This document shows positions 1 through 37,596 of a stretch of DNA of 37,596 nt, one piece after another. This stretch comes from a virus. A model generated the notes under the pieces. It saw nothing but the letters and a program-made list of their open reading frames with translations. It searched no databases and had not been told where the DNA came from. How positions within the stretch are numbered: position 1 is the first letter of the stretch; every line of letters starts with the position of its first letter. The DNA is taken from positions 1 through 37,596 of the IMG/VR virus record IMGVR_UViG_3300036761_001186, one strand, 5' to 3'. The position numbers and the translations under genes are program-made.

Positions 1-1350
1 GACGAGGCCGATGCGGAAAAGGTATTGACCGCGATTACCGACAAGATAGCCTCGGTCAATCCGTCGCTGGGTAGCCTGACGGTCGCGGCGATCGCTTCGG
101 CGACGGCAACGCAGATCACGACCGATCACGGTGCTGGATCGTACATCCGCAACACAGAGCCTCTTGATGCGGCTGGGACGAGGACTGCTGTCGGATTGGC
201 GAGCGCGAATCTGGACACGACATTTGCGGCGATTCCTACCGCTTCCGCGAACGCAGATCAGGTATGGGACGAAGTTCTGTCTGGCCACCTGACCGCAGGC
301 AGCACGGGCAATGCGCTCAACGCTGCAGGCTCTGCAGGCGATCCGTGGTCGACGTCGCTCCCTGGTGCGTACGGGGCAGGGACCGCGGGCAAGATCATCG
401 GCGACAAGATCGTGGCGAGTATTGCAACCGGCGGAATCTCGGCGTCTTCATTTGCGGCGGGCGCCATTAATGCCGCGGCTATTGCAACGGACGCAATTGA
501 TGCAGACGCTATTAAGACTGACGCGGTGACCGAGATAAAGGCCGGATTGTCTACTTTGACGCAGGGCGATATAGACGCCGCGCTTATGGTTGCGCTCGGC
601 GGCCTCGGAATGCCGACGGCCGCGCAGAATGCAACGGCGGTTTGGGCATCCGTGGCGCGGACGCTCACGGCGGGGACGAACATCGTGCTCGCAAAGGGCG
701 TCGGCGTCACAGGATTCAACGATCTGTCGGCGGCCCAGGTCAATACAGAAGCGGATACCGCGCTAACAGATGCCGGTGTCACGCCGACTGTGATGGGGCG
801 GCTGGATTTGGCGGTCAGCACGAGACTTGCGACGACGGGGTACGCGGCCCCGCTCGACGCAGCCGGAACGCGGGCAGCAGTTGGGCTGGCGTCCGCCAAT
901 CTCGACGCTCAACTCGACGCGCTGCCGACGAATGCGGAACTGGCAACTGCACTCGGCACGGCGGACGATGCTGTCCTTGCGCAAGTGGCGCTCGTGAAGG
1001 CCAAGACGGACAATCTACCGAGCGACCCAGCCGACCAATCGCTTATCATCGATGCGACCAACGCGATCATGACTCGGCTGGGCGTTCCAGTGACGAGCGT
1101 GTCGGCTGACCTCGCGGCACTGGTTGGCGCGATGCTGAACACGGCGATGACCGAGAGTTACGCGGCTACCGGCGCTCCGATGACGCTGGCGCAGGCGGTG
1201 CACATGGTCTGGTCGATGCTGAACGATAAGGCGATCGTTGGCACGACTTTGACGACGAACAAATTGGACGGGGTTACGCCAGCCATGTCATTCACGCTCG
1301 ACATCGTGCCGCCTCCTGGCAATCCGACTTCGCAGGTGCGGGCGACGTGA
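1..1350 (+). CDS. Repeat-rich phage structural protein, 5' partial
   Basis: The reading frame is open from the first base of the window, so the true start lies upstream; 449 residues are visible. The protein is Ala/Thr/Gly/Asp-rich with no hydrophobic segments. It carries two copies of a motif like LDAAGTRTAVGLASANLD (DNA about 160-218 and 849-909), and stretches such as VWDEVLSGHLTAGSTGNALN that I recognise from tail- or virion-associated phage proteins. It sits upstream of the connector and tail genes, consistent with a virion structural role, but its position in the particle cannot be read from sequence. A TTG at 25 is an internal codon and not a good start. The last codons overlap a GTG start of the next small gene (GTGA). 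Confidence 0.6.
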   Translation, partial: DEADAEKVLTAITDKIASVNPSLGSLTVAAIASATATQITTDHGAGSYIRNTEPLDAAGTRTAVGLASANLDTTFAAIPTASANADQVWDEVLSGHLTAGSTGNALNAAGSAGDPWSTSLPGAYGAGTAGKIIGDKIVASIATGGISASSFAAGAINAAAIATDAIDADAIKTDAVTEIKAGLSTLTQGDIDAALMVALGGLGMPTAAQNATAVWASVARTLTAGTNIVLAKGVGVTGFNDLSAAQVNTEADTALTDAGVTPTVMGRLDLAVSTRLATTGYAAPLDAAGTRAAVGLASANLDAQLDALPTNAELATALGTADDAVLAQVALVKAKTDNLPSDPADQSLIIDATNAIMTRLGVPVTSVSADLAALVGAMLNTAMTESYAATGAPMTLAQAVHMVWSMLNDKAIVGTTLTTNKLDGVTPAMSFTLDIVPPPGNPTSQVRAT

Positions 1351-1523
1351 TTACGCTAGGGCTCGGGACAGGGCTGCTTATAACGCTCGGGTTTTCGGCG
1401 TCGATGCACGCAGCTGGATTGCCGCCGTCGGTGGTTTGTCTATCTGACGTGGCGCAGATGATCACCATGTCGGATGCTGCGTCAGGAACGGTAACGCTGG
1501 CCGATGCCGTGCTGGAGTGCTAA
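1347..1523 (+). CDS. Small hypothetical phage protein, 58 aa
   Basis: A 58-residue frame starts with GTG at 1347, overlapping the upstream stop by four bases (GTGA), and ends with TAA exactly before the next GTG start at 1524. The N-terminal third is hydrophobic (ITLGLGTGLLITLGFSASMH) and could be a membrane or signal-like segment; the rest is mildly acidic. Tight coupling to both neighbours is the main evidence that it is translated. I do not recognise a family. Its place between structural genes suggests a small virion or assembly protein, which is inference only. Confidence 0.5.
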   Translation: MITLGLGTGLLITLGFSASMHAAGLPPSVVCLSDVAQMITMSDAASGTVTLADAVLEC

Positions 1524-1829
1524 GTGGCGAACACGTACAAGTCCGGCACGTCGGTAAAGGTGTCCGCGATCTTTCAGGATGTAGACGCGCTTGCGTTCGA
1601 TCCAGACGTAGTCCTTTGTTCGGTCATGTCGCCGGATGGGGCAGAAACGGTTCACACATACCTCAGTGACGCTTCGCTCGTGCGCGACAGCGAAGGCCAC
1701 TTTCACTTGTGGATCGTCAGTCCTGATCAAGAAGGCACGTGGACGTATGGATTTAAGGGCGATGGTGATGTGGCCGTGACGAACTGCGGCGAATTCGAGA
1801 TCGAAGCTTGCGGGTTGACGTTCGCATGA
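1524..1829 (+). CDS. Hypothetical phage protein, probable beta-sandwich
   Basis: 101 residues from a GTG that directly abuts the previous stop. The sequence alternates short hydrophobic strands with polar turns (for example VKVSAIFQDVDALAF, HFHLWIVSPDQEGTWTYGFKG), as expected of an Ig-like beta-sandwich; no catalytic motif is seen. The final TGA overlaps the ATG of the next gene (ATGA at 1826). The position immediately before head-tail connector-like genes suggests a small structural or decoration protein. No specific family is recognised. Confidence 0.55.
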   Translation: MANTYKSGTSVKVSAIFQDVDALAFDPDVVLCSVMSPDGAETVHTYLSDASLVRDSEGHFHLWIVSPDQEGTWTYGFKGDGDVAVTNCGEFEIEACGLTFA

Positions 1830-2179
1830 GTTTCGCGGAAATCTACGGCGCCGACTTTTGGGCGGAGAACAAAACCGCCGGATTCCTTGACCGCGCGCAA
1901 GTAAAACAATCCGGAAAGCCTGTCGTGACGGTCGACGTCAAGTACATAGGCCCGCATGAGCGGAGATTCGACGGCGCGGTCCTGTCGCAACAGCACGAGA
2001 TGAAATACAGGCGCGACGATTTGCCGTTCCTGTCCGAAGGCGACCCTGTTTCGTTCCTCGATTCCGCCGGCGCGGTTATCCGCGCCAAACGTTTCCGTGT
2101 GCGCGAGGCGCCGTATGTGCCTGACGAACAGCGCGGCGCTTCCGGCTATTTTCGTTGGGCTTTGCTGACCCAAATCTGA
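1826..2179 (+). CDS. Putative head-tail joining (stopper-like) protein, 117 aa
   Basis: The start is ATG 1826, which overlaps the upstream TGA, rather than an in-frame upstream codon at 1808. The 117-residue product is about the size of lambda gpFII-type head-tail joining proteins and is followed by a tail-terminator-sized protein and the tail tube gene, the usual siphovirus order. It opens with SFAEIYGADFWAENKTAGF and contains a basic, beta-rich body (KPVVTVDVKYIGPHERRFDG). Function is assigned from gene order and size, not from a diagnostic motif. It could also be another minor connector protein. Confidence 0.45.
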   Translation: MSFAEIYGADFWAENKTAGFLDRAQVKQSGKPVVTVDVKYIGPHERRFDGAVLSQQHEMKYRRDDLPFLSEGDPVSFLDSAGAVIRAKRFRVREAPYVPDEQRGASGYFRWALLTQI

Positions 2180-2607
2180 TGGCAACAGGCTACGAAACGA
2201 TCCTCGCGGAAGTCGAGCGAAGGCTGACTGTTCCTAAGGATTTCGTTCCCGGCTCGTACGGCACGCGGCGCGGACACCTGACCGTGATGCCGCGCGAAGC
2301 GGCACCGGGGGCGCACATCGTCGGCGGCGATGACAAGCCGGCCACGAAAAACAATTGTGGCAAACGATCGGCGAACTTCACCGTAGCGATTTACACGCGC
2401 AACAATGACGGATCGAAGACGGCGGACCCGTACCTGATCGAACTGTACGCGCGCATGGCCGCGGCGTTTCCTGTCGGTGTCTCGGTGACTCCGGGGGCGA
2501 TCAGTCGCGAGACGGAGATTGCAGATTCCGATGCTGCGCGCACTGATTGCACGTTCGACGTTACGTATCGGACCGGAAACGAATGGTCGCTGGAGTTGCA
2601 ATCGTAA
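2179..2607 (+). CDS. Putative tail terminator / tail completion protein, 142 aa
   Basis: ATG 2179 overlaps the preceding stop by one base (TGATG); an in-frame TTG at 2155 is less likely. The N-terminus (YETILAEVERRLTVPKDFVPG) looks like the amphipathic helix that opens many gpU/tail-terminator-like proteins, and the C-terminus is beta-rich. It lies between the putative connector and the tail tube gene, where terminators are encoded. In such phages this protein caps the tail tube and docks it to the head. The assignment rests on position and general architecture. Confidence 0.45.
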   Translation: MATGYETILAEVERRLTVPKDFVPGSYGTRRGHLTVMPREAAPGAHIVGGDDKPATKNNCGKRSANFTVAIYTRNNDGSKTADPYLIELYARMAAAFPVGVSVTPGAISRETEIADSDAARTDCTFDVTYRTGNEWSLELQS

Positions 2608-2817
2608 ATGCCTACCTTTACAGTCATCGGTACGAAGCCGGTCAAGATCGACGGCGAGATAAAGGTTCCAGGCTCTCCGGTGGAATTGAGTGCCCACCGC
2701 GGCGCGTGGTTAATTTCGCAGCGTTACCCAATACAAGCGCCGCCGGGATTCGTGAATCCGGCAACGCCTGCACTTTTGAAACCGGCCGGCGCTAGACGTA
2801 GGTGTTGCGGCCGATGA
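2608..2817 (+). CDS. Small conserved phage protein (DUF7210-like), 69 aa
   Basis: Begins immediately after the previous stop and gives 69 residues. The core (FTVIGTKPVKIDGEIKVPGS, then VELSAHRGAWLISQRYPIQ) resembles short phage proteins of the DUF7210 type that occur between tail terminator and tail tube genes; this match is from memory. The basic C-terminus GARRRCCGR looks unstructured. A rho-independent terminator follows at once, so this gene closes a transcription unit. Molecular role unknown. Confidence 0.5.
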   Translation: MPTFTVIGTKPVKIDGEIKVPGSPVELSAHRGAWLISQRYPIQAPPGFVNPATPALLKPAGARRRCCGR

Positions 2818-2836
2818 AGTTTGATTACGTCCTACC

Positions 2837-2863
2837 GACGGCGCTGCGGCGCCGTTTTCTTTT
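2837..2863 (+). terminator. Rho-independent terminator before the tail tube gene
   Basis: A perfect 7-bp stem (ACGGCGC at 2838-2844, GCGCCGT at 2849-2855) with a 4-nt loop is followed by TTTTCTTTT. It stands in the 86-bp gap before the tail tube gene and could reduce read-through, or act as an RNA processing or stability element that sets tail tube levels apart from the connector genes. Confidence 0.7.
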
Positions 2864-2903
2864 AACGCGCCGGGTGTGCGCGTAACAAGCAAGGAGCAAA
2901 ACC

Positions 2904-3650
2904 ATGTTTTTCCAAGGTCGCGGTCGCGATACGGCAGTGCATCTGGCCGAAGTTTCGGATGGCGTTCTCGTCGGCCCTTACAACACGTTGATTTGTCCGG
3001 ACGCGTTTTCGATCAATCTGGCGACGGACAGTTTCGAACACATGAACAAGTGCGGGCCAGTCGACGTGCCGGATTATCGCGGCATCAAGTCGTCATCGGG
3101 GAAGGTGACCTTTGCCTTCGCCAATGTCGAGGATGCGAACTACGCGCTGGCCGTCCTCGGCACGGTGACGGCTGCTGGCGGGTCGGGTTCGGTCGTCGCG
3201 GAACAGTTGCCGACAAGCCTTCCGGCCGGCAGCGTGTGGTTCCTTGGCGGCCTTACGCGCCATCGCGCCATTACAAGCCTAACTATCACTGGCATGTCGT
3301 TGACGACCGACTATACTCTCGACGCTGCCTCCGGCGCCGTGACGTTCGTTGGCGATCAGTCGTCCTCGCCGGGGCCGACTGCGTCGTATAGCCACACGGA
3401 CCCCGCTTCGGTGTCGATGCTTTCGGCGGCGCAGAAGGAATTTGCGATCATGTTCGAGTTCATCAACAAGGCGAACGCGAACGATCCCGGCTCCATCGAA
3501 CTGTACCGGGTGCGTTTCGATCCGGCGCAGAACATGGATTATCTGTCGGACGAATTGCAGATTCCGAGTCTGGAAGGAACGGTCCTCGCTGACCTCACGA
3601 AGGATGCCGACGACACAGAGTTCGGACAATTCGGCCGGCGCGTGCTGTAG
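2904..3650 (+). CDS. Major tail tube protein
   Basis: 248 residues with a good ribosome site (AAGGAG, 8 nt before ATG). Size, beta-rich composition and position between terminator-like genes and the chaperone/tape measure pair all fit the major tail tube subunit, which stacks as rings around the tape measure. The first half (FFQGRGRDTAVHLAE, then DAFSINLATDSFEHMNKCG) resembles tail-tube N-terminal strands. The middle (residues about 75-160) is Gly/Ser/Thr-rich with a segment TSLTITGMSLTTDYTLDAAS that may be an exposed loop or small inserted domain. It is preceded by a terminator and followed by a structured gap, as expected for a gene needing its own expression level. Confidence 0.7.
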   Translation: MFFQGRGRDTAVHLAEVSDGVLVGPYNTLICPDAFSINLATDSFEHMNKCGPVDVPDYRGIKSSSGKVTFAFANVEDANYALAVLGTVTAAGGSGSVVAEQLPTSLPAGSVWFLGGLTRHRAITSLTITGMSLTTDYTLDAASGAVTFVGDQSSSPGPTASYSHTDPASVSMLSAAQKEFAIMFEFINKANANDPGSIELYRVRFDPAQNMDYLSDELQIPSLEGTVLADLTKDADDTEFGQFGRRVL

Positions 3651-3680
3651 TGCTCGGCTGTAACCGCGAAGACAGTCTGG

Positions 3681-3718
3681 GCTCGCGGTTCCATGTCTTT
3701 ATGGCTGGAGCCGCGAGC
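3681..3718 (+). repeat. Inverted repeat in the gap after the tail tube gene
   Basis: GCTCGCGG (3681-3688) pairs with CCGCGAGC (3711-3718), an 8-bp stem around a 22-nt loop that holds a smaller CCAT/ATGG stem (3691-3694 and 3701-3704). There is no T-run, so it is not a classical terminator; it may stabilise the upstream message. The 148-bp gap (3651-3798) shows no convincing gene. Confidence 0.5.
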
Positions 3719-3798
3719 GATTGTCCGTGCTGTTCGTTCTATCGCGGGCTCGTGTACGGGCTCGCAATAGCGATTGTCTGTGCGTTCGTGAGGCTGAC

Positions 3799-4320
3799 AT
3801 GAAAAAAGATAAAGCGCGACCGGGAACCGCGGCGGAATTGGCCGAGCAGTATCCAGGTCCTCGCATGATTCCGGTGCGCCTCGTCCGCATCGAAGGAATG
3901 GGGCGAGAACGCAGGGTATTCAACGATCCGGCGACGGTGACGGTGTATGCATTACCCATCCAGCAACTCGGCAGGTTGGGGCAGGTATTGGCGCCTATTG
4001 CCAATGCCCTCGCGACGACGCCGAACATCTGGACGCTGACGTTGGAACACGAAGATGAAATCATGGCCGCTGTCTCCGAGGCGATCGGGTGGGATATTGC
4101 TGAAGTCGGAACGATCCACTCCTCCGACTTCGTCGACGTCGTCAAAGCGATCATGGAGGAGAACGCGGATTTTTTCGTCCGCCTCCTCGGCCCCCAGAGC
4201 GATCCGGCGACAAAGGCAGCGGGGGCAAATGGGGATGGGCGGACGCCATCGGATTCCTCAGGCGGTGGGGAAACCCTCACCCCGAGCGATATACCTTCGC
4301 CGAGTTCAACGCGGCAATGA
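3799..4320 (+). CDS. Tail assembly chaperone, zero-frame product (gpG-like)
   Basis: ATG 3799 gives 173 residues; the frame extends upstream to a TTG at 3721, but that extension is Arg/Ser-rich and not protein-like. It lies between the tail tube and tape measure genes, the standard place of the lambda G-type chaperone that coats the tape measure before tube polymerisation. Residues about 1-130 look folded (LAEQYPGPRMIPVRLVRIEG, helix EDEIMAAVSEAIGWDIAEVG, then EENADFFVRLLG). The last 40 residues are low complexity (GANGDGRTPSDSSGGGETL). The stop TGA overlaps an ATG in the -1 frame, and that -1 frame is open and more protein-like over the same DNA, which suggests a frameshifted longer product. 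Confidence 0.65.
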   Translation: MKKDKARPGTAAELAEQYPGPRMIPVRLVRIEGMGRERRVFNDPATVTVYALPIQQLGRLGQVLAPIANALATTPNIWTLTLEHEDEIMAAVSEAIGWDIAEVGTIHSSDFVDVVKAIMEENADFFVRLLGPQSDPATKAAGANGDGRTPSDSSGGGETLTPSDIPSPSSTRQ

Positions 4321-4430
4321 GGGCGGCTTCGCATCAGCGGATCGAAAACGCTTACGACCTTCGCGCGGCTATGGCTGAACCTGACGCGTTTCGCAAACAC
4401 ATCCACGCGTTGACGCCCAAGCAGGACTGA
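3799..4430 (+). CDS. Tail assembly chaperone, predicted -1 frameshift product (gpGT-like)
   Basis: The -1 frame is open from at least 4176 to the TGA at 4428-4430 and encodes 84 residues including KWGWADAIGFLRRWG and YTFAEFNAAMRAASHQR, which read as genuine protein, unlike the low-complexity zero-frame tail. A canonical slippery heptamer T TTT TTC (4170-4176) is in the correct register; slipping there gives join(3799..4176,4176..4430), 210 residues. A second possible site is the G-run at 4221-4225 (GCG GGG GCA), non-canonical but placed where the frames would join more naturally. If no frameshift occurs, ATG 4317 (ATGA overlap) could give a separate 37-residue peptide. The frameshift model follows the conserved siphovirus G/GT rule; the exact site is inferred. 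Confidence 0.5.
4170..4176 (+). other. Candidate slippery heptamer for -1 frameshifting
   Basis: TTTTTTC read as T TTT TTC in the chaperone frame (codons GAT TTT TTC), matching X XXY YYZ. It lies 150 nt before the zero-frame stop. No clear downstream pseudoknot was worked out by eye. Confidence 0.4.
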
Positions 4431-4431
4431 G

Positions 4432-7400
4432 ATGGTCGACAAAGTCAGCACGTTCCTAATCGGATTCGAAGGCGACGACACTTCGATTCGTAGTCTGTTG
4501 TCGGGTCTCAGGTCGCAATTCAAGTCGGCGATTTCCGACATCGAGGCGACGACCAAAAACGTCAAGCTGTTCGGCGACATAGAAAAGAACGTCCAAACGA
4601 CGGCCGCGGCGCTTACCAAAGCGAAGCAGGAAGTCGACACGCTCACGGCCGCGTTCAATTCCTTAAAGATTTCCGGCGGGGCGTCGGCTACATCGATGGC
4701 TGTTATCCAGTCGAGTTTGAAATCGGCGCAGGCCGAATTGAAATCGACCACGCGAGAATTCGACCGCAGCGCGGCGTCGCTTACGAAACTCGAAAACACG
4801 CTGACGCGCGCCGGCATCGACACCAAGAATCTCGCGGCGGAGGAAATCCGCCTGGAGGACGCGGCGCGTGCGGCGAATGTGGCGCTCATCGAGCAATCGT
4901 CAAAGGCGCTGCTCGGATTCAAGGGCCTAAAGGACATCCAGCCGCAGATCAACCAACTGAATGCAGCGTTTCAGTCGTTGCGCGATAGCGGCAAGCTTTC
5001 ATTCGGCGAACTGTCGACCGCACAAGCGCGGTTGCAGCAATCGGTCCGCGCATTGAAAACGGAAGCGACCGGCCTCGGTCAGGCGTTTTTCGACATTCGC
5101 GGCCGGTTGATTGCCTTTGCCGCGGCGTTCGCCGGCATCACGCACGGCGTTACGGAATCGGCTAAAAACTTCCGCGATTTCGCGCAACAGGTCGCGGCGG
5201 TCGATTCCATTGCCGACACTACTAAAGGCAACATCGACAAACTCGCTGACGGCGTGCGCGAGTTGGCGAAGTCCCTCGGCGTCGATGCTGTCGAATCCAC
5301 GCGGGCGCTGTACGAAATCATCAGCAGCGGCATCCCGCAAGAGAACGCGTTGACGGTGTTGAGGTTAGCGAGCAAGGCGGCGATAGCCGGCCTTACGGAC
5401 GTCCAGACGGCAGCGGCCGTTGGCGTGGCGGTGTTGAATGGTTACGGGTTACAGATCACCGAACTCGACCACGTCTACGACGTTCTATTCCAGACCGTCA
5501 AGGATGGCGTCGTCACGTTCCCAGAACTCGCGAAGAATATCGGCACGGTTATCCCGGCGGCGCGGGCGGCGAAGGTTCCCATCGAAGAATTGGGTGCAGC
5601 GTTCGTGGTCCTCACCCGTCAAGGATTCGACGCTCCGGAAGCGGCGACCGCGATCAATCGCGCTATCATCGACCTGTCCGCTCCGGCGCCGGAATCGGCC
5701 GAACGGTTGCGCGCCCTCGGAATCGAAATAAAGGGCTTGACCGGAACCATCGAACAACTCGCCTCGCGCAATTTCAACCTATCGCAAATCGCGCAGATCA
5801 TTCCGGACGTGCGGGCGCAACGGGCCGTCCTCGCCCTCATCAATAACTTCAAATTGCTCCGCGATGAACTCGGGGAGATGAACAAGCAGGCCGGCCAAAC
5901 GCAAGCCGCGTATCTGAAGCTCGCCAACACCCCGCAACAACAGGTTGCGAAGTTCAACGCGGCAGTAAAGGATTTGTCGATTTCCCTCGGCGAGTTCGTG
6001 ACAAATTCCTCTGGCGGACTTGTTACGTCGCTCACTGGGATGGTCAATGCGTTCAACGCGCTCGCGCCGGCTACGAAAACGGCCGCTATACAATTCGCAG
6101 CGATTGCGATCGGCGGCGCGGCGTTAGTCGTCATCATCAAACAGCTCGCGATCCCCTTCAACCTGTTGGTTGGAGCGATGTCCGCGTCAGGAACGGGCGC
6201 GACCGCAGCGATTGAAGGATTGACCGGCGTGGCACTCGCCGCGGCCGGCCTCAAAGTGGCATTGGTTGGTTTGTTGTCGTTCAAGATCGGCGAGCAATTG
6301 TACGAAAACTTCGCGCCGGTTCGCAAAATCGGCGACATCATCGGCACGTTGTATGCGTCGCTCGTCAACCTGTCCGAGTTCGGGGTCACGCGATTCTTTG
6401 CTTTCCTCACAGGCAACACGAAACTTGCCAACGAGGCGACGGCGGCCTTCCAACGCAATCGCGACGTGTTGCGCGACCAATGGGGCCTCGCCGTTTCCGG
6501 CGCGTCGGAGCGTTTGCGCGCCCTCGACGTACAGCAAGCGAAGTTGATAGACAACCTCGGCAAATCGTCGGCGGCGGCCGTCAATGCGGCGGGGGTTCTC
6601 GACACGTCAGTATCGAAGATCGCGGCGAGCGTCGGCGTACAGATTTCCGGTCTCGATGTGTTCATCACGCGTTTGCAGCAACGCCTTACGCAATTGTCGG
6701 CAACGTTGCAACAGAACGCACAGATCGTGCAAACGCTCGGACAGGCGGCAATCGCCAAGGTCAACGCGAACGCTGCGGCGCAATTGGCGGCGCTGGATAC
6801 GTTACGCAATAGCCAACTCGCCATCGCTAGCCAAACGTTAGCGATCCAAACGAAGCAAGCGGCGGAGCGGCTCGCGGCGATTCAAAAGGAAAGCGTCGAT
6901 AGTCAAAAAGCGTTTGAGGCGTCCGCGCAAGCTCGCGTCGATATCGCGAAACGTACCGGCGAGGACTTGAAGCGCGTCGAGCGTGATATCGCGCTAGAAC
7001 GTCGGACTTTATTGCAAGGCATCGTCGACGCCAACCGGGCGCACGTCAACGAACTTATCGGCCAGTTGACAGGATACCTCAACACCGTTCGCGATATCGA
7101 ATTGAAGCGCGTCGGATTCAATCAAGATGCCGAGGAGAAGATTCGCGGTATACGCGCGGCGACGTTGTCGGTGTTCGACCAGTACTACGTCAAGGTCCGA
7201 GAGATCGATCGGCTGATTTCCGAGGGACGTAAAGCCCTCGCCAATGGCGACGCTACACTTGCCGAGGATTATTCGAAGCGCGCCATCGCGGCGACCGGCG
7301 AAATTTCAAAGGCCGTCACGGACGGACAAAACGTAGTCGTAAGCCAATCGGAGGCATCGGCAAAGGCGATTTCGAAGATACGCGACGCCGCGGACCTCGG

Positions 7401-8817
7401 CAACAAGGCATTGCTGGCGCAAGGCGACGCTGCCAAGGAAGGGGCGGAAAAAACAAAGACGGCGCTCGAGGTCGCGCAAACAGAACTCACAAAAGTGTCG
7501 GATCAACTTGGAGAAGTATCCAAGAAACTTGCCGAAGGAATCCAACTTTCGATTACCGCTAATACCGATGCTGTAACTAAAACGATTGCGGAACTCGACG
7601 TCAAGATCGGCGAACAAGAACATCTGATGGCGATCAAAGCGGACGTCACGCTTGCACAGGTCGAAATCAAACGGCTGAAGGACGAGCTCGACCAAGGCAT
7701 CACAGTAAACGTCAAAGGGCGGACTGACGAAATCGAAGCGGCGCTCCAGCGCGTTGCGAAGGATGCCCCGGAACTGCAAGTCGACGTGACGAAGGCACTG
7801 ACCGCCGTCGGCGAAGTCAAAACCGCTGCCGCGGCCATTGCCAATATCCACGTGCAGATCGAATCCAACGCGGCCGACGTTCGCGCGGAGATCGATTCCC
7901 TCAACAATCGAGACACGTCGTCGACGCACACGATCTATGTCCGGCGCGTTGAAACGAATGCGGCCGGCGGGCCGGTAGGATTTGCGCTCGGCGGAAATGT
8001 GTTCACGCATCCGAACTGGCGCAAGGTTCCAGGCGTCGGCGATCGCGACACCGTGCCGGCGGCGTTGCCGGTTGGCGCTTACGTCCTCCGCAAAGCCGCG
8101 GTTGCGAAATACGGCGACGGCCTCCTCGGCCGGTTAGCGCGCGGGTACGCGGCCGGCGGGCCGGTGGAAAGCAAATTCCCCGAGAATTACTGGGTCACGT
8201 ACCGGGACACCATCGCGCAGTTGCGCGAGTTGCAAGAAAAGTCTGTCGGCGGCATGCGCGAGACGCCGTTTACAAGCATGGGCGATTGGGCGGGGACGAT
8301 GATCGACAATTTCGTCTTTTTCAGCAAAGACCATCGCGAACAAGTGAAGCGGCTCCTCGACGAAAGTTTTTCCGGGTGGTTGCAAGGAATCTACGCGGCG
8401 AAATCCCTGCAAATTCCGCTGGTGATGGAAATGGGCCTGACCGCTTTGCTCGGCCGGTATGCGTCCGGCGGCATGACTGACACTGTGCCGGCAATGCTCA
8501 CGCCTGGCGAGTGGGTCATCGCCCCGCCGGCGGTCGCGAAGTACGGCGGCGATTTTATGCACGCCCTGAACAATCTGCAAGTGCCGAGAGGGTTCCTCGA
8601 CAATGTGTTGAACTTCGCGCCGCCAAGGCCTCAGACGGCCGCTATAGCGCGTTTCGCCGAAGGGGGGCCGGTTGGTACGGCGAAGCGAGGCGGCAGCGTT
8701 GTAGGCGGTTCTACGGGGAATCTGACCGTGAACATCTACACGCAGAAGCTCGACCGCGAGGAGGTTCGCCGTTCGGTAATTCCGGAGATCGACAAGATCA
8801 TGAAGCGGGGGCGCTAG
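4432..8817 (+). CDS. Tail tape measure protein (TP901-type core)
   Basis: 1461 residues, starting one base after the chaperone frameshift stop. The N-terminal part (about 1-230) is coiled-coil-like. Residues about 248-410 match the TP901 tape measure core: FRDFAQQVAAVDSIADTTKG, then SLGVDAVESTRALYEIISSG and FVVLTRQGFDAPEAATAINR. Hydrophobic stretches follow at about 550-640 (AIAIGGAALVVIIKQLAIPF), as in proteins delivered to the host membrane. A long Ala/Lys/Glu coiled-coil section occupies about 740-1150. The C-terminus has repeated AAGGPV/YASGGM/RFAEGGPV blocks linked to VPAALPVGAYVLRKAAVAKYG-type motifs, typical of tape measure ends. Length sets tail length; this protein would predict a long tail. 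No lysozyme or peptidase domain is evident. Confidence 0.9.
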   Translation: MVDKVSTFLIGFEGDDTSIRSLLSGLRSQFKSAISDIEATTKNVKLFGDIEKNVQTTAAALTKAKQEVDTLTAAFNSLKISGGASATSMAVIQSSLKSAQAELKSTTREFDRSAASLTKLENTLTRAGIDTKNLAAEEIRLEDAARAANVALIEQSSKALLGFKGLKDIQPQINQLNAAFQSLRDSGKLSFGELSTAQARLQQSVRALKTEATGLGQAFFDIRGRLIAFAAAFAGITHGVTESAKNFRDFAQQVAAVDSIADTTKGNIDKLADGVRELAKSLGVDAVESTRALYEIISSGIPQENALTVLRLASKAAIAGLTDVQTAAAVGVAVLNGYGLQITELDHVYDVLFQTVKDGVVTFPELAKNIGTVIPAARAAKVPIEELGAAFVVLTRQGFDAPEAATAINRAIIDLSAPAPESAERLRALGIEIKGLTGTIEQLASRNFNLSQIAQIIPDVRAQRAVLALINNFKLLRDELGEMNKQAGQTQAAYLKLANTPQQQVAKFNAAVKDLSISLGEFVTNSSGGLVTSLTGMVNAFNALAPATKTAAIQFAAIAIGGAALVVIIKQLAIPFNLLVGAMSASGTGATAAIEGLTGVALAAAGLKVALVGLLSFKIGEQLYENFAPVRKIGDIIGTLYASLVNLSEFGVTRFFAFLTGNTKLANEATAAFQRNRDVLRDQWGLAVSGASERLRALDVQQAKLIDNLGKSSAAAVNAAGVLDTSVSKIAASVGVQISGLDVFITRLQQRLTQLSATLQQNAQIVQTLGQAAIAKVNANAAAQLAALDTLRNSQLAIASQTLAIQTKQAAERLAAIQKESVDSQKAFEASAQARVDIAKRTGEDLKRVERDIALERRTLLQGIVDANRAHVNELIGQLTGYLNTVRDIELKRVGFNQDAEEKIRGIRAATLSVFDQYYVKVREIDRLISEGRKALANGDATLAEDYSKRAIAATGEISKAVTDGQNVVVSQSEASAKAISKIRDAADLGNKALLAQGDAAKEGAEKTKTALEVAQTELTKVSDQLGEVSKKLAEGIQLSITANTDAVTKTIAELDVKIGEQEHLMAIKADVTLAQVEIKRLKDELDQGITVNVKGRTDEIEAALQRVAKDAPELQVDVTKALTAVGEVKTAAAAIANIHVQIESNAADVRAEIDSLNNRDTSSTHTIYVRRVETNAAGGPVGFALGGNVFTHPNWRKVPGVGDRDTVPAALPVGAYVLRKAAVAKYGDGLLGRLARGYAAGGPVESKFPENYWVTYRDTIAQLRELQEKSVGGMRETPFTSMGDWAGTMIDNFVFFSKDHREQVKRLLDESFSGWLQGIYAAKSLQIPLVMEMGLTALLGRYASGGMTDTVPAMLTPGEWVIAPPAVAKYGGDFMHALNNLQVPRGFLDNVLNFAPPRPQTAAIARFAEGGPVGTAKRGGSVVGGSTGNLTVNIYTQKLDREEVRRSVIPEIDKIMKRGR

Positions 8818-11800
8818 GTGCCCTACTGCTCGCCACAGCGTTTCCTTGCCAACGATCGCAACGCGATCCGGCAGGCAACGCTTGTTCCGTCCTCGGTGCT
8901 GCCGATCGACGACGGCGTGCTATCCGTAGCGACCGCGCGGAACGGGACGGCGCAGGTGAAACTTACCGGAAGCTACACCGGGACGGAGGCGGCGACCTAC
9001 GACGCCGAGATCGTCGACGATACGGCGACCGTCCCGCTAATCTCGGCGCCGATCCTGACCGGCGAAGGGTCGGGTGCGTTGTCCGCGATTTCGTTCACCG
9101 GGCCGGCACAGCAGATCACGGTCGAGCTCGCCGAGTCTGGCCTTCCCCTATTGGCCGCCGGGGTCGATCTTGAGGGCGTGGCGATCAAGGCTCGCACGGC
9201 CGGCGCGGTTGGGAACGGGATTTCGATCAGCATCGACCAGTCTGGATTGACCTTCGCGCCGCAGTCGTTTTCCCTGTTGCAGGAGCTCGCCCCGGGGCAG
9301 GGCGGGCAGGATACGCCTCTACGTGGTGCGGAATACGACTACGACACGAAGATCATGGGGGCGAACGGGCAGATCCCGGCCGACGCGCACCGGATCGCCT
9401 TCGGGGCGGATACATCCGCGATTTACACGCAATACAAGGCGTACAAGGACGGCGAATGGCTGTACTACCTCGTCCCGGCGCTCAAGCGCGGGGTTGCTCG
9501 AGGCGCGGTCATTTCGTTCGTGACCGGAGGGCGCACGGTGACGGTCGGGACAGGTTCCCCGGCAGAGAACACTTACGCCGGGATCGTCACCCTGTACGAC
9601 CTCCTGAACGCGATCAAGACGGACCTCGGCTCGCCATCTGCCCCGTTGCTCGACGTTGACGGAGTCATCGCCAATGACCGCGCGCCGGCCGGGCAGGCGG
9701 CGCAGGAATTGCAGACGCGGACCGACGCTCATGTCGAGCCGTCGTACGGGACAGGGAGTGCGGCGGCGATAGGATTCGAGGGCACGTCATGTTCGGCAGG
9801 CGCTGGGACGCAACTGGTGATCGCTACCTGTCGAGCCGTAACGCCAAACGATCATCCGCTGGCGCACGTTGGGCTCACGCAGTGGGAATTGAAAAGCTCC
9901 ACGTTGGGTGACTTGGGAACGATCATCGAGGGAGTGCCTTACTCCGGGGCCGAGTTCGGAGTCACCGTGCCGCGTCGCTTGCCCTACGGATTCGGTGGAC
10001 AAAGAGGCGATTTCACGGTTACGAACATTTCCTACGCCGCTCGCGCAAACAGCGATCCGGACCCGGCGCCGATCTGCCCAGGAGTCGGCGAGCGCGCTGG
10101 ATTGCTTGGTCCGGCAGCAACAGATCAGTCGCTCACTTGGGTCTATACCAAACGACCGACGGGAAACTGTGCTTGCGTCTCCATGCCGATGCCGAATCTC
10201 AACACAGCCTGCCTTGGCAACGAAGGGTTAACGGAAGGAGGGGCCACTATGGCCTATCAAGAGGACACGCGCGCGCGAATCGAGGCGCTGCGAATATGGT
10301 TCACGACGACGGTGCGCGGCAATAGCGCAGTCGGCGCTATTGGCGTCGGTGGAGCACAGGCCAACGAGAAAGGGTTTATCAGCGCCCCGACCTCGACGAC
10401 GGGACTTATCGTTTCCGTGTCGGCCTATCTTTCCCTGACGGCGATTGTCGATCGGTTCGAGTCGGCAATCGCGTTGATTGATCCTCTCGCTGCAGGATCT
10501 CCAAGTCTTCGTGGCAATGGCTGTCTTGCATGGGATGATGCCTTCGATGAATTGAAGGCCGACATCGTTACTTTTACCGCAGTCGGATACCTGACCGACA
10601 TCCCGAGCGATCGCTACACGGCAAGACTCGGAGCGGTTCTGATCGCTGCCGGGATATCCCCCCTGGGGGAGTCTGACGCCACAACCGTATCAGGCGATGG
10701 TTGCTGGCGTGATTATGGAGATGCCTACTACTGGGTCGGAGTCGGGGCGGCGGGGGCTTACGCTCCCGCGTTCACGAACCATCCGTGTTATTCAGCGCGT
10801 CGGAGCACTAGTGGCGTCTATTATTCGACGCATGAATTCGCTTTCCAAATCAACGTAAAGTGTCCGGACGATCTTCGCGAGGGCGATACGATAACGCAGG
10901 CCATCGGAAACGCGGCATGGCCAACAATTTACCAAGTCGGCGATGAGTTGATCCTGCCGATCATCGCCGCGTCCGATCTGTACCTGGCCGGCGGGCAGGA
11001 TGCCTCACTTGTGCAAACATGGCTAGTCAACGGGAGCATAGCCGGTCCGTTCCCGTCGTACCTCTACGACCCCGATGCGCCGATCGCTTACTCGGACGGT
11101 TCGCCGGATGTCCTGACGTTTACATTAACGCCGGGCGGGATACCGTTTGCCAAAGGTGACAAGTTCTCATTTTCCGTTGAGGGTGGGCACTACCGCTGGC
11201 GCAAGAACGCTGCGGCGTGGTCGGCGAGCATCCCTATCCCGGCGGGGACCGCGGCGCTCGATGCTGGCCTGTCCATCGAATTCCTGACCGGCGCGTCGCC
11301 ATCGTTCGTTGCCGACGATATGTTCTCGTTCCTTGCCCTGCAACCGTGGGCCGCGTCGAATATCCAGACACCGGACCCGGACCCGTGGAAATGGTCTGGA
11401 GCTGGCGGGTCAATCGTTGCCGATCGCGGCTCGGTCGTGAACGTCGACGCCGCGGCGTTCGCGTATCACACGCTACCGGCGGGAGCGACGATTACTATCG
11501 AAGGCGGGATCGCTTCAGGCGTCTACACTTGGACGGAAACGGCGGCGTGGCAGGATGGCACGATCGCGGCGATCTTCGCGGCGACGCAAGCGACGCGGTA
11601 CATCCGCCTTACCGTAGCCAACGCGACCGGCGGGCAGATCGGTTGGTGGTGGTGCGGCGAAGGGCTCGGGACGGAACTGTCCGCGAACGTCACGCCGCAC
11701 CGCACCTATTCGATCGCGCGGGCCGAAGGCGGGCTATACCAGCGCGGGGTATTCCTCGGCAAAGGCAAGGGCGCGGAGGTCGAATGGACCGAGGGATCAT

Positions 11801-12027
11801 TGACGGAAACGGACGCGTCTAACATCGCTTCTACGGCGGACTGGGTAAAAACGAACGGCGATGAGCCGCTGGTGTTCGTGGCGAATATAACCAGACCATC
11901 AGAGGCGTCGCTGGTGCAGATCACCGACGACGAGATTGCGGAGCACGACACGTCGGACGCGAACCGCGACGTCGCATTCGATCGCCGGTTCGACGGCCAC
12001 CTATCCCTCGGCGCCGTGCTGCAATAG
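8818..12027 (+). CDS. Large tail / tail-tip structural protein, 1069 aa
   Basis: GTG 8818 directly follows the tape measure stop. The protein is rich in beta-prone, Gly/Thr/Ala segments throughout, starts with QRFLANDRNAIRQATLVPSS, and has an early repeated style (GIVTLYDLLNAIKTDL). A middle region around residues 430-470 contains several cysteines (CPGVGERAG, NCACVSMPMPNLNTACLGNE), unusual for a tail protein and possibly disulphide- or metal-linked. The position directly after the tape measure gene is where distal tail and baseplate proteins are encoded. Residues about 790-1000 look like carbohydrate-binding or jelly-roll strands (YTWTETAAWQDGT, IGWWWCGEGLG). I do not recognise a named family; a role in the tail tip is inferred from order and size. 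Confidence 0.6.
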   Translation: MPYCSPQRFLANDRNAIRQATLVPSSVLPIDDGVLSVATARNGTAQVKLTGSYTGTEAATYDAEIVDDTATVPLISAPILTGEGSGALSAISFTGPAQQITVELAESGLPLLAAGVDLEGVAIKARTAGAVGNGISISIDQSGLTFAPQSFSLLQELAPGQGGQDTPLRGAEYDYDTKIMGANGQIPADAHRIAFGADTSAIYTQYKAYKDGEWLYYLVPALKRGVARGAVISFVTGGRTVTVGTGSPAENTYAGIVTLYDLLNAIKTDLGSPSAPLLDVDGVIANDRAPAGQAAQELQTRTDAHVEPSYGTGSAAAIGFEGTSCSAGAGTQLVIATCRAVTPNDHPLAHVGLTQWELKSSTLGDLGTIIEGVPYSGAEFGVTVPRRLPYGFGGQRGDFTVTNISYAARANSDPDPAPICPGVGERAGLLGPAATDQSLTWVYTKRPTGNCACVSMPMPNLNTACLGNEGLTEGGATMAYQEDTRARIEALRIWFTTTVRGNSAVGAIGVGGAQANEKGFISAPTSTTGLIVSVSAYLSLTAIVDRFESAIALIDPLAAGSPSLRGNGCLAWDDAFDELKADIVTFTAVGYLTDIPSDRYTARLGAVLIAAGISPLGESDATTVSGDGCWRDYGDAYYWVGVGAAGAYAPAFTNHPCYSARRSTSGVYYSTHEFAFQINVKCPDDLREGDTITQAIGNAAWPTIYQVGDELILPIIAASDLYLAGGQDASLVQTWLVNGSIAGPFPSYLYDPDAPIAYSDGSPDVLTFTLTPGGIPFAKGDKFSFSVEGGHYRWRKNAAAWSASIPIPAGTAALDAGLSIEFLTGASPSFVADDMFSFLALQPWAASNIQTPDPDPWKWSGAGGSIVADRGSVVNVDAAAFAYHTLPAGATITIEGGIASGVYTWTETAAWQDGTIAAIFAATQATRYIRLTVANATGGQIGWWWCGEGLGTELSANVTPHRTYSIARAEGGLYQRGVFLGKGKGAEVEWTEGSLTETDASNIASTADWVKTNGDEPLVFVANITRPSEASLVQITDDEIAEHDTSDANRDVAFDRRFDGHLSLGAVLQ

Positions 12028-12342
12028 ATGCGCCTCGTGCTAGCGCTGTCGCCTAGCGCGATCGAGTTCACCGAGAAAGGTTCCGCCGGCCCGCATCCGC
12101 ACCTGCTGAAAGTCGGGGCGCTGCATCAAGCGGCTCGAGCTGGTACGGCCATAGGCATCGCAGGGACGGAAAGCGCCAGCGTTCCCGTAACGCTAGACAA
12201 CAGCCGCGGCAGGGTGACTGCGATTGCCCGCCGTCCGCTTCGGGTCGACGCGGCACTCTACGACGGTGAAGTTCTGTTCTTTTCTGGGAAGATATCGGCG
12301 GTCACACTCGGCAGCGTTGTCGAGTGGGAAATAGACGCATAG
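12028..12342 (+). CDS. Hypothetical tail-module protein, 104 aa
   Basis: ATG 12028 follows the previous TAG without a gap. The beta-rich 104-residue product (VPVTLDNSRGRVTAIARRPL, DGEVLFFSGKISAVTLGSV) looks like the strand pattern of small baseplate or hub-associated domains. No motif identifies it. Being coupled to the 1069-aa protein, it may assemble with it at the tail tip. Confidence 0.55.
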   Translation: MRLVLALSPSAIEFTEKGSAGPHPHLLKVGALHQAARAGTAIGIAGTESASVPVTLDNSRGRVTAIARRPLRVDAALYDGEVLFFSGKISAVTLGSVVEWEIDA

Positions 12343-12352
12343 GAGAATCAGT

Positions 12353-12640
12353 ATGGCTCTGCAATTCCCGAAGTGGAAATACCGAAAGCATCCGACCTTG
12401 GGATTTTTCCAATCAACGCTAGTCGCCAAGGCAGAGATTGAAAAAGAACTCGGACCGACTTGGACCGATGATCCGCATGGGCATGGCGTCGATGTTGTTC
12501 TCTATCCGGCAGAGCTAACCGCTGGTGGAACGCTCATGCACCATGGGACCGGAGCCGATGCGAACGGAAATTACGCGCACGGTCCCGCACCGACTGCGCC
12601 GGGTATTAGCGGCGGTGTCATCATCGGCAAGAAGGGATAA
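12353..12640 (+). CDS. Hypothetical phage protein, 95 aa
   Basis: ATG 12353 has a good ribosome site (GGAGA, 7 nt upstream). The product begins ALQFPKWKYRKHPTLGFFQS, has a helix VAKAEIEKELGPTW and a Gly/His-rich C-terminus (LMHHGTGADANGNYAHGPAP). It is probably a tail-module protein by position. No family is recognised. Confidence 0.55.
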   Translation: MALQFPKWKYRKHPTLGFFQSTLVAKAEIEKELGPTWTDDPHGHGVDVVLYPAELTAGGTLMHHGTGADANGNYAHGPAPTAPGISGGVIIGKKG

Positions 12641-12643
12641 GCG

Positions 12644-13054
12644 ATGGCTGCGAAACTGAACAATTCCGCAACGCTTGAAAAAGCCGAAATGGACGGAGCA
12701 ATCGCGGCCATAGGAAATGCCGCATTGCTCTACATCTATTCCGGTACGCAGCCCTCTGGAACAGCAGGTGCCGACGGCACGCTTGCCGCCGGCCCGTTTA
12801 CTTGCGGATCTCCATTCGCGCCAGCCGCGTCGTCGGCACTTCCTAGCGTAGTTTCGCCCACGCTGCCGTCAAACGTTAACGCGTCCGCAAGTATCCAGCC
12901 TACATGGTGGCGTGTGAAAACGTCAGGTGGTACGCCAATGCAGGATGGCAGCGCCGGTACGTCTGGTTGCGATATGACGATAGGACCGACCACTTCCGGG
13001 CAACCAGTTGCGATTGCAGCGTGGGGATTTAACAGCGCGACGTTCGGGCACTAA
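12644..13054 (+). CDS. Hypothetical phage protein, probable tail accessory, 136 aa
   Basis: Follows the previous gene by three bases. The 136-residue product starts with a helical segment (NNSATLEKAEMDGAIAAIGN), then becomes Gly/Ser/Thr/Pro-rich with beta strands (QPTWWRVKTSGGTPMQDGSA) and ends AWGFNSATFGH. Proteins with this RVKTSGGT...MQDGSAG pattern occur near tail-tip genes of proteobacterial phages as I remember them. Role unknown; a trimeric or fibre-associated protein is one possibility. Confidence 0.55.
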   Translation: MAAKLNNSATLEKAEMDGAIAAIGNAALLYIYSGTQPSGTAGADGTLAAGPFTCGSPFAPAASSALPSVVSPTLPSNVNASASIQPTWWRVKTSGGTPMQDGSAGTSGCDMTIGPTTSGQPVAIAAWGFNSATFGH

Positions 13055-13075
13055 ACCGGAGTCGGCGAGCCCATC

Positions 13076-15208
13076 ATGGCTGCCGTTACCTGGAATCCTA
13101 GCGACAAAAACGCAAACATCACGCTCTCTGGTGGAAACCTCGTAGCGAGCGAGTCAGGCTCTAACCCGAACGTTGCCGTACGGGCAACCTTAGCCCGTTC
13201 CACTGGGAAGTATTATTTCGAGGCAACGCTCACCGGGCGCGATTCAACACTCGGAATTATTGTTGCCGGTTCGTCGTTGGCAATCCGCGTCGGGAATACG
13301 ATCGACGACTGGGCGTTTGCGAATGCGTTTACCAATCTCATCAAACGCCATAATGCCGGCGGAACCACGATTGGTACGTACACATACACAGGATCGCACA
13401 ATGTCGGCATAGCGGTAGATTTAAGCGCCGGGAAGATGTGGTTTCGCTTCGATGGCACTTGGCAGGAGGGCGACCCAGCGACAGCGACAACGCCGAGTTA
13501 CACGGGGGTATCTGGGACATTTTACCCGGCGTGGAGTTCGTCCAATAGTGTTGAGGCAGCATCGGCAACACTGCGGCCATCCGATGCGAGTTTCGTTTAC
13601 GCGGTTCCGTCAGGATTCCTGGCGTGGGAAGATCCGCCGATCACAATAGTTGCAACGCAGTCGCCAAACACTGCGGCGATATCAGCGACCGTCACAACCG
13701 GTGTGTCGATCAACGCAACGCAGTCACCGAATACCGCAGCGATCGCTGCGGCGTCGCTTACGGTTGCAACGATTGCCGCGAGTCAGTCTAGCAATACCGC
13801 GGCGATTAGTGCGAGTGCCACTACAGGCGCGGCGATTTCCGCGACGCAGTCATCGAACCGAACGAGCATCAAGGTCGCCGGGACCGTGGTGCCGATTTCA
13901 GTCACGCCGGTCAAGCGGTCGGGGCTGATGCTGTGGGAGCCGCTGCCGCTGCGGACGTCGGCGATGCTCGGAAACTTCGCCGAGTCATTCGTCCTGGCGC
14001 ATCGTTTCGGCGATCTTACGTCTGGACGTTTCAAGCTGCGGCGGTTGGACGACACGACGTACTTTGTCGCCGATCATCCAATGCCGGTGACGCAGGTTTT
14101 CATTGACCTGCAGGAATCGAAGGGATGGGAGCGTCGGCTCCAATCGGACGGCGACGGCCACACTTGGACCGTCATAAAGTTCGCGGCGCCGATCCCAATC
14201 GAGGCAGATGTATCGGCGTGCGGAACGGGAAAGAGCAATCCGCGGACCGGGGCGCTCTTGGAAAACCCGGCCGAGATCGCCGAGGACATCCTGCGGCTCG
14301 CCGGGCGCTCCGATCCATGGTGGGATCAACTCCGCGCCGAGTCCGCGGCGGCCGGTTTAAGGCTCGCCGGGAGCATTGATTCAGTCCTGAGTATCCGGGC
14401 ATGGCTCGACGCCGTTCTCGGCTCTGCAGGTGCGATCTGGTGTCCCGGTATGGCAAGGTTGTATCCGGTGTCGGAAGTGTCCGGATACGTTGCCAAACTG
14501 GACAAGCACAAAATCTCCAATCTCACGGTGTCGGCGAACCTAGATAACACGGCCGACATCTTCAGGCTCTCGTACGATCCCGACGCAGCGTCTGCCACGT
14601 CGCAACACTACGTCGAGATGACAGCGAACCCAGCTCTCTACGGCGGGGTCGTGCGCGAGGAAACGCTGCCATATCTCCGGACGCCGGGGAACGCTGAGTC
14701 GGTAACGCGACGGCTTCTCCAATGGCTCGCCGGGGAGCGCTACGACATTACGTTCGATTGCGGAGACCTGTCAGTACGGGCGGGGCAATGGGTCCAACTC
14801 ATCGCGCACCCGTTGTGGAAAGCGGCAATGAAGCGGACGCCGTTTGCCGACGTCGATCCGTATGTGATGGTGCTGGGAGCCGATCCGACGCCTGGATCGA
14901 GGACGGTTCACTGCGAGGGCAAGGCGCTCGTATCGGTTCCGCTCGTCACGGTGACGGCGCACAGCGTTGCCCTTCCGACGACACGGGATGCCGGGGTAGA
15001 GGTTGCGGTCAAGAACGGCGTCGCGACGCTCACAGTATCGGACGAGAACGATAAGCCGGTGTTCAATGCCCGGGTATCGCTCGATGGCGGGCCGGCCAAG
15101 AAAACGGACGAGCAAGGACTCGTCTCGTTCGTCGTGAAGTCTGGGCAGCATCAACTCGCGATCCAGGCGCCGGGGAAGCTCGCGCAGATATTGACGGTGC
15201 AGTTGTGA
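13076..15208 (+). CDS. Tail-tip protein: lectin-like N-terminus, 21-aa repeats, hub-like core, Ig-like end
   Basis: 710 residues with clear modules. Residues about 1-185 form a SPRY/concanavalin-like beta-sandwich pattern (STGKYYFEATLTG, HNVGIAVDLSAGKMWFRFDG, then YPAWSSS), as found in adhesins fused to phage tail proteins. Residues about 193-276 are four 21-residue repeats beginning ATQSPNTAA or ASQSSNTAA. Residues about 277-630 resemble a baseplate-hub-type domain (RFGDLTSGRFKLRRLDDTTY, RAWLDAVLGSAGAIWCPGMA). The last 70 residues look like a carboxypeptidase-regulatory/Ig-like fold (VSDENDKPVFNARVSLDGG). The combination suggests a receptor-contacting tail tip component. The next gene overlaps the stop (GTGA). 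Confidence 0.65.
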   Translation: MAAVTWNPSDKNANITLSGGNLVASESGSNPNVAVRATLARSTGKYYFEATLTGRDSTLGIIVAGSSLAIRVGNTIDDWAFANAFTNLIKRHNAGGTTIGTYTYTGSHNVGIAVDLSAGKMWFRFDGTWQEGDPATATTPSYTGVSGTFYPAWSSSNSVEAASATLRPSDASFVYAVPSGFLAWEDPPITIVATQSPNTAAISATVTTGVSINATQSPNTAAIAAASLTVATIAASQSSNTAAISASATTGAAISATQSSNRTSIKVAGTVVPISVTPVKRSGLMLWEPLPLRTSAMLGNFAESFVLAHRFGDLTSGRFKLRRLDDTTYFVADHPMPVTQVFIDLQESKGWERRLQSDGDGHTWTVIKFAAPIPIEADVSACGTGKSNPRTGALLENPAEIAEDILRLAGRSDPWWDQLRAESAAAGLRLAGSIDSVLSIRAWLDAVLGSAGAIWCPGMARLYPVSEVSGYVAKLDKHKISNLTVSANLDNTADIFRLSYDPDAASATSQHYVEMTANPALYGGVVREETLPYLRTPGNAESVTRRLLQWLAGERYDITFDCGDLSVRAGQWVQLIAHPLWKAAMKRTPFADVDPYVMVLGADPTPGSRTVHCEGKALVSVPLVTVTAHSVALPTTRDAGVEVAVKNGVATLTVSDENDKPVFNARVSLDGGPAKKTDEQGLVSFVVKSGQHQLAIQAPGKLAQILTVQL
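13652..13903 (+). repeat. Four 63-bp coding repeats in the tail-tip gene
   Basis: Four in-frame 21-codon units start with Ala-Thr/Ser-Gln-Ser and share SPNTAAI or SSNTAAI; the last is diverged. They form a Thr/Ala-rich linker between the lectin-like and hub-like parts. Copy number could vary by recombination without a frameshift. Confidence 0.7.
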
Positions 15209-15687
15209 GATACGGACTCAAATTCGTCGATCCGAAATCAGCGTTCGGGCCTGACGTAAAGCTCGGAGTGCAATTGCAGGATGAGGCTCCGATAGTCATA
15301 CCTGATGCTGTGCCGTGTCCATGCGTCGAGGAGTTCAAGTATTGGATTCTCATGGAGAGCGACCATGGCGGGCATTTATTCACGACCACGACATCGAACA
15401 TTCTTGGCTATCCGGGTCCTGAGCCGATTACTCCAACCTATACATTGGTTCCGGTCTACGAAGGCTGCGGGAAAGTATCAGAATTCACTTTGGACGCGGG
15501 GACGTGGCAAGGGGAGTTTTTGCTACAGGACGTTGTGATGGACCCAGACAACGTCAATGCCGTAGCGGTTCAAGTAACATTTTTGAACCCGTTTAATTCT
15601 CCCATTGGCAGCGGATACACGGTGCAGATGAAGCTTGACGGAGTGGACTTTGGCCCATCCGCGCTTGTTGGACCATTTGGAACATAG
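15205..15687 (+). CDS. Hypothetical tail-module protein, 160 aa
   Basis: GTG 15205 overlaps the upstream TGA (GTGA). The product has a Cys pair near the N-terminus (PCPCVEEFKYWI) and beta-rich segments (TYTLVPVYEGCGKVSEFTLD, MDPDNVNAVAVQVTFLNPFN). It is the last gene before the lysis group. It may be a small tail-tip or chaperone protein; no family is recognised. Confidence 0.55.
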   Translation: MRYGLKFVDPKSAFGPDVKLGVQLQDEAPIVIPDAVPCPCVEEFKYWILMESDHGGHLFTTTTSNILGYPGPEPITPTYTLVPVYEGCGKVSEFTLDAGTWQGEFLLQDVVMDPDNVNAVAVQVTFLNPFNSPIGSGYTVQMKLDGVDFGPSALVGPFGT

Positions 15688-15696
15688 GAGCAATCC

Positions 15697-15750
15697 ATGG
15701 ATGCTGAACCGCGTACCACACGACCGGCCATCACGACGCGAGGTGTGTGA
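15697..15750 (+). CDS. Possible 17-aa leader peptide
   Basis: ATG 15697 has a strong ribosome site (AGGAG at 15686-15690) and encodes MDAEPRTTRPAITTRGV, ending in TGA that overlaps the ATG of the next gene at 15750 (TGATG). The next gene has no good ribosome site of its own, so translation of this short frame probably loads ribosomes onto it. It may have no function as a peptide. Confidence 0.4.
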   Translation: MDAEPRTTRPAITTRGV

Positions 15751-16085
15751 TGACCGACGAAAACGGCATAAATAGTGCTGCTAGACCAGCCGCCGAGCGT
15801 TGGCGCATAGCGAAAGACATCCCGATTGCAGTGGTGGGCGCCGTTATCCTGCAAACGCTATTTCTTGTTGTCTGGATAACTAATTTATCCGGCACGGTCA
15901 ATGCCGTAGTGGCGAATCAACTCGATTTCAAGAATCAGCAATATACGCGCGACGATGCTCGACGGGATCGTGAGTTAATAGATCAGAAGATGATTACCCG
16001 TGACACCATTGCTGCTGAGCAAATGCGGCATATAGGACAGTTAGAAGGCAGGATCCAACGGTGTGAGAATGGATATAAGCGATGA
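15750..16085 (+). CDS. Single-span membrane protein, holin-region candidate, 111 aa
   Basis: The start is taken as ATG 15750, coupled to the leader peptide stop; GTG 15747 is the adjacent alternative. One transmembrane segment lies at residues about 24-46 (IPIAVVGAVILQTLFLVVWI), followed by a charged helical tail (RDDARRDRELIDQKMITRD). This shape occurs in small proteins at the start of lysis modules of proteobacterial phages. It could be a holin-type or antiholin-type protein, or an accessory membrane protein. The 3' end overlaps the next gene. Confidence 0.5.
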   Translation: MTDENGINSAARPAAERWRIAKDIPIAVVGAVILQTLFLVVWITNLSGTVNAVVANQLDFKNQQYTRDDARRDRELIDQKMITRDTIAAEQMRHIGQLEGRIQRCENGYKR

Positions 16086-16554
16086 CGTACTCAGACGCAC
16101 TTTTGGTGCCATTGCCATTCGTGCCGAGCGTGCCCCGATGATTAAGGAAGCACTCGACACGCTGCGCTCGGTACAGACGCTGACCTGGGTCGCGCTGTCA
16201 TTTCTTCCGGTCGCGCTGCTGTTCGTTATCGCGCTATGGCGCGCCGATCGCGGCGCCCTGTCGACGTTCAAGTTCATACACTTCGTGACCAACGATGCGG
16301 GCCGCGGGTCGTACTACGCGCTCGGCTACACGATGCTGGTGATCGTCTGTGCGTGGGGCGTGTGGGCGCTGATCGCGTTGGACAAGCTCACCGAGTGGTA
16401 CATGACTATCATCATCGGTGGCTTCATCATCGGCGCCCTCGGCGCGACGACTGCGCGCGCAATCGCCAGGGTCAAAGGCGCGGTCGACACCAACCCTGCC
16501 GCCGGGGATATGGAAACAGCGCACGTTGAGGACCGAGGAAACGGTGCGCGTTGA
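16069..16554 (+). CDS. Three-span membrane protein, possible holin, 161 aa
   Basis: ATG 16069 gives MDISDDVLRRTFGAIAIRAE; GTG 16063 is an in-frame alternative with better ribosome-site spacing. Three hydrophobic segments are visible: about 38-57 (TWVALSFLPVALLFVIALW), 82-104 (YALGYTMLVIVCAWGVWAL) and 110-130 (WYMTIIIGGFIIGALGATTA). The C-terminus is soluble and polar. Three spans and a position just before the spanins and endolysin fit a holin, but the protein is long for one. Holin identity is an inference from place and topology. Confidence 0.5.
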   Translation: MDISDDVLRRTFGAIAIRAERAPMIKEALDTLRSVQTLTWVALSFLPVALLFVIALWRADRGALSTFKFIHFVTNDAGRGSYYALGYTMLVIVCAWGVWALIALDKLTEWYMTIIIGGFIIGALGATTARAIARVKGAVDTNPAAGDMETAHVEDRGNGAR

Positions 16555-16587
16555 TCCGCAACCGAAGGGCAAGGCAGGAGGGAAGCG

Positions 16588-16779
16588 ATGAGCGGGTTGA
16601 CGATATTCGGATTTGGAGTCTTCGTGGGCGCGGGAATCATGTACGCGATCACCTATTTCACGACGCATCCGAACGAGCGCAAGGCGTTGTGGTCGCGGCT
16701 GCGCGCGAAGGCGAGCAAAGCGATCGCCGGAGATGCCCCGCCCGCCGCGACCGCGGTTGATCCGCCGAAGGTGCCCTGA
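16588..16779 (+). CDS. Small single-span membrane protein of the lysis region, 63 aa
   Basis: ATG 16588 is preceded by a strong AGGAGGG. Residues about 5-24 form one transmembrane helix (TIFGFGVFVGAGIMYAITYF), then a basic amphipathic stretch (NERKALWSRLRAKASKAIAG) and a Pro/Ala tail. The stop overlaps the next start (TGATG at 16777-16781). It may act in lysis, for example as a holin partner; there is no identifying motif. Confidence 0.55.
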   Translation: MSGLTIFGFGVFVGAGIMYAITYFTTHPNERKALWSRLRAKASKAIAGDAPPAATAVDPPKVP

Positions 16780-17324
16780 TGCTGGCCGGCATTCTCAGCA
16801 TTGCGCTCATCGCATGGACGCTCCTTGTGTTCAACGCCGGCGGCGACTACAAGGTCGCAGCGCACGAAAAGGCGCAGGCGGAGGCAGATGCGCTGATCGA
16901 GCAACAGGCAGAAGAACTGACCGCGAAGGAAGCCGAGAAGATCATCGACATGCAAGCGGCGTTCCACGCCGGCGAGGCGAATGCGAAGGTCGTGACCAAG
17001 ACGGTCTATGTGAAGGGACAGAGTTATGTGGCTAGCACTCCGGTTTTCCAGAATCGTGATTGCGTCATTCCTGCTGACGGCGTGCAGCTCCTTAACAGTC
17101 AAATCACCGACCTGCAAACTACCGCCGCTGCCTCCGTCCTCGGTCTCGCCGTGTACGGCTCCCAGCCTACTGTCGGACGGACAGATGGGGACGCTGTACC
17201 TCCACGACCTACAGACAGTGCAGCTGTACCGGGAGTGCGTCCGGAAGTACCAAAACCTGATCTACCTGCAGGCGCAGCGGGACCAAGCGTGCGAGATCGT
17301 CCAAAGCCAAATCCAGTCAAATAA
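16779..17324 (+). CDS. Rz-like inner-membrane spanin (i-spanin)
   Basis: 181 residues with an N-terminal membrane anchor (LAGILSIALIAWTLLVFNA) and a periplasmic Ala/Glu/Lys coiled coil (residues about 25-70), the layout of Rz subunits. The C-terminal half is Pro/Gly-rich and probably extended. A lipoprotein gene in another frame (17026-17349) lies mostly inside its 3' half, the classical Rz/Rz1 nested arrangement. The i-spanin spans the periplasm and with the o-spanin fuses inner and outer membranes in the last step of lysis. The C-terminal half may be shaped mainly by the overlapping gene. Confidence 0.75.
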   Translation: MLAGILSIALIAWTLLVFNAGGDYKVAAHEKAQAEADALIEQQAEELTAKEAEKIIDMQAAFHAGEANAKVVTKTVYVKGQSYVASTPVFQNRDCVIPADGVQLLNSQITDLQTTAAASVLGLAVYGSQPTVGRTDGDAVPPRPTDSAAVPGVRPEVPKPDLPAGAAGPSVRDRPKPNPVK

Positions 17325-17349
17325 ATCTTGGTATGAGTTCTGGAAATGA
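17026..17349 (+). CDS. Rz1-like outer-membrane lipoprotein spanin (o-spanin)
   Basis: 107 residues in the +1 frame relative to the Rz-like gene, beginning inside it and ending 25 nt beyond it. A signal peptide ends in a lipobox, LLTAC with Cys20. It is followed by a Pro-rich stretch (CKLPPLPPSSVSPC) and a helical C-terminus ending SNKSWYEFWK. A ribosome site (AAGGGA) precedes ATG 17026. Signal, lipobox, Pro-rich region and nesting identify an o-spanin. The stop overlaps the endolysin start (ATGA). Confidence 0.85.
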   Translation: MWLALRFSRIVIASFLLTACSSLTVKSPTCKLPPLPPSSVSPCTAPSLLSDGQMGTLYLHDLQTVQLYRECVRKYQNLIYLQAQRDQACEIVQSQIQSNKSWYEFWK

Positions 17350-17783
17350 TCCCGCTCGGCATCCGCTCGAACAATCCGGGCAATTTGGAACCTGGCGGCT
17401 GGCAGGGAGAAATGGGGCGCGCTGATGGCGGGCGCTTCGCGCGCTTCAACACGATGCGCAACGGCATACGTGCGCTCAGCAAGCAGCTGCTCGTGTACTA
17501 CGACCGGCACAAGGCGCTGAATGGCTCGCGCATCGACACTGTGGACGAGGCGGTCTCTCGCTGGGCGCCGCCTAACGAGAACAACACAGAGGCGTACATC
17601 GCGATGGTTTGCACGGTTTGCGAAGTCAACCGCGATGACCGACTCGATTTCCACGACCCGACGGGCAACACGCTCTGGTGGCTGGCGCGCGCCATCATGT
17701 ACCAGGAGAACGGATATCACGCAGTTGAGGCCGGCGTCTCGGACGCCGACATGGACGCTGGCATCGCTGCGGCGTTGGCATGA
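17346..17783 (+). CDS. Endolysin, lytic-transglycosylase-like (P5-type)
   Basis: 145 residues. The N-terminal GIRSNNPGNL, followed by GGRFARFNTMRNGIRALSKQ and RWAPPNENNTEAYI, is the pattern of small phage murein-degrading proteins often labelled structural protein P5/lytic transglycosylase. It has no signal peptide, so release would depend on a holin. Its start overlaps the Rz1 stop and its stop overlaps the next start, so the lysis genes form one coupled block. The catalytic acid was not determined by eye. Confidence 0.75.
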   Translation: MIPLGIRSNNPGNLEPGGWQGEMGRADGGRFARFNTMRNGIRALSKQLLVYYDRHKALNGSRIDTVDEAVSRWAPPNENNTEAYIAMVCTVCEVNRDDRLDFHDPTGNTLWWLARAIMYQENGYHAVEAGVSDADMDAGIAAALA

Positions 17784-18259
17784 AGGGCACGATTCACCTA
17801 CCGAGGAGCAAGACTGTTGCTAATCCATTGTTGGACCAACTGCAATCCATCGTCGCCGAACTGATCAAGCAGGACGCGACGGCCGCACACCAAGACGACA
17901 ACGGCGTCACCGTCGTCAACGACATGGTCGTCAAGCCAGCAGGCACACCGCTGGTGAAGGCGCAGAGCGAGGACGATTTCAGCCGTGCGCTGCGTCATCT
18001 GCCGCCGCTCGACGCGGAGGGGCATCAGCGCGCGGACCTCGCTTGGACTATCGGCCCGGCGATCACCAAGGCGATCGCGGCCGGGGCGTACATCCGGACG
18101 GCGCTGAAGTACATCACCATCATCGTCGATCGGCAGGCGGCGACGTGGGATCTGGCCGGGGATGTGGCGACGGAGACGATCACCGCGTCGATCGACTACG
18201 TCCGCTGGACGACCAAGGACGTGCGGGGCGTGCTGATCCCCGACCTGTTCAGCAACTGA
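17780..18259 (+). CDS. Hypothetical phage protein downstream of endolysin, 159 aa
   Basis: ATG 17780 overlaps the endolysin stop (ATGA). The product has a short basic start (KGTIHLPRSKTVANPL), an acidic soluble middle and a C-terminus with a moderately hydrophobic stretch (ITKAIAAGAYIRTALKYITI). It shares the lysis operon but carries no lysis motif. No family is recognised. Confidence 0.55.
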   Translation: MKGTIHLPRSKTVANPLLDQLQSIVAELIKQDATAAHQDDNGVTVVNDMVVKPAGTPLVKAQSEDDFSRALRHLPPLDAEGHQRADLAWTIGPAITKAIAAGAYIRTALKYITIIVDRQAATWDLAGDVATETITASIDYVRWTTKDVRGVLIPDLFSN

Positions 18260-18268
18260 GAAGATGTC

Positions 18269-18445
18269 ATGAACAGCTCAATCGGAATTATCCTGCTCGT
18301 CCTGCTCGTCCTTCTGGTCCTATTCCTTGTTGGAGCGCTCCCGGCGTGGCCGCACGCAGCGCAGTGGGGATGGGGGCCGAGCGGGATGCTCGGCGCCGTG
18401 CTCATCGTCGTGCTCGTCTTCCTACTGATGGGCGGGCGACCATAG
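18269..18445 (+). CDS. DUF3309-type small membrane protein, 58 aa
   Basis: ATG 18269 to TAG 18443-18445. Two hydrophobic helices (IGIILLVLLVLLVLFLVGAL and MLGAVLIVVLVFLLMG) flank a Trp/Pro/Gly loop (PAWPHAAQWGWGPSG). This arrangement, L-rich helix, GALPAWP, WGWGPSG, second helix, is that of the DUF3309 family, common as tiny chromosomal genes in Pseudomonadota. Function of the family is unknown. Here it follows the lysis genes and could be a moron (host-type gene carried by the phage) or a lysis accessory. Confidence 0.8.
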   Translation: MNSSIGIILLVLLVLLVLFLVGALPAWPHAAQWGWGPSGMLGAVLIVVLVFLLMGGRP

Positions 18446-18538
18446 ATCCAACGAGCGGCCGGCAGCCGATACGGTTGGCGAGACCTCCTTCCATCGCCCT
18501 CTGGTCCGTTGCCGGCTCGCTCACCTTCAGGGTAAACG

Positions 18539-18739
18539 ATGCCGAATCCAGCCCATCTCGAGTGCCCGGTCTGCCATCACATCTTCCTACCTGAGAGACC
18601 GTCTCGGGTTGGCGGGTGCTGTTCGCCGCGGTGCGCCAGACTGCTCGACGCGGAGAAGCGCAACCCCGGCATCATCACCAAAGCAGACAAGCTCATGGCG
18701 GCGATAGAGGCCGATATAGAGCGGATTCTGAAGTCGTAG
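18539..18739 (+). CDS. Zinc-ribbon-like small protein, 66 aa
   Basis: The sequence has two Cys pairs, CPVCHHIF and CCSPRC, about 15 residues apart, suggesting a structural zinc site, then a helical C-terminus (TKADKLMAAIEADIERIL). A ribosome-site-like AGGG lies 7-10 nt before ATG 18539. It heads the cargo cassette, with 4 bp to the next gene. The role is unknown; nucleic-acid or protein binding is possible. The 93-bp gap before it holds no gene. Confidence 0.55.
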   Translation: MPNPAHLECPVCHHIFLPERPSRVGGCCSPRCARLLDAEKRNPGIITKADKLMAAIEADIERILKS

Positions 18740-18743
18740 TCCA

Positions 18744-19364
18744 GTGATCCGCGAAGGGTGGGGGGCGGTCGTCTGTGTGGCCAGCGGCCCATCGTTCACC
18801 GTTGAGCAAGCCGAACTGATCGCCGCTGCGCGCGCGGCGGATCGCTGCCGCGTCATCGTCGTCAACGACAACTGGCGGCGTTTGCCGGGAGCAGACATCC
18901 TATATGCGGGCGACGGAAAATGGTTCGATCTGTATGTCGACAAGATCAGGGCCGCCAGCTTCTCCGGAGAACTGTGGACGCAGGACCATGCGGCATCGGA
19001 AAAGCATGGCCTGCACCACATCGAATCGAAGTGCGGGAACGAACTGCTTTCGCGTGACGATCACCGAATCACGCAAGGGCAGAACAGCGGGTTCCAGGCG
19101 ATCATGTTGGCGAGGCTGTTCGGCGCGCGGACGGTCGTACTTTGCGGCTTCGATATGATGCGCGGCCCTCATGGCGAAAAGCACTGGTTCGGCGCCCATC
19201 CGCTGCCGCTCTCCAATGGCGATCCGACTTCGTTCCGGCGTAACTTCGAGGCGGTCGCGCTTGGGCTGAAAGCCGAGGGAACGCGAGTCGTCAACTGTAG
19301 TGCCGTGACGGCTCTTACTTGTTTCGAGCGCGCCGATCTTGCCACAACACTCTCCGCACTCTGA
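18744..19364 (+). CDS. DUF115-like Rossmann protein of the glycan cassette
   Basis: 206 residues from GTG 18744. The start WGAVVCVASGPSFTVEQAEL is a Rossmann-like beta-Gly-x-Gly strand, followed by RVIVVNDNWRRLPGADILYA and HRITQGQNSGFQAIMLARLF, which resemble the DUF115/6-hydroxymethylpterin-pyrophosphokinase-like family, some members of which modify glycans. It is the first enzyme of seven tightly packed genes. The substrate is unknown. It may prepare or transfer a sugar or phosphate in surface-polysaccharide modification; that is inference from neighbours. Confidence 0.55.
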   Translation: MIREGWGAVVCVASGPSFTVEQAELIAAARAADRCRVIVVNDNWRRLPGADILYAGDGKWFDLYVDKIRAASFSGELWTQDHAASEKHGLHHIESKCGNELLSRDDHRITQGQNSGFQAIMLARLFGARTVVLCGFDMMRGPHGEKHWFGAHPLPLSNGDPTSFRRNFEAVALGLKAEGTRVVNCSAVTALTCFERADLATTLSAL

Positions 19365-19372
19365 GGACATCC

Positions 19373-19966
19373 GTGGAAACCGCAGTCGCAACCGCAACTC
19401 TCGAATCCCTCTACAAGGCGCACTGCGCCGCCAACACCGCGATTTCCGCGCACCTGCCGAGGCTGCGACGGTTGGCCGAAGGACTCGACGTCGTGGTGGA
19501 GTTTGGCGTGAAGCGCGGGGCGTCGTCGTCGGCGCTGTTGCTGGGCGCCGCAGTCGTCGTGAGTTACGACGTAGCCTCGACGCGCGAGGCGCAGGACTTG
19601 AAACGCGTCGTCGGCGCGCGCTGGCACTACATGCTCGAAGATTCGCGCCAGGCGGATGTCCCCGTCTGCGATCTCCTATTCATCGACTCGCAGCACGACT
19701 ATGCCCAATGCCGCGCCGAGCTGGAGGCGCACGCCGATAAGGTAGGCCGATATCTAGCGTTCCACGATACGATCACCTTCGGTTCAGTGGGCGCGAAGGG
19801 CGAGACCGGCGAGCACTCGTGGCAGTACCAACGCGGGCAATGCTGCCCGCCGAACTGTCTTGGCGTCCGGCAGGCGATCGACGAGCTGATGATCCGCGAC
19901 CCATCGTGGCGCATCGCGGCGGCCTATCCGGATTCGCACGGTCTGCTTGTGCTCGAGCGGCGATGA
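19373..19966 (+). CDS. Class I SAM-dependent methyltransferase-like protein (1)
   Basis: GTG 19373 has a good ribosome site (GAGGA, 5 nt upstream) just after the previous stop; the frame extends to 19319 but that part overlaps the upstream gene. A motif I-type strand and loop (LDVVVEFGVKRGASSSALLL) and an acidic motif (CDLLFIDSQHDYAQC), then RYLAFHDTITFGS, match the Methyltransf_24-type fold, where IDxxHxY and HDT are usual. 197 residues is normal for a single domain. It shares its stop with the next gene's start (ATGA). It probably methylates a sugar in the same pathway as its neighbours. Confidence 0.7.
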   Translation: METAVATATLESLYKAHCAANTAISAHLPRLRRLAEGLDVVVEFGVKRGASSSALLLGAAVVVSYDVASTREAQDLKRVVGARWHYMLEDSRQADVPVCDLLFIDSQHDYAQCRAELEAHADKVGRYLAFHDTITFGSVGAKGETGEHSWQYQRGQCCPPNCLGVRQAIDELMIRDPSWRIAAAYPDSHGLLVLERR

Positions 19967-20529
19967 TTCACTACATCGGCGACCTGTCGCGTCGCGATGC
20001 CGAACTGCTCCGCGTGCTGGCCGTAAAAGCCGATCGCATCCTCGAATTCGGGGCCGGCGCGTCGACGCAGATATTCGCTGCGTATGGGCGCGGGACCGTG
20101 GAGACGGTTGAGACCGATCTGGAGTGGATCGAGAAAACACATCGCAACTTCTTGGCGATCGGGATCGAACGGACGATCACGTTTCACATCTGGCAGGCTT
20201 TCGTGCCAGTCGGACCTTACTCGCTGATCTTCGTCGATGGCATCGACGAATTGCGCCGGGAGTTCGCCTTCAAGACATGGCCAACGCTTGCGATCGGCGG
20301 CGTCATGTGCTTCCACGACACCCGCCGTACTGCCCCGCACGGGGCGTCCAAGACCTCGGACATTCAGAACGCGTTGGCCATTGCCGAGACCTTCTCTCCG
20401 GAGGTCGATCGCGTCGTGCTGAACCAGGCTGACTCCAACATCACCGTCGTGACCAAGCGCGCCCCCTTGTTGCTCGAGGATTGGAATGCGATCGAAGGAC
20501 GTACAGCCGCCATGATAGGCATCGCGTGA
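19963..20529 (+). CDS. Class I SAM-dependent methyltransferase-like protein (2)
   Basis: ATG 19963 overlaps the previous stop; the longer frame from 19819 is antisense-like and excluded. 188 residues: motif I ILEFGAGASTQIFAAYG, then VETDLEWIE, SLIFVDGIDELRREF and GGVMCFHDTRR. This is the methyltransferase fold with FVDG and HDTR motifs as in the previous protein, but with low direct similarity. It lies in the middle of the glycan cassette. The acceptor is unknown. Confidence 0.7.
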   Translation: MIHYIGDLSRRDAELLRVLAVKADRILEFGAGASTQIFAAYGRGTVETVETDLEWIEKTHRNFLAIGIERTITFHIWQAFVPVGPYSLIFVDGIDELRREFAFKTWPTLAIGGVMCFHDTRRTAPHGASKTSDIQNALAIAETFSPEVDRVVLNQADSNITVVTKRAPLLLEDWNAIEGRTAAMIGIA

Positions 20530-21206
20530 TCGTCGTCTATACCGCCATTTTCGGCGGCAGCGATTCGCTCAAGCCAGCGCCTCCGGCCGACCGCTGCGTC
20601 TGCTACACCGACGACACGAAGCTCGCCGGTGCTGGCTGGGAAATTGTACGGCGCCCGCCTGAGAAGAGCGCCCGCCGCGCTGCCCGCGTGCTGAAAATGT
20701 CGGCCTCAGAAATGTTCCCCAACGCCGAAGCGTCCGTATGGGTAGACGGCTCGATCGAAATCTGTGATTGGGCTTACCTCATGGCGGACACCGACAAAGC
20801 CGATATCGCGTGCTTTACACATCCCGATCGCTCGAACTGCTACGACGAGGGCCGCAAGGTCGTGCAGTTGCGCATCGCCCATGCGAGCAAGGTTCATCTC
20901 GCGCTTGAGATCTACCGCCGCGATGGATTCTCGCCGACGGCGCTTTCGACGACCGGTCTATTTTTCCGCAAACACACGCCTGCGGTTGCCGCGTTCAACG
21001 CCCTCTGGCGCGCGCACCTTGACCGTTTCGGGACGAACGACCAGGTACACGTCGACTATTGCGCATGGAAGTGCGGTGTTCCGATCACCTATCTCGCAGG
21101 CCACTACCGCGACAACCCGTACGCGCGCTATGACAAGGCGGACCATCATCGACGGCGCCGACCGCAGTTCCTGATCGAGGAGGACTGTGCGCATTATCTG
21201 GCGTGA
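20526..21206 (+). CDS. DUF616-type glycosyltransferase-like protein
   Basis: GTG 20526 overlaps the previous stop (GTGA) and gives 226 residues. The opening VVYTAIFGGSDSLKPAPP, then CVCYTDD, ARVLKM and ASVWVDGSIEI, are hallmark segments of DUF616 (related to plant TOD1/MUCI70 proteins), a glycosyltransferase-like family. WVDGS is the likely nucleotide-sugar/metal site. The C-terminus contains TNDQVHVDYCAWKC. In the cassette it likely transfers a sugar to a surface or virion glycan. Confidence 0.7.
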   Translation: MIVVYTAIFGGSDSLKPAPPADRCVCYTDDTKLAGAGWEIVRRPPEKSARRAARVLKMSASEMFPNAEASVWVDGSIEICDWAYLMADTDKADIACFTHPDRSNCYDEGRKVVQLRIAHASKVHLALEIYRRDGFSPTALSTTGLFFRKHTPAVAAFNALWRAHLDRFGTNDQVHVDYCAWKCGVPITYLAGHYRDNPYARYDKADHHRRRRPQFLIEEDCAHYLA

Positions 21207-21675
21207 CGACGACGTCCTGTTCCATCGGCATCGCTTGCCCGAACTGCTCGCGCTTGACGATATATTCCAGCGCTACGGATGTCTGCATACCGTCGCAATC
21301 ATCGCCGAGACGCTGACGCCTGAACTCGGCGCCATCATCCGCGAGCGCGGCATGTCGGCGCAGTTGCACTGCTGGTCGCACGACGATCTGTCCGTCGACG
21401 AAACAGCGATCGCACAACTTCCGGCTGCGGTTGCAAAGATCGAAGACATGGTCGGGGCGCGCCCGACGATCCTATACCCGCCGTGGAATCGGACGAGCCA
21501 GGCGCTCGAGGCTGCCGCAGCCGCGCTCGGCCTAACCGTGTCATGGCAGAAAATCTCGCTCGAGCAGTACATCCGCGCAAATGGCGACGTGTCCGAGACG
21601 GTGTGCAATTTTCACTACTGGAACGAGGGCGATGCGAAGTTGATCGAGCCGGCGCTCAAGATCGCGACCGCATGA
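21187..21675 (+). CDS. Polysaccharide deacetylase-like protein (CE4 fold)
   Basis: 162 residues from GTG 21187, overlapping the 3' end of the DUF616 gene by 20 nt. The N-terminus RIIWRDDDV gives the catalytic Asp pair (D7-D9); LHCWSHDDLS gives an HxxxH metal site (H61, H65); YPPWNR (98-102) is the usual third motif of NodB/CE4 deacetylases. It is shorter than most, probably a minimal barrel. Deacetylation of N-acetyl sugars in a surface polysaccharide is expected. There is no signal peptide, so it would act in the cytoplasm, for example on a lipid-linked precursor. Confidence 0.75.
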   Translation: MRIIWRDDDVLFHRHRLPELLALDDIFQRYGCLHTVAIIAETLTPELGAIIRERGMSAQLHCWSHDDLSVDETAIAQLPAAVAKIEDMVGARPTILYPPWNRTSQALEAAAAALGLTVSWQKISLEQYIRANGDVSETVCNFHYWNEGDAKLIEPALKIATA

Positions 21676-22166
21676 AAACGACGGATTACGCGCCGCGCGC
21701 CGCTCCGTTCGATAGCTACCTCAAAGGCCGCGACCTCGTCGGCGCAGAAATCGGCGTCGACGTTGGGGCGCACGCCGAGGCGCTGCTCACCTATTGCCCG
21801 GTCGCGATGCTGCACCTCGTCGACCCGTGGCCGAAGGAGTGGGCGCGCGGGTACTGCGAAGGACGGCTCGCGCGCTTCCGTGCCCGCGTTGAAATGCACC
21901 AGACCAGCTCGCTCGACGGCGCGCGATCGTTCCCGCCAGGCAGTCTCGACTTTGCCTACATCGACCAGGTACACGACGGGCCGAGCGTTACGGCCGATCT
22001 TCACGCTTGGTGGCCGCTCGTTAAGCCGGGCGGCGTCCTCGGCTACCGCAATTATGCGGAAGGACGCGGCGAACCGTTGGACCTGGCGATTGATGCCTTC
22101 GTCGCCGAGCATCGGATCCGGACGAAGTACGAGCGGTATCTGAACGACCTGATCCTGTTCCGTTGA
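21672..22166 (+). CDS. Class I SAM-dependent methyltransferase-like protein (3)
   Basis: ATG 21672 overlaps the deacetylase stop (ATGA); 164 residues. Motifs: VGAEIGVDVGAHAEALLTY, HLVDPWPKEW, LDFAYIDQVHDGPSVTADLH and WWPLVKPGGVLGYRNY. This is the pattern of Methyltransf_24-like proteins where DP.W and YID..H are conserved. It is the third methyltransferase-like gene in the cassette. The stop overlaps the TTG start of the last gene. Confidence 0.7.
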   Translation: MKTTDYAPRAAPFDSYLKGRDLVGAEIGVDVGAHAEALLTYCPVAMLHLVDPWPKEWARGYCEGRLARFRARVEMHQTSSLDGARSFPPGSLDFAYIDQVHDGPSVTADLHAWWPLVKPGGVLGYRNYAEGRGEPLDLAIDAFVAEHRIRTKYERYLNDLILFR

Positions 22167-22861
22167 AAATCTCCGTCCTCACGCCAACCTGCGACCGGCC
22201 CGTAGCCTTCGCTCTCTGCGAGCGCTGGATCGCTCGGCAAACCGTCCAACCGGACGAATGGATCGTCGCCGACGGCGGGCAAGTCCCGGCAGTCTGCACG
22301 ATGAGGCAGATCCATCTCCACAATCCGCGCCAGCCGGGGGCCGAGAACTTCGCCCACAACCTGCTTGCCGGCATCGCCGCGGCGAAGGGCGATATTTGCG
22401 TCGTGATCGAGGACGATGACCACGTCGCCCCTACGCACATCGAATCCCTCGTCGCCGCGCTCGCCTGCCCCTATTCTCTCCTCGCGGGCGACGACGTCCA
22501 GCGCTACTACAACGTCGCCCATCGCTGCTGGCGCATCTTCAACAACGTCGGCGCCTCCCTCTGCCAAACCGCCATGCGCCGCGGGGCGCTTGGGCTCTTC
22601 GAGACCATCATCCGCCAATGCCTCGCTAGCGGCACCTATGGCATCGACACGACGCTCTGGCGGGCCGTGCCGACGGCGCAATGGGCGCTCACCGGGAAAC
22701 AGACCGTTCTCGGCATCAAGGGGCTGCCGGGGCAGGCCGGCCTCGGCATCGGGCATCGGCCGGCGGGCCCGGGTTGGGCTCCGGACCCGGATCTCGCGAA
22801 GCTGCGAGAGTGGATCTGGGAGGATGCAGAGCTGTACGCTGAGTATCGCCCACCGAAATGA
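22163..22861 (+). CDS. Glycosyltransferase family 2 protein
   Basis: TTG 22163 overlaps the previous stop and opens MKISVLTPTCDRPVAFALCE, the classical GT2 beginning. EWIVADGG and IEDDDHV (acidic residues 84-86, nucleotide-sugar/metal site) support a GT-A fold. 232 residues is short but complete for GT2. It is the last gene of the cassette, and 226 bp separate it from the integrase. Probable role: transfer of a sugar in surface-glycan decoration. Confidence 0.75.
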   Translation: MKISVLTPTCDRPVAFALCERWIARQTVQPDEWIVADGGQVPAVCTMRQIHLHNPRQPGAENFAHNLLAGIAAAKGDICVVIEDDDHVAPTHIESLVAALACPYSLLAGDDVQRYYNVAHRCWRIFNNVGASLCQTAMRRGALGLFETIIRQCLASGTYGIDTTLWRAVPTAQWALTGKQTVLGIKGLPGQAGLGIGHRPAGPGWAPDPDLAKLREWIWEDAELYAEYRPPK

Positions 22862-22879
22862 GGCGCTGGCGTTGACTGC

Positions 22880-23080
22880 GGGCGCCAAACCGGCGCCAAT
22901 TACCGATTTTTACCTATGGTGCGCCGTTGCCCTTCCTGGGCACCAGGCCGCTATTTCTCCCGATCTACATAGGGCGCCATTCGGCCCCCTATCATAGCGA
23001 AACCGCACATTCGTTCCGGTAGCATTCTCCCACTTTTCACCATAAGATACCGCCTTTACCGGGCGCCAATCGGGCGCCAA
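22880..23080 (+). repeat. GGGCGCCAA repeats upstream of the integrase
   Basis: The 226-bp gap before the integrase gene contains no gene but five copies of a 9-mer around the palindrome GGCGCC: 22880-22888, 22891-22899 (CGGCGCCAA), 22972-22980 (GGGCGCCAT), 23061-23069 and 23072-23080. Two close pairs flank a single copy. Short repeats beside a tyrosine integrase suggest arm-type sites of attP or binding sites for an integrase regulator. The core attachment site itself cannot be recognised without the host junction. Confidence 0.5.
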
Positions 23081-23086
23081 AGGCGG
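23050..23086 (+). promoter_or_regulatory. Inverted repeat covering the integrase ribosome-binding site
   Basis: CCGCCTTT (23050-23057) is the exact complement of AAAGGCGG (23079-23086), which lies directly before ATG 23088 and contains the only purine-rich ribosome-site candidate. Folding would hide it, and the loop holds two GGGCGCCA copies that can pair further. This suggests translational or binding-site control of integrase. Confidence 0.45.
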
Positions 23087-23087
23087 C

Positions 23088-24065
23088 ATGCCAACCTATC
23101 GCAAGCGGGGCAACACCTGGCGCGCCGAGGTCAAGTGTGCTGGCGTGCGGCTGTCCAACACGTTCCAGACCAAGGCGTCCGCCGTCGCTTGGGCAAAGCA
23201 GCGCGAGGGGGAAATCCTCGCCGGCAAACGCGGACAGATCATAGCGCGAACCGTCCGCCATGCGCTCGAGCGGTACGCCGAGGTCGTGAGTCCAAAGCAC
23301 CGCGGTGAACGTTGGGAGAAGGCCCGCCTTACCAAGCTGTCGCGCGAACTGCCATTCGCCGGGCGCTGGCTCGCCCATGTCCGGCGCGACGACGTGGCGA
23401 AGTGGCGGGACTCCATGCTCGACAAGCTGGCGCCGGCGTCGGCGCGGCGGGAGTTCGGCCTGTTGCGTGCCGTGTTCGCCGTCGTCGTGCGCGAATGGCG
23501 ATGGCTCAACGAATCCCCTTTCGCCGGGATCTCTCCGCCACCGGAAGGCAAACCCCGCACGCGCCGGGTGAGCGACGACGAAATCGACCGGATCATGCTG
23601 GCCTTGAACTATGAGCGCGGCATGCGCCCCGAATCGGCTTCGCAATTCGTCGCCGCGGCGGTCCTCCTGGCTTTAGAAACGGCGCTGCGGCAGGGCGAGA
23701 TACTTTCCCTCAACGGCGGGCGGATCAACGCGCCTGCGCGTTTCCTGCGCCTTGTGGATACGAAGAACGGGGAAGCGCGAGACGTGCCGCTGTCCAAGGC
23801 AGCGCTCGCCGTGCTCGAGCTGCTCCCCGACCCGCCGTTTCCTCTCGCGGCGCATACCTTCGACATCCTGTTCCGCAAGGCCAGAAGGCGGGCGGGGTTG
23901 AATGATGTCCACTTTCACGACCTAAGACGAGAGGCGACGACGCGGCTAGCGGCAAAACTCGACGTCCTGACCTTGGCGAAGATGACCGGCCACAAGGACG
24001 TGAAACTGCTGTTGAAGGTGTATTACGCGCCGGACATGACGAGCGTTGCCGAGCGGCTAGACTAG
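23088..24065 (+). CDS. int: Tyrosine site-specific integrase
   Basis: 325 residues, full length. The N-terminus (TYRKRGNTWRAEVKCAGV) is an arm-binding-type domain and residues about 50-145 a SAM-like core-binding domain. The catalytic set is present: Arg201 (TALRQGEILSL), Lys226 (VDTKNGEARDVPL), His277 and Arg280 (VHFHDLRREATTR), His302 (MTGHKDVKLLLK), and nucleophile Tyr312 or Tyr313 (KVYYAP). It integrates and, with an excisionase, excises the phage. Its stop is shared with the convergent excisionase-like gene (CTAG at 24062-24065). Confidence 0.95.
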   Translation: MPTYRKRGNTWRAEVKCAGVRLSNTFQTKASAVAWAKQREGEILAGKRGQIIARTVRHALERYAEVVSPKHRGERWEKARLTKLSRELPFAGRWLAHVRRDDVAKWRDSMLDKLAPASARREFGLLRAVFAVVVREWRWLNESPFAGISPPPEGKPRTRRVSDDEIDRIMLALNYERGMRPESASQFVAAAVLLALETALRQGEILSLNGGRINAPARFLRLVDTKNGEARDVPLSKAALAVLELLPDPPFPLAAHTFDILFRKARRRAGLNDVHFHDLRREATTRLAAKLDVLTLAKMTGHKDVKLLLKVYYAPDMTSVAERLD

Positions 24066-24265
24066 GCGGTGAGTTCGCGCTGCTGGCGCATCCATTCATC
24101 GATTTCCGCGGCATTCCAGCGCGGGTTGCCCTTGCCGCCGATGCGTGAAGGTTTCGGGAAATCGGGCCGGCAGGCGATGCGCTCGCGGATGATGCGGGCT
24201 TCGTAGCCGAGCATGGTCCCGACGCCTTCCGCGTCGAGCCATAGGATCTGCGTTGGGATCAGCAT
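24062..24265 (-). CDS. AlpA/excisionase-like DNA-binding protein, 67 aa
   Basis: The start is ATG at 24265, overlapping the upstream gene's stop; the frame extends further but inside that gene. The 67 residues contain ILWLDAEGVGTMLGYEARII, then PDFPKPSRIGGKGNPRWNAA and EIDEWM, the winged-helix pattern of AlpA and excisionase proteins (helix-turn-helix, RxG...RW..EI..W). Encoded opposite to and touching the integrase gene, it is the best excisionase candidate. It is last in the leftward early operon, so it would be made when the repressor is lifted, as expected for excision. Confidence 0.7.
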   Translation of the reverse strand: MLIPTQILWLDAEGVGTMLGYEARIIRERIACRPDFPKPSRIGGKGNPRWNAAEIDEWMRQQRELTA

Positions 24266-24795
24266 GAGGCGGCTTCGGCCCGCTGCCTTGCGATCCGTGG
24301 TTCCAAGACGTAGCGCCCGTACCAATCGATCAACCGTACTTCCCCTGGAGCGCCGACGGTTCCGCCGACGAAAAGTCGAACAGTCACATAATCACAGTCC
24401 AGCGCGAACCAAAGATTGGCGTAGGCGTGTCGGCGCTTTGCGGTCAGGTGGCACGTATGCACTATTTCGTAGCAGTGCAGCTCGTCATCGACTATCTTCC
24501 AGGCGTCAGGTCTGACGGTAATGTCGTCTATGATTTCGTCGCGGAAGATGGGGCGTCCTTTCGGATGATCCCATTGCCCGCCTTCGACCATTCGCACATC
24601 GCTGTCTGTGTAGGTCCATTTGCGAAGTACCGCAGCACGGAACCCATCGCGCAAAAGCGTAGAGTCGCTCGCACATAGAGCTTGAACCGCGGCCTCATGC
24701 TCCGTGATCGTCCGCTCGGGTTTATGGACGGATCTGTGCCTCCGGCGCCGAGCTTCGCGGAGTTTGATGCGCTCAATATCGGTCAGTTCGATCAT
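24259..24795 (-). CDS. Hypothetical early phage protein, 178 aa
   Basis: ATG 24795 has a ribosome site (GGGAGA about 7 nt upstream on the minus strand). The product is basic at the N-terminus (KLREARRRRHRSVHKPERTI) with a compact middle (DITVRPDAWKIVDDELHCYE, HLTAKRRHAYANLWFALDCD). I do not recognise a family. The context, between excisionase and the DUF1566/RT remnant region, marks it as an early non-structural gene. Confidence 0.6.
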   Translation of the reverse strand: MIELTDIERIKLREARRRRHRSVHKPERTITEHEAAVQALCASDSTLLRDGFRAAVLRKWTYTDSDVRMVEGGQWDHPKGRPIFRDEIIDDITVRPDAWKIVDDELHCYEIVHTCHLTAKRRHAYANLWFALDCDYVTVRLFVGGTVGAPGEVRLIDWYGRYVLEPRIARQRAEAASC

Positions 24796-24823
24796 TGTCG
24801 ATCTCCCGGCGTCAAGAATACGC

Positions 24824-25092
24824 CTAGCCCTTCTCGGCCATGGCCCGCAATGCCCGCTCGGTATGGATCATATTGGTCCACTCGTCGCGGATCTTGGTGA
24901 CACCGGCGCCGCTCCATGCGCCGTTTACGACGTTCGAACGGCGCAGCTCGTCGTGGAGACAGATCAGGTTGCGCTCGAGGTCCTGCTCGAAGGCTAGTGC
25001 GCTGTGGGAGTTGCGCTTCGTGCGGCGGCAGTCGAAGTAGGCCGCAACCAGGTCCTCAAAAGAAAAGTCAGCATGCTCGACAGCGTTTCCAT
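24824..25092 (-). pseudogene. Remnant of a DGR-type reverse transcriptase: N-terminus only, frameshifted
   Basis: On the minus strand, directly after the variable 3' end of the DUF1566 gene, one frame encodes FSFEDLVAAYFDCRRTKRNS followed by HSALAFEQDLERNLICLHDE. As I know the family, this is the opening helix region of DGR/group-II-intron-related reverse transcriptases (F..L..AY..CRR.KRN..ALAFE..LE.NL..L...L). The following fingers and palm, including the YxDD catalytic motif, are absent; residues after DELRRS are unrelated and stop at 24824. A start ATG exists at 25092 but in another frame: adding one T to the run around 25058-25065 would join METLSSMLTF to the conserved frame. So the gene looks both frameshifted and truncated. 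Alternatively it is a small unrelated protein. Confidence 0.55.
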
Positions 25093-25691
25093 CTGCGGAC
25101 GGCGCGCGCGCGGAGCTCGTTGAGCTTGCGGTTGCCGTCCTGGAAGCCACCGTTGAAACCCTGGAACCACGCGTAGTCGTTGGTCGACGCGGACTGCGAA
25201 GACGACCAGTACCAGCTCTCGTTGAAAGCCTCGGCGCCGCCCTTGCGAAACGCCGTGGTGCTGGTTTGACCAGGCAGTGTTTCGCTGTACGGGTAGCCGG
25301 GCGGCACACTGCTAGGGTTGTCGCCGTGCCTGTAGACCCAGTTCTCCCCGGTGCCCGGCTTGAAATGGCGATAGAGCAGCTCGAGCTCGTCGCGGCTCGG
25401 CAGGTACCAATCGTCGAATTGGCCGATGCGCAGGGCAATCGCCCACTTCGCGAGCGCGCTGCCAGCCTTGGCCATGGCGAGCGTGTTGGCGTGCCCATCG
25501 CATAAGCTGCCGGCATCGGCGACCATCTTGACGGTCTTGTTCCATGGCGTGTCGTCGTGCTCGCCGTCGGCCTTGGGCGCCACGACCAGGGCGAACAGGT
25601 CGTCACCGATACGGAACTGACCGGCGTAGAAGCCACCCGCGTAGGGCAGGCCAATGGCCGTGGGACGTTCAACTTCGACTGCGGTGTTCAT
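25068..25691 (-). CDS. DUF1566 (C-type-lectin-fold) protein A with DGR-type variable region
   Basis: 207 residues; ATG 25691 has a strong AGGAGG. DUF1566 hallmarks: FDDWYLPSRDELELLY, then ESWYWSSSQSAS and ELRARAVRR near the C-terminus. Proteins of this fold are frequent targets of diversity-generating retroelements, the variable residues forming a ligand-binding face. Codons from 25199 down to 25091 align without gaps to protein B (29905-30390), differing at 13 codons only at positions 1 and 2. The end differs from B: instead of ARAVRRLAI it reads ARAVRRWKRCRAC and runs into the reverse-transcriptase remnant, as if the variable repeat had recombined with a template repeat that lay before that gene. 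It is an accessory or surface-binding protein in the leftward operon. Confidence 0.8.
   Translation of the reverse strand: MNTAVEVERPTAIGLPYAGGFYAGQFRIGDDLFALVVAPKADGEHDDTPWNKTVKMVADAGSLCDGHANTLAMAKAGSALAKWAIALRIGQFDDWYLPSRDELELLYRHFKPGTGENWVYRHGDNPSSVPPGYPYSETLPGQTSTTAFRKGGAEAFNESWYWSSSQSASTNDYAWFQGFNGGFQDGNRKLNELRARAVRRWKRCRAC
25091..25199 (-). repeat. DGR-like variable repeat of protein A (VR-A)
   Basis: This 109-bp segment aligns to 29916-30024 with 16 differences and no gaps. All differences fall on codon position 1 or 2. The last 30 bp in coding direction (25120 down to 25091) are identical to the other copy and contain an uninterrupted 14-nt G/C run (25100-25113), resembling the (G/C)14 element of the initiation-of-mutagenic-homing site known from the Bordetella phage BPP-1 DGR. 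Confidence 0.7.
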
Positions 25692-25782
25692 GAAGCCTCC
25701 TCAGTTGTATGGGTAAAAGTGCAAACCCTTGATCGTGTCAGGAACACGAGTCAATCGAAAAGCGCGTCGCTGGCCCGGTGCG

Positions 25783-26346
25783 TCACGCCTCCGCTCCCTC
25801 CGCAACCTTCCGCCCGCGACGCGGCTTCTGCTCGTCGGCGAGGTCCGGCGCTTTCGCCTCCGGCGGTTCGAGGCTGATCTCGACATCCTTGCTGATCATG
25901 TACGAGAGCTTCCCGTTCTGCTGCTCGGACGGATGGCCATGCACGCGGAAGCCGACGATCACGGTGCCGCCCTGCTGCGGGTCGAGCGTGAACTTGTTGA
26001 CGTCTACACCCTGGAGCACGAGATCGGAGCGCCCGCCGATGCCGTGATGAATGGTGAGCGTCGCGCCGACCATTTCGAGATTCCATTCGAGCGGACCGAC
26101 TAGCTTCGGGAAGCGGAGATCCGGCGCGTCGCTGCCCTGGTCGGCCAGGTCGTTGGAGGCCTCGCTAGACTTGTGGAACAGAAACGAGCGCAAGGTCGGG
26201 TCGAGCATGGCGAGATTGGCCGACGCCATGTTGAGCGAGAAGCGAAGATCCGCGGCCGGTTTGGGATCCTCGCCGTGCTTCTCGGCGCGCGGATTGAAAT
26301 TAACCATGATGCCTGATTGATGGTCGAGCTCGAAGGTCGGAGTCAC
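25783..26346 (-). CDS. Conserved phage hypothetical of the recombination module, 187 aa
   Basis: The start is taken as GTG 26346 (VTPTFELDHQSGIMVNF) with AGGA about 8 nt upstream, rather than the longer frame. The product is soluble, beta-rich in the middle (VGATLTIHHGIGGRSDLVLQ) and ends in a basic Lys/Arg tail (EQKPRRGRKVAEGAEA). It directly follows the recombination-associated gene, so it may serve DNA recombination, for example binding DNA through the basic tail. No family is recognised. Confidence 0.6.
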   Translation of the reverse strand: MTPTFELDHQSGIMVNFNPRAEKHGEDPKPAADLRFSLNMASANLAMLDPTLRSFLFHKSSEASNDLADQGSDAPDLRFPKLVGPLEWNLEMVGATLTIHHGIGGRSDLVLQGVDVNKFTLDPQQGGTVIVGFRVHGHPSEQQNGKLSYMISKDVEISLEPPEAKAPDLADEQKPRRGRKVAEGAEA

Positions 26347-26397
26347 AGGAGGTCCTTTCGTTGTTGGTGAGCGCGTGCGCACGCCGCTCCGTGATCG

Positions 26398-27417
26398 TCA
26401 CGCCCTCGTCTGCGCTTCTGCCCCTTCGAGCGTCTTGCGCTTGGCGCGAATCTCGACATCGGCCTCGGCTACCTGCGCTGGGTCCGTCAATCCGCGTGCG
26501 AGATCGGCGACCAAGTCGAGATCGTCGTTGCTCGACGCGGCTTTAATGCGCTCAGCGATCGCGGCGAAGGTCGGGCCGGTACCACCATCCTTTTTCGTCT
26601 CCGCCGCCGACTTCTTGTCGCCGCCCTTGATCCCGGCATTGAGCGCCGACACGGCGTCGCTTCCGGAGCCTTGTGCTTCAACTGCAAAGATGGATTCGGC
26701 CGATCCGTCGCCATCTTTGATGGCGGTCAGGAATCCGTTCAGGGTCACCAGGTCGTCGACGGTAATGTCCTGAACTCCGGTGCGACCGAGCCGTGCGAGT
26801 ATCTGTGCCTGGTCGATCCCGTACACGACGAACGCCTTGACCGCATCGGCGCGCTTGTTCGCGATCGATTTGATATCGCCAACAGACGCGCGCCGCGCGG
26901 ACTCGTACATTTCTGACCAGAACGCTTTCGGAATGCCCTTCAGGATGGCGTTGCGCAGCGCGATGGAGCAAGCGGCGTTCGCGGTCACGCCAATCATGTC
27001 CGGCTTGTACTTCTTTCCATTCTTGTCGGTGATGCGCCGTTGCACTTCGTACGTGATCGCGACGTTGCGCTCGAGGTCGTGAAACACTCCCTGTGCGGTG
27101 ACGAAGTCGTTGCCCTCGTTCACGACGCGAGCGCCGGCCCTGGCGTTGCCCCAGGCGGAGGCGGCAACCTCGGCGAACCGGGCGCTCGGGCCTTCAATCA
27201 CCTTGCCGTCGCGGGGCAAGGCATAGATGCACTCGCCGGCGATTTTCTCGGTGAGCGTGACCATCTGCAGCATTTCCTTGCGGAAGGCGACAAGGCTGCG
27301 CGGGTATTTGTGCGCCGTGGCGATTTGCTGATCGATCTCTGACTTGTTGAGGATCGCGAGCGTGCCGCTCTCGACGGTCATGACTTCGCGGCCTTCGGAA
27401 ATGTCGTTCTGTGGCAT
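26398..27417 (-). CDS. Phage recombination-associated protein, possible ssDNA-annealing type
   Basis: 339 residues; ATG 27417 with AGGAGA. The central region (CIYALPRDGKVIEGPSARFA, then EVAASAWGNARAG and NAACSIALRNAILKGIP) matches a phage family with LPR.GK.I.GPS.R.AE and AN...R.RACIL-type motifs that is usually encoded beside RecE-like exonucleases. By analogy it may act as the annealing or mediator partner, but this is inferred from context, not from a RecT signature. The C-terminal third (residues about 235-339) is low complexity, Ala/Lys/Asp-rich. It is 9 bp downstream of the nuclease gene. Confidence 0.55.
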   Translation of the reverse strand: MPQNDISEGREVMTVESGTLAILNKSEIDQQIATAHKYPRSLVAFRKEMLQMVTLTEKIAGECIYALPRDGKVIEGPSARFAEVAASAWGNARAGARVVNEGNDFVTAQGVFHDLERNVAITYEVQRRITDKNGKKYKPDMIGVTANAACSIALRNAILKGIPKAFWSEMYESARRASVGDIKSIANKRADAVKAFVVYGIDQAQILARLGRTGVQDITVDDLVTLNGFLTAIKDGDGSAESIFAVEAQGSGSDAVSALNAGIKGGDKKSAAETKKDGGTGPTFAAIAERIKAASSNDDLDLVADLARGLTDPAQVAEADVEIRAKRKTLEGAEAQTRA

Positions 27418-27426
27418 TGCGGTCTC

Positions 27427-28371
27427 CTATACGTTGAGAGTCGTAGCCCACCTGGGCAACGTGATGGTTTCGATCGTGGCGGGGTATCCGTCCCAGCGGC
27501 CCGCGGCGAGTGCCGCGGCGTAACGCTCGAGCGCGATGTTCATCTTGTGCGCGCCGACCAGGATCCCGTTCGATGGCATTTGGTACAGGGCGACGGCGTG
27601 CGGCTCCTGGGACTCGACCGCGATGAAAATGAAAAACTCCGGCGTCGCATCCAACGTGTGCTCGGCGCCTGAAAAGTAGTGCGCGCTTTGGATCGTGTAG
27701 CCGTAGTTGGCAATCGACTTGGCGAACTCCTCAGGCGAGGCATCGGCCGTCGTCTTCAGATCGGTGATGCCGCCGTGACTGCGGATGTCCAAGCGCGCCT
27801 TGCACGGCACCTTGTACTTGCCGTCGATCCAGAAGAGTGACGTTTCGACGATCGCGCCATCGAGCATGCGGCGCGCGCCAGGATGCGACAGCACGGCATC
27901 GATGCAGCGCTGCGCGCGGTGGTAGTCGTCTACGGTCAGGGTGATCTTGCCGGCGTTTGCTTGGCGGAATGATTCCCATCCGATCTTGCCGACCGTGGTG
28001 CGCTTATTGAACTCAGGTGCGACGACGACTCGCTGAGCGAACGTTTCCGGCTCGAGCACGCCCGCGTGCACGGCGGAGCCGAATATCATCGTTTCCGTCG
28101 GTGGCTTCTGCTTCCGGCGATCGGTGATGTAGTGCATTGGAGATTTCAGGATCTTGCCGGCGCCGGACTGACTTATCGCCTCGATCGCGAAGTAAGTCTC
28201 CGCCGGCATATCGTTGAACACGCCCGTGACAAATGGCGGCGGCGGCTGCTCCGGTCGGTCGTCGCCTGTTCCAACACCTGGCCCGACGTCGAGTACGGTA
28301 AGCGCATGCGCGTGAGCGCCAGGCGAGCGGCTCACTTCAGTCCCCGTGAGCATGAAATCCGGCAGGCTCAT
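27427..28371 (-). CDS. RecE-like PD-(D/E)XK exonuclease (DUF3799 type)
   Basis: 314 residues, starting with an ATG overlapping the upstream stop (ATGA). After a Pro-rich N-terminal 50 residues come YFAIEAISQSGAGKILKSP, GSAVHAGVLEPE (98-109), the nuclease core CKARLDIRSHGGITDLKTT (Asp195, Asp204-Leu-Lys206) and QSAHY (Gln228-x3-Tyr232), the QxxxY motif of RecB-family nucleases. This is the architecture of RecE C-terminal-type exonucleases, which make 3' overhangs for strand annealing. It pairs with the protein encoded just downstream. Confidence 0.85.
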   Translation of the reverse strand: MSLPDFMLTGTEVSRSPGAHAHALTVLDVGPGVGTGDDRPEQPPPPFVTGVFNDMPAETYFAIEAISQSGAGKILKSPMHYITDRRKQKPPTETMIFGSAVHAGVLEPETFAQRVVVAPEFNKRTTVGKIGWESFRQANAGKITLTVDDYHRAQRCIDAVLSHPGARRMLDGAIVETSLFWIDGKYKVPCKARLDIRSHGGITDLKTTADASPEEFAKSIANYGYTIQSAHYFSGAEHTLDATPEFFIFIAVESQEPHAVALYQMPSNGILVGAHKMNIALERYAAALAAGRWDGYPATIETITLPRWATTLNV

Positions 28372-29663
28372 GCTTCGGCCTTCGCCGGCGTGTGCGCTTC
28401 GGCGATTAGCGCGATCGCGTCGCGCGCATCGGCGTCAGTCACATCAGGGGAATAACAGATCGCAACGATCGCCGCGAACGCAAGCTCCGGCGTGGGGTGC
28501 TCCGCACGGGCATTCTCAATGGCTTGGCGGCGCAATTTCGCAGCCTGGATCTCGGCCTCGCGCTGCGCCGCCTCGGCCTTGCGCCTCTCCTCAGCGCGAG
28601 CTTCGGCTTCCTGCCGTTCCTGGGTCGCGCGCGCTTCCGCTTGCTCGCGCTCGCGCGCCTCGTGGGCGATCCGGTCACGCTCCGCTTGCTGGCGTTCTTC
28701 CTCGTCACGCGCTGCCTTTTCTCGAGCCGCCAGAGCTGCGTTCGCGTCCGCGATGCGCCGTTGCTCGGCTTCGTTCGCAGCCCGTTCCAGTGCTTGTTTT
28801 TCAGCCAGCTTGGCGGCTTCCTTGGCGCGCTGCTCGCGCGCAGCTTTGTCTGCGGCGTCGCGTTCAGCCTTGGCCGAGGCGTCTTCTGCGGCGCGCGCTT
28901 CCCTGGCGATCCGCGCCTCGTCGCCGAGGCGTTTCCGCTCGGCGGCTGCCTCCGCGTCGCGCTTCGCCTTGGCTGCGCGCTCCTCTTCGGCGAGCCGGGC
29001 GCGTTCAGCTGCAGCAGCGGCCTCCTGTGCCGCTTTTTGCCGCGCAAACTCCTCGCGTTCTGCTTTCAGGCGCGCGGCTTCTATTTCATTGGCCACCGCC
29101 GTCGCATGCATTTCGCGCAACGTCGTCAGCGTTGTTTCGACCGCGCCTTGTGCGAGCGACTGGAACTCGGCGTACAGCTCGGCCTTCACCGGCAGCGCGG
29201 TGAGCGTTTCGATCGTCTCGGCCAACAACGCGGCAGGCTTGTTGATGCAGGCAGCGACGTTGGAGCGAATCCAGTCGATACGCTTGTTGATCGTGGCGAC
29301 ACGGTCGGCCTCGGCTTTCGCCTTCGCTTGCTTCTCGGCCTCCTTGCGGTCCTCCTCTTTCTTGATCTGCGCGTCGATCGGGTCCTCCAGCGCGAGCAGC
29401 TCGGCACTTAGCGCTTTCGCCTCCGCGTCGATCAGGCGCGCGCGCTCGAGCGCCGGCGCCTTGATCTGAACGCGCAGCTTTTCGAGGGACGTGCGTAGCG
29501 TCACGCACTCGCGGCGGTCCTTTCTGGCGCGCTCCATGCCGACCGCGGTTGTCACGTCGTAGACGACGTTCACCAGACGTGACCGAAGCTCGGCCAAACC
29601 GGCTGCTGTGGGCGAATACTCGGCGATCTGCGTCACCGGCTTCTCGACCGTTTCTGTATTCAT
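28368..29663 (-). CDS. Coiled-coil phage early protein, 431 aa
   Basis: ATG 29663 is preceded by AGGAGGG. Residues 1-190 look folded (AEYSPTAAGLAELRSRLVNV, then a helical RESPONSE-free region rich in Leu/Glu); residues about 195-400 are an almost uninterrupted Ala/Glu/Arg/Lys coiled coil; the last 30 (ICYSPDVTDADARDAIALIA) form a small helical end. Such proteins are common beside phage recombination genes and may organise DNA or protein assemblies, but no activity is known to me. Its DNA is strongly repetitive in composition and produces long antisense frames that are not genes. The stop overlaps the RecE-like start. Confidence 0.65.
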   Translation of the reverse strand: MNTETVEKPVTQIAEYSPTAAGLAELRSRLVNVVYDVTTAVGMERARKDRRECVTLRTSLEKLRVQIKAPALERARLIDAEAKALSAELLALEDPIDAQIKKEEDRKEAEKQAKAKAEADRVATINKRIDWIRSNVAACINKPAALLAETIETLTALPVKAELYAEFQSLAQGAVETTLTTLREMHATAVANEIEAARLKAEREEFARQKAAQEAAAAAERARLAEEERAAKAKRDAEAAAERKRLGDEARIAREARAAEDASAKAERDAADKAAREQRAKEAAKLAEKQALERAANEAEQRRIADANAALAAREKAARDEEERQQAERDRIAHEAREREQAEARATQERQEAEARAEERRKAEAAQREAEIQAAKLRRQAIENARAEHPTPELAFAAIVAICYSPDVTDADARDAIALIAEAHTPAKAEA

Positions 29664-29875
29664 GCGTCCCTCCTAAGGCGCATCGACACCAAGCCGTAGC
29701 TGCGTTTGGCCGGAGAGATCTTCGCCATCAATCGCGATTCCTCGGCTCGCAGCGAACGCATGGTCGCGTCGTGCCGGGCGTGGCGCGCCTCCGCGTCGGC
29801 CATCAAATCGCGGATCCACGCGAGGTCCAGGCGCAGCCAAAGCCGGTACGGCCAGGTGATAAGGCGACGGATCAT
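29660..29875 (-). CDS. Small basic early phage protein, 71 aa
   Basis: ATG 29875 has a perfect AGGAGG upstream, and the stop overlaps the coiled-coil gene start (ATGA), so the two are translated together. The product is Arg-rich with an amphipathic N-terminus (RRLITWPYRLWLRLDLAWIR) and a helical middle (ADAEARHARHDATMRSLRAE). It might associate with membranes or with the coiled-coil protein. No family is recognised. Confidence 0.6.
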   Translation of the reverse strand: MIRRLITWPYRLWLRLDLAWIRDLMADAEARHARHDATMRSLRAEESRLMAKISPAKRSYGLVSMRLRRDA

Positions 29876-29904
29876 CTAACCTCCTGAACGAAATTACTGA
29901 ATGG

Positions 29905-30390
29905 TTAAATGGCTAATCTGCGGACGGCGCGCGCGCGGAGCTCGTCGCCCTTGTGGAGGCTGCCCTGGGTGCCACCGTAGAAATCCTGGCACCACGCGTA
30001 GTCGTCGTTCGACGCGCACTGCGAGGAGGTCCAATACCAATCGCGCGAAAAGGTTTCGGTCTGCTGCAGCTCGCCGAAAGCGATCAGACTTTCAAGGCGG
30101 CTCGGGATGTACCAATCGTCGAAGCCGCCGATGCGCAGAGCCAGCGCCCACTCGGCGAGGGCGCTCTTGGCGGCGGCCATCGCTTTTGTGTTGGCTAGGC
30201 CGTCGCTGTAGCTCACGGCCCCGTTGACCATCTTTAGGCTGCCCCACTCGATCTCAGTGCGCTCACCGTCGAAGGCATCGGCGACGATCAGCGCATACGC
30301 CTGGTTGCCGACGAAGAAACGGCCGGCGAAGATGCCGCCGGCGAACTTCGCACCGGCGGCGGTGGGGATTTCGAGTTCCTTCGTGGTCAT
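29905..30390 (-). CDS. DUF1566 (C-type-lectin-fold) protein B with DGR-type variable region
   Basis: 161 residues from ATG 30390. It is a paralog of protein A over its whole length: TAAGAKFAGGIFAGRFFVG, ALRIGGFDDWYIPSR, WYWTSSQCASNDDYAW and the end ELRARAVRRLAI. The upstream three quarters are diverged from A with ordinary substitutions, whereas the C-terminal 36 codons share every third base with A and differ only at first and second positions. It keeps the short natural end after ARAVRR, so it appears an intact former or present DGR target. It lies in the leftward early operon, separated from A by five genes. Confidence 0.8.
   Translation of the reverse strand: MTTKELEIPTAAGAKFAGGIFAGRFFVGNQAYALIVADAFDGERTEIEWGSLKMVNGAVSYSDGLANTKAMAAAKSALAEWALALRIGGFDDWYIPSRLESLIAFGELQQTETFSRDWYWTSSQCASNDDYAWCQDFYGGTQGSLHKGDELRARAVRRLAI
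29916..30024 (-). repeat. DGR-like variable repeat of protein B (VR-B)
   Basis: Ungapped partner of 25091-25199. The identical 30-bp end is 29916-29945, with the 14-nt G/C run at 29925-29938. Differences to VR-A begin immediately upstream of this block in coding direction and sit in codons of the NNC or NNT type. Confidence 0.7.
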
Positions 30391-30424
30391 GTTTTGTCCC
30401 GTGGTTGGATAAGGAGCGTTTGAA

Positions 30425-30640
30425 TTACGCGGCCGCCTGCATCAGCCATCCGCAGCAGCGCAGCACGTCGTCGCCCGTCTTGCCGCAGAGCGGGCATTCG
30501 AGCACCGGCTCGGGTTGCTTTGCGGCGATCGCACGCGCGAGTTCGGCGTCGGCTTGACGAGCTGCCCACGCTCGATGGACTGCGGGCGCTGTGAAGCTGC
30601 GGGGCAGAACGGCGAAGCTGATGGCACTGTTGCGGAACAT
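30425..30640 (-). CDS. Zinc-ribbon-like small early protein, 71 aa
   Basis: ATG 30640 follows GGGAGCC. The C-terminal third has ECPLCGKTGDDVLRCCGWL, a CxxC plus CC arrangement suggesting a metal site; the N-terminal part is helical and basic (RAWAARQADAELARAIAAKQ). It is the first gene after the leftward promoter at 30683-30711, so it is expressed first when the repressor is lost, a place where phages keep regulators and host-takeover proteins. Function unknown. Confidence 0.6.
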   Translation of the reverse strand: MFRNSAISFAVLPRSFTAPAVHRAWAARQADAELARAIAAKQPEPVLECPLCGKTGDDVLRCCGWLMQAAA

Positions 30641-30682
30641 TTGTGGCTCCCTTTGCTGCGCTCGATGGAGCGCTTGGGAACC

Positions 30683-30711
30683 ATTAGACCAACAATCTGT
30701 TGGCCTGTCAA
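30683..30711 (-). promoter_or_regulatory. Leftward early promoter (PL-like)
   Basis: On the minus strand TTGACA (30711-30706), a 17-bp spacer and TCTAAT (30688-30683) form a near-consensus sigma-70 promoter. It points at 30640 and the leftward operon down to 24062. An operator-like palindrome fills the spacer and another lies upstream of the -35. Confidence 0.8.
30689..30703. promoter_or_regulatory. Operator OL1 (palindrome in PL spacer)
   Basis: CCAACAATCTGTTGG, CCAAC-N5-GTTGG, lying exactly between -35 and -10. It is the same motif as at 31630-31644. Confidence 0.7.
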
Positions 30712-30725
30712 CAACTATTTGTTGG
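30711..30725. promoter_or_regulatory. Operator OL2 (upstream of PL)
   Basis: ACAACTATTTGTTGG keeps CAAC-N5-GTTG. Its centre is 22 bp from OL1, about two helical turns, suited to cooperative repressor binding. Confidence 0.6.
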
Positions 30726-30814
30726 GACGTGGCACGAAGAGCTGGGCGGGCGCTACCGGTGCCCTACGAGAACTACCTTAAACGGTGGAGGCGCGCGGCC
30801 TGTGGCCGTTGCGT

Positions 30815-31147
30815 CTAGTACAGGTGCTCGAAATACATCCAGTAGGCGATCGCGCTGCCTCGTGGACGAACCTTGGCGACGCCGGACCACATAGCGACAT
30901 CTTCAAGGTAGACCTCGGTGCCTTTGTCCAAAACGACACAGCGTCCGGCCACGAACGCCGGTGTGGCGGCCTGCGTGAAGGCGGCCCTGTCGCCCGACGA
31001 ACGCATGCTTGATAGGCGCTCGAATTCCGGGCGGTCTTGGCAGCCGAGGGCGTTGTCCTTCATCGTTTTCCACCCTGGCTCGCGGGCCTGCAAATCAAGC
31101 GCTCCGAGCGCCAGGACTGCCGCCAGTACGGCTAATGCCTGTTTCAC
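30815..31147 (-). CDS. Small secreted protein co-transcribed with the repressor, 110 aa
   Basis: GTG 31147 overlaps the repressor stop (GTGA). Residues about 1-20 (KQALAVLAAVLALGALDLQA) look like a cleavable signal peptide ending near AxA, followed by an about 90-residue exported domain with two Cys (GCQDRP, RCVVLD) and a beta-rich end (EVYLEDVAMWSGVAKVRPRG) reminiscent of SH3-like folds. Being downstream of the repressor it would be made in the lysogen, so it is a candidate for a lysogenic-conversion or exclusion factor. No family is recognised. Confidence 0.6.
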   Translation of the reverse strand: MKQALAVLAAVLALGALDLQAREPGWKTMKDNALGCQDRPEFERLSSMRSSGDRAAFTQAATPAFVAGRCVVLDKGTEVYLEDVAMWSGVAKVRPRGSAIAYWMYFEHLY

Positions 31148-31605
31148 TGAGTTCCCGCCTTCGCGGCCCACGGGTTCTTGACGCCAGCTTTGCCGAACTC
31201 CTCGAGCAGCTCTACCGCGCGCCGACGCAACGCTTGTTTGGCCCATTCCTTCTCGAGACCGCGGTAGGCCTCGATCAGGCGGACCTCGTCTTCGTCCGTC
31301 AGATGCATCCCCTGCATTCTCGGCAGCACGGTCGGCTTGCCAGCTTCGCCATAGCGCAGCACCGATACGTCAACGTCGATCATCTTGGCTAGACGCTTCA
31401 ACGTCTTATCCCTTGGCATACGGTCCCCTCGCATCCAAAGCCTTACCGCTTCCGGGTCGACCCCTAGCTCGAGGCTGACGTCTTTCGGCTTGATCCCCTC
31501 GCGTTTCATCCCGGCCAAGAGCGCCTTGGCAAACGCCTTGTGTAATCCGGTCGGCTCTTTGGTCGGCATACCGGTAAGCATGCCAACAAAATCTTGTGTA
31601 GTCAT
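31144..31605 (-). CDS. Phage repressor, Cro/CI-type helix-turn-helix
   Basis: The start is chosen at ATG 31605 (MTTQDFVGMLTGMPTK), because the longer frame would run through the divergent promoter and into the Cro-like gene. Residues about 20-85 form an HTH_3-type domain (GIKPKDVSLELGVDPEAVRL, WMRGDRMPRDKTLKRLAKMI). The remaining part is helical and basic; there is no S24 peptidase (LexA-like) domain, so induction would not use RecA-stimulated self-cleavage. The divergent layout with the Cro-like gene and palindromic operators marks it as the lysogeny repressor. A promoter for it is not obvious. Confidence 0.75.
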   Translation of the reverse strand: MTTQDFVGMLTGMPTKEPTGLHKAFAKALLAGMKREGIKPKDVSLELGVDPEAVRLWMRGDRMPRDKTLKRLAKMIDVDVSVLRYGEAGKPTVLPRMQGMHLTDEDEVRLIEAYRGLEKEWAKQALRRRAVELLEEFGKAGVKNPWAAKAGTQ

Positions 31606-31606
31606 C

Positions 31607-31621
31607 CCCACAGAAAGTTGT
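31607..31621. promoter_or_regulatory. Operator OR2 (imperfect) between repressor and cro
   Basis: CCCACAGAAAGTTGT fits CAAC-N5-GTTG at 7 of 8 arm positions. Its centre is 23 bp from OR1, mirroring the OL1/OL2 spacing, and it abuts the repressor start. Confidence 0.4.
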
Positions 31622-31650
31622 TGACTACCCCAACGATTTGTTGGTAATGT
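31621..31650 (+). promoter_or_regulatory. Rightward early promoter (PR-like)
   Basis: TTGACT (31621-31626), 18-bp spacer, TAATGT (31645-31650). It drives the Cro-like gene and the rightward operon. Expected initiation about 7 nt downstream falls on or next to the ATG at 31658, and no ribosome site is present, so the first message may be leaderless. Confidence 0.7.
31630..31644. promoter_or_regulatory. Operator OR1 (palindrome in PR spacer)
   Basis: CCAACGATTTGTTGG, CCAAC-N5-GTTGG, filling the spacer of PR so that repressor binding would block polymerase. Confidence 0.7.
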
Positions 31651-31657
31651 TCGCGAC

Positions 31658-31906
31658 ATGGCTGAATCAATCATTGCAGAGGCCCTCAAGAAAGCGGGCG
31701 GCATCGGAGCGGTTGCTAAGGCGCTCGACATGAGCGAAGAGGGCGTTCGACTTTGGCGCGCTCGTGACAACGTGCCGGCGAATAACGTGTTGTGGCTGTC
31801 CGAGCGTACAGACTGGGCGTTCACACCGCATCAACTTGCCCCCGAGCTGTATCCACATCCGGATGACGGATTGCCGCCGGAACACAGAGCGGAACAGGTT
31901 GCGTAA
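31658..31906 (+). CDS. Cro-like regulator (YdaS-type HTH)
   Basis: 82 residues. The N-terminus IIAEALKKAGGIGAVAKALD, MSEEGVRLWRARDNVPANNV, then ERTDWAFTPHQLAPELYPHP is the pattern of Cro/YdaS-type DNA-binding proteins (a short HTH followed by TPHxLRP.LYP). It is divergent from the repressor, with operators in between. It is expected to turn off the repressor and early promoters in lytic growth. No ribosome site precedes the ATG. Confidence 0.8.
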   Translation: MAESIIAEALKKAGGIGAVAKALDMSEEGVRLWRARDNVPANNVLWLSERTDWAFTPHQLAPELYPHPDDGLPPEHRAEQVA

Positions 31907-31909
31907 TCC

Positions 31910-32149
31910 ATGACCGATGACGGCAAGCGGTTGCAAACGGTATCGGTCAAGGTGACTGATCGGATGAGGCTCGACATTGCAAATCTCGCGGCGGTGAAGG
32001 GAAAAACGGAGTCGGACTACATCTACGGGTACCTCCGGCTCTTGCTCTACGGCGAAGTTACACGCATTGAGCACCTCGCTGCGAAGGTTATGTCAGGCGA
32101 TGGGGTAAACCTCGCGCCGGCGTCGACGTTGGAATGGGGCGAGAAATGA
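31910..32149 (+). CDS. Small DNA-binding-like protein, possible ribbon-helix-helix, 79 aa
   Basis: Starts 3 nt after the Cro-like stop. Residues about 10-45 (LQTVSVKVTDRMRLDIANLA, VKGKTESDYIYGYL) show a beta strand followed by two helices, as in ribbon-helix-helix proteins. In phages, the gene after cro is often a CII-like or similar regulator; function here is inferred from place. The stop overlaps the next start (ATGA). Confidence 0.55.
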   Translation: MTDDGKRLQTVSVKVTDRMRLDIANLAAVKGKTESDYIYGYLRLLLYGEVTRIEHLAAKVMSGDGVNLAPASTLEWGEK

Positions 32150-32361
32150 CGGCCGACCTCTGCGGGGGCACGGGTGATGAGCGGCAACGATCGTTGGCCG
32201 CGCTGCGCATCCCGGTGCTCACCGATGAACTCCTGGCGCCCTATCGCCAGCGCGCGCGGCGGTGCGGGATTTTCATCATCGCGCAACAGATGCGTCGCAA
32301 AGGCTTCCCGCTCGAGCTGGCCGTCGAGGCCCTGGCGCGGAAGGAGACGGCCCGTGTTTGA
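32146..32361 (+). CDS. Hypothetical early phage protein, 71 aa
   Basis: ATG 32146 overlaps the previous stop and has GGGGCGAG before it; an in-frame ATG at 32134 is possible. The product is helical (RQRSLAALRIPVLTDELLAP, IIAQQMRRKGFPLELAVEAL) and contains no diagnostic motif. Its end overlaps the HNH gene start. Confidence 0.55.
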   Translation: MTADLCGGTGDERQRSLAALRIPVLTDELLAPYRQRARRCGIFIIAQQMRRKGFPLELAVEALARKETARV

Positions 32362-32821
32362 AGAAGGGGGCGCGGTGGGGGACTTCCGGCTCTGCGGCTT
32401 GCGCCGCGTTCTTTTTGCCGAACGATTCGCAATGCGACGCGAGATGCATGGCCCGAACGATTGCTGGCCTTGGATTGGGGCCGCTGACGCGCTTGGTCGC
32501 GGAAGGATGCAAATCGCGGGCAAAAAGAAATTGGCTAGCCACGTCGCGTGGTTTCTCGCGACCGGGTCGTGGCCGGGAAAATTAATCTGTCATAGATGCG
32601 ACAACCCTTCATGCCTCAATCCGGCCCATCTATTTGAGGGCACGCAGTTCGACAACATGCGCGACTGCTCGCAAAAAGGGCGGCATTGGCAGAAGCGCAA
32701 AACTCATTGCGCGAGAGGGCATCGGTTCACCGAGGCCAATACTCGGCGCTACCACTACAGGCATTCCGCATTTCGTATTTGCCGAGATTGCGAGCGGGAG
32801 CGGTCATGTTTGACGATATAA
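32354..32821 (+). CDS. HNH endonuclease (homing-type)
   Basis: GTG 32354 follows AAGGAGA and overlaps the upstream stop, giving 155 residues; the frame extends to 32174 but overlaps the previous gene. DCWPWIGAADALGRGRMQIA, ASHVAWFLATGSWPG, ICHRCDNPSCLNPAHLFEGT and QFDNMRDCSQKGR are the motifs of phage HNH endonucleases, with the zinc-bound beta-beta-alpha site in ICHRCDNPSCLNPAHL. A Cys/His-rich C-terminus (HCARGHRFTEANTRRYHYRH) resembles the DNA-binding end of these enzymes. It is a selfish homing element or a phage nuclease. Confidence 0.85.
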   Translation: MFEEGGAVGDFRLCGLRRVLFAERFAMRREMHGPNDCWPWIGAADALGRGRMQIAGKKKLASHVAWFLATGSWPGKLICHRCDNPSCLNPAHLFEGTQFDNMRDCSQKGRHWQKRKTHCARGHRFTEANTRRYHYRHSAFRICRDCERERSCLTI

Positions 32822-32988
32822 CGACGATCAACGGATGGATGGCGCGTCCCGGCCCGATCAACCTGCGCCGCGTAGCGCGACCGGAGTGGCGTCGAGATCT
32901 CCGCGCAGCCGAAGGAATCATCAACGCGATCGTGATCAGCGTCGCGGTCGTCGCGTGGTGCTACGTGCTCGTGTGGTGGCTGTGGTGA
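32806..32988 (+). CDS. Small single-span membrane protein, 60 aa
   Basis: ATG 32806 with GGGAG lies 16 nt inside the HNH gene's 3' end. The 60-residue product has a soluble N-terminus (FDDITTINGWMARPGPINLR) and a C-terminal membrane helix (AIVISVAVVAWCYVLVWWLW). Its stop overlaps the next ATG (TGATG). Small early membrane proteins of this kind are often superinfection-exclusion or host-takeover factors, but there is no direct evidence here. Confidence 0.55.
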   Translation: MFDDITTINGWMARPGPINLRRVARPEWRRDLRAAEGIINAIVISVAVVAWCYVLVWWLW

Positions 32989-33332
32989 TGCCGATCCGTC
33001 CAGAGAATCGGGGGCGCTACCCGAAGGACTGGCGGGCAATATCGACAGCCATTCGCGTGCGAGCCGGGTATCGCTGCGAGTGCGCGGGCGAGTGCGGGCG
33101 CGGTACGCACGCAGGACGGTGCCCAAACGTGCATGGCGAGCCGGCCTACGGTAGCGGCTCGTGCGTCGTGCTGACAACCGCGCACCTCGACCACACACCG
33201 GAGAATTGCGAGGCGGAAAACCTGCGCAGCATGTGTCAGGGGTGCCACCTCCATTACGACCGCGAGCATCACGCACAAACGGCCTACGCCACGCGCAAGG
33301 CTGCCGCGCGGACGCCGGACATGTTCGCATGA
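32988..33332 (+). CDS. HNH endonuclease-like protein, 114 aa
   Basis: 114 residues; the ATG overlaps the upstream stop by one base. Cys pairs (RCECAGECGRG) and the core LTTAHLDHTPENCEAENLRS, MCQGCHLHYDREHH match compact HNH nucleases with a zinc site (AHLDH, then C..CH..YD). Its position in the early operon differs from the terminase-adjacent HNH of many phages. The stop overlaps the next start (ATGA). Confidence 0.8.
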   Translation: MPIRPENRGRYPKDWRAISTAIRVRAGYRCECAGECGRGTHAGRCPNVHGEPAYGSGSCVVLTTAHLDHTPENCEAENLRSMCQGCHLHYDREHHAQTAYATRKAAARTPDMFA

Positions 33333-33523
33333 ACACCTCACCCGCGCCAACTACAGCGGAGCGCCTCGCCCGTCTCACCAACGGCGAGCTGGCCGTCAAG
33401 CTCTCCCTCACGCGCGCCGCGTTCCTCCACGGGATCACGCAGTACCAGCGCGAGCGCGCGATGCGCGAGATCAACGATATCAACGCCGAGTACGCTCGGC
33501 GCGGAGAGGCGGTACCGGCATGA
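33329..33523 (+). CDS. Small helical early protein, 64 aa
   Basis: ATG 33329 and the stop at 33523 both overlap neighbouring genes (ATGA each). The product is helical (AERLARLTNGELAVKLSLTR, QYQRERAMREINDINAEYAR), without recognisable motif. The double coupling supports real translation. Confidence 0.55.
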   Translation: MNTSPAPTTAERLARLTNGELAVKLSLTRAAFLHGITQYQRERAMREINDINAEYARRGEAVPA

Positions 33524-34011
33524 ACAACGATTCCATCTACAGCATCTTGTGGGACGTGCGGGCCACATTGCACGCGATCCTCAACGTGCTCCGACCGCCG
33601 CGCCGTGTCACGCCAAACGTGACGATTTCCGGGCCCGGCATTTACGCAGTAACCATCGAAGGAGATTGCATCATGGCGACAGTTGTAAAGACCGGCGGTC
33701 CGCTCGAGATGGATGTGAGCGATTTCGTCAGCGACAAAGGCAACCCCGTCACGTCCTCGGATCCGGCGGTCTATACCTCGAGCGACGACTCTGTCGCGAC
33801 GGTGGTCAACGATCCGAACGACGCGCAGGACGGCATCATCGCGCTGACCGGCAAGGTCACGGATCCGGAGGTGGTCTGCGTCATCACCGCCACGTTCTCT
33901 CCGAAGTTCGGCCCGCCGTTCTCCGTAGTGGGTCAATTGATCGTGATCGAGGAAGTTGCGGCGAACGCGCAGGCCAAGATCACCGGCCCCGGCGTGGTCG
34001 ACGGCGCGTAA
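33520..34011 (+). CDS. Ig-like-domain phage protein with possible internal start
   Basis: 163 residues from ATG 33520. An in-frame ATG at 33673 has a much stronger ribosome site (AAGGAG at 33658-33663) and would give a 112-residue product, MATVVKTGGPLEMDVSDFVS onward, matching an Ig/BIG2-like pattern (SSDDSVATVVNDPNDAQDGI). The first 50 residues (SIYSILWDVRATLHAILNVL) look like a separate short helix plus strand unit. Either two proteins share this frame, or only the longer one is used. Ig-like domains in early genes are uncommon; surface attachment is the usual role in virions. Confidence 0.6.
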   Translation: MNNDSIYSILWDVRATLHAILNVLRPPRRVTPNVTISGPGIYAVTIEGDCIMATVVKTGGPLEMDVSDFVSDKGNPVTSSDPAVYTSSDDSVATVVNDPNDAQDGIIALTGKVTDPEVVCVITATFSPKFGPPFSVVGQLIVIEEVAANAQAKITGPGVVDGA

Positions 34012-34058
34012 CACAGGCGAGCTCCTCGGCTTTCGTCACCGGAAGCCGGGGATTCCCC

Positions 34059-34514
34059 ATGTCCAGAACTCAGTGCCTCCGCTTCGATAGCGTCGAGGAC
34101 TTCGAACGCGATCGCGCCGCGCGCCGGGAGAGATTCCAGCGCGGGCAGATCGCGGTCTGCGAGCGCGAGATCCAAGCGGCCGGCATCGAGCTGCTCAAGC
34201 ATCATCCACGCGTTGCTTGGGTCGTGCGCCAGAACACCGGCGCCGGCTACGTGCTCGACGCGCGGAAATATCACGCGCTGGTCGCTGCCGGTCACCTGTC
34301 GCCGAAGGATGCGCGGTTCATGCGCTTCGGCTTCCCGGGGGCAGGGGATGCGACTGGGCAACTCAAGGGCGGGGCCAGGCTCGAGGTGGAGTTCAAGTCT
34401 GACCGGGGTGTGGTCACCGACGACCAGCGCGCCGTGCACGAAGCTGTAAACGCGGCAGGTGGTCTCGCGATCGTGGCGCGGTCGGTCGATGAGCTCGTGC
34501 GGGGGTTGGAGTGA
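34059..34514 (+). CDS. VRR-NUC domain nuclease
   Basis: 151 residues from ATG 34059; the longer frame is a shadow. RVAWVVRQNTGAGYVL, GFPGAGDATGQLKGGARLEV, EFKSDRGVVTDDQRAVHEAV and NAAGGLAIVARSVDEL match the VRR-NUC family of PD-(D/E)xK nucleases (the D of GAGD and the ExK of VEFKS, followed by T..Q). Phage members act on DNA junctions in replication or recombination. The stop overlaps the next start (GTGA). Confidence 0.85.
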   Translation: MSRTQCLRFDSVEDFERDRAARRERFQRGQIAVCEREIQAAGIELLKHHPRVAWVVRQNTGAGYVLDARKYHALVAAGHLSPKDARFMRFGFPGAGDATGQLKGGARLEVEFKSDRGVVTDDQRAVHEAVNAAGGLAIVARSVDELVRGLE

Positions 34515-34792
34515 GCGAACTCCGCGACATCGTACTGGGGGCAATTGACGGCGGCGCGCGCGATCGCGACGCGATCATGGAAGCGACCGGCCTCGAGCAC
34601 AGGCAGGTCACGAACCTGCTGTTCAACCTTAAGGCTGCAGGGTCGATCGTCATGGACGATGACGGGTATTCGCGCACAGACGGTGCCCCCCCCGCGGCGA
34701 CGGGTGCCGATGTGAGGAGCGCCGTTGACCTTGCCGGCGCCGCTCAAGTCTTCGATTCAACTGCTGGGCCAACTCAAGAGACGCATCCATGA
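34511..34792 (+). CDS. Winged-helix-like small protein, 93 aa
   Basis: GTG 34511 is coupled to the nuclease stop. ELRDIVLGAIDGGARDRDAI, MEATGLEHRQVTNLLFNLKA, AGSIVMDDDGYSRT is the classical winged helix-turn-helix layout (helix, helix-turn-helix, beta wing). The C-terminal 30 residues are disordered. It closes the rightward operon before the oppositely oriented transposase cassette; 36 bp separate the convergent genes, with no clear terminator. Confidence 0.6.
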   Translation: MSELRDIVLGAIDGGARDRDAIMEATGLEHRQVTNLLFNLKAAGSIVMDDDGYSRTDGAPPAATGADVRSAVDLAGAAQVFDSTAGPTQETHP

Positions 34793-34828
34793 AAAACAAG
34801 GGACTTATATACATGACTCCCGCACTCC

Positions 34829-34960
34829 TTAAACATCAGCGGCTTCCAGTTTCTTCGCTCGGCGAGCGCGCTTGCGAGCGGGCTTGGATTTGGGCTTCGG
34901 TTTGTGGGCTAGAACCTTGTCCGCAATGGCGTCCAGAAACTTCGTAGGCTTCGTGTTCAT
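34829..34960 (-). CDS. Small Lys/Arg-rich protein, 43 aa
   Basis: ATG 34960 overlaps the stop of the 72-aa gene (ATGA) and TAA is at 34831-34829. It encodes a helix (KPTKFLDAIADKVLAH) followed by a strongly basic tail (KPKPKSKPARKRARRAKKLE). The composition suggests nucleic-acid binding. It is the last gene of the five-gene minus-strand cassette. Confidence 0.5.
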   Translation of the reverse strand: MNTKPTKFLDAIADKVLAHKPKPKSKPARKRARRAKKLEAADV

Positions 34961-35175
34961 GGTAACGAACGCGGCGGCATGGCAATGTCGTACATCGCCT
35001 GCCATATGGCAATGATTCGTTGCGCCTCAAAGCACGGACTGTCGGCGTGCGCTTTAGTGCCAGCGGCCACCATTGCCGGCGTTGGCGTGCGCGGCAACCG
35101 CATAAGAACTTCTACGAATACCTCACAAGCAACCTTAAATGCTTCCCTGTCTTTGTGGGCGCTCTGTGTAGTCAT
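34957..35175 (-). CDS. Small hypothetical protein coupled to the transposase gene, 72 aa
   Basis: ATG 35175 overlaps the transposase stop (ATGA); the longer frame would run into the transposase. Residues: a charged helix (AHKDREAFKVACEVFVEVLM), then RTPTPAMVAAGTKAHADSPC and AQRIIAIWQAMYDIA. The TPAMVAAG...W.AMYDIA pattern is typical of small phage proteins of unknown function. This argues that the cassette is a phage operon, not an insertion sequence. Confidence 0.6.
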   Translation of the reverse strand: MTTQSAHKDREAFKVACEVFVEVLMRLPRTPTPAMVAAGTKAHADSPCFEAQRIIAIWQAMYDIAMPPRSLP

Positions 35176-36092
35176 GCGATCAACTCCGCATAGGTGATAC
35201 GCTTGCCCGCCGCCGCCGCAATCATGCTGTCGAGCCGCGCCAGCGTCGTGCGTTTGACGTTGCCGTCGTTCAGGCGAAACGTGAATTCGTTGACATACCG
35301 GCCCAGGTGCTTTTGGCCGACATGATGGTAGACGCCGTGCAGCCCGCGCTTCATGACGGCCCAAACGCTCTCGATGCCGTTCGTCGTGACGCCAGCGCGA
35401 ACGTATTCGCCCGTCGAGTGGTTGACACTCTCGCGACCGAAGAAGAGCCCGCCAAGGCCCATGTAGGCCGCGTGCTCGTCGGTATGGAGCGTCGAGCCTA
35501 CTTCGATATGCTTGTGGATCGCCCGGTGAAGGTTGGCCGTATTAACGTCCTCGACGTGCATGGCGACGACGCGCCCGCCGCGCTCACGCATCCCGAGGAC
35601 GGCGGATTTTCCCACGGCACCACGCCCCGCTTTGAGTTTCTTGGATTCGTGCTTGTTCGCCTCTTTCCCGCCGACGTAGGTTTCGTCGCACTCGACGATC
35701 CCGCGCAGGGTTTCGAGTTCCGAACCGCACGCCTCGCGGATGCGGTGCAGGACGAACCAAGCAGACTTTTGCGTGACCCCGATTTGCTTGGACAGTTGCA
35801 TGGACGAAATGCCCTTGCGCGCCGTCATCAGCAGGTACATGGCATAGAGCCACTTGTGCAGCGGAACGTGGGACCGCTCAAACACCGTTCCGGTGCGAAC
35901 GGTGAAATCCTCTTTGCATTGGTTGCAGCGGTAGTAGCCCGCCTTGCGGACGGTGATTCGGTCGGTAAGCCCGCAAACCGGGCAGCGCGGCCCCTTCGGC
36001 CAGCGGCGCGATTCCAGGTAGACGCGTGCCGACTCCGCGTCGGGGAACATCTTGAACAGTTGGAACGTGCTGATAGTCAGATGATCGTTCAT
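35172..36092 (-). CDS. IS1595-family (ISXO2-like) transposase, apparently intact
   Basis: 306 residues from ATG 36092, overlapping the upstream stop (ATGA); the end overlaps the next start (ATGA). An N-terminal zinc ribbon is present: CPVC (37-40) and CNQC (56-59). A helical region (GISSMQLSKQIGVTQKSAWF) is followed by the DDE domain: Asp136 (VECDETYVGG), Asp205 (LHTDEHAAY) and Glu241 (TTNGIESVWAVMKRG). The order and motifs are those of IS1595/ISXO2 transposases, and all catalytic residues seem present. No terminal inverted repeats could fit between the coupled neighbours, so it is embedded as a regular phage gene. Confidence 0.85.
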   Translation of the reverse strand: MNDHLTISTFQLFKMFPDAESARVYLESRRWPKGPRCPVCGLTDRITVRKAGYYRCNQCKEDFTVRTGTVFERSHVPLHKWLYAMYLLMTARKGISSMQLSKQIGVTQKSAWFVLHRIREACGSELETLRGIVECDETYVGGKEANKHESKKLKAGRGAVGKSAVLGMRERGGRVVAMHVEDVNTANLHRAIHKHIEVGSTLHTDEHAAYMGLGGLFFGRESVNHSTGEYVRAGVTTNGIESVWAVMKRGLHGVYHHVGQKHLGRYVNEFTFRLNDGNVKRTTLARLDSMIAAAAGKRITYAELIA

Positions 36093-36307
36093 GCTTTTGG
36101 CTCCCTTGCCAGCGCCGCCGAAGCTAGCTTTATCGCGCGAATTTTCTCCGGCCCTTTTGGCCCCGACCAGCGCCGGGCTTTGAGCAGGCCGGCGTCCGAC
36201 ATAGCTTGCAGCGCGCCGACTAGATCGTGATGACTCACAACAGCGTGCATCACAAACTCTCCGTTGGACATGCTTTCGTGGTTGGGCTTTTCTTCGCTTA
36301 TCGCCAT
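36089..36307 (-). CDS. Small hypothetical protein, 72 aa
   Basis: ATG 36307 lies 10 nt inside the previous gene's end; the stop overlaps the transposase start. Residues about 15-45 (NGEFVMHAVVSHHDLVGALQ, AMSDAGLLKARRW) may form a helical, perhaps winged-helix, unit; the C-terminus is basic (PEKIRAIKLASAALAREPKA). Translational coupling to the transposase suggests that they act together, possibly as a regulator or accessory factor; not recognised. Confidence 0.5.
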   Translation of the reverse strand: MAISEEKPNHESMSNGEFVMHAVVSHHDLVGALQAMSDAGLLKARRWSGPKGPEKIRAIKLASAALAREPKA

Positions 36308-36552
36308 GTTGGCTCTGCCTTATTGACCGCATCGCGAGCGATGGCAATGGCTTCGGGGAAGCTTCTGGCAATGCGCTTCAAGGCCGCGAGCAGTTCCGGA
36401 GCGGCGGCGATGAGACGCGCATTAGCTTCTAGATCAGAGCGCTTGCCAACAGTCGCTTCCAGTTCGAGGATTGTCGATCCGTCCGTCTCGACGATTAGCG
36501 CCTTGGTTGGCCCGACGTTTGTGGCGTACTTCCATGGTCCCTTGGTGTGCAT
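36298..36552 (-). CDS. Conserved small phage protein (HTxGPW...LIAAAPELL type), 84 aa
   Basis: ATG 36552 with AGGAGA. The N-terminus HTKGPWKYATNVGPTKALIV and the end EANARLIAAAPELLAALKRI are those of a very common phage early protein family whose role is unknown. It is the first gene of the minus-strand cassette, 35 bp downstream of a predicted promoter. Its presence supports a phage origin of the cassette. Confidence 0.75.
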   Translation of the reverse strand: MHTKGPWKYATNVGPTKALIVETDGSTILELEATVGKRSDLEANARLIAAAPELLAALKRIARSFPEAIAIARDAVNKAEPTWR

Positions 36553-36586
36553 TTGGTGGTCTCCTGTTCGGTTGGCCTACAATTGA

Positions 36587-36615
36587 ATAATGCACCAACA
36601 AACCGAGGGAGTCAA
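36587..36615 (-). promoter_or_regulatory. Promoter of the transposase cassette, with operator-like site
   Basis: On the minus strand TTGACT (36615-36610), 17-bp spacer, CATTAT (36592-36587). The spacer reads CCCTCGGTTTGTTGG, 12 of 15 matches to the operator in PR, in the same position between -35 and -10. The cassette is thus probably repressed with the early operons. Confidence 0.65.
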
Positions 36616-36662
36616 GTGCCTAAACGTGAATATGGAAACTTTCCGACGAACGGTAGGGAGTC

Positions 36663-36929
36663 ATGTATATAAGTCCCAAAAACAAGATCGAAGATCTGCG
36701 TAACCATTTCTTCGCCACGCTCGAGGATCTCCGCGATGCCGACAAGCCGATGGAGATCGAGCGCGCCCAAGCCATCGCCGACGTTGCCCAGGTGATCGTC
36801 AATTCGGCCAAGGTCGAGAACGACCACATCAAACTAACGGGCTCGGCTGGCTCCGGCTTCATCGAGAAGATCGATAGCCTACCTAAGCCTGGCCAACCGC
36901 GGCTGGTCAAGGGAATGGCTCAGGCGTGA
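36663..36929 (+). CDS. Conserved phage early protein, 88 aa
   Basis: ATG 36663 with GTAGGGAG upstream. KIEDLRNHFFATLEDLRDAD, KPMEIERAQAIADVAQVIVN and SAKVENDHIKLTG form a pattern I recall from small proteins next to phage replication genes (LR..LF..LE.L.D...PM.IERA.AI..VAQ.II..AK.E). They have no assigned activity. It precedes and overlaps the DUF1376 gene (GTGA at 36926). Confidence 0.65.
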   Translation: MYISPKNKIEDLRNHFFATLEDLRDADKPMEIERAQAIADVAQVIVNSAKVENDHIKLTGSAGSGFIEKIDSLPKPGQPRLVKGMAQA

Positions 36930-37596
36930 ACCATGGCTCGCGCTTGCAAAGCACCGTCGAACCTTCCTGGCGCATGACCAGCGATGCTATTCCCCCACTC
37001 GTTCCCGCGAACGTCGACCTCCGCGGTTACGAATTCATGCCCATCTATGGGCACTACCTCTTCGGGTCGGACTTCAATTCGCGCGTCAGCGATACCGCGT
37101 GGCGCGCTGCCCTCACTCTCTGGTGGGCGGCATGGAATCAGGTGCCGGCCGCGTCCTTGCCGAACGACGACATCGCTTTGACCAGACTCGCTGATCTCGG
37201 GCGTGATGTGCGCGGCTTCCGCAAGATCAAGGGGGAGGCGCTTCACGGGTTCGTGATCTGCAGCGACGGCAGGCTGTATCACAAGGCGTTGTCGAAATGG
37301 GCGCTCGAAGCGTGGGCTAGGAGGGTCCAAGACAGGGAGAGGAAGGCCAATTGGCGTGCTTCGAAAACGCGCAATGTCCCGGGGACACGACAGGGACAAG
37401 CCATGGGACAAAGACGGGACAAGCCATGGGACAACAACGGGACAGAGACGGGACAAGCCATGGGACAACAACGGGACAGAGACGGGACAAGCCATGGGAC
37501 AACAACGGGACAGAGACGGGACAAGCCATGGGACAGAACGTCTTTGTCCCGTCTGAAGGGAAGGGAAGTGACAGTGAAGGGAAGGGAAGTGACAGT
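36926..37596 (+). CDS. DUF1376 replication-type protein, 3' partial, with iteron-like array inside
   Basis: The frame opens with GTG 36926 (overlapping the previous stop) or ATG 36974 and is still open at the window edge. NVDLRGYEFMPIYGHYLFGS, SRVSDTAWRAALTLWWAAWN, QVPAASLPNDDIALTRLADL and GFVICSDGRLYHKALSKWAL match DUF1376, a domain found at the start of phage replication or helicase-loader-like proteins. After residue about 150 the frame runs through a GGGACA repeat array, giving Gln/Gly/Asp/Arg-rich low-complexity protein. The array unit is 34 bp, not a multiple of three, so it is read in three phases. The C-terminus lies outside the window. Confidence 0.75.
   Translation, partial: MNHGSRLQSTVEPSWRMTSDAIPPLVPANVDLRGYEFMPIYGHYLFGSDFNSRVSDTAWRAALTLWWAAWNQVPAASLPNDDIALTRLADLGRDVRGFRKIKGEALHGFVICSDGRLYHKALSKWALEAWARRVQDRERKANWRASKTRNVPGTRQGQAMGQRRDKPWDNNGTETGQAMGQQRDRDGTSHGTTTGQRRDKPWDRTSLSRLKGREVTVKGREVT
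37375..37550 (+). repeat. Iteron-like GGGACA array (candidate replication origin)
   Basis: Fourteen direct copies of GGGACA start at 37382, 37393, 37405, 37416, 37428, 37439, 37450, 37462, 37473, 37484, 37496, 37507, 37518 and 37530, spaced 11 or 12 bp. Three exact 34-bp units make up 37416-37517. Inverted copies (TGTCCC) lie at both edges, 37375-37380 and 37545-37550. One-turn spacing inside a replication gene resembles the iterons within lambda gene O. Confidence 0.6.
37555..37596 (+). repeat. 21-bp tandem repeat, two copies, reaching the window end
   Basis: GAAGGGAAGGGAAGTGACAG plus T is repeated exactly at 37555-37575 and 37576-37596. The second copy ends on the last base, so more copies may follow. 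It is purine-rich, in frame within the DUF1376 gene, next to the iteron-like array. Confidence 0.7.

Follow-up and report, generated by a model that had tools for sequence, protein, structure and literature searches.

Two DUF1566 genes, A and B, in a 37,596-nt viral sequence (IMG/VR record IMGVR_UViG_3300036761_001186, positions 1 to 37,596, analysed in full and called the window here) are very probably targets of a diversity-generating retroelement (DGR, an element that puts random bases into one part of a target gene) in which a crossover between a variable repeat (VR) and the template repeat (TR), together with truncation of the reverse transcriptase (RT), has left a relic whose variants are now frozen. 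The parts seen directly in the record are two adenine-patterned VRs and an RT stub in the TR-RT position.

Variable repeats in two lectin-fold genes

25068..25691, minus strand: gene A, DUF1566/Lcl_C target protein with a C-type lectin fold, 207 aa (PF07603, E 5e-11; AlphaFold2 model)
29905..30390, minus strand: gene B, second DUF1566/Lcl_C target, 161 aa (PF07603, E 8e-11; 65% identical to the protein of locus L012)
25091..25199, minus strand: VR A, variable repeat of gene A, its 3′ end fused to a TR-type flank
29916..30024, minus strand: VR B, variable repeat of gene B, from its alignment with VR A and its codon pattern

A gap-free alignment of the segments 25091-25199 and 29916-30024 spans 109 columns, of which 16 differ, in 13 codons, with seven differences at the first codon position, nine at the second and none at the third. 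The residue is altered in every one of the 13 codons, and one of the two copies has A at 11 of the 16 columns. These counts, on which the original prediction was built, are exact on recount, and the variable codons that it described as nearly all NNC are NNC in 12 of the 13 pairs and NNT in the remaining one (GGT/GAT). The third-position changes that it regarded as ordinary just upstream of the repeat occur in 65 of 125 codons (52%) outside it vs 0 of 36 inside (Fisher p = 5e-10), and among codons for shared residues 24/64 differ synonymously outside the repeat and 0/23 inside (p = 2e-4). This double contrast argues that the pattern is not due to chance. Beyond the repeat, A and B have diverged as ordinary paralogues do, and the distance from the VR end to the stop is 7 codons in gene A and 3 in gene B. 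Because the backbone of the repeat shows no difference at all between VR A and VR B, the last homing was recent relative to the divergence of the remaining gene parts. Together with the templates of relatives described below, these patterns make the identification of both segments as DGR variable repeats, including its adenine-specific reading, well supported.

The DUF1566 call for both genes is confirmed by the Lcl_C profile (PF07603), with scores of 43.3 and 42.7 bits against a gathering cut-off of 34.9. The AlphaFold2 model of protein A, built from an alignment of 37 sequences (mean pLDDT 92.7), matches the C-terminal domain of Legionella Lcl (8q4e, Z 12.4) and BACOVA_04982 (4eps, Z 11.3) in the PDB, followed by many C-type lectins at lower scores (Z 6-7.5). 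According to the model, the VR is located at the 3′ end of the gene within the C-type-lectin-fold domain, and the 13 variable residues map to its last strands and loops. Across the family, mean entropy is 2.9 bits at these 13 residues vs 0.9 at the other VR positions.

Relatives were gathered from viral contigs with both genes and patterns taken from the repeat as queries, which yielded 45 loci. The RVT_1 profile matches 26 of the 44 viral records behind L002-L045, as well as the record of L001, and the RTs of related phages carry YVDD. The window's own TR is absent, and the expectation that a template has A at the variable columns was therefore examined in 14 related TRs. There it was borne out: A occupies 181 of 224 cells at the window's 16 variable columns vs 289 of 1288 elsewhere (p = 2e-63, only a guide because the cells are not independent). 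Among 20 VR/TR pairs from 12 of the loci, a few of them near-duplicates, mismatches affect 259 of 624 template A's vs 16 of 1476 other bases. The minimal TR inferred for the window's repeats is SQYASNNDYAWYQDFNGGNQDSNHKNNELRARAVRR. The DGR-type interpretation of the original prediction is thus supported by the relatives' TRs, their RTs and the adenine specificity of their VR/TR differences. Neither of the two outcomes that it had named as grounds for giving the interpretation up was found, and TRs and YVDD-bearing RTs are present in related phages that carry these genes. One of the related contigs, which also holds a DUF1566 DGR, contains a second, different RT (L001/L047, IMGVR_UViG_3300050139_000115, at about 28211; a 351-aa frame), adjoined by an ORF that ends like a classical tail-type DGR target.

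Ordinary paralogues shaped by positive selection or gene conversion, with no retroelement involved, would agree with the membership of both proteins, as diverged paralogues, in a family with a binding fold. The absence of third-position changes in the repeat as against 52% outside, the adenines of the relatives' templates at the variable columns and the RT stub in its place speak against such an origin, which is already refuted by the stub and the relatives' TRs and to which we give virtually no credence. Simple conversion between A and B was rejected separately, because it would not confine the differences to NNC/NNT codons.

Genes A and B lie in an early operon together with RecT-like and exonuclease VIII-like genes; their context also includes a tyrosine integrase gene.

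26398..27417, minus strand: RecT-like recombinase gene between A and B (phrog_3657)
27427..28371, minus strand: exonuclease VIII-like gene (phrog_412, E 2e-76; PF12684)
23088..24065, plus strand: tyrosine integrase (PF00589, E 2e-20)

We infer that the phrog_3657 gene encodes RecT from its position beside exonuclease VIII and from its position in relatives, as RecT-like genes 67-70% identical to it adjoin VR genes in L018 and L020; no close relatives of the gene were confirmed in viral contigs. Since the lectin-fold genes adjoin recT and exonuclease genes and not tail genes, proteins A and B are, on gene position, probably not tail fibres. Three viral DGR clades have been tied mainly to tail proteins (Roux et al. 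2021, PMC8144416). The integrase marks the phage as temperate. The ORF at 24259-24795 has no confirmed close relatives in viral contigs and no phage match, and a search of plasmids for the 5.1-kb target region found none. Elsewhere in the window lie a tandem array of GGGACAAGCCATGGGACAACAACGGGACAGAGAC-type 34-bp units near the record end (37382-37551), an IS1595-type transposase within the phage record (35172-36137; PF12762, PF12760) and an ORF cluster behind the lysis region, with weak glycosyltransferase matches among its members (18744-22861).

The stub and flanks of the repeats

25073..25090, minus strand: remnant of the TR-RT spacer, from flank comparison (GGAAACGCTGTCGAGC + CATGCTGACTTTTC, as behind the TRs of L001, L014, L017 and L018)
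24932..25072, minus strand: DGR RT stub of about 43-45 N-terminal codons (ADFSFEDLVAAYFDCRRTKRN...LHDELRRSN), from tblastn with the RTs of related loci
29889..29916, minus strand: VR-type 3′ flank of VR B with three 8-nt-spaced ATTYA-like units (TTAGCCATTTAACCATTCAGTAATTTCG), as behind 73/78 related VRs

Complete cassettes in relatives run in the order target gene(s), Avd, RT-15 RNA, TR and RT. Their Avd matches Pfam bAvd, RT-15 (Rfam RF03018) was found in L001, L018 and Cruim01, and the distance from the end of the last VR to the end of the TR is 665-691 bp in the ten intact cassettes measured. Behind the VRs of the relatives inspected stands an AT-rich flank (TTnnCCATTyAGTAATTyAG...), and behind their TRs a spacer that runs on into the RT (e.g. 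...CCATGCTGACTTTTCTTTTGAGGA...). Sequence of the type at 25073..25090 stands behind the TR in relatives and never behind a VR; in the window, VR A has a TR-type flank and VR B a VR-type flank. The final seven residues of protein A (WKRCRAC) are consequently translated from the TR-RT spacer.

The spacer remnant is followed by the start of an RT up to 88% identical to those of relatives over 43 aa (E 2e-18, tblastn), the best query being aligned over residues 2-44 of 359. With the relatives' RTs, tblastn matches the record only at 24911-25198 on the minus strand, and the longer matches run through the repeat itself. DNA similarity to relatives stops near 24932-24939; beyond this point lies unrelated DNA, for which, as far as the stop at 24824, no match was found. 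The stub is without the catalytic domain and YVDD, and the RVT_1 profile has no match anywhere in the 37.6-kb record. The original prediction had proposed a search of the record for a template repeat and for an RT with YxDD. A scan of the window for a third copy of the repeat agreeing at no fewer than 50% of the constant columns found none, and as for the RT, the YxDD enzyme is absent and an N-terminal stub of 43-45 codons is present behind VR A. Avd was not found in the place that it occupies in relatives, between VR A and the RT stub, nor was an Rfam RT-15 RNA found in the window. As judged from the sequence, a functional DGR in cis is not supported, the RT with YxDD, the TR and Avd all being missing from the window.

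The flank comparison also reveals a regular element behind the VRs. A pair of [AC]TTY units with a spacing of exactly 8 nt occurs in 73 of 78 distinct VR 3′ flanks (2 of 78 expected from shuffling) and in 0 of 31 TR flanks, and the units have offsets of 6, 14 and 22 relative to the end of the repeat. Gene A of the window, with its TR-type flank, is one of the five VR flanks that lack them. Bordetella phage BPP-1 requires a hairpin or cruciform directly behind the VR (PMC3240598). When the 45-nt flanks of the VRs were folded, no clear signal of a BPP-1-like hairpin was obtained (mean z -0.39, in a group that included some TRs). The 8-nt-spaced ATTYA-like repeats may possibly serve as a homing or recognition signal in place of the hairpin.

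The junction of VR A and the RT stub could also have arisen during assembly by a switch from VR A into the TR at the 3′ end common to both, the true DGR being intact. The join falls exactly in the approximately 30 nt common to VRs and TRs, and repeats of this sort are frequent places for metagenome contigs to break or to be joined, a VR/TR junction being an expected site for a false join. A false join would, however, leave the RT at full length, whereas its homology ends after about 45 codons at a point that coincides with no repeat of the window, and genuine core losses occur in other phages, including Medea1 and Aurca01, whose GenBank genomes are complete. An artefact is therefore improbable, and decay of the element is the preferred reading.

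Loss of the DGR core in the window and in other phages

Under the reading favoured here, RNA of a TR was reverse-transcribed, random bases being placed opposite its adenines, and the cDNA took the place of the 3′ ends of both gene A and gene B. Replacement from one template gives VRs with a common backbone that differ only at template A. VR A would then have recombined with the neighbouring TR inside the common GC-rich 3′ end. Some 0.67 kb, by comparison with intact relatives, would have been lost in this crossover, and with it Avd, the RT-15 RNA and the TR; a further deletion would have taken all RT codons beyond the first 45 or so. What the genome would now encode, in an early recombination operon, is a C-type-lectin-fold binding protein in two frozen variants. 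Without the VR-type downstream element, VR A would not be expected to undergo homing even with an RT provided; VR B would. Searches of viral contigs revealed no exact copy of the RT-deletion junction and no close intact sibling that would prove the ancestral gene order, and the sole find with the RT-start sequence was another intact cassette, L155.

If nothing acts on the VRs in trans today, the loss of the DGR must be younger than the last homing. The record is incomplete, with tail genes present and no head genes recognised, so an RT or TR could lie in the missing part of the phage or in the host, and a co-resident phage might supply them as well. DGRs do work in trans on engineered targets (PMC3240598), L001 holds a second RT, a distal VR cluster in Pseudogulbenkiania accompanies a mutated RT while an intact RT lies elsewhere (PMC3521204), and the lack of backbone differences between VR A and VR B indicates recent homing. 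Yet the RT is located directly behind the TR in intact relatives, so that the stub represents the broken cis copy; VR A has lost its VR-type flank, and a TR is missing. Continued diversification in trans is on balance unlikely, though it retains some weight.

Loss of the core is not confined to the window, and the losses in L020 and Medea1 are independent of it. L020 (IMGVR_UViG_3300012980_000010) has kept three VR genes, and its RT is reduced to the last 70 or so codons behind an inserted gene, which is endonuclease-like by eye and has no Pfam match. The former Avd/TR/RT site of L020 (10618-11584) contains, besides the inserted gene and the C-terminal RT stub, C4 antisense RNA elements. In Medea1, a circular GenBank genome with no RVT_1 match, two VR genes remain, together with a NUMOD4/HNH gene and the last 24 codons of the RT, and the arrangement around the second VR is the same in Aurca01, L036 and L038. 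In all four, the NUMOD4/HNH gene starts just behind the second VR, in place of the DGR core.

NUMOD4/HNH regions:
L077 (Medea1), 6784-7491
L036, 10498-11220
L038, 1899-2612
L154 (Aurca01), 6784-7418

Medea1, L036 and L038 are almost identical around the VR and different inside it; of the 20 columns at which these three vary, 19 have A in the TR of Cruim01 and L037, both DGR-positive. Cruim01 and Aurca01 were isolated on one host strain. Target genes might regularly outlive the retroelement, the VRs of core-less phages still being rewritten in trans by DGR-positive phages of the same host, which we regard as rather unlikely; the VRs of Medea1, L036 and L038 are explained about as well by an endonuclease that spread within a DGR-positive population.

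The decay proposed for the window illustrates a route by which a DGR can die. VR and TR are long direct repeats, and one crossover between them drops Avd and the template with the target gene still working. Surveys of the kind in PMC8144416, which demand an RT close to the repeat, are blind to relics and RT-less targets, and the phage diversity made by DGRs is for this reason probably undercounted.

Relation to known systems

The closest known systems are the intact RT-15-associated DUF1566 DGRs of proteobacterial phages, such as Pseudomonas phage Cruim01 (PP179333) and Burkholderia phage Magia (MT701587). They share with the window DUF1566/lectin targets that end in VRs of the ...AWxQxFxxGxQ...RARAVRR type, the TR-RT spacer and RT N-terminus, and a place in an early operon near recT, exonuclease and SSB genes: the DGR of Magia lies downstream of RecT, an AAA ATPase and a regulator, and that of Cruim01 is preceded by endonuclease and SSB genes. 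These phages possess Avd, a TR and a full RT, whereas the window retains only two VRs and an RT stub of about 45 codons.

BPP-1 resembles the window's family in its adenine-directed VR/TR differences, its GC-rich VR 3′ end and its C-type-lectin-fold target (PMC3240598 and general knowledge). The targets differ, being a tail protein in BPP-1 and recombination-operon genes in the window, and so does the sequence behind the VR, which forms a hairpin or cruciform in BPP-1 and consists of 8-nt-spaced repeats in the window's family. Comparison of VR and TR flanks in this family thus points to a candidate homing signal unlike the BPP-1 hairpin.

DiGReF (PMC3521204) had already reported DGR RTs that are truncated, as well as a VR cluster with its RT at another place. 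As in the window, RTs broken by mutation are found with VR genes that have been kept, in one case a distal VR cluster beside a mutated RT. The breaks in DiGReF are transposon insertions, nonsense mutations and frameshifts, whereas in the window a VR/TR fusion joins the target gene directly to the RT stub. L020 and Medea1 likewise keep two or more VR genes after losing the core, and their RT remnant is the C-terminal end behind an inserted gene, in contrast to the N-terminal end in the window. The window holds genes of a known kind, DGR targets; the new point is that their DGR is broken, in a way made legible by the fusion.

Follow-up and report, generated by a model that had tools for sequence, protein, structure and literature searches.

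A helically phased half-site array inside a DUF1376-type phage replication gene as a probable replication origin

Origins of replication that lie within the gene of their own initiator are already known from lambda O and from the rep gene of pSK41. In lambda-type origins, represented by ori-lambda in gene O and by Stx phages, initiator-binding repeats and an A+T-rich tract occupy the middle of the gene, and the origin adjoins loader or helicase genes, according to the available sections of two accounts (PMC7466680; PMC5043065). For the RepA_N plasmid pSK41, the accessible text places ori centrally in rep and describes its binding by the N-terminal domain of the initiator, the encoded linker being dispensable (PMC5703833). 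Plasmid iteron origins (P1, RK2, R6K and others) carry helically phased initiator sites beside an A+T-rich stretch, and their iterons are mostly direct repeats that bind monomeric initiators (PMC5043065, available sections).

The window analyzed here is a whole IMG/VR record of 37,596 bp, and its gene content, including tape measure, integrase and exonuclease VIII, is that of a temperate tailed phage. The function of the DUF1376 protein family is unknown; E. coli K-12 has a single member, ydaU. At the end of the window, the linker of a gene with a DUF1376-type domain contains a dense array of short half-sites. This array is probably the iteron part of a phage origin situated, as in lambda, inside the gene of its own initiator, whose protein product would bind it; we infer by analogy this binding, the opening of the strands, the loading of the helicase and origin activity itself. 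In the literature searched, the scope of which excluded subscription papers and preprints, no DUF1376 case of an origin inside an initiator gene was found. In the available parts of those sources DUF1376 appears as a domain or family label with no origin attached, none of them mentions it together with an origin of replication, and among the papers listed for ydaU or ydaV and replication none was relevant.

The array and the gene that contains it

The features of the window are listed below.

36926–37596, + strand: replication initiator gene (PHROG 22470; weak DUF1376/PF07120), its 3′ end cut by the contig end
36995–37381, + strand: DUF1376-type domain (from alignment); the model predicts a winged-helix-like fold and a long helix at the C terminus
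37328–37360, + strand: basic helix segment, domain residues 112–122, the best predictor of iteron motif class in the family
37375–37380, − strand: inverted half-site TGTCCC, left edge
37382–37535, + strand: array of 14 GGGACA half-sites at 11–12 bp spacing
37382, 37393, 37405, 37416, 37428, 37439, 37450, + strand: starts of GGGACA copies 1–7
37462, 37473, 37484, 37496, 37507, 37518, 37530, + strand: starts of GGGACA copies 8–14
37416–37517, + strand: three exact 34-bp units with three half-sites each, in three codon phases
37545–37550, − strand: inverted half-site TGTCCC, right edge
37554–37595, + strand: two 21-bp purine-rich repeats, where relatives have a purine tract; the record ends here

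The gene has a GTG start at 36926 that overlaps the stop codon of the ORF before it, and an alternative start is the ATG at 36974. That small upstream ORF (36663–36929) matches phrog_2044, "RNA polymerase beta subunit" (E 8.6e-16), a label that looks doubtful for a protein of 88 aa. The N-terminal domain of the window protein matches the PHROG 22470 "replication protein" profile with an E value of 3.7e-36, and the match to DUF1376 (PF07120) is weak at 20.8 bits (E 5e-4), below the Pfam gathering cut-off of 30.1. In alignment A2, of which the window is part, every one of the 64 members matches PHROG 22470 and, at E ≤ 0.01, DUF1376; the same Pfam scan found Phage_186_Fil in 9 of the 64 and the lambda O family in none. 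A high-confidence model of the domain (pLDDT 94.6) predicts a winged-helix-like fold ending in a 30-residue helix. Its closest fold matches, which are weak, are RepA_N plasmid initiator domains (4pta, 5kbj, 4pql and 4pt7; best Foldseek E 0.043, best Z 5.2 with an rmsd of 4.1 over 86 residues), and a sequence search of solved structures gave nothing meaningful (best E 0.48).

Within the coding sequence of this gene, GGGACA occurs 14 times at successive spacings of 11, 12, 11, 12, 11, 11, 12, 11, 11, 12, 11, 11 and 12 bp. This count of positions confirms the initial annotation, which had described the copies and their spacing as well as the inverted copies at both edges. It had also reported three exact 34-bp units that shift phase with each copy and contain no stop in any frame. 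Indeed, the units at 37416, 37450 and 37484 begin in codon phases 1, 2 and 0, respectively, counted from the ORF start at 36926, and translation in three frames is free of stops. The further claim that gain or loss of a copy would alter the downstream frame holds for a single copy, since 34 leaves a remainder of 1 on division by 3, and fails for three copies (102 bp). The spaced pair GGGACANNNNNGGGACA (GGGACA-N5-GGGACA) is present 8 times in the window, always inside the array, and is absent from 100 dinucleotide shuffles. The repeat statistic of the gene was 290, against a mean of 21.5 (sd 9.4, max 59) when its synonymous codons were shuffled 300 times; the DNA is far more repetitive than the protein sequence requires.

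The contig stops 46 bp past the right edge of the array, inside the gene and in a second repeat, of 2 × 21 bp. The 3′ part of the gene is therefore missing from the record, and an A+T-rich stretch and hairpin, if any, fall beyond the window, which stops at 37596. The exact number of copies could be an assembly estimate, because the array is about as long as one short read. That the copy number is in part an assembly effect, the element being real but shorter or longer than written, is unlikely, though it deserves more weight than any other alternative considered below: the exact units extend over roughly one short read and another tandem repeat terminates the contig, but comparable arrays are found in numerous independent records, including those of phage isolates and named bacterial genomes.

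In a CRISPR array, the repeats are equal and alternate with unique spacers some 30 bp long. Such an array is ruled out here by the 6-bp motif, its 11–12 bp steps and spacers that are themselves repeated. Arrays of the present kind are easily mistaken for CRISPRs or for protein repeats; in Vibrio phage 1.183.O, repeats of the DUF1376 gene (L315:1861–1890) bear the annotation of a CRISPR spacer in the public entry, a label that is probably a misreading of origin repeats.

Spacing and downstream layout in relatives

The relatives sampled were the best 80 of 198 and, with 73 new ones, the best 80 of at least 576, together with all of a further 15 and with 9 of 33 phage records. The sample consists of 177 loci and the window, and 133 genes (window included) were left once those at least 90% identical had been removed. 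Spaced GGGACA triplets are frequent in IMG/VR, occurring in at least 120 stretches (L005–L084 and further ones), among which those also found as DUF1376 relatives were examined.

The half-site motif varies by lineage, with TGTCC/GGACA, TGTCAC, GAAACG, CGTAACG, TTCCGCGGAA, CGATCGC and AAGGATCC classes. The spacing was analyzed through the lags between repeated 6-mers in 132 genes, with the window, the GGGACA hexamer and pure-purine words left out. Lag 11 was found in 65 genes against 17.4 in the null, lags 22 and 23 in 48 and 50 genes (null 12.4 and 15.5), lag 34 in 43 (null 13.0) and lag 45 in 44 (null 26.7). The step of about 11.3 bp is family-wide and recurs in the separate YdaU branch described below. 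It amounts to one helical turn or slightly more and breaks the codon frame. The arrangement of the sites on one face of the helix, proposed in the initial annotation, leads one to expect such a step, and it is observed both across the family, with the window excluded, and in the YdaU branch.

The common layout in relatives is a phased array followed by purine-rich tandem repeats, a local rise in A+T and, in some of them, a hairpin. A threshold on the purine tract kept 114 of the 133 genes, and the hairpin tests were performed on 113, the window being dropped. The median tract score was 25.2 on the coding (top) strand and 9.0 on the other. In the 114 genes that have the tract, A+T was 0.50–0.51 around its end, the mean over the gene being 0.37. 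Hairpins with a stem of at least 6 and a loop of 3–6 were present in 54 of the 113 genes, against 18.9 (sd 4.0, max 29) in shuffled sequences and 9 of 111 control segments. With a stem of at least 7 and a loop of 4, 28 genes had a hairpin after the tract (null 2.8, max 8; none in the control segment); these hairpins have 24 distinct stems, and the loop is TNNC in 22 of the 28. A C-tract motif occupies the hairpin position in 17 of 113 genes and in no control. The self-match of the purine tract was on average highest at lag 6 (0.58 vs 0.48 in the null). A strict hexamer was considered for the tract and dropped, the best lag being mixed (10 in 24, 6 in 23, 2 in 19 and 5 in 18 of 109 genes).

Genes for a helicase loader or a DnaB-like helicase adjoin the gene in relatives, where they are the next genes in phages. 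A further record is the Acinetobacter plasmid pACI-6db8, 41 kb and circular, which has phage genes and an integrase and is typed as a plasmid; the DUF1376 gene and its ATP-binding neighbor are the only replication-like pair in its incomplete gene table.

The same half-sites might instead form an operator, by which the encoded protein or another regulator would tune or repress the replication operon, with the origin elsewhere. Phased half-sites with inverted copies suit a repressor as well, and origin activity at the array is argued from analogy. Cumulative GC skew, which the initial annotation had named as a check on the origin, leaves no mark at the array: in three circular relatives its minimum lies 23.0, 16.5 and 2.8 kb away and lends the origin no support. 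We think that skew in the circular relatives is dominated by the strand of transcription. Against an operator, the array sits deep inside the gene, the purine tract, A+T rise and hairpin follow it in many relatives in the order expected of an origin, and replicative loader or helicase genes come next. An operator is for these reasons quite improbable, and an origin inside the gene is the preferred reading.

Repetition of the DNA and recognition of the motif

In 92 of the 133 genes the repetition of the DNA exceeded that of all 100 synonymous-codon shuffles, and in the other 41 at least one shuffle reached the observed value. The best repetitive stretch starts at a median of 45 nt downstream of the DUF1376 domain. 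Only 5 of 118 neighboring control ORFs surpassed all of 60 shuffles, and observed repetition relative to the null had a median ratio of 2.97 for the DUF1376 genes but 1.00 for the control ORFs. The tandem GGGA(C/G)AGGGA, which joins GGGACA or GGGAGA copies, was present on the coding strand of 64 of the 133 genes and on the other strand of none; it occupied codon phases 0, 1 and 2 in 20, 8 and 44 genes, respectively. Among 61 genes with at least three TGTCCC/GGGACA, 38 had same-strand copies in more than one phase. A DNA word that occurs in several codon phases means that the encoded peptide varies while the word stays constant.

In two Paraburkholderia species, whose loci L227 and L228 are about 94% identical over 2.6 kb, the array extends beyond the gene. 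The DUF1376 ORF of L227 stops early, at 2989, and that of L228 is also short. TGTCC/TGACA half-sites run on to about 3187 (L227) and 3165 (L228), through DNA with stops in all frames.

L227, 3013–3231: non-coding phased half-site array
L228, 3013–3209: non-coding phased half-site array

The non-coding half-sites are separated by steps of, for example, 11, 22, 33 and 34 bp, and a purine tract then follows. L228 lacks 22 bp of array that is present in L227, equivalent to two turns. At another locus, L240 (2501–2941), a short DUF1376 ORF ends past its repeats and purine-rich non-coding DNA comes next; the ORF downstream of these repeats is, in our impression, helicase-like in appearance.

These observations support the suggestion of the initial annotation that it is the DNA, rather than the peptide, that is under selection: relatives keep the pattern of DNA repeats while codon phase and motif vary, the shuffles are exceeded far more often in these genes than in control ORFs, and in L227 and L228 the array continues into non-coding DNA. 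Both the anatomy of the array and selection at the level of the DNA are plain from the data. It is accordingly very improbable that the array is a low-complexity coding repeat grown by slippage in a disordered linker, with no function as DNA. Any reading frame is tolerable in a linker, slippage typically leaves exact tandem copies, and the shuffles are not clearly beaten in 41 of the 133 genes. However, slippage conflicts with the shuffle tests and their control ORFs, with copies that are inverted as well as direct, with 11-bp steps that are no multiple of 3 and recur across lineages with unrelated motifs, with persistence outside the ORF and with a tandem found in one orientation only.

The part of the protein that tracks the motif was sought with classes set by hand after inspection, and so not blind, and then counted by rule; 105 of the 133 genes were assigned. 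With the linker taken from 3 or 8 codons past the domain, so that overlap with helix codons is avoided, 104 or 96 genes were usable. Motif class follows the tree of the domain, with 27 changes against 55.2 in shuffled assignments (0 of 200 shuffles as low). Nearest-neighbor prediction from residues 112–122 was correct for 72 of 104 genes (neighbors below 70% identity, linker from 3 codons), compared with 46 of 104 for the whole domain and 22–33 of 104 for segments outside the long helix. Restricted to neighbors below 50% identity, residues 112–122 predicted 47 of 104 and other segments 13–23. An 11-residue segment of the basic helix thus predicts motif class, as set non-blind, far better than the remainder of the domain.

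A pairwise test, which is weak, counted pairs in the same class. When N-terminal domains were at least 60% identical, it found 303 of 806 pairs with unlike C termini and 29 of 41 with alike ones. At 50%–60% identity the counts were 408 of 2108 (unlike) and 4 of 41 (alike), and below 50% they were 481 of 1930 (unlike) and 7 of 24 (alike). Pairs with similar domains and unlike C termini thus share a class only weakly, as set against the dissimilar pairs (481 of 1930), and this counts against the origin reading. The tree and the helix segment are more telling than this comparison of the two termini. The location of motif information in the basic end of the helix argues that the encoded protein itself reads the half-sites. 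It also makes scarcely credible a structure-forming element (G-quadruplex, R-loop or RNA structure) serving transcription or packaging in place of protein-bound iterons, which the G-runs and the one-strand purine bias downstream of the array might suggest; moreover, TGTCAC, GAAACG, TTCCGCGGAA and CGTAACG arrays keep the spacing with no G-runs.

For an origin bound by its own gene product, the following sequence of events can be envisaged. The DUF1376-type protein would bind GGGACA/TGTCCC half-sites, one per helical turn and on one face of the helix, probably as dimers and with its long C-terminal helix making contact through the basic end. The resulting nucleoprotein complex would strain and open the adjacent purine-rich or A+T-rich stretch, where helicase and loader would be brought in. 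Each step is drawn from lambda (PMC7466680; PMC5043065) and pSK41 (PMC5703833), as far as the available sections describe them.

It may be, and we propose this tentatively, that DUF1376 proteins are a large undescribed class of phage initiators built on an exchangeable cassette. A helix and its own sites, within a few hundred bp, would allow one recombination event to change origin specificity; about 11 residues of the basic helix would set the iteron, the one-turn spacing would stay fixed, and the TNNC hairpin with its 7-bp stem, past the opened region, would serve as a site of loading or priming on single-stranded DNA. If the origin does lie inside the gene, there is a simple reason for this placement: recombination of modules would not separate the DNA-binding part from its sites. 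DUF1376 would then denote a class of origin-carrying phage initiators, and the many natural pairs of helix and iteron would be a ready data set for a protein–DNA recognition code. The shared layout makes a large uncharacterized family approachable by experiment.

The YdaU branch and known systems

The YdaU branch was represented by 14 hand-picked genes outside the main set, namely Rac YdaU, 12 genes found with it and one plasmid gene. In 9 of them no shuffle reached the observed repetition; in the remaining 5, it was reached by 9, 17, 2, 18 and 36 of 100 shuffles. Of the 14, 8 showed lag 11, against 1.65 in the null, and 7 showed lag 22, against 1.45. The tandem element differs in this branch, being by eye AACCAT-, GATACA- or CCCTAA-like. 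In E. coli, ydaU of the Rac prophage has TGTTCAAACA-type repeats after its DUF1376 domain, at steps of 33, 12, 11 and 13 bp, with ydaV adjacent. The C-terminal part of YdaU matches phage "replication protein O" annotations, with 47% identity in Gifsy-1. Because this O match stands beside a DUF1376 domain, YdaU looks, from its sequence, like an O protein in which the DNA-binding half has been exchanged.

The Rac prophage is said, in the available part of one source, to have an active origin, oriJ (PMC3945230). In the literature searched, as far as its text was available, no statement was found on where oriJ lies with respect to ydaU. In E. coli K-12, ydaU (L302:9120–9977) has phased repeats, A+T-rich purine DNA and a C-run and is a candidate site for oriJ. 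Analogous to the window, the Rac region has a DUF1376 gene with phased repeats past the domain; it differs from the window in its motif and in the O-like C terminus.

What seems to be new, relative to the systems already described, is the family-wide layout, the rule of one half-site per turn, the hairpin and the way in which the motif goes with a short helix segment. As in lambda-type origins, the window gene has repeats that would be initiator sites inside an initiator gene, with binding by the initiator presumed by analogy. Unlike lambda, the protein has a DUF1376 domain and the half-sites follow one another at steps of about 11.3 bp, and relatives have a purine tandem tract, a hairpin with a 7-bp stem and 4-nt loop, and a widely varying motif. 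The RepA_N origin of pSK41 likewise lies inside the rep gene, and RepA_N domains give the best, albeit weak, fold matches; no sequence relationship was found. RepA_N belongs to staphylococcal plasmids, whereas the DUF1376 set is from phages and prophages mostly of Proteobacteria. In contrast to the mostly direct repeats of plasmid iteron origins, the present array combines direct and inverted half-sites, at one-turn steps and inside coding sequence.
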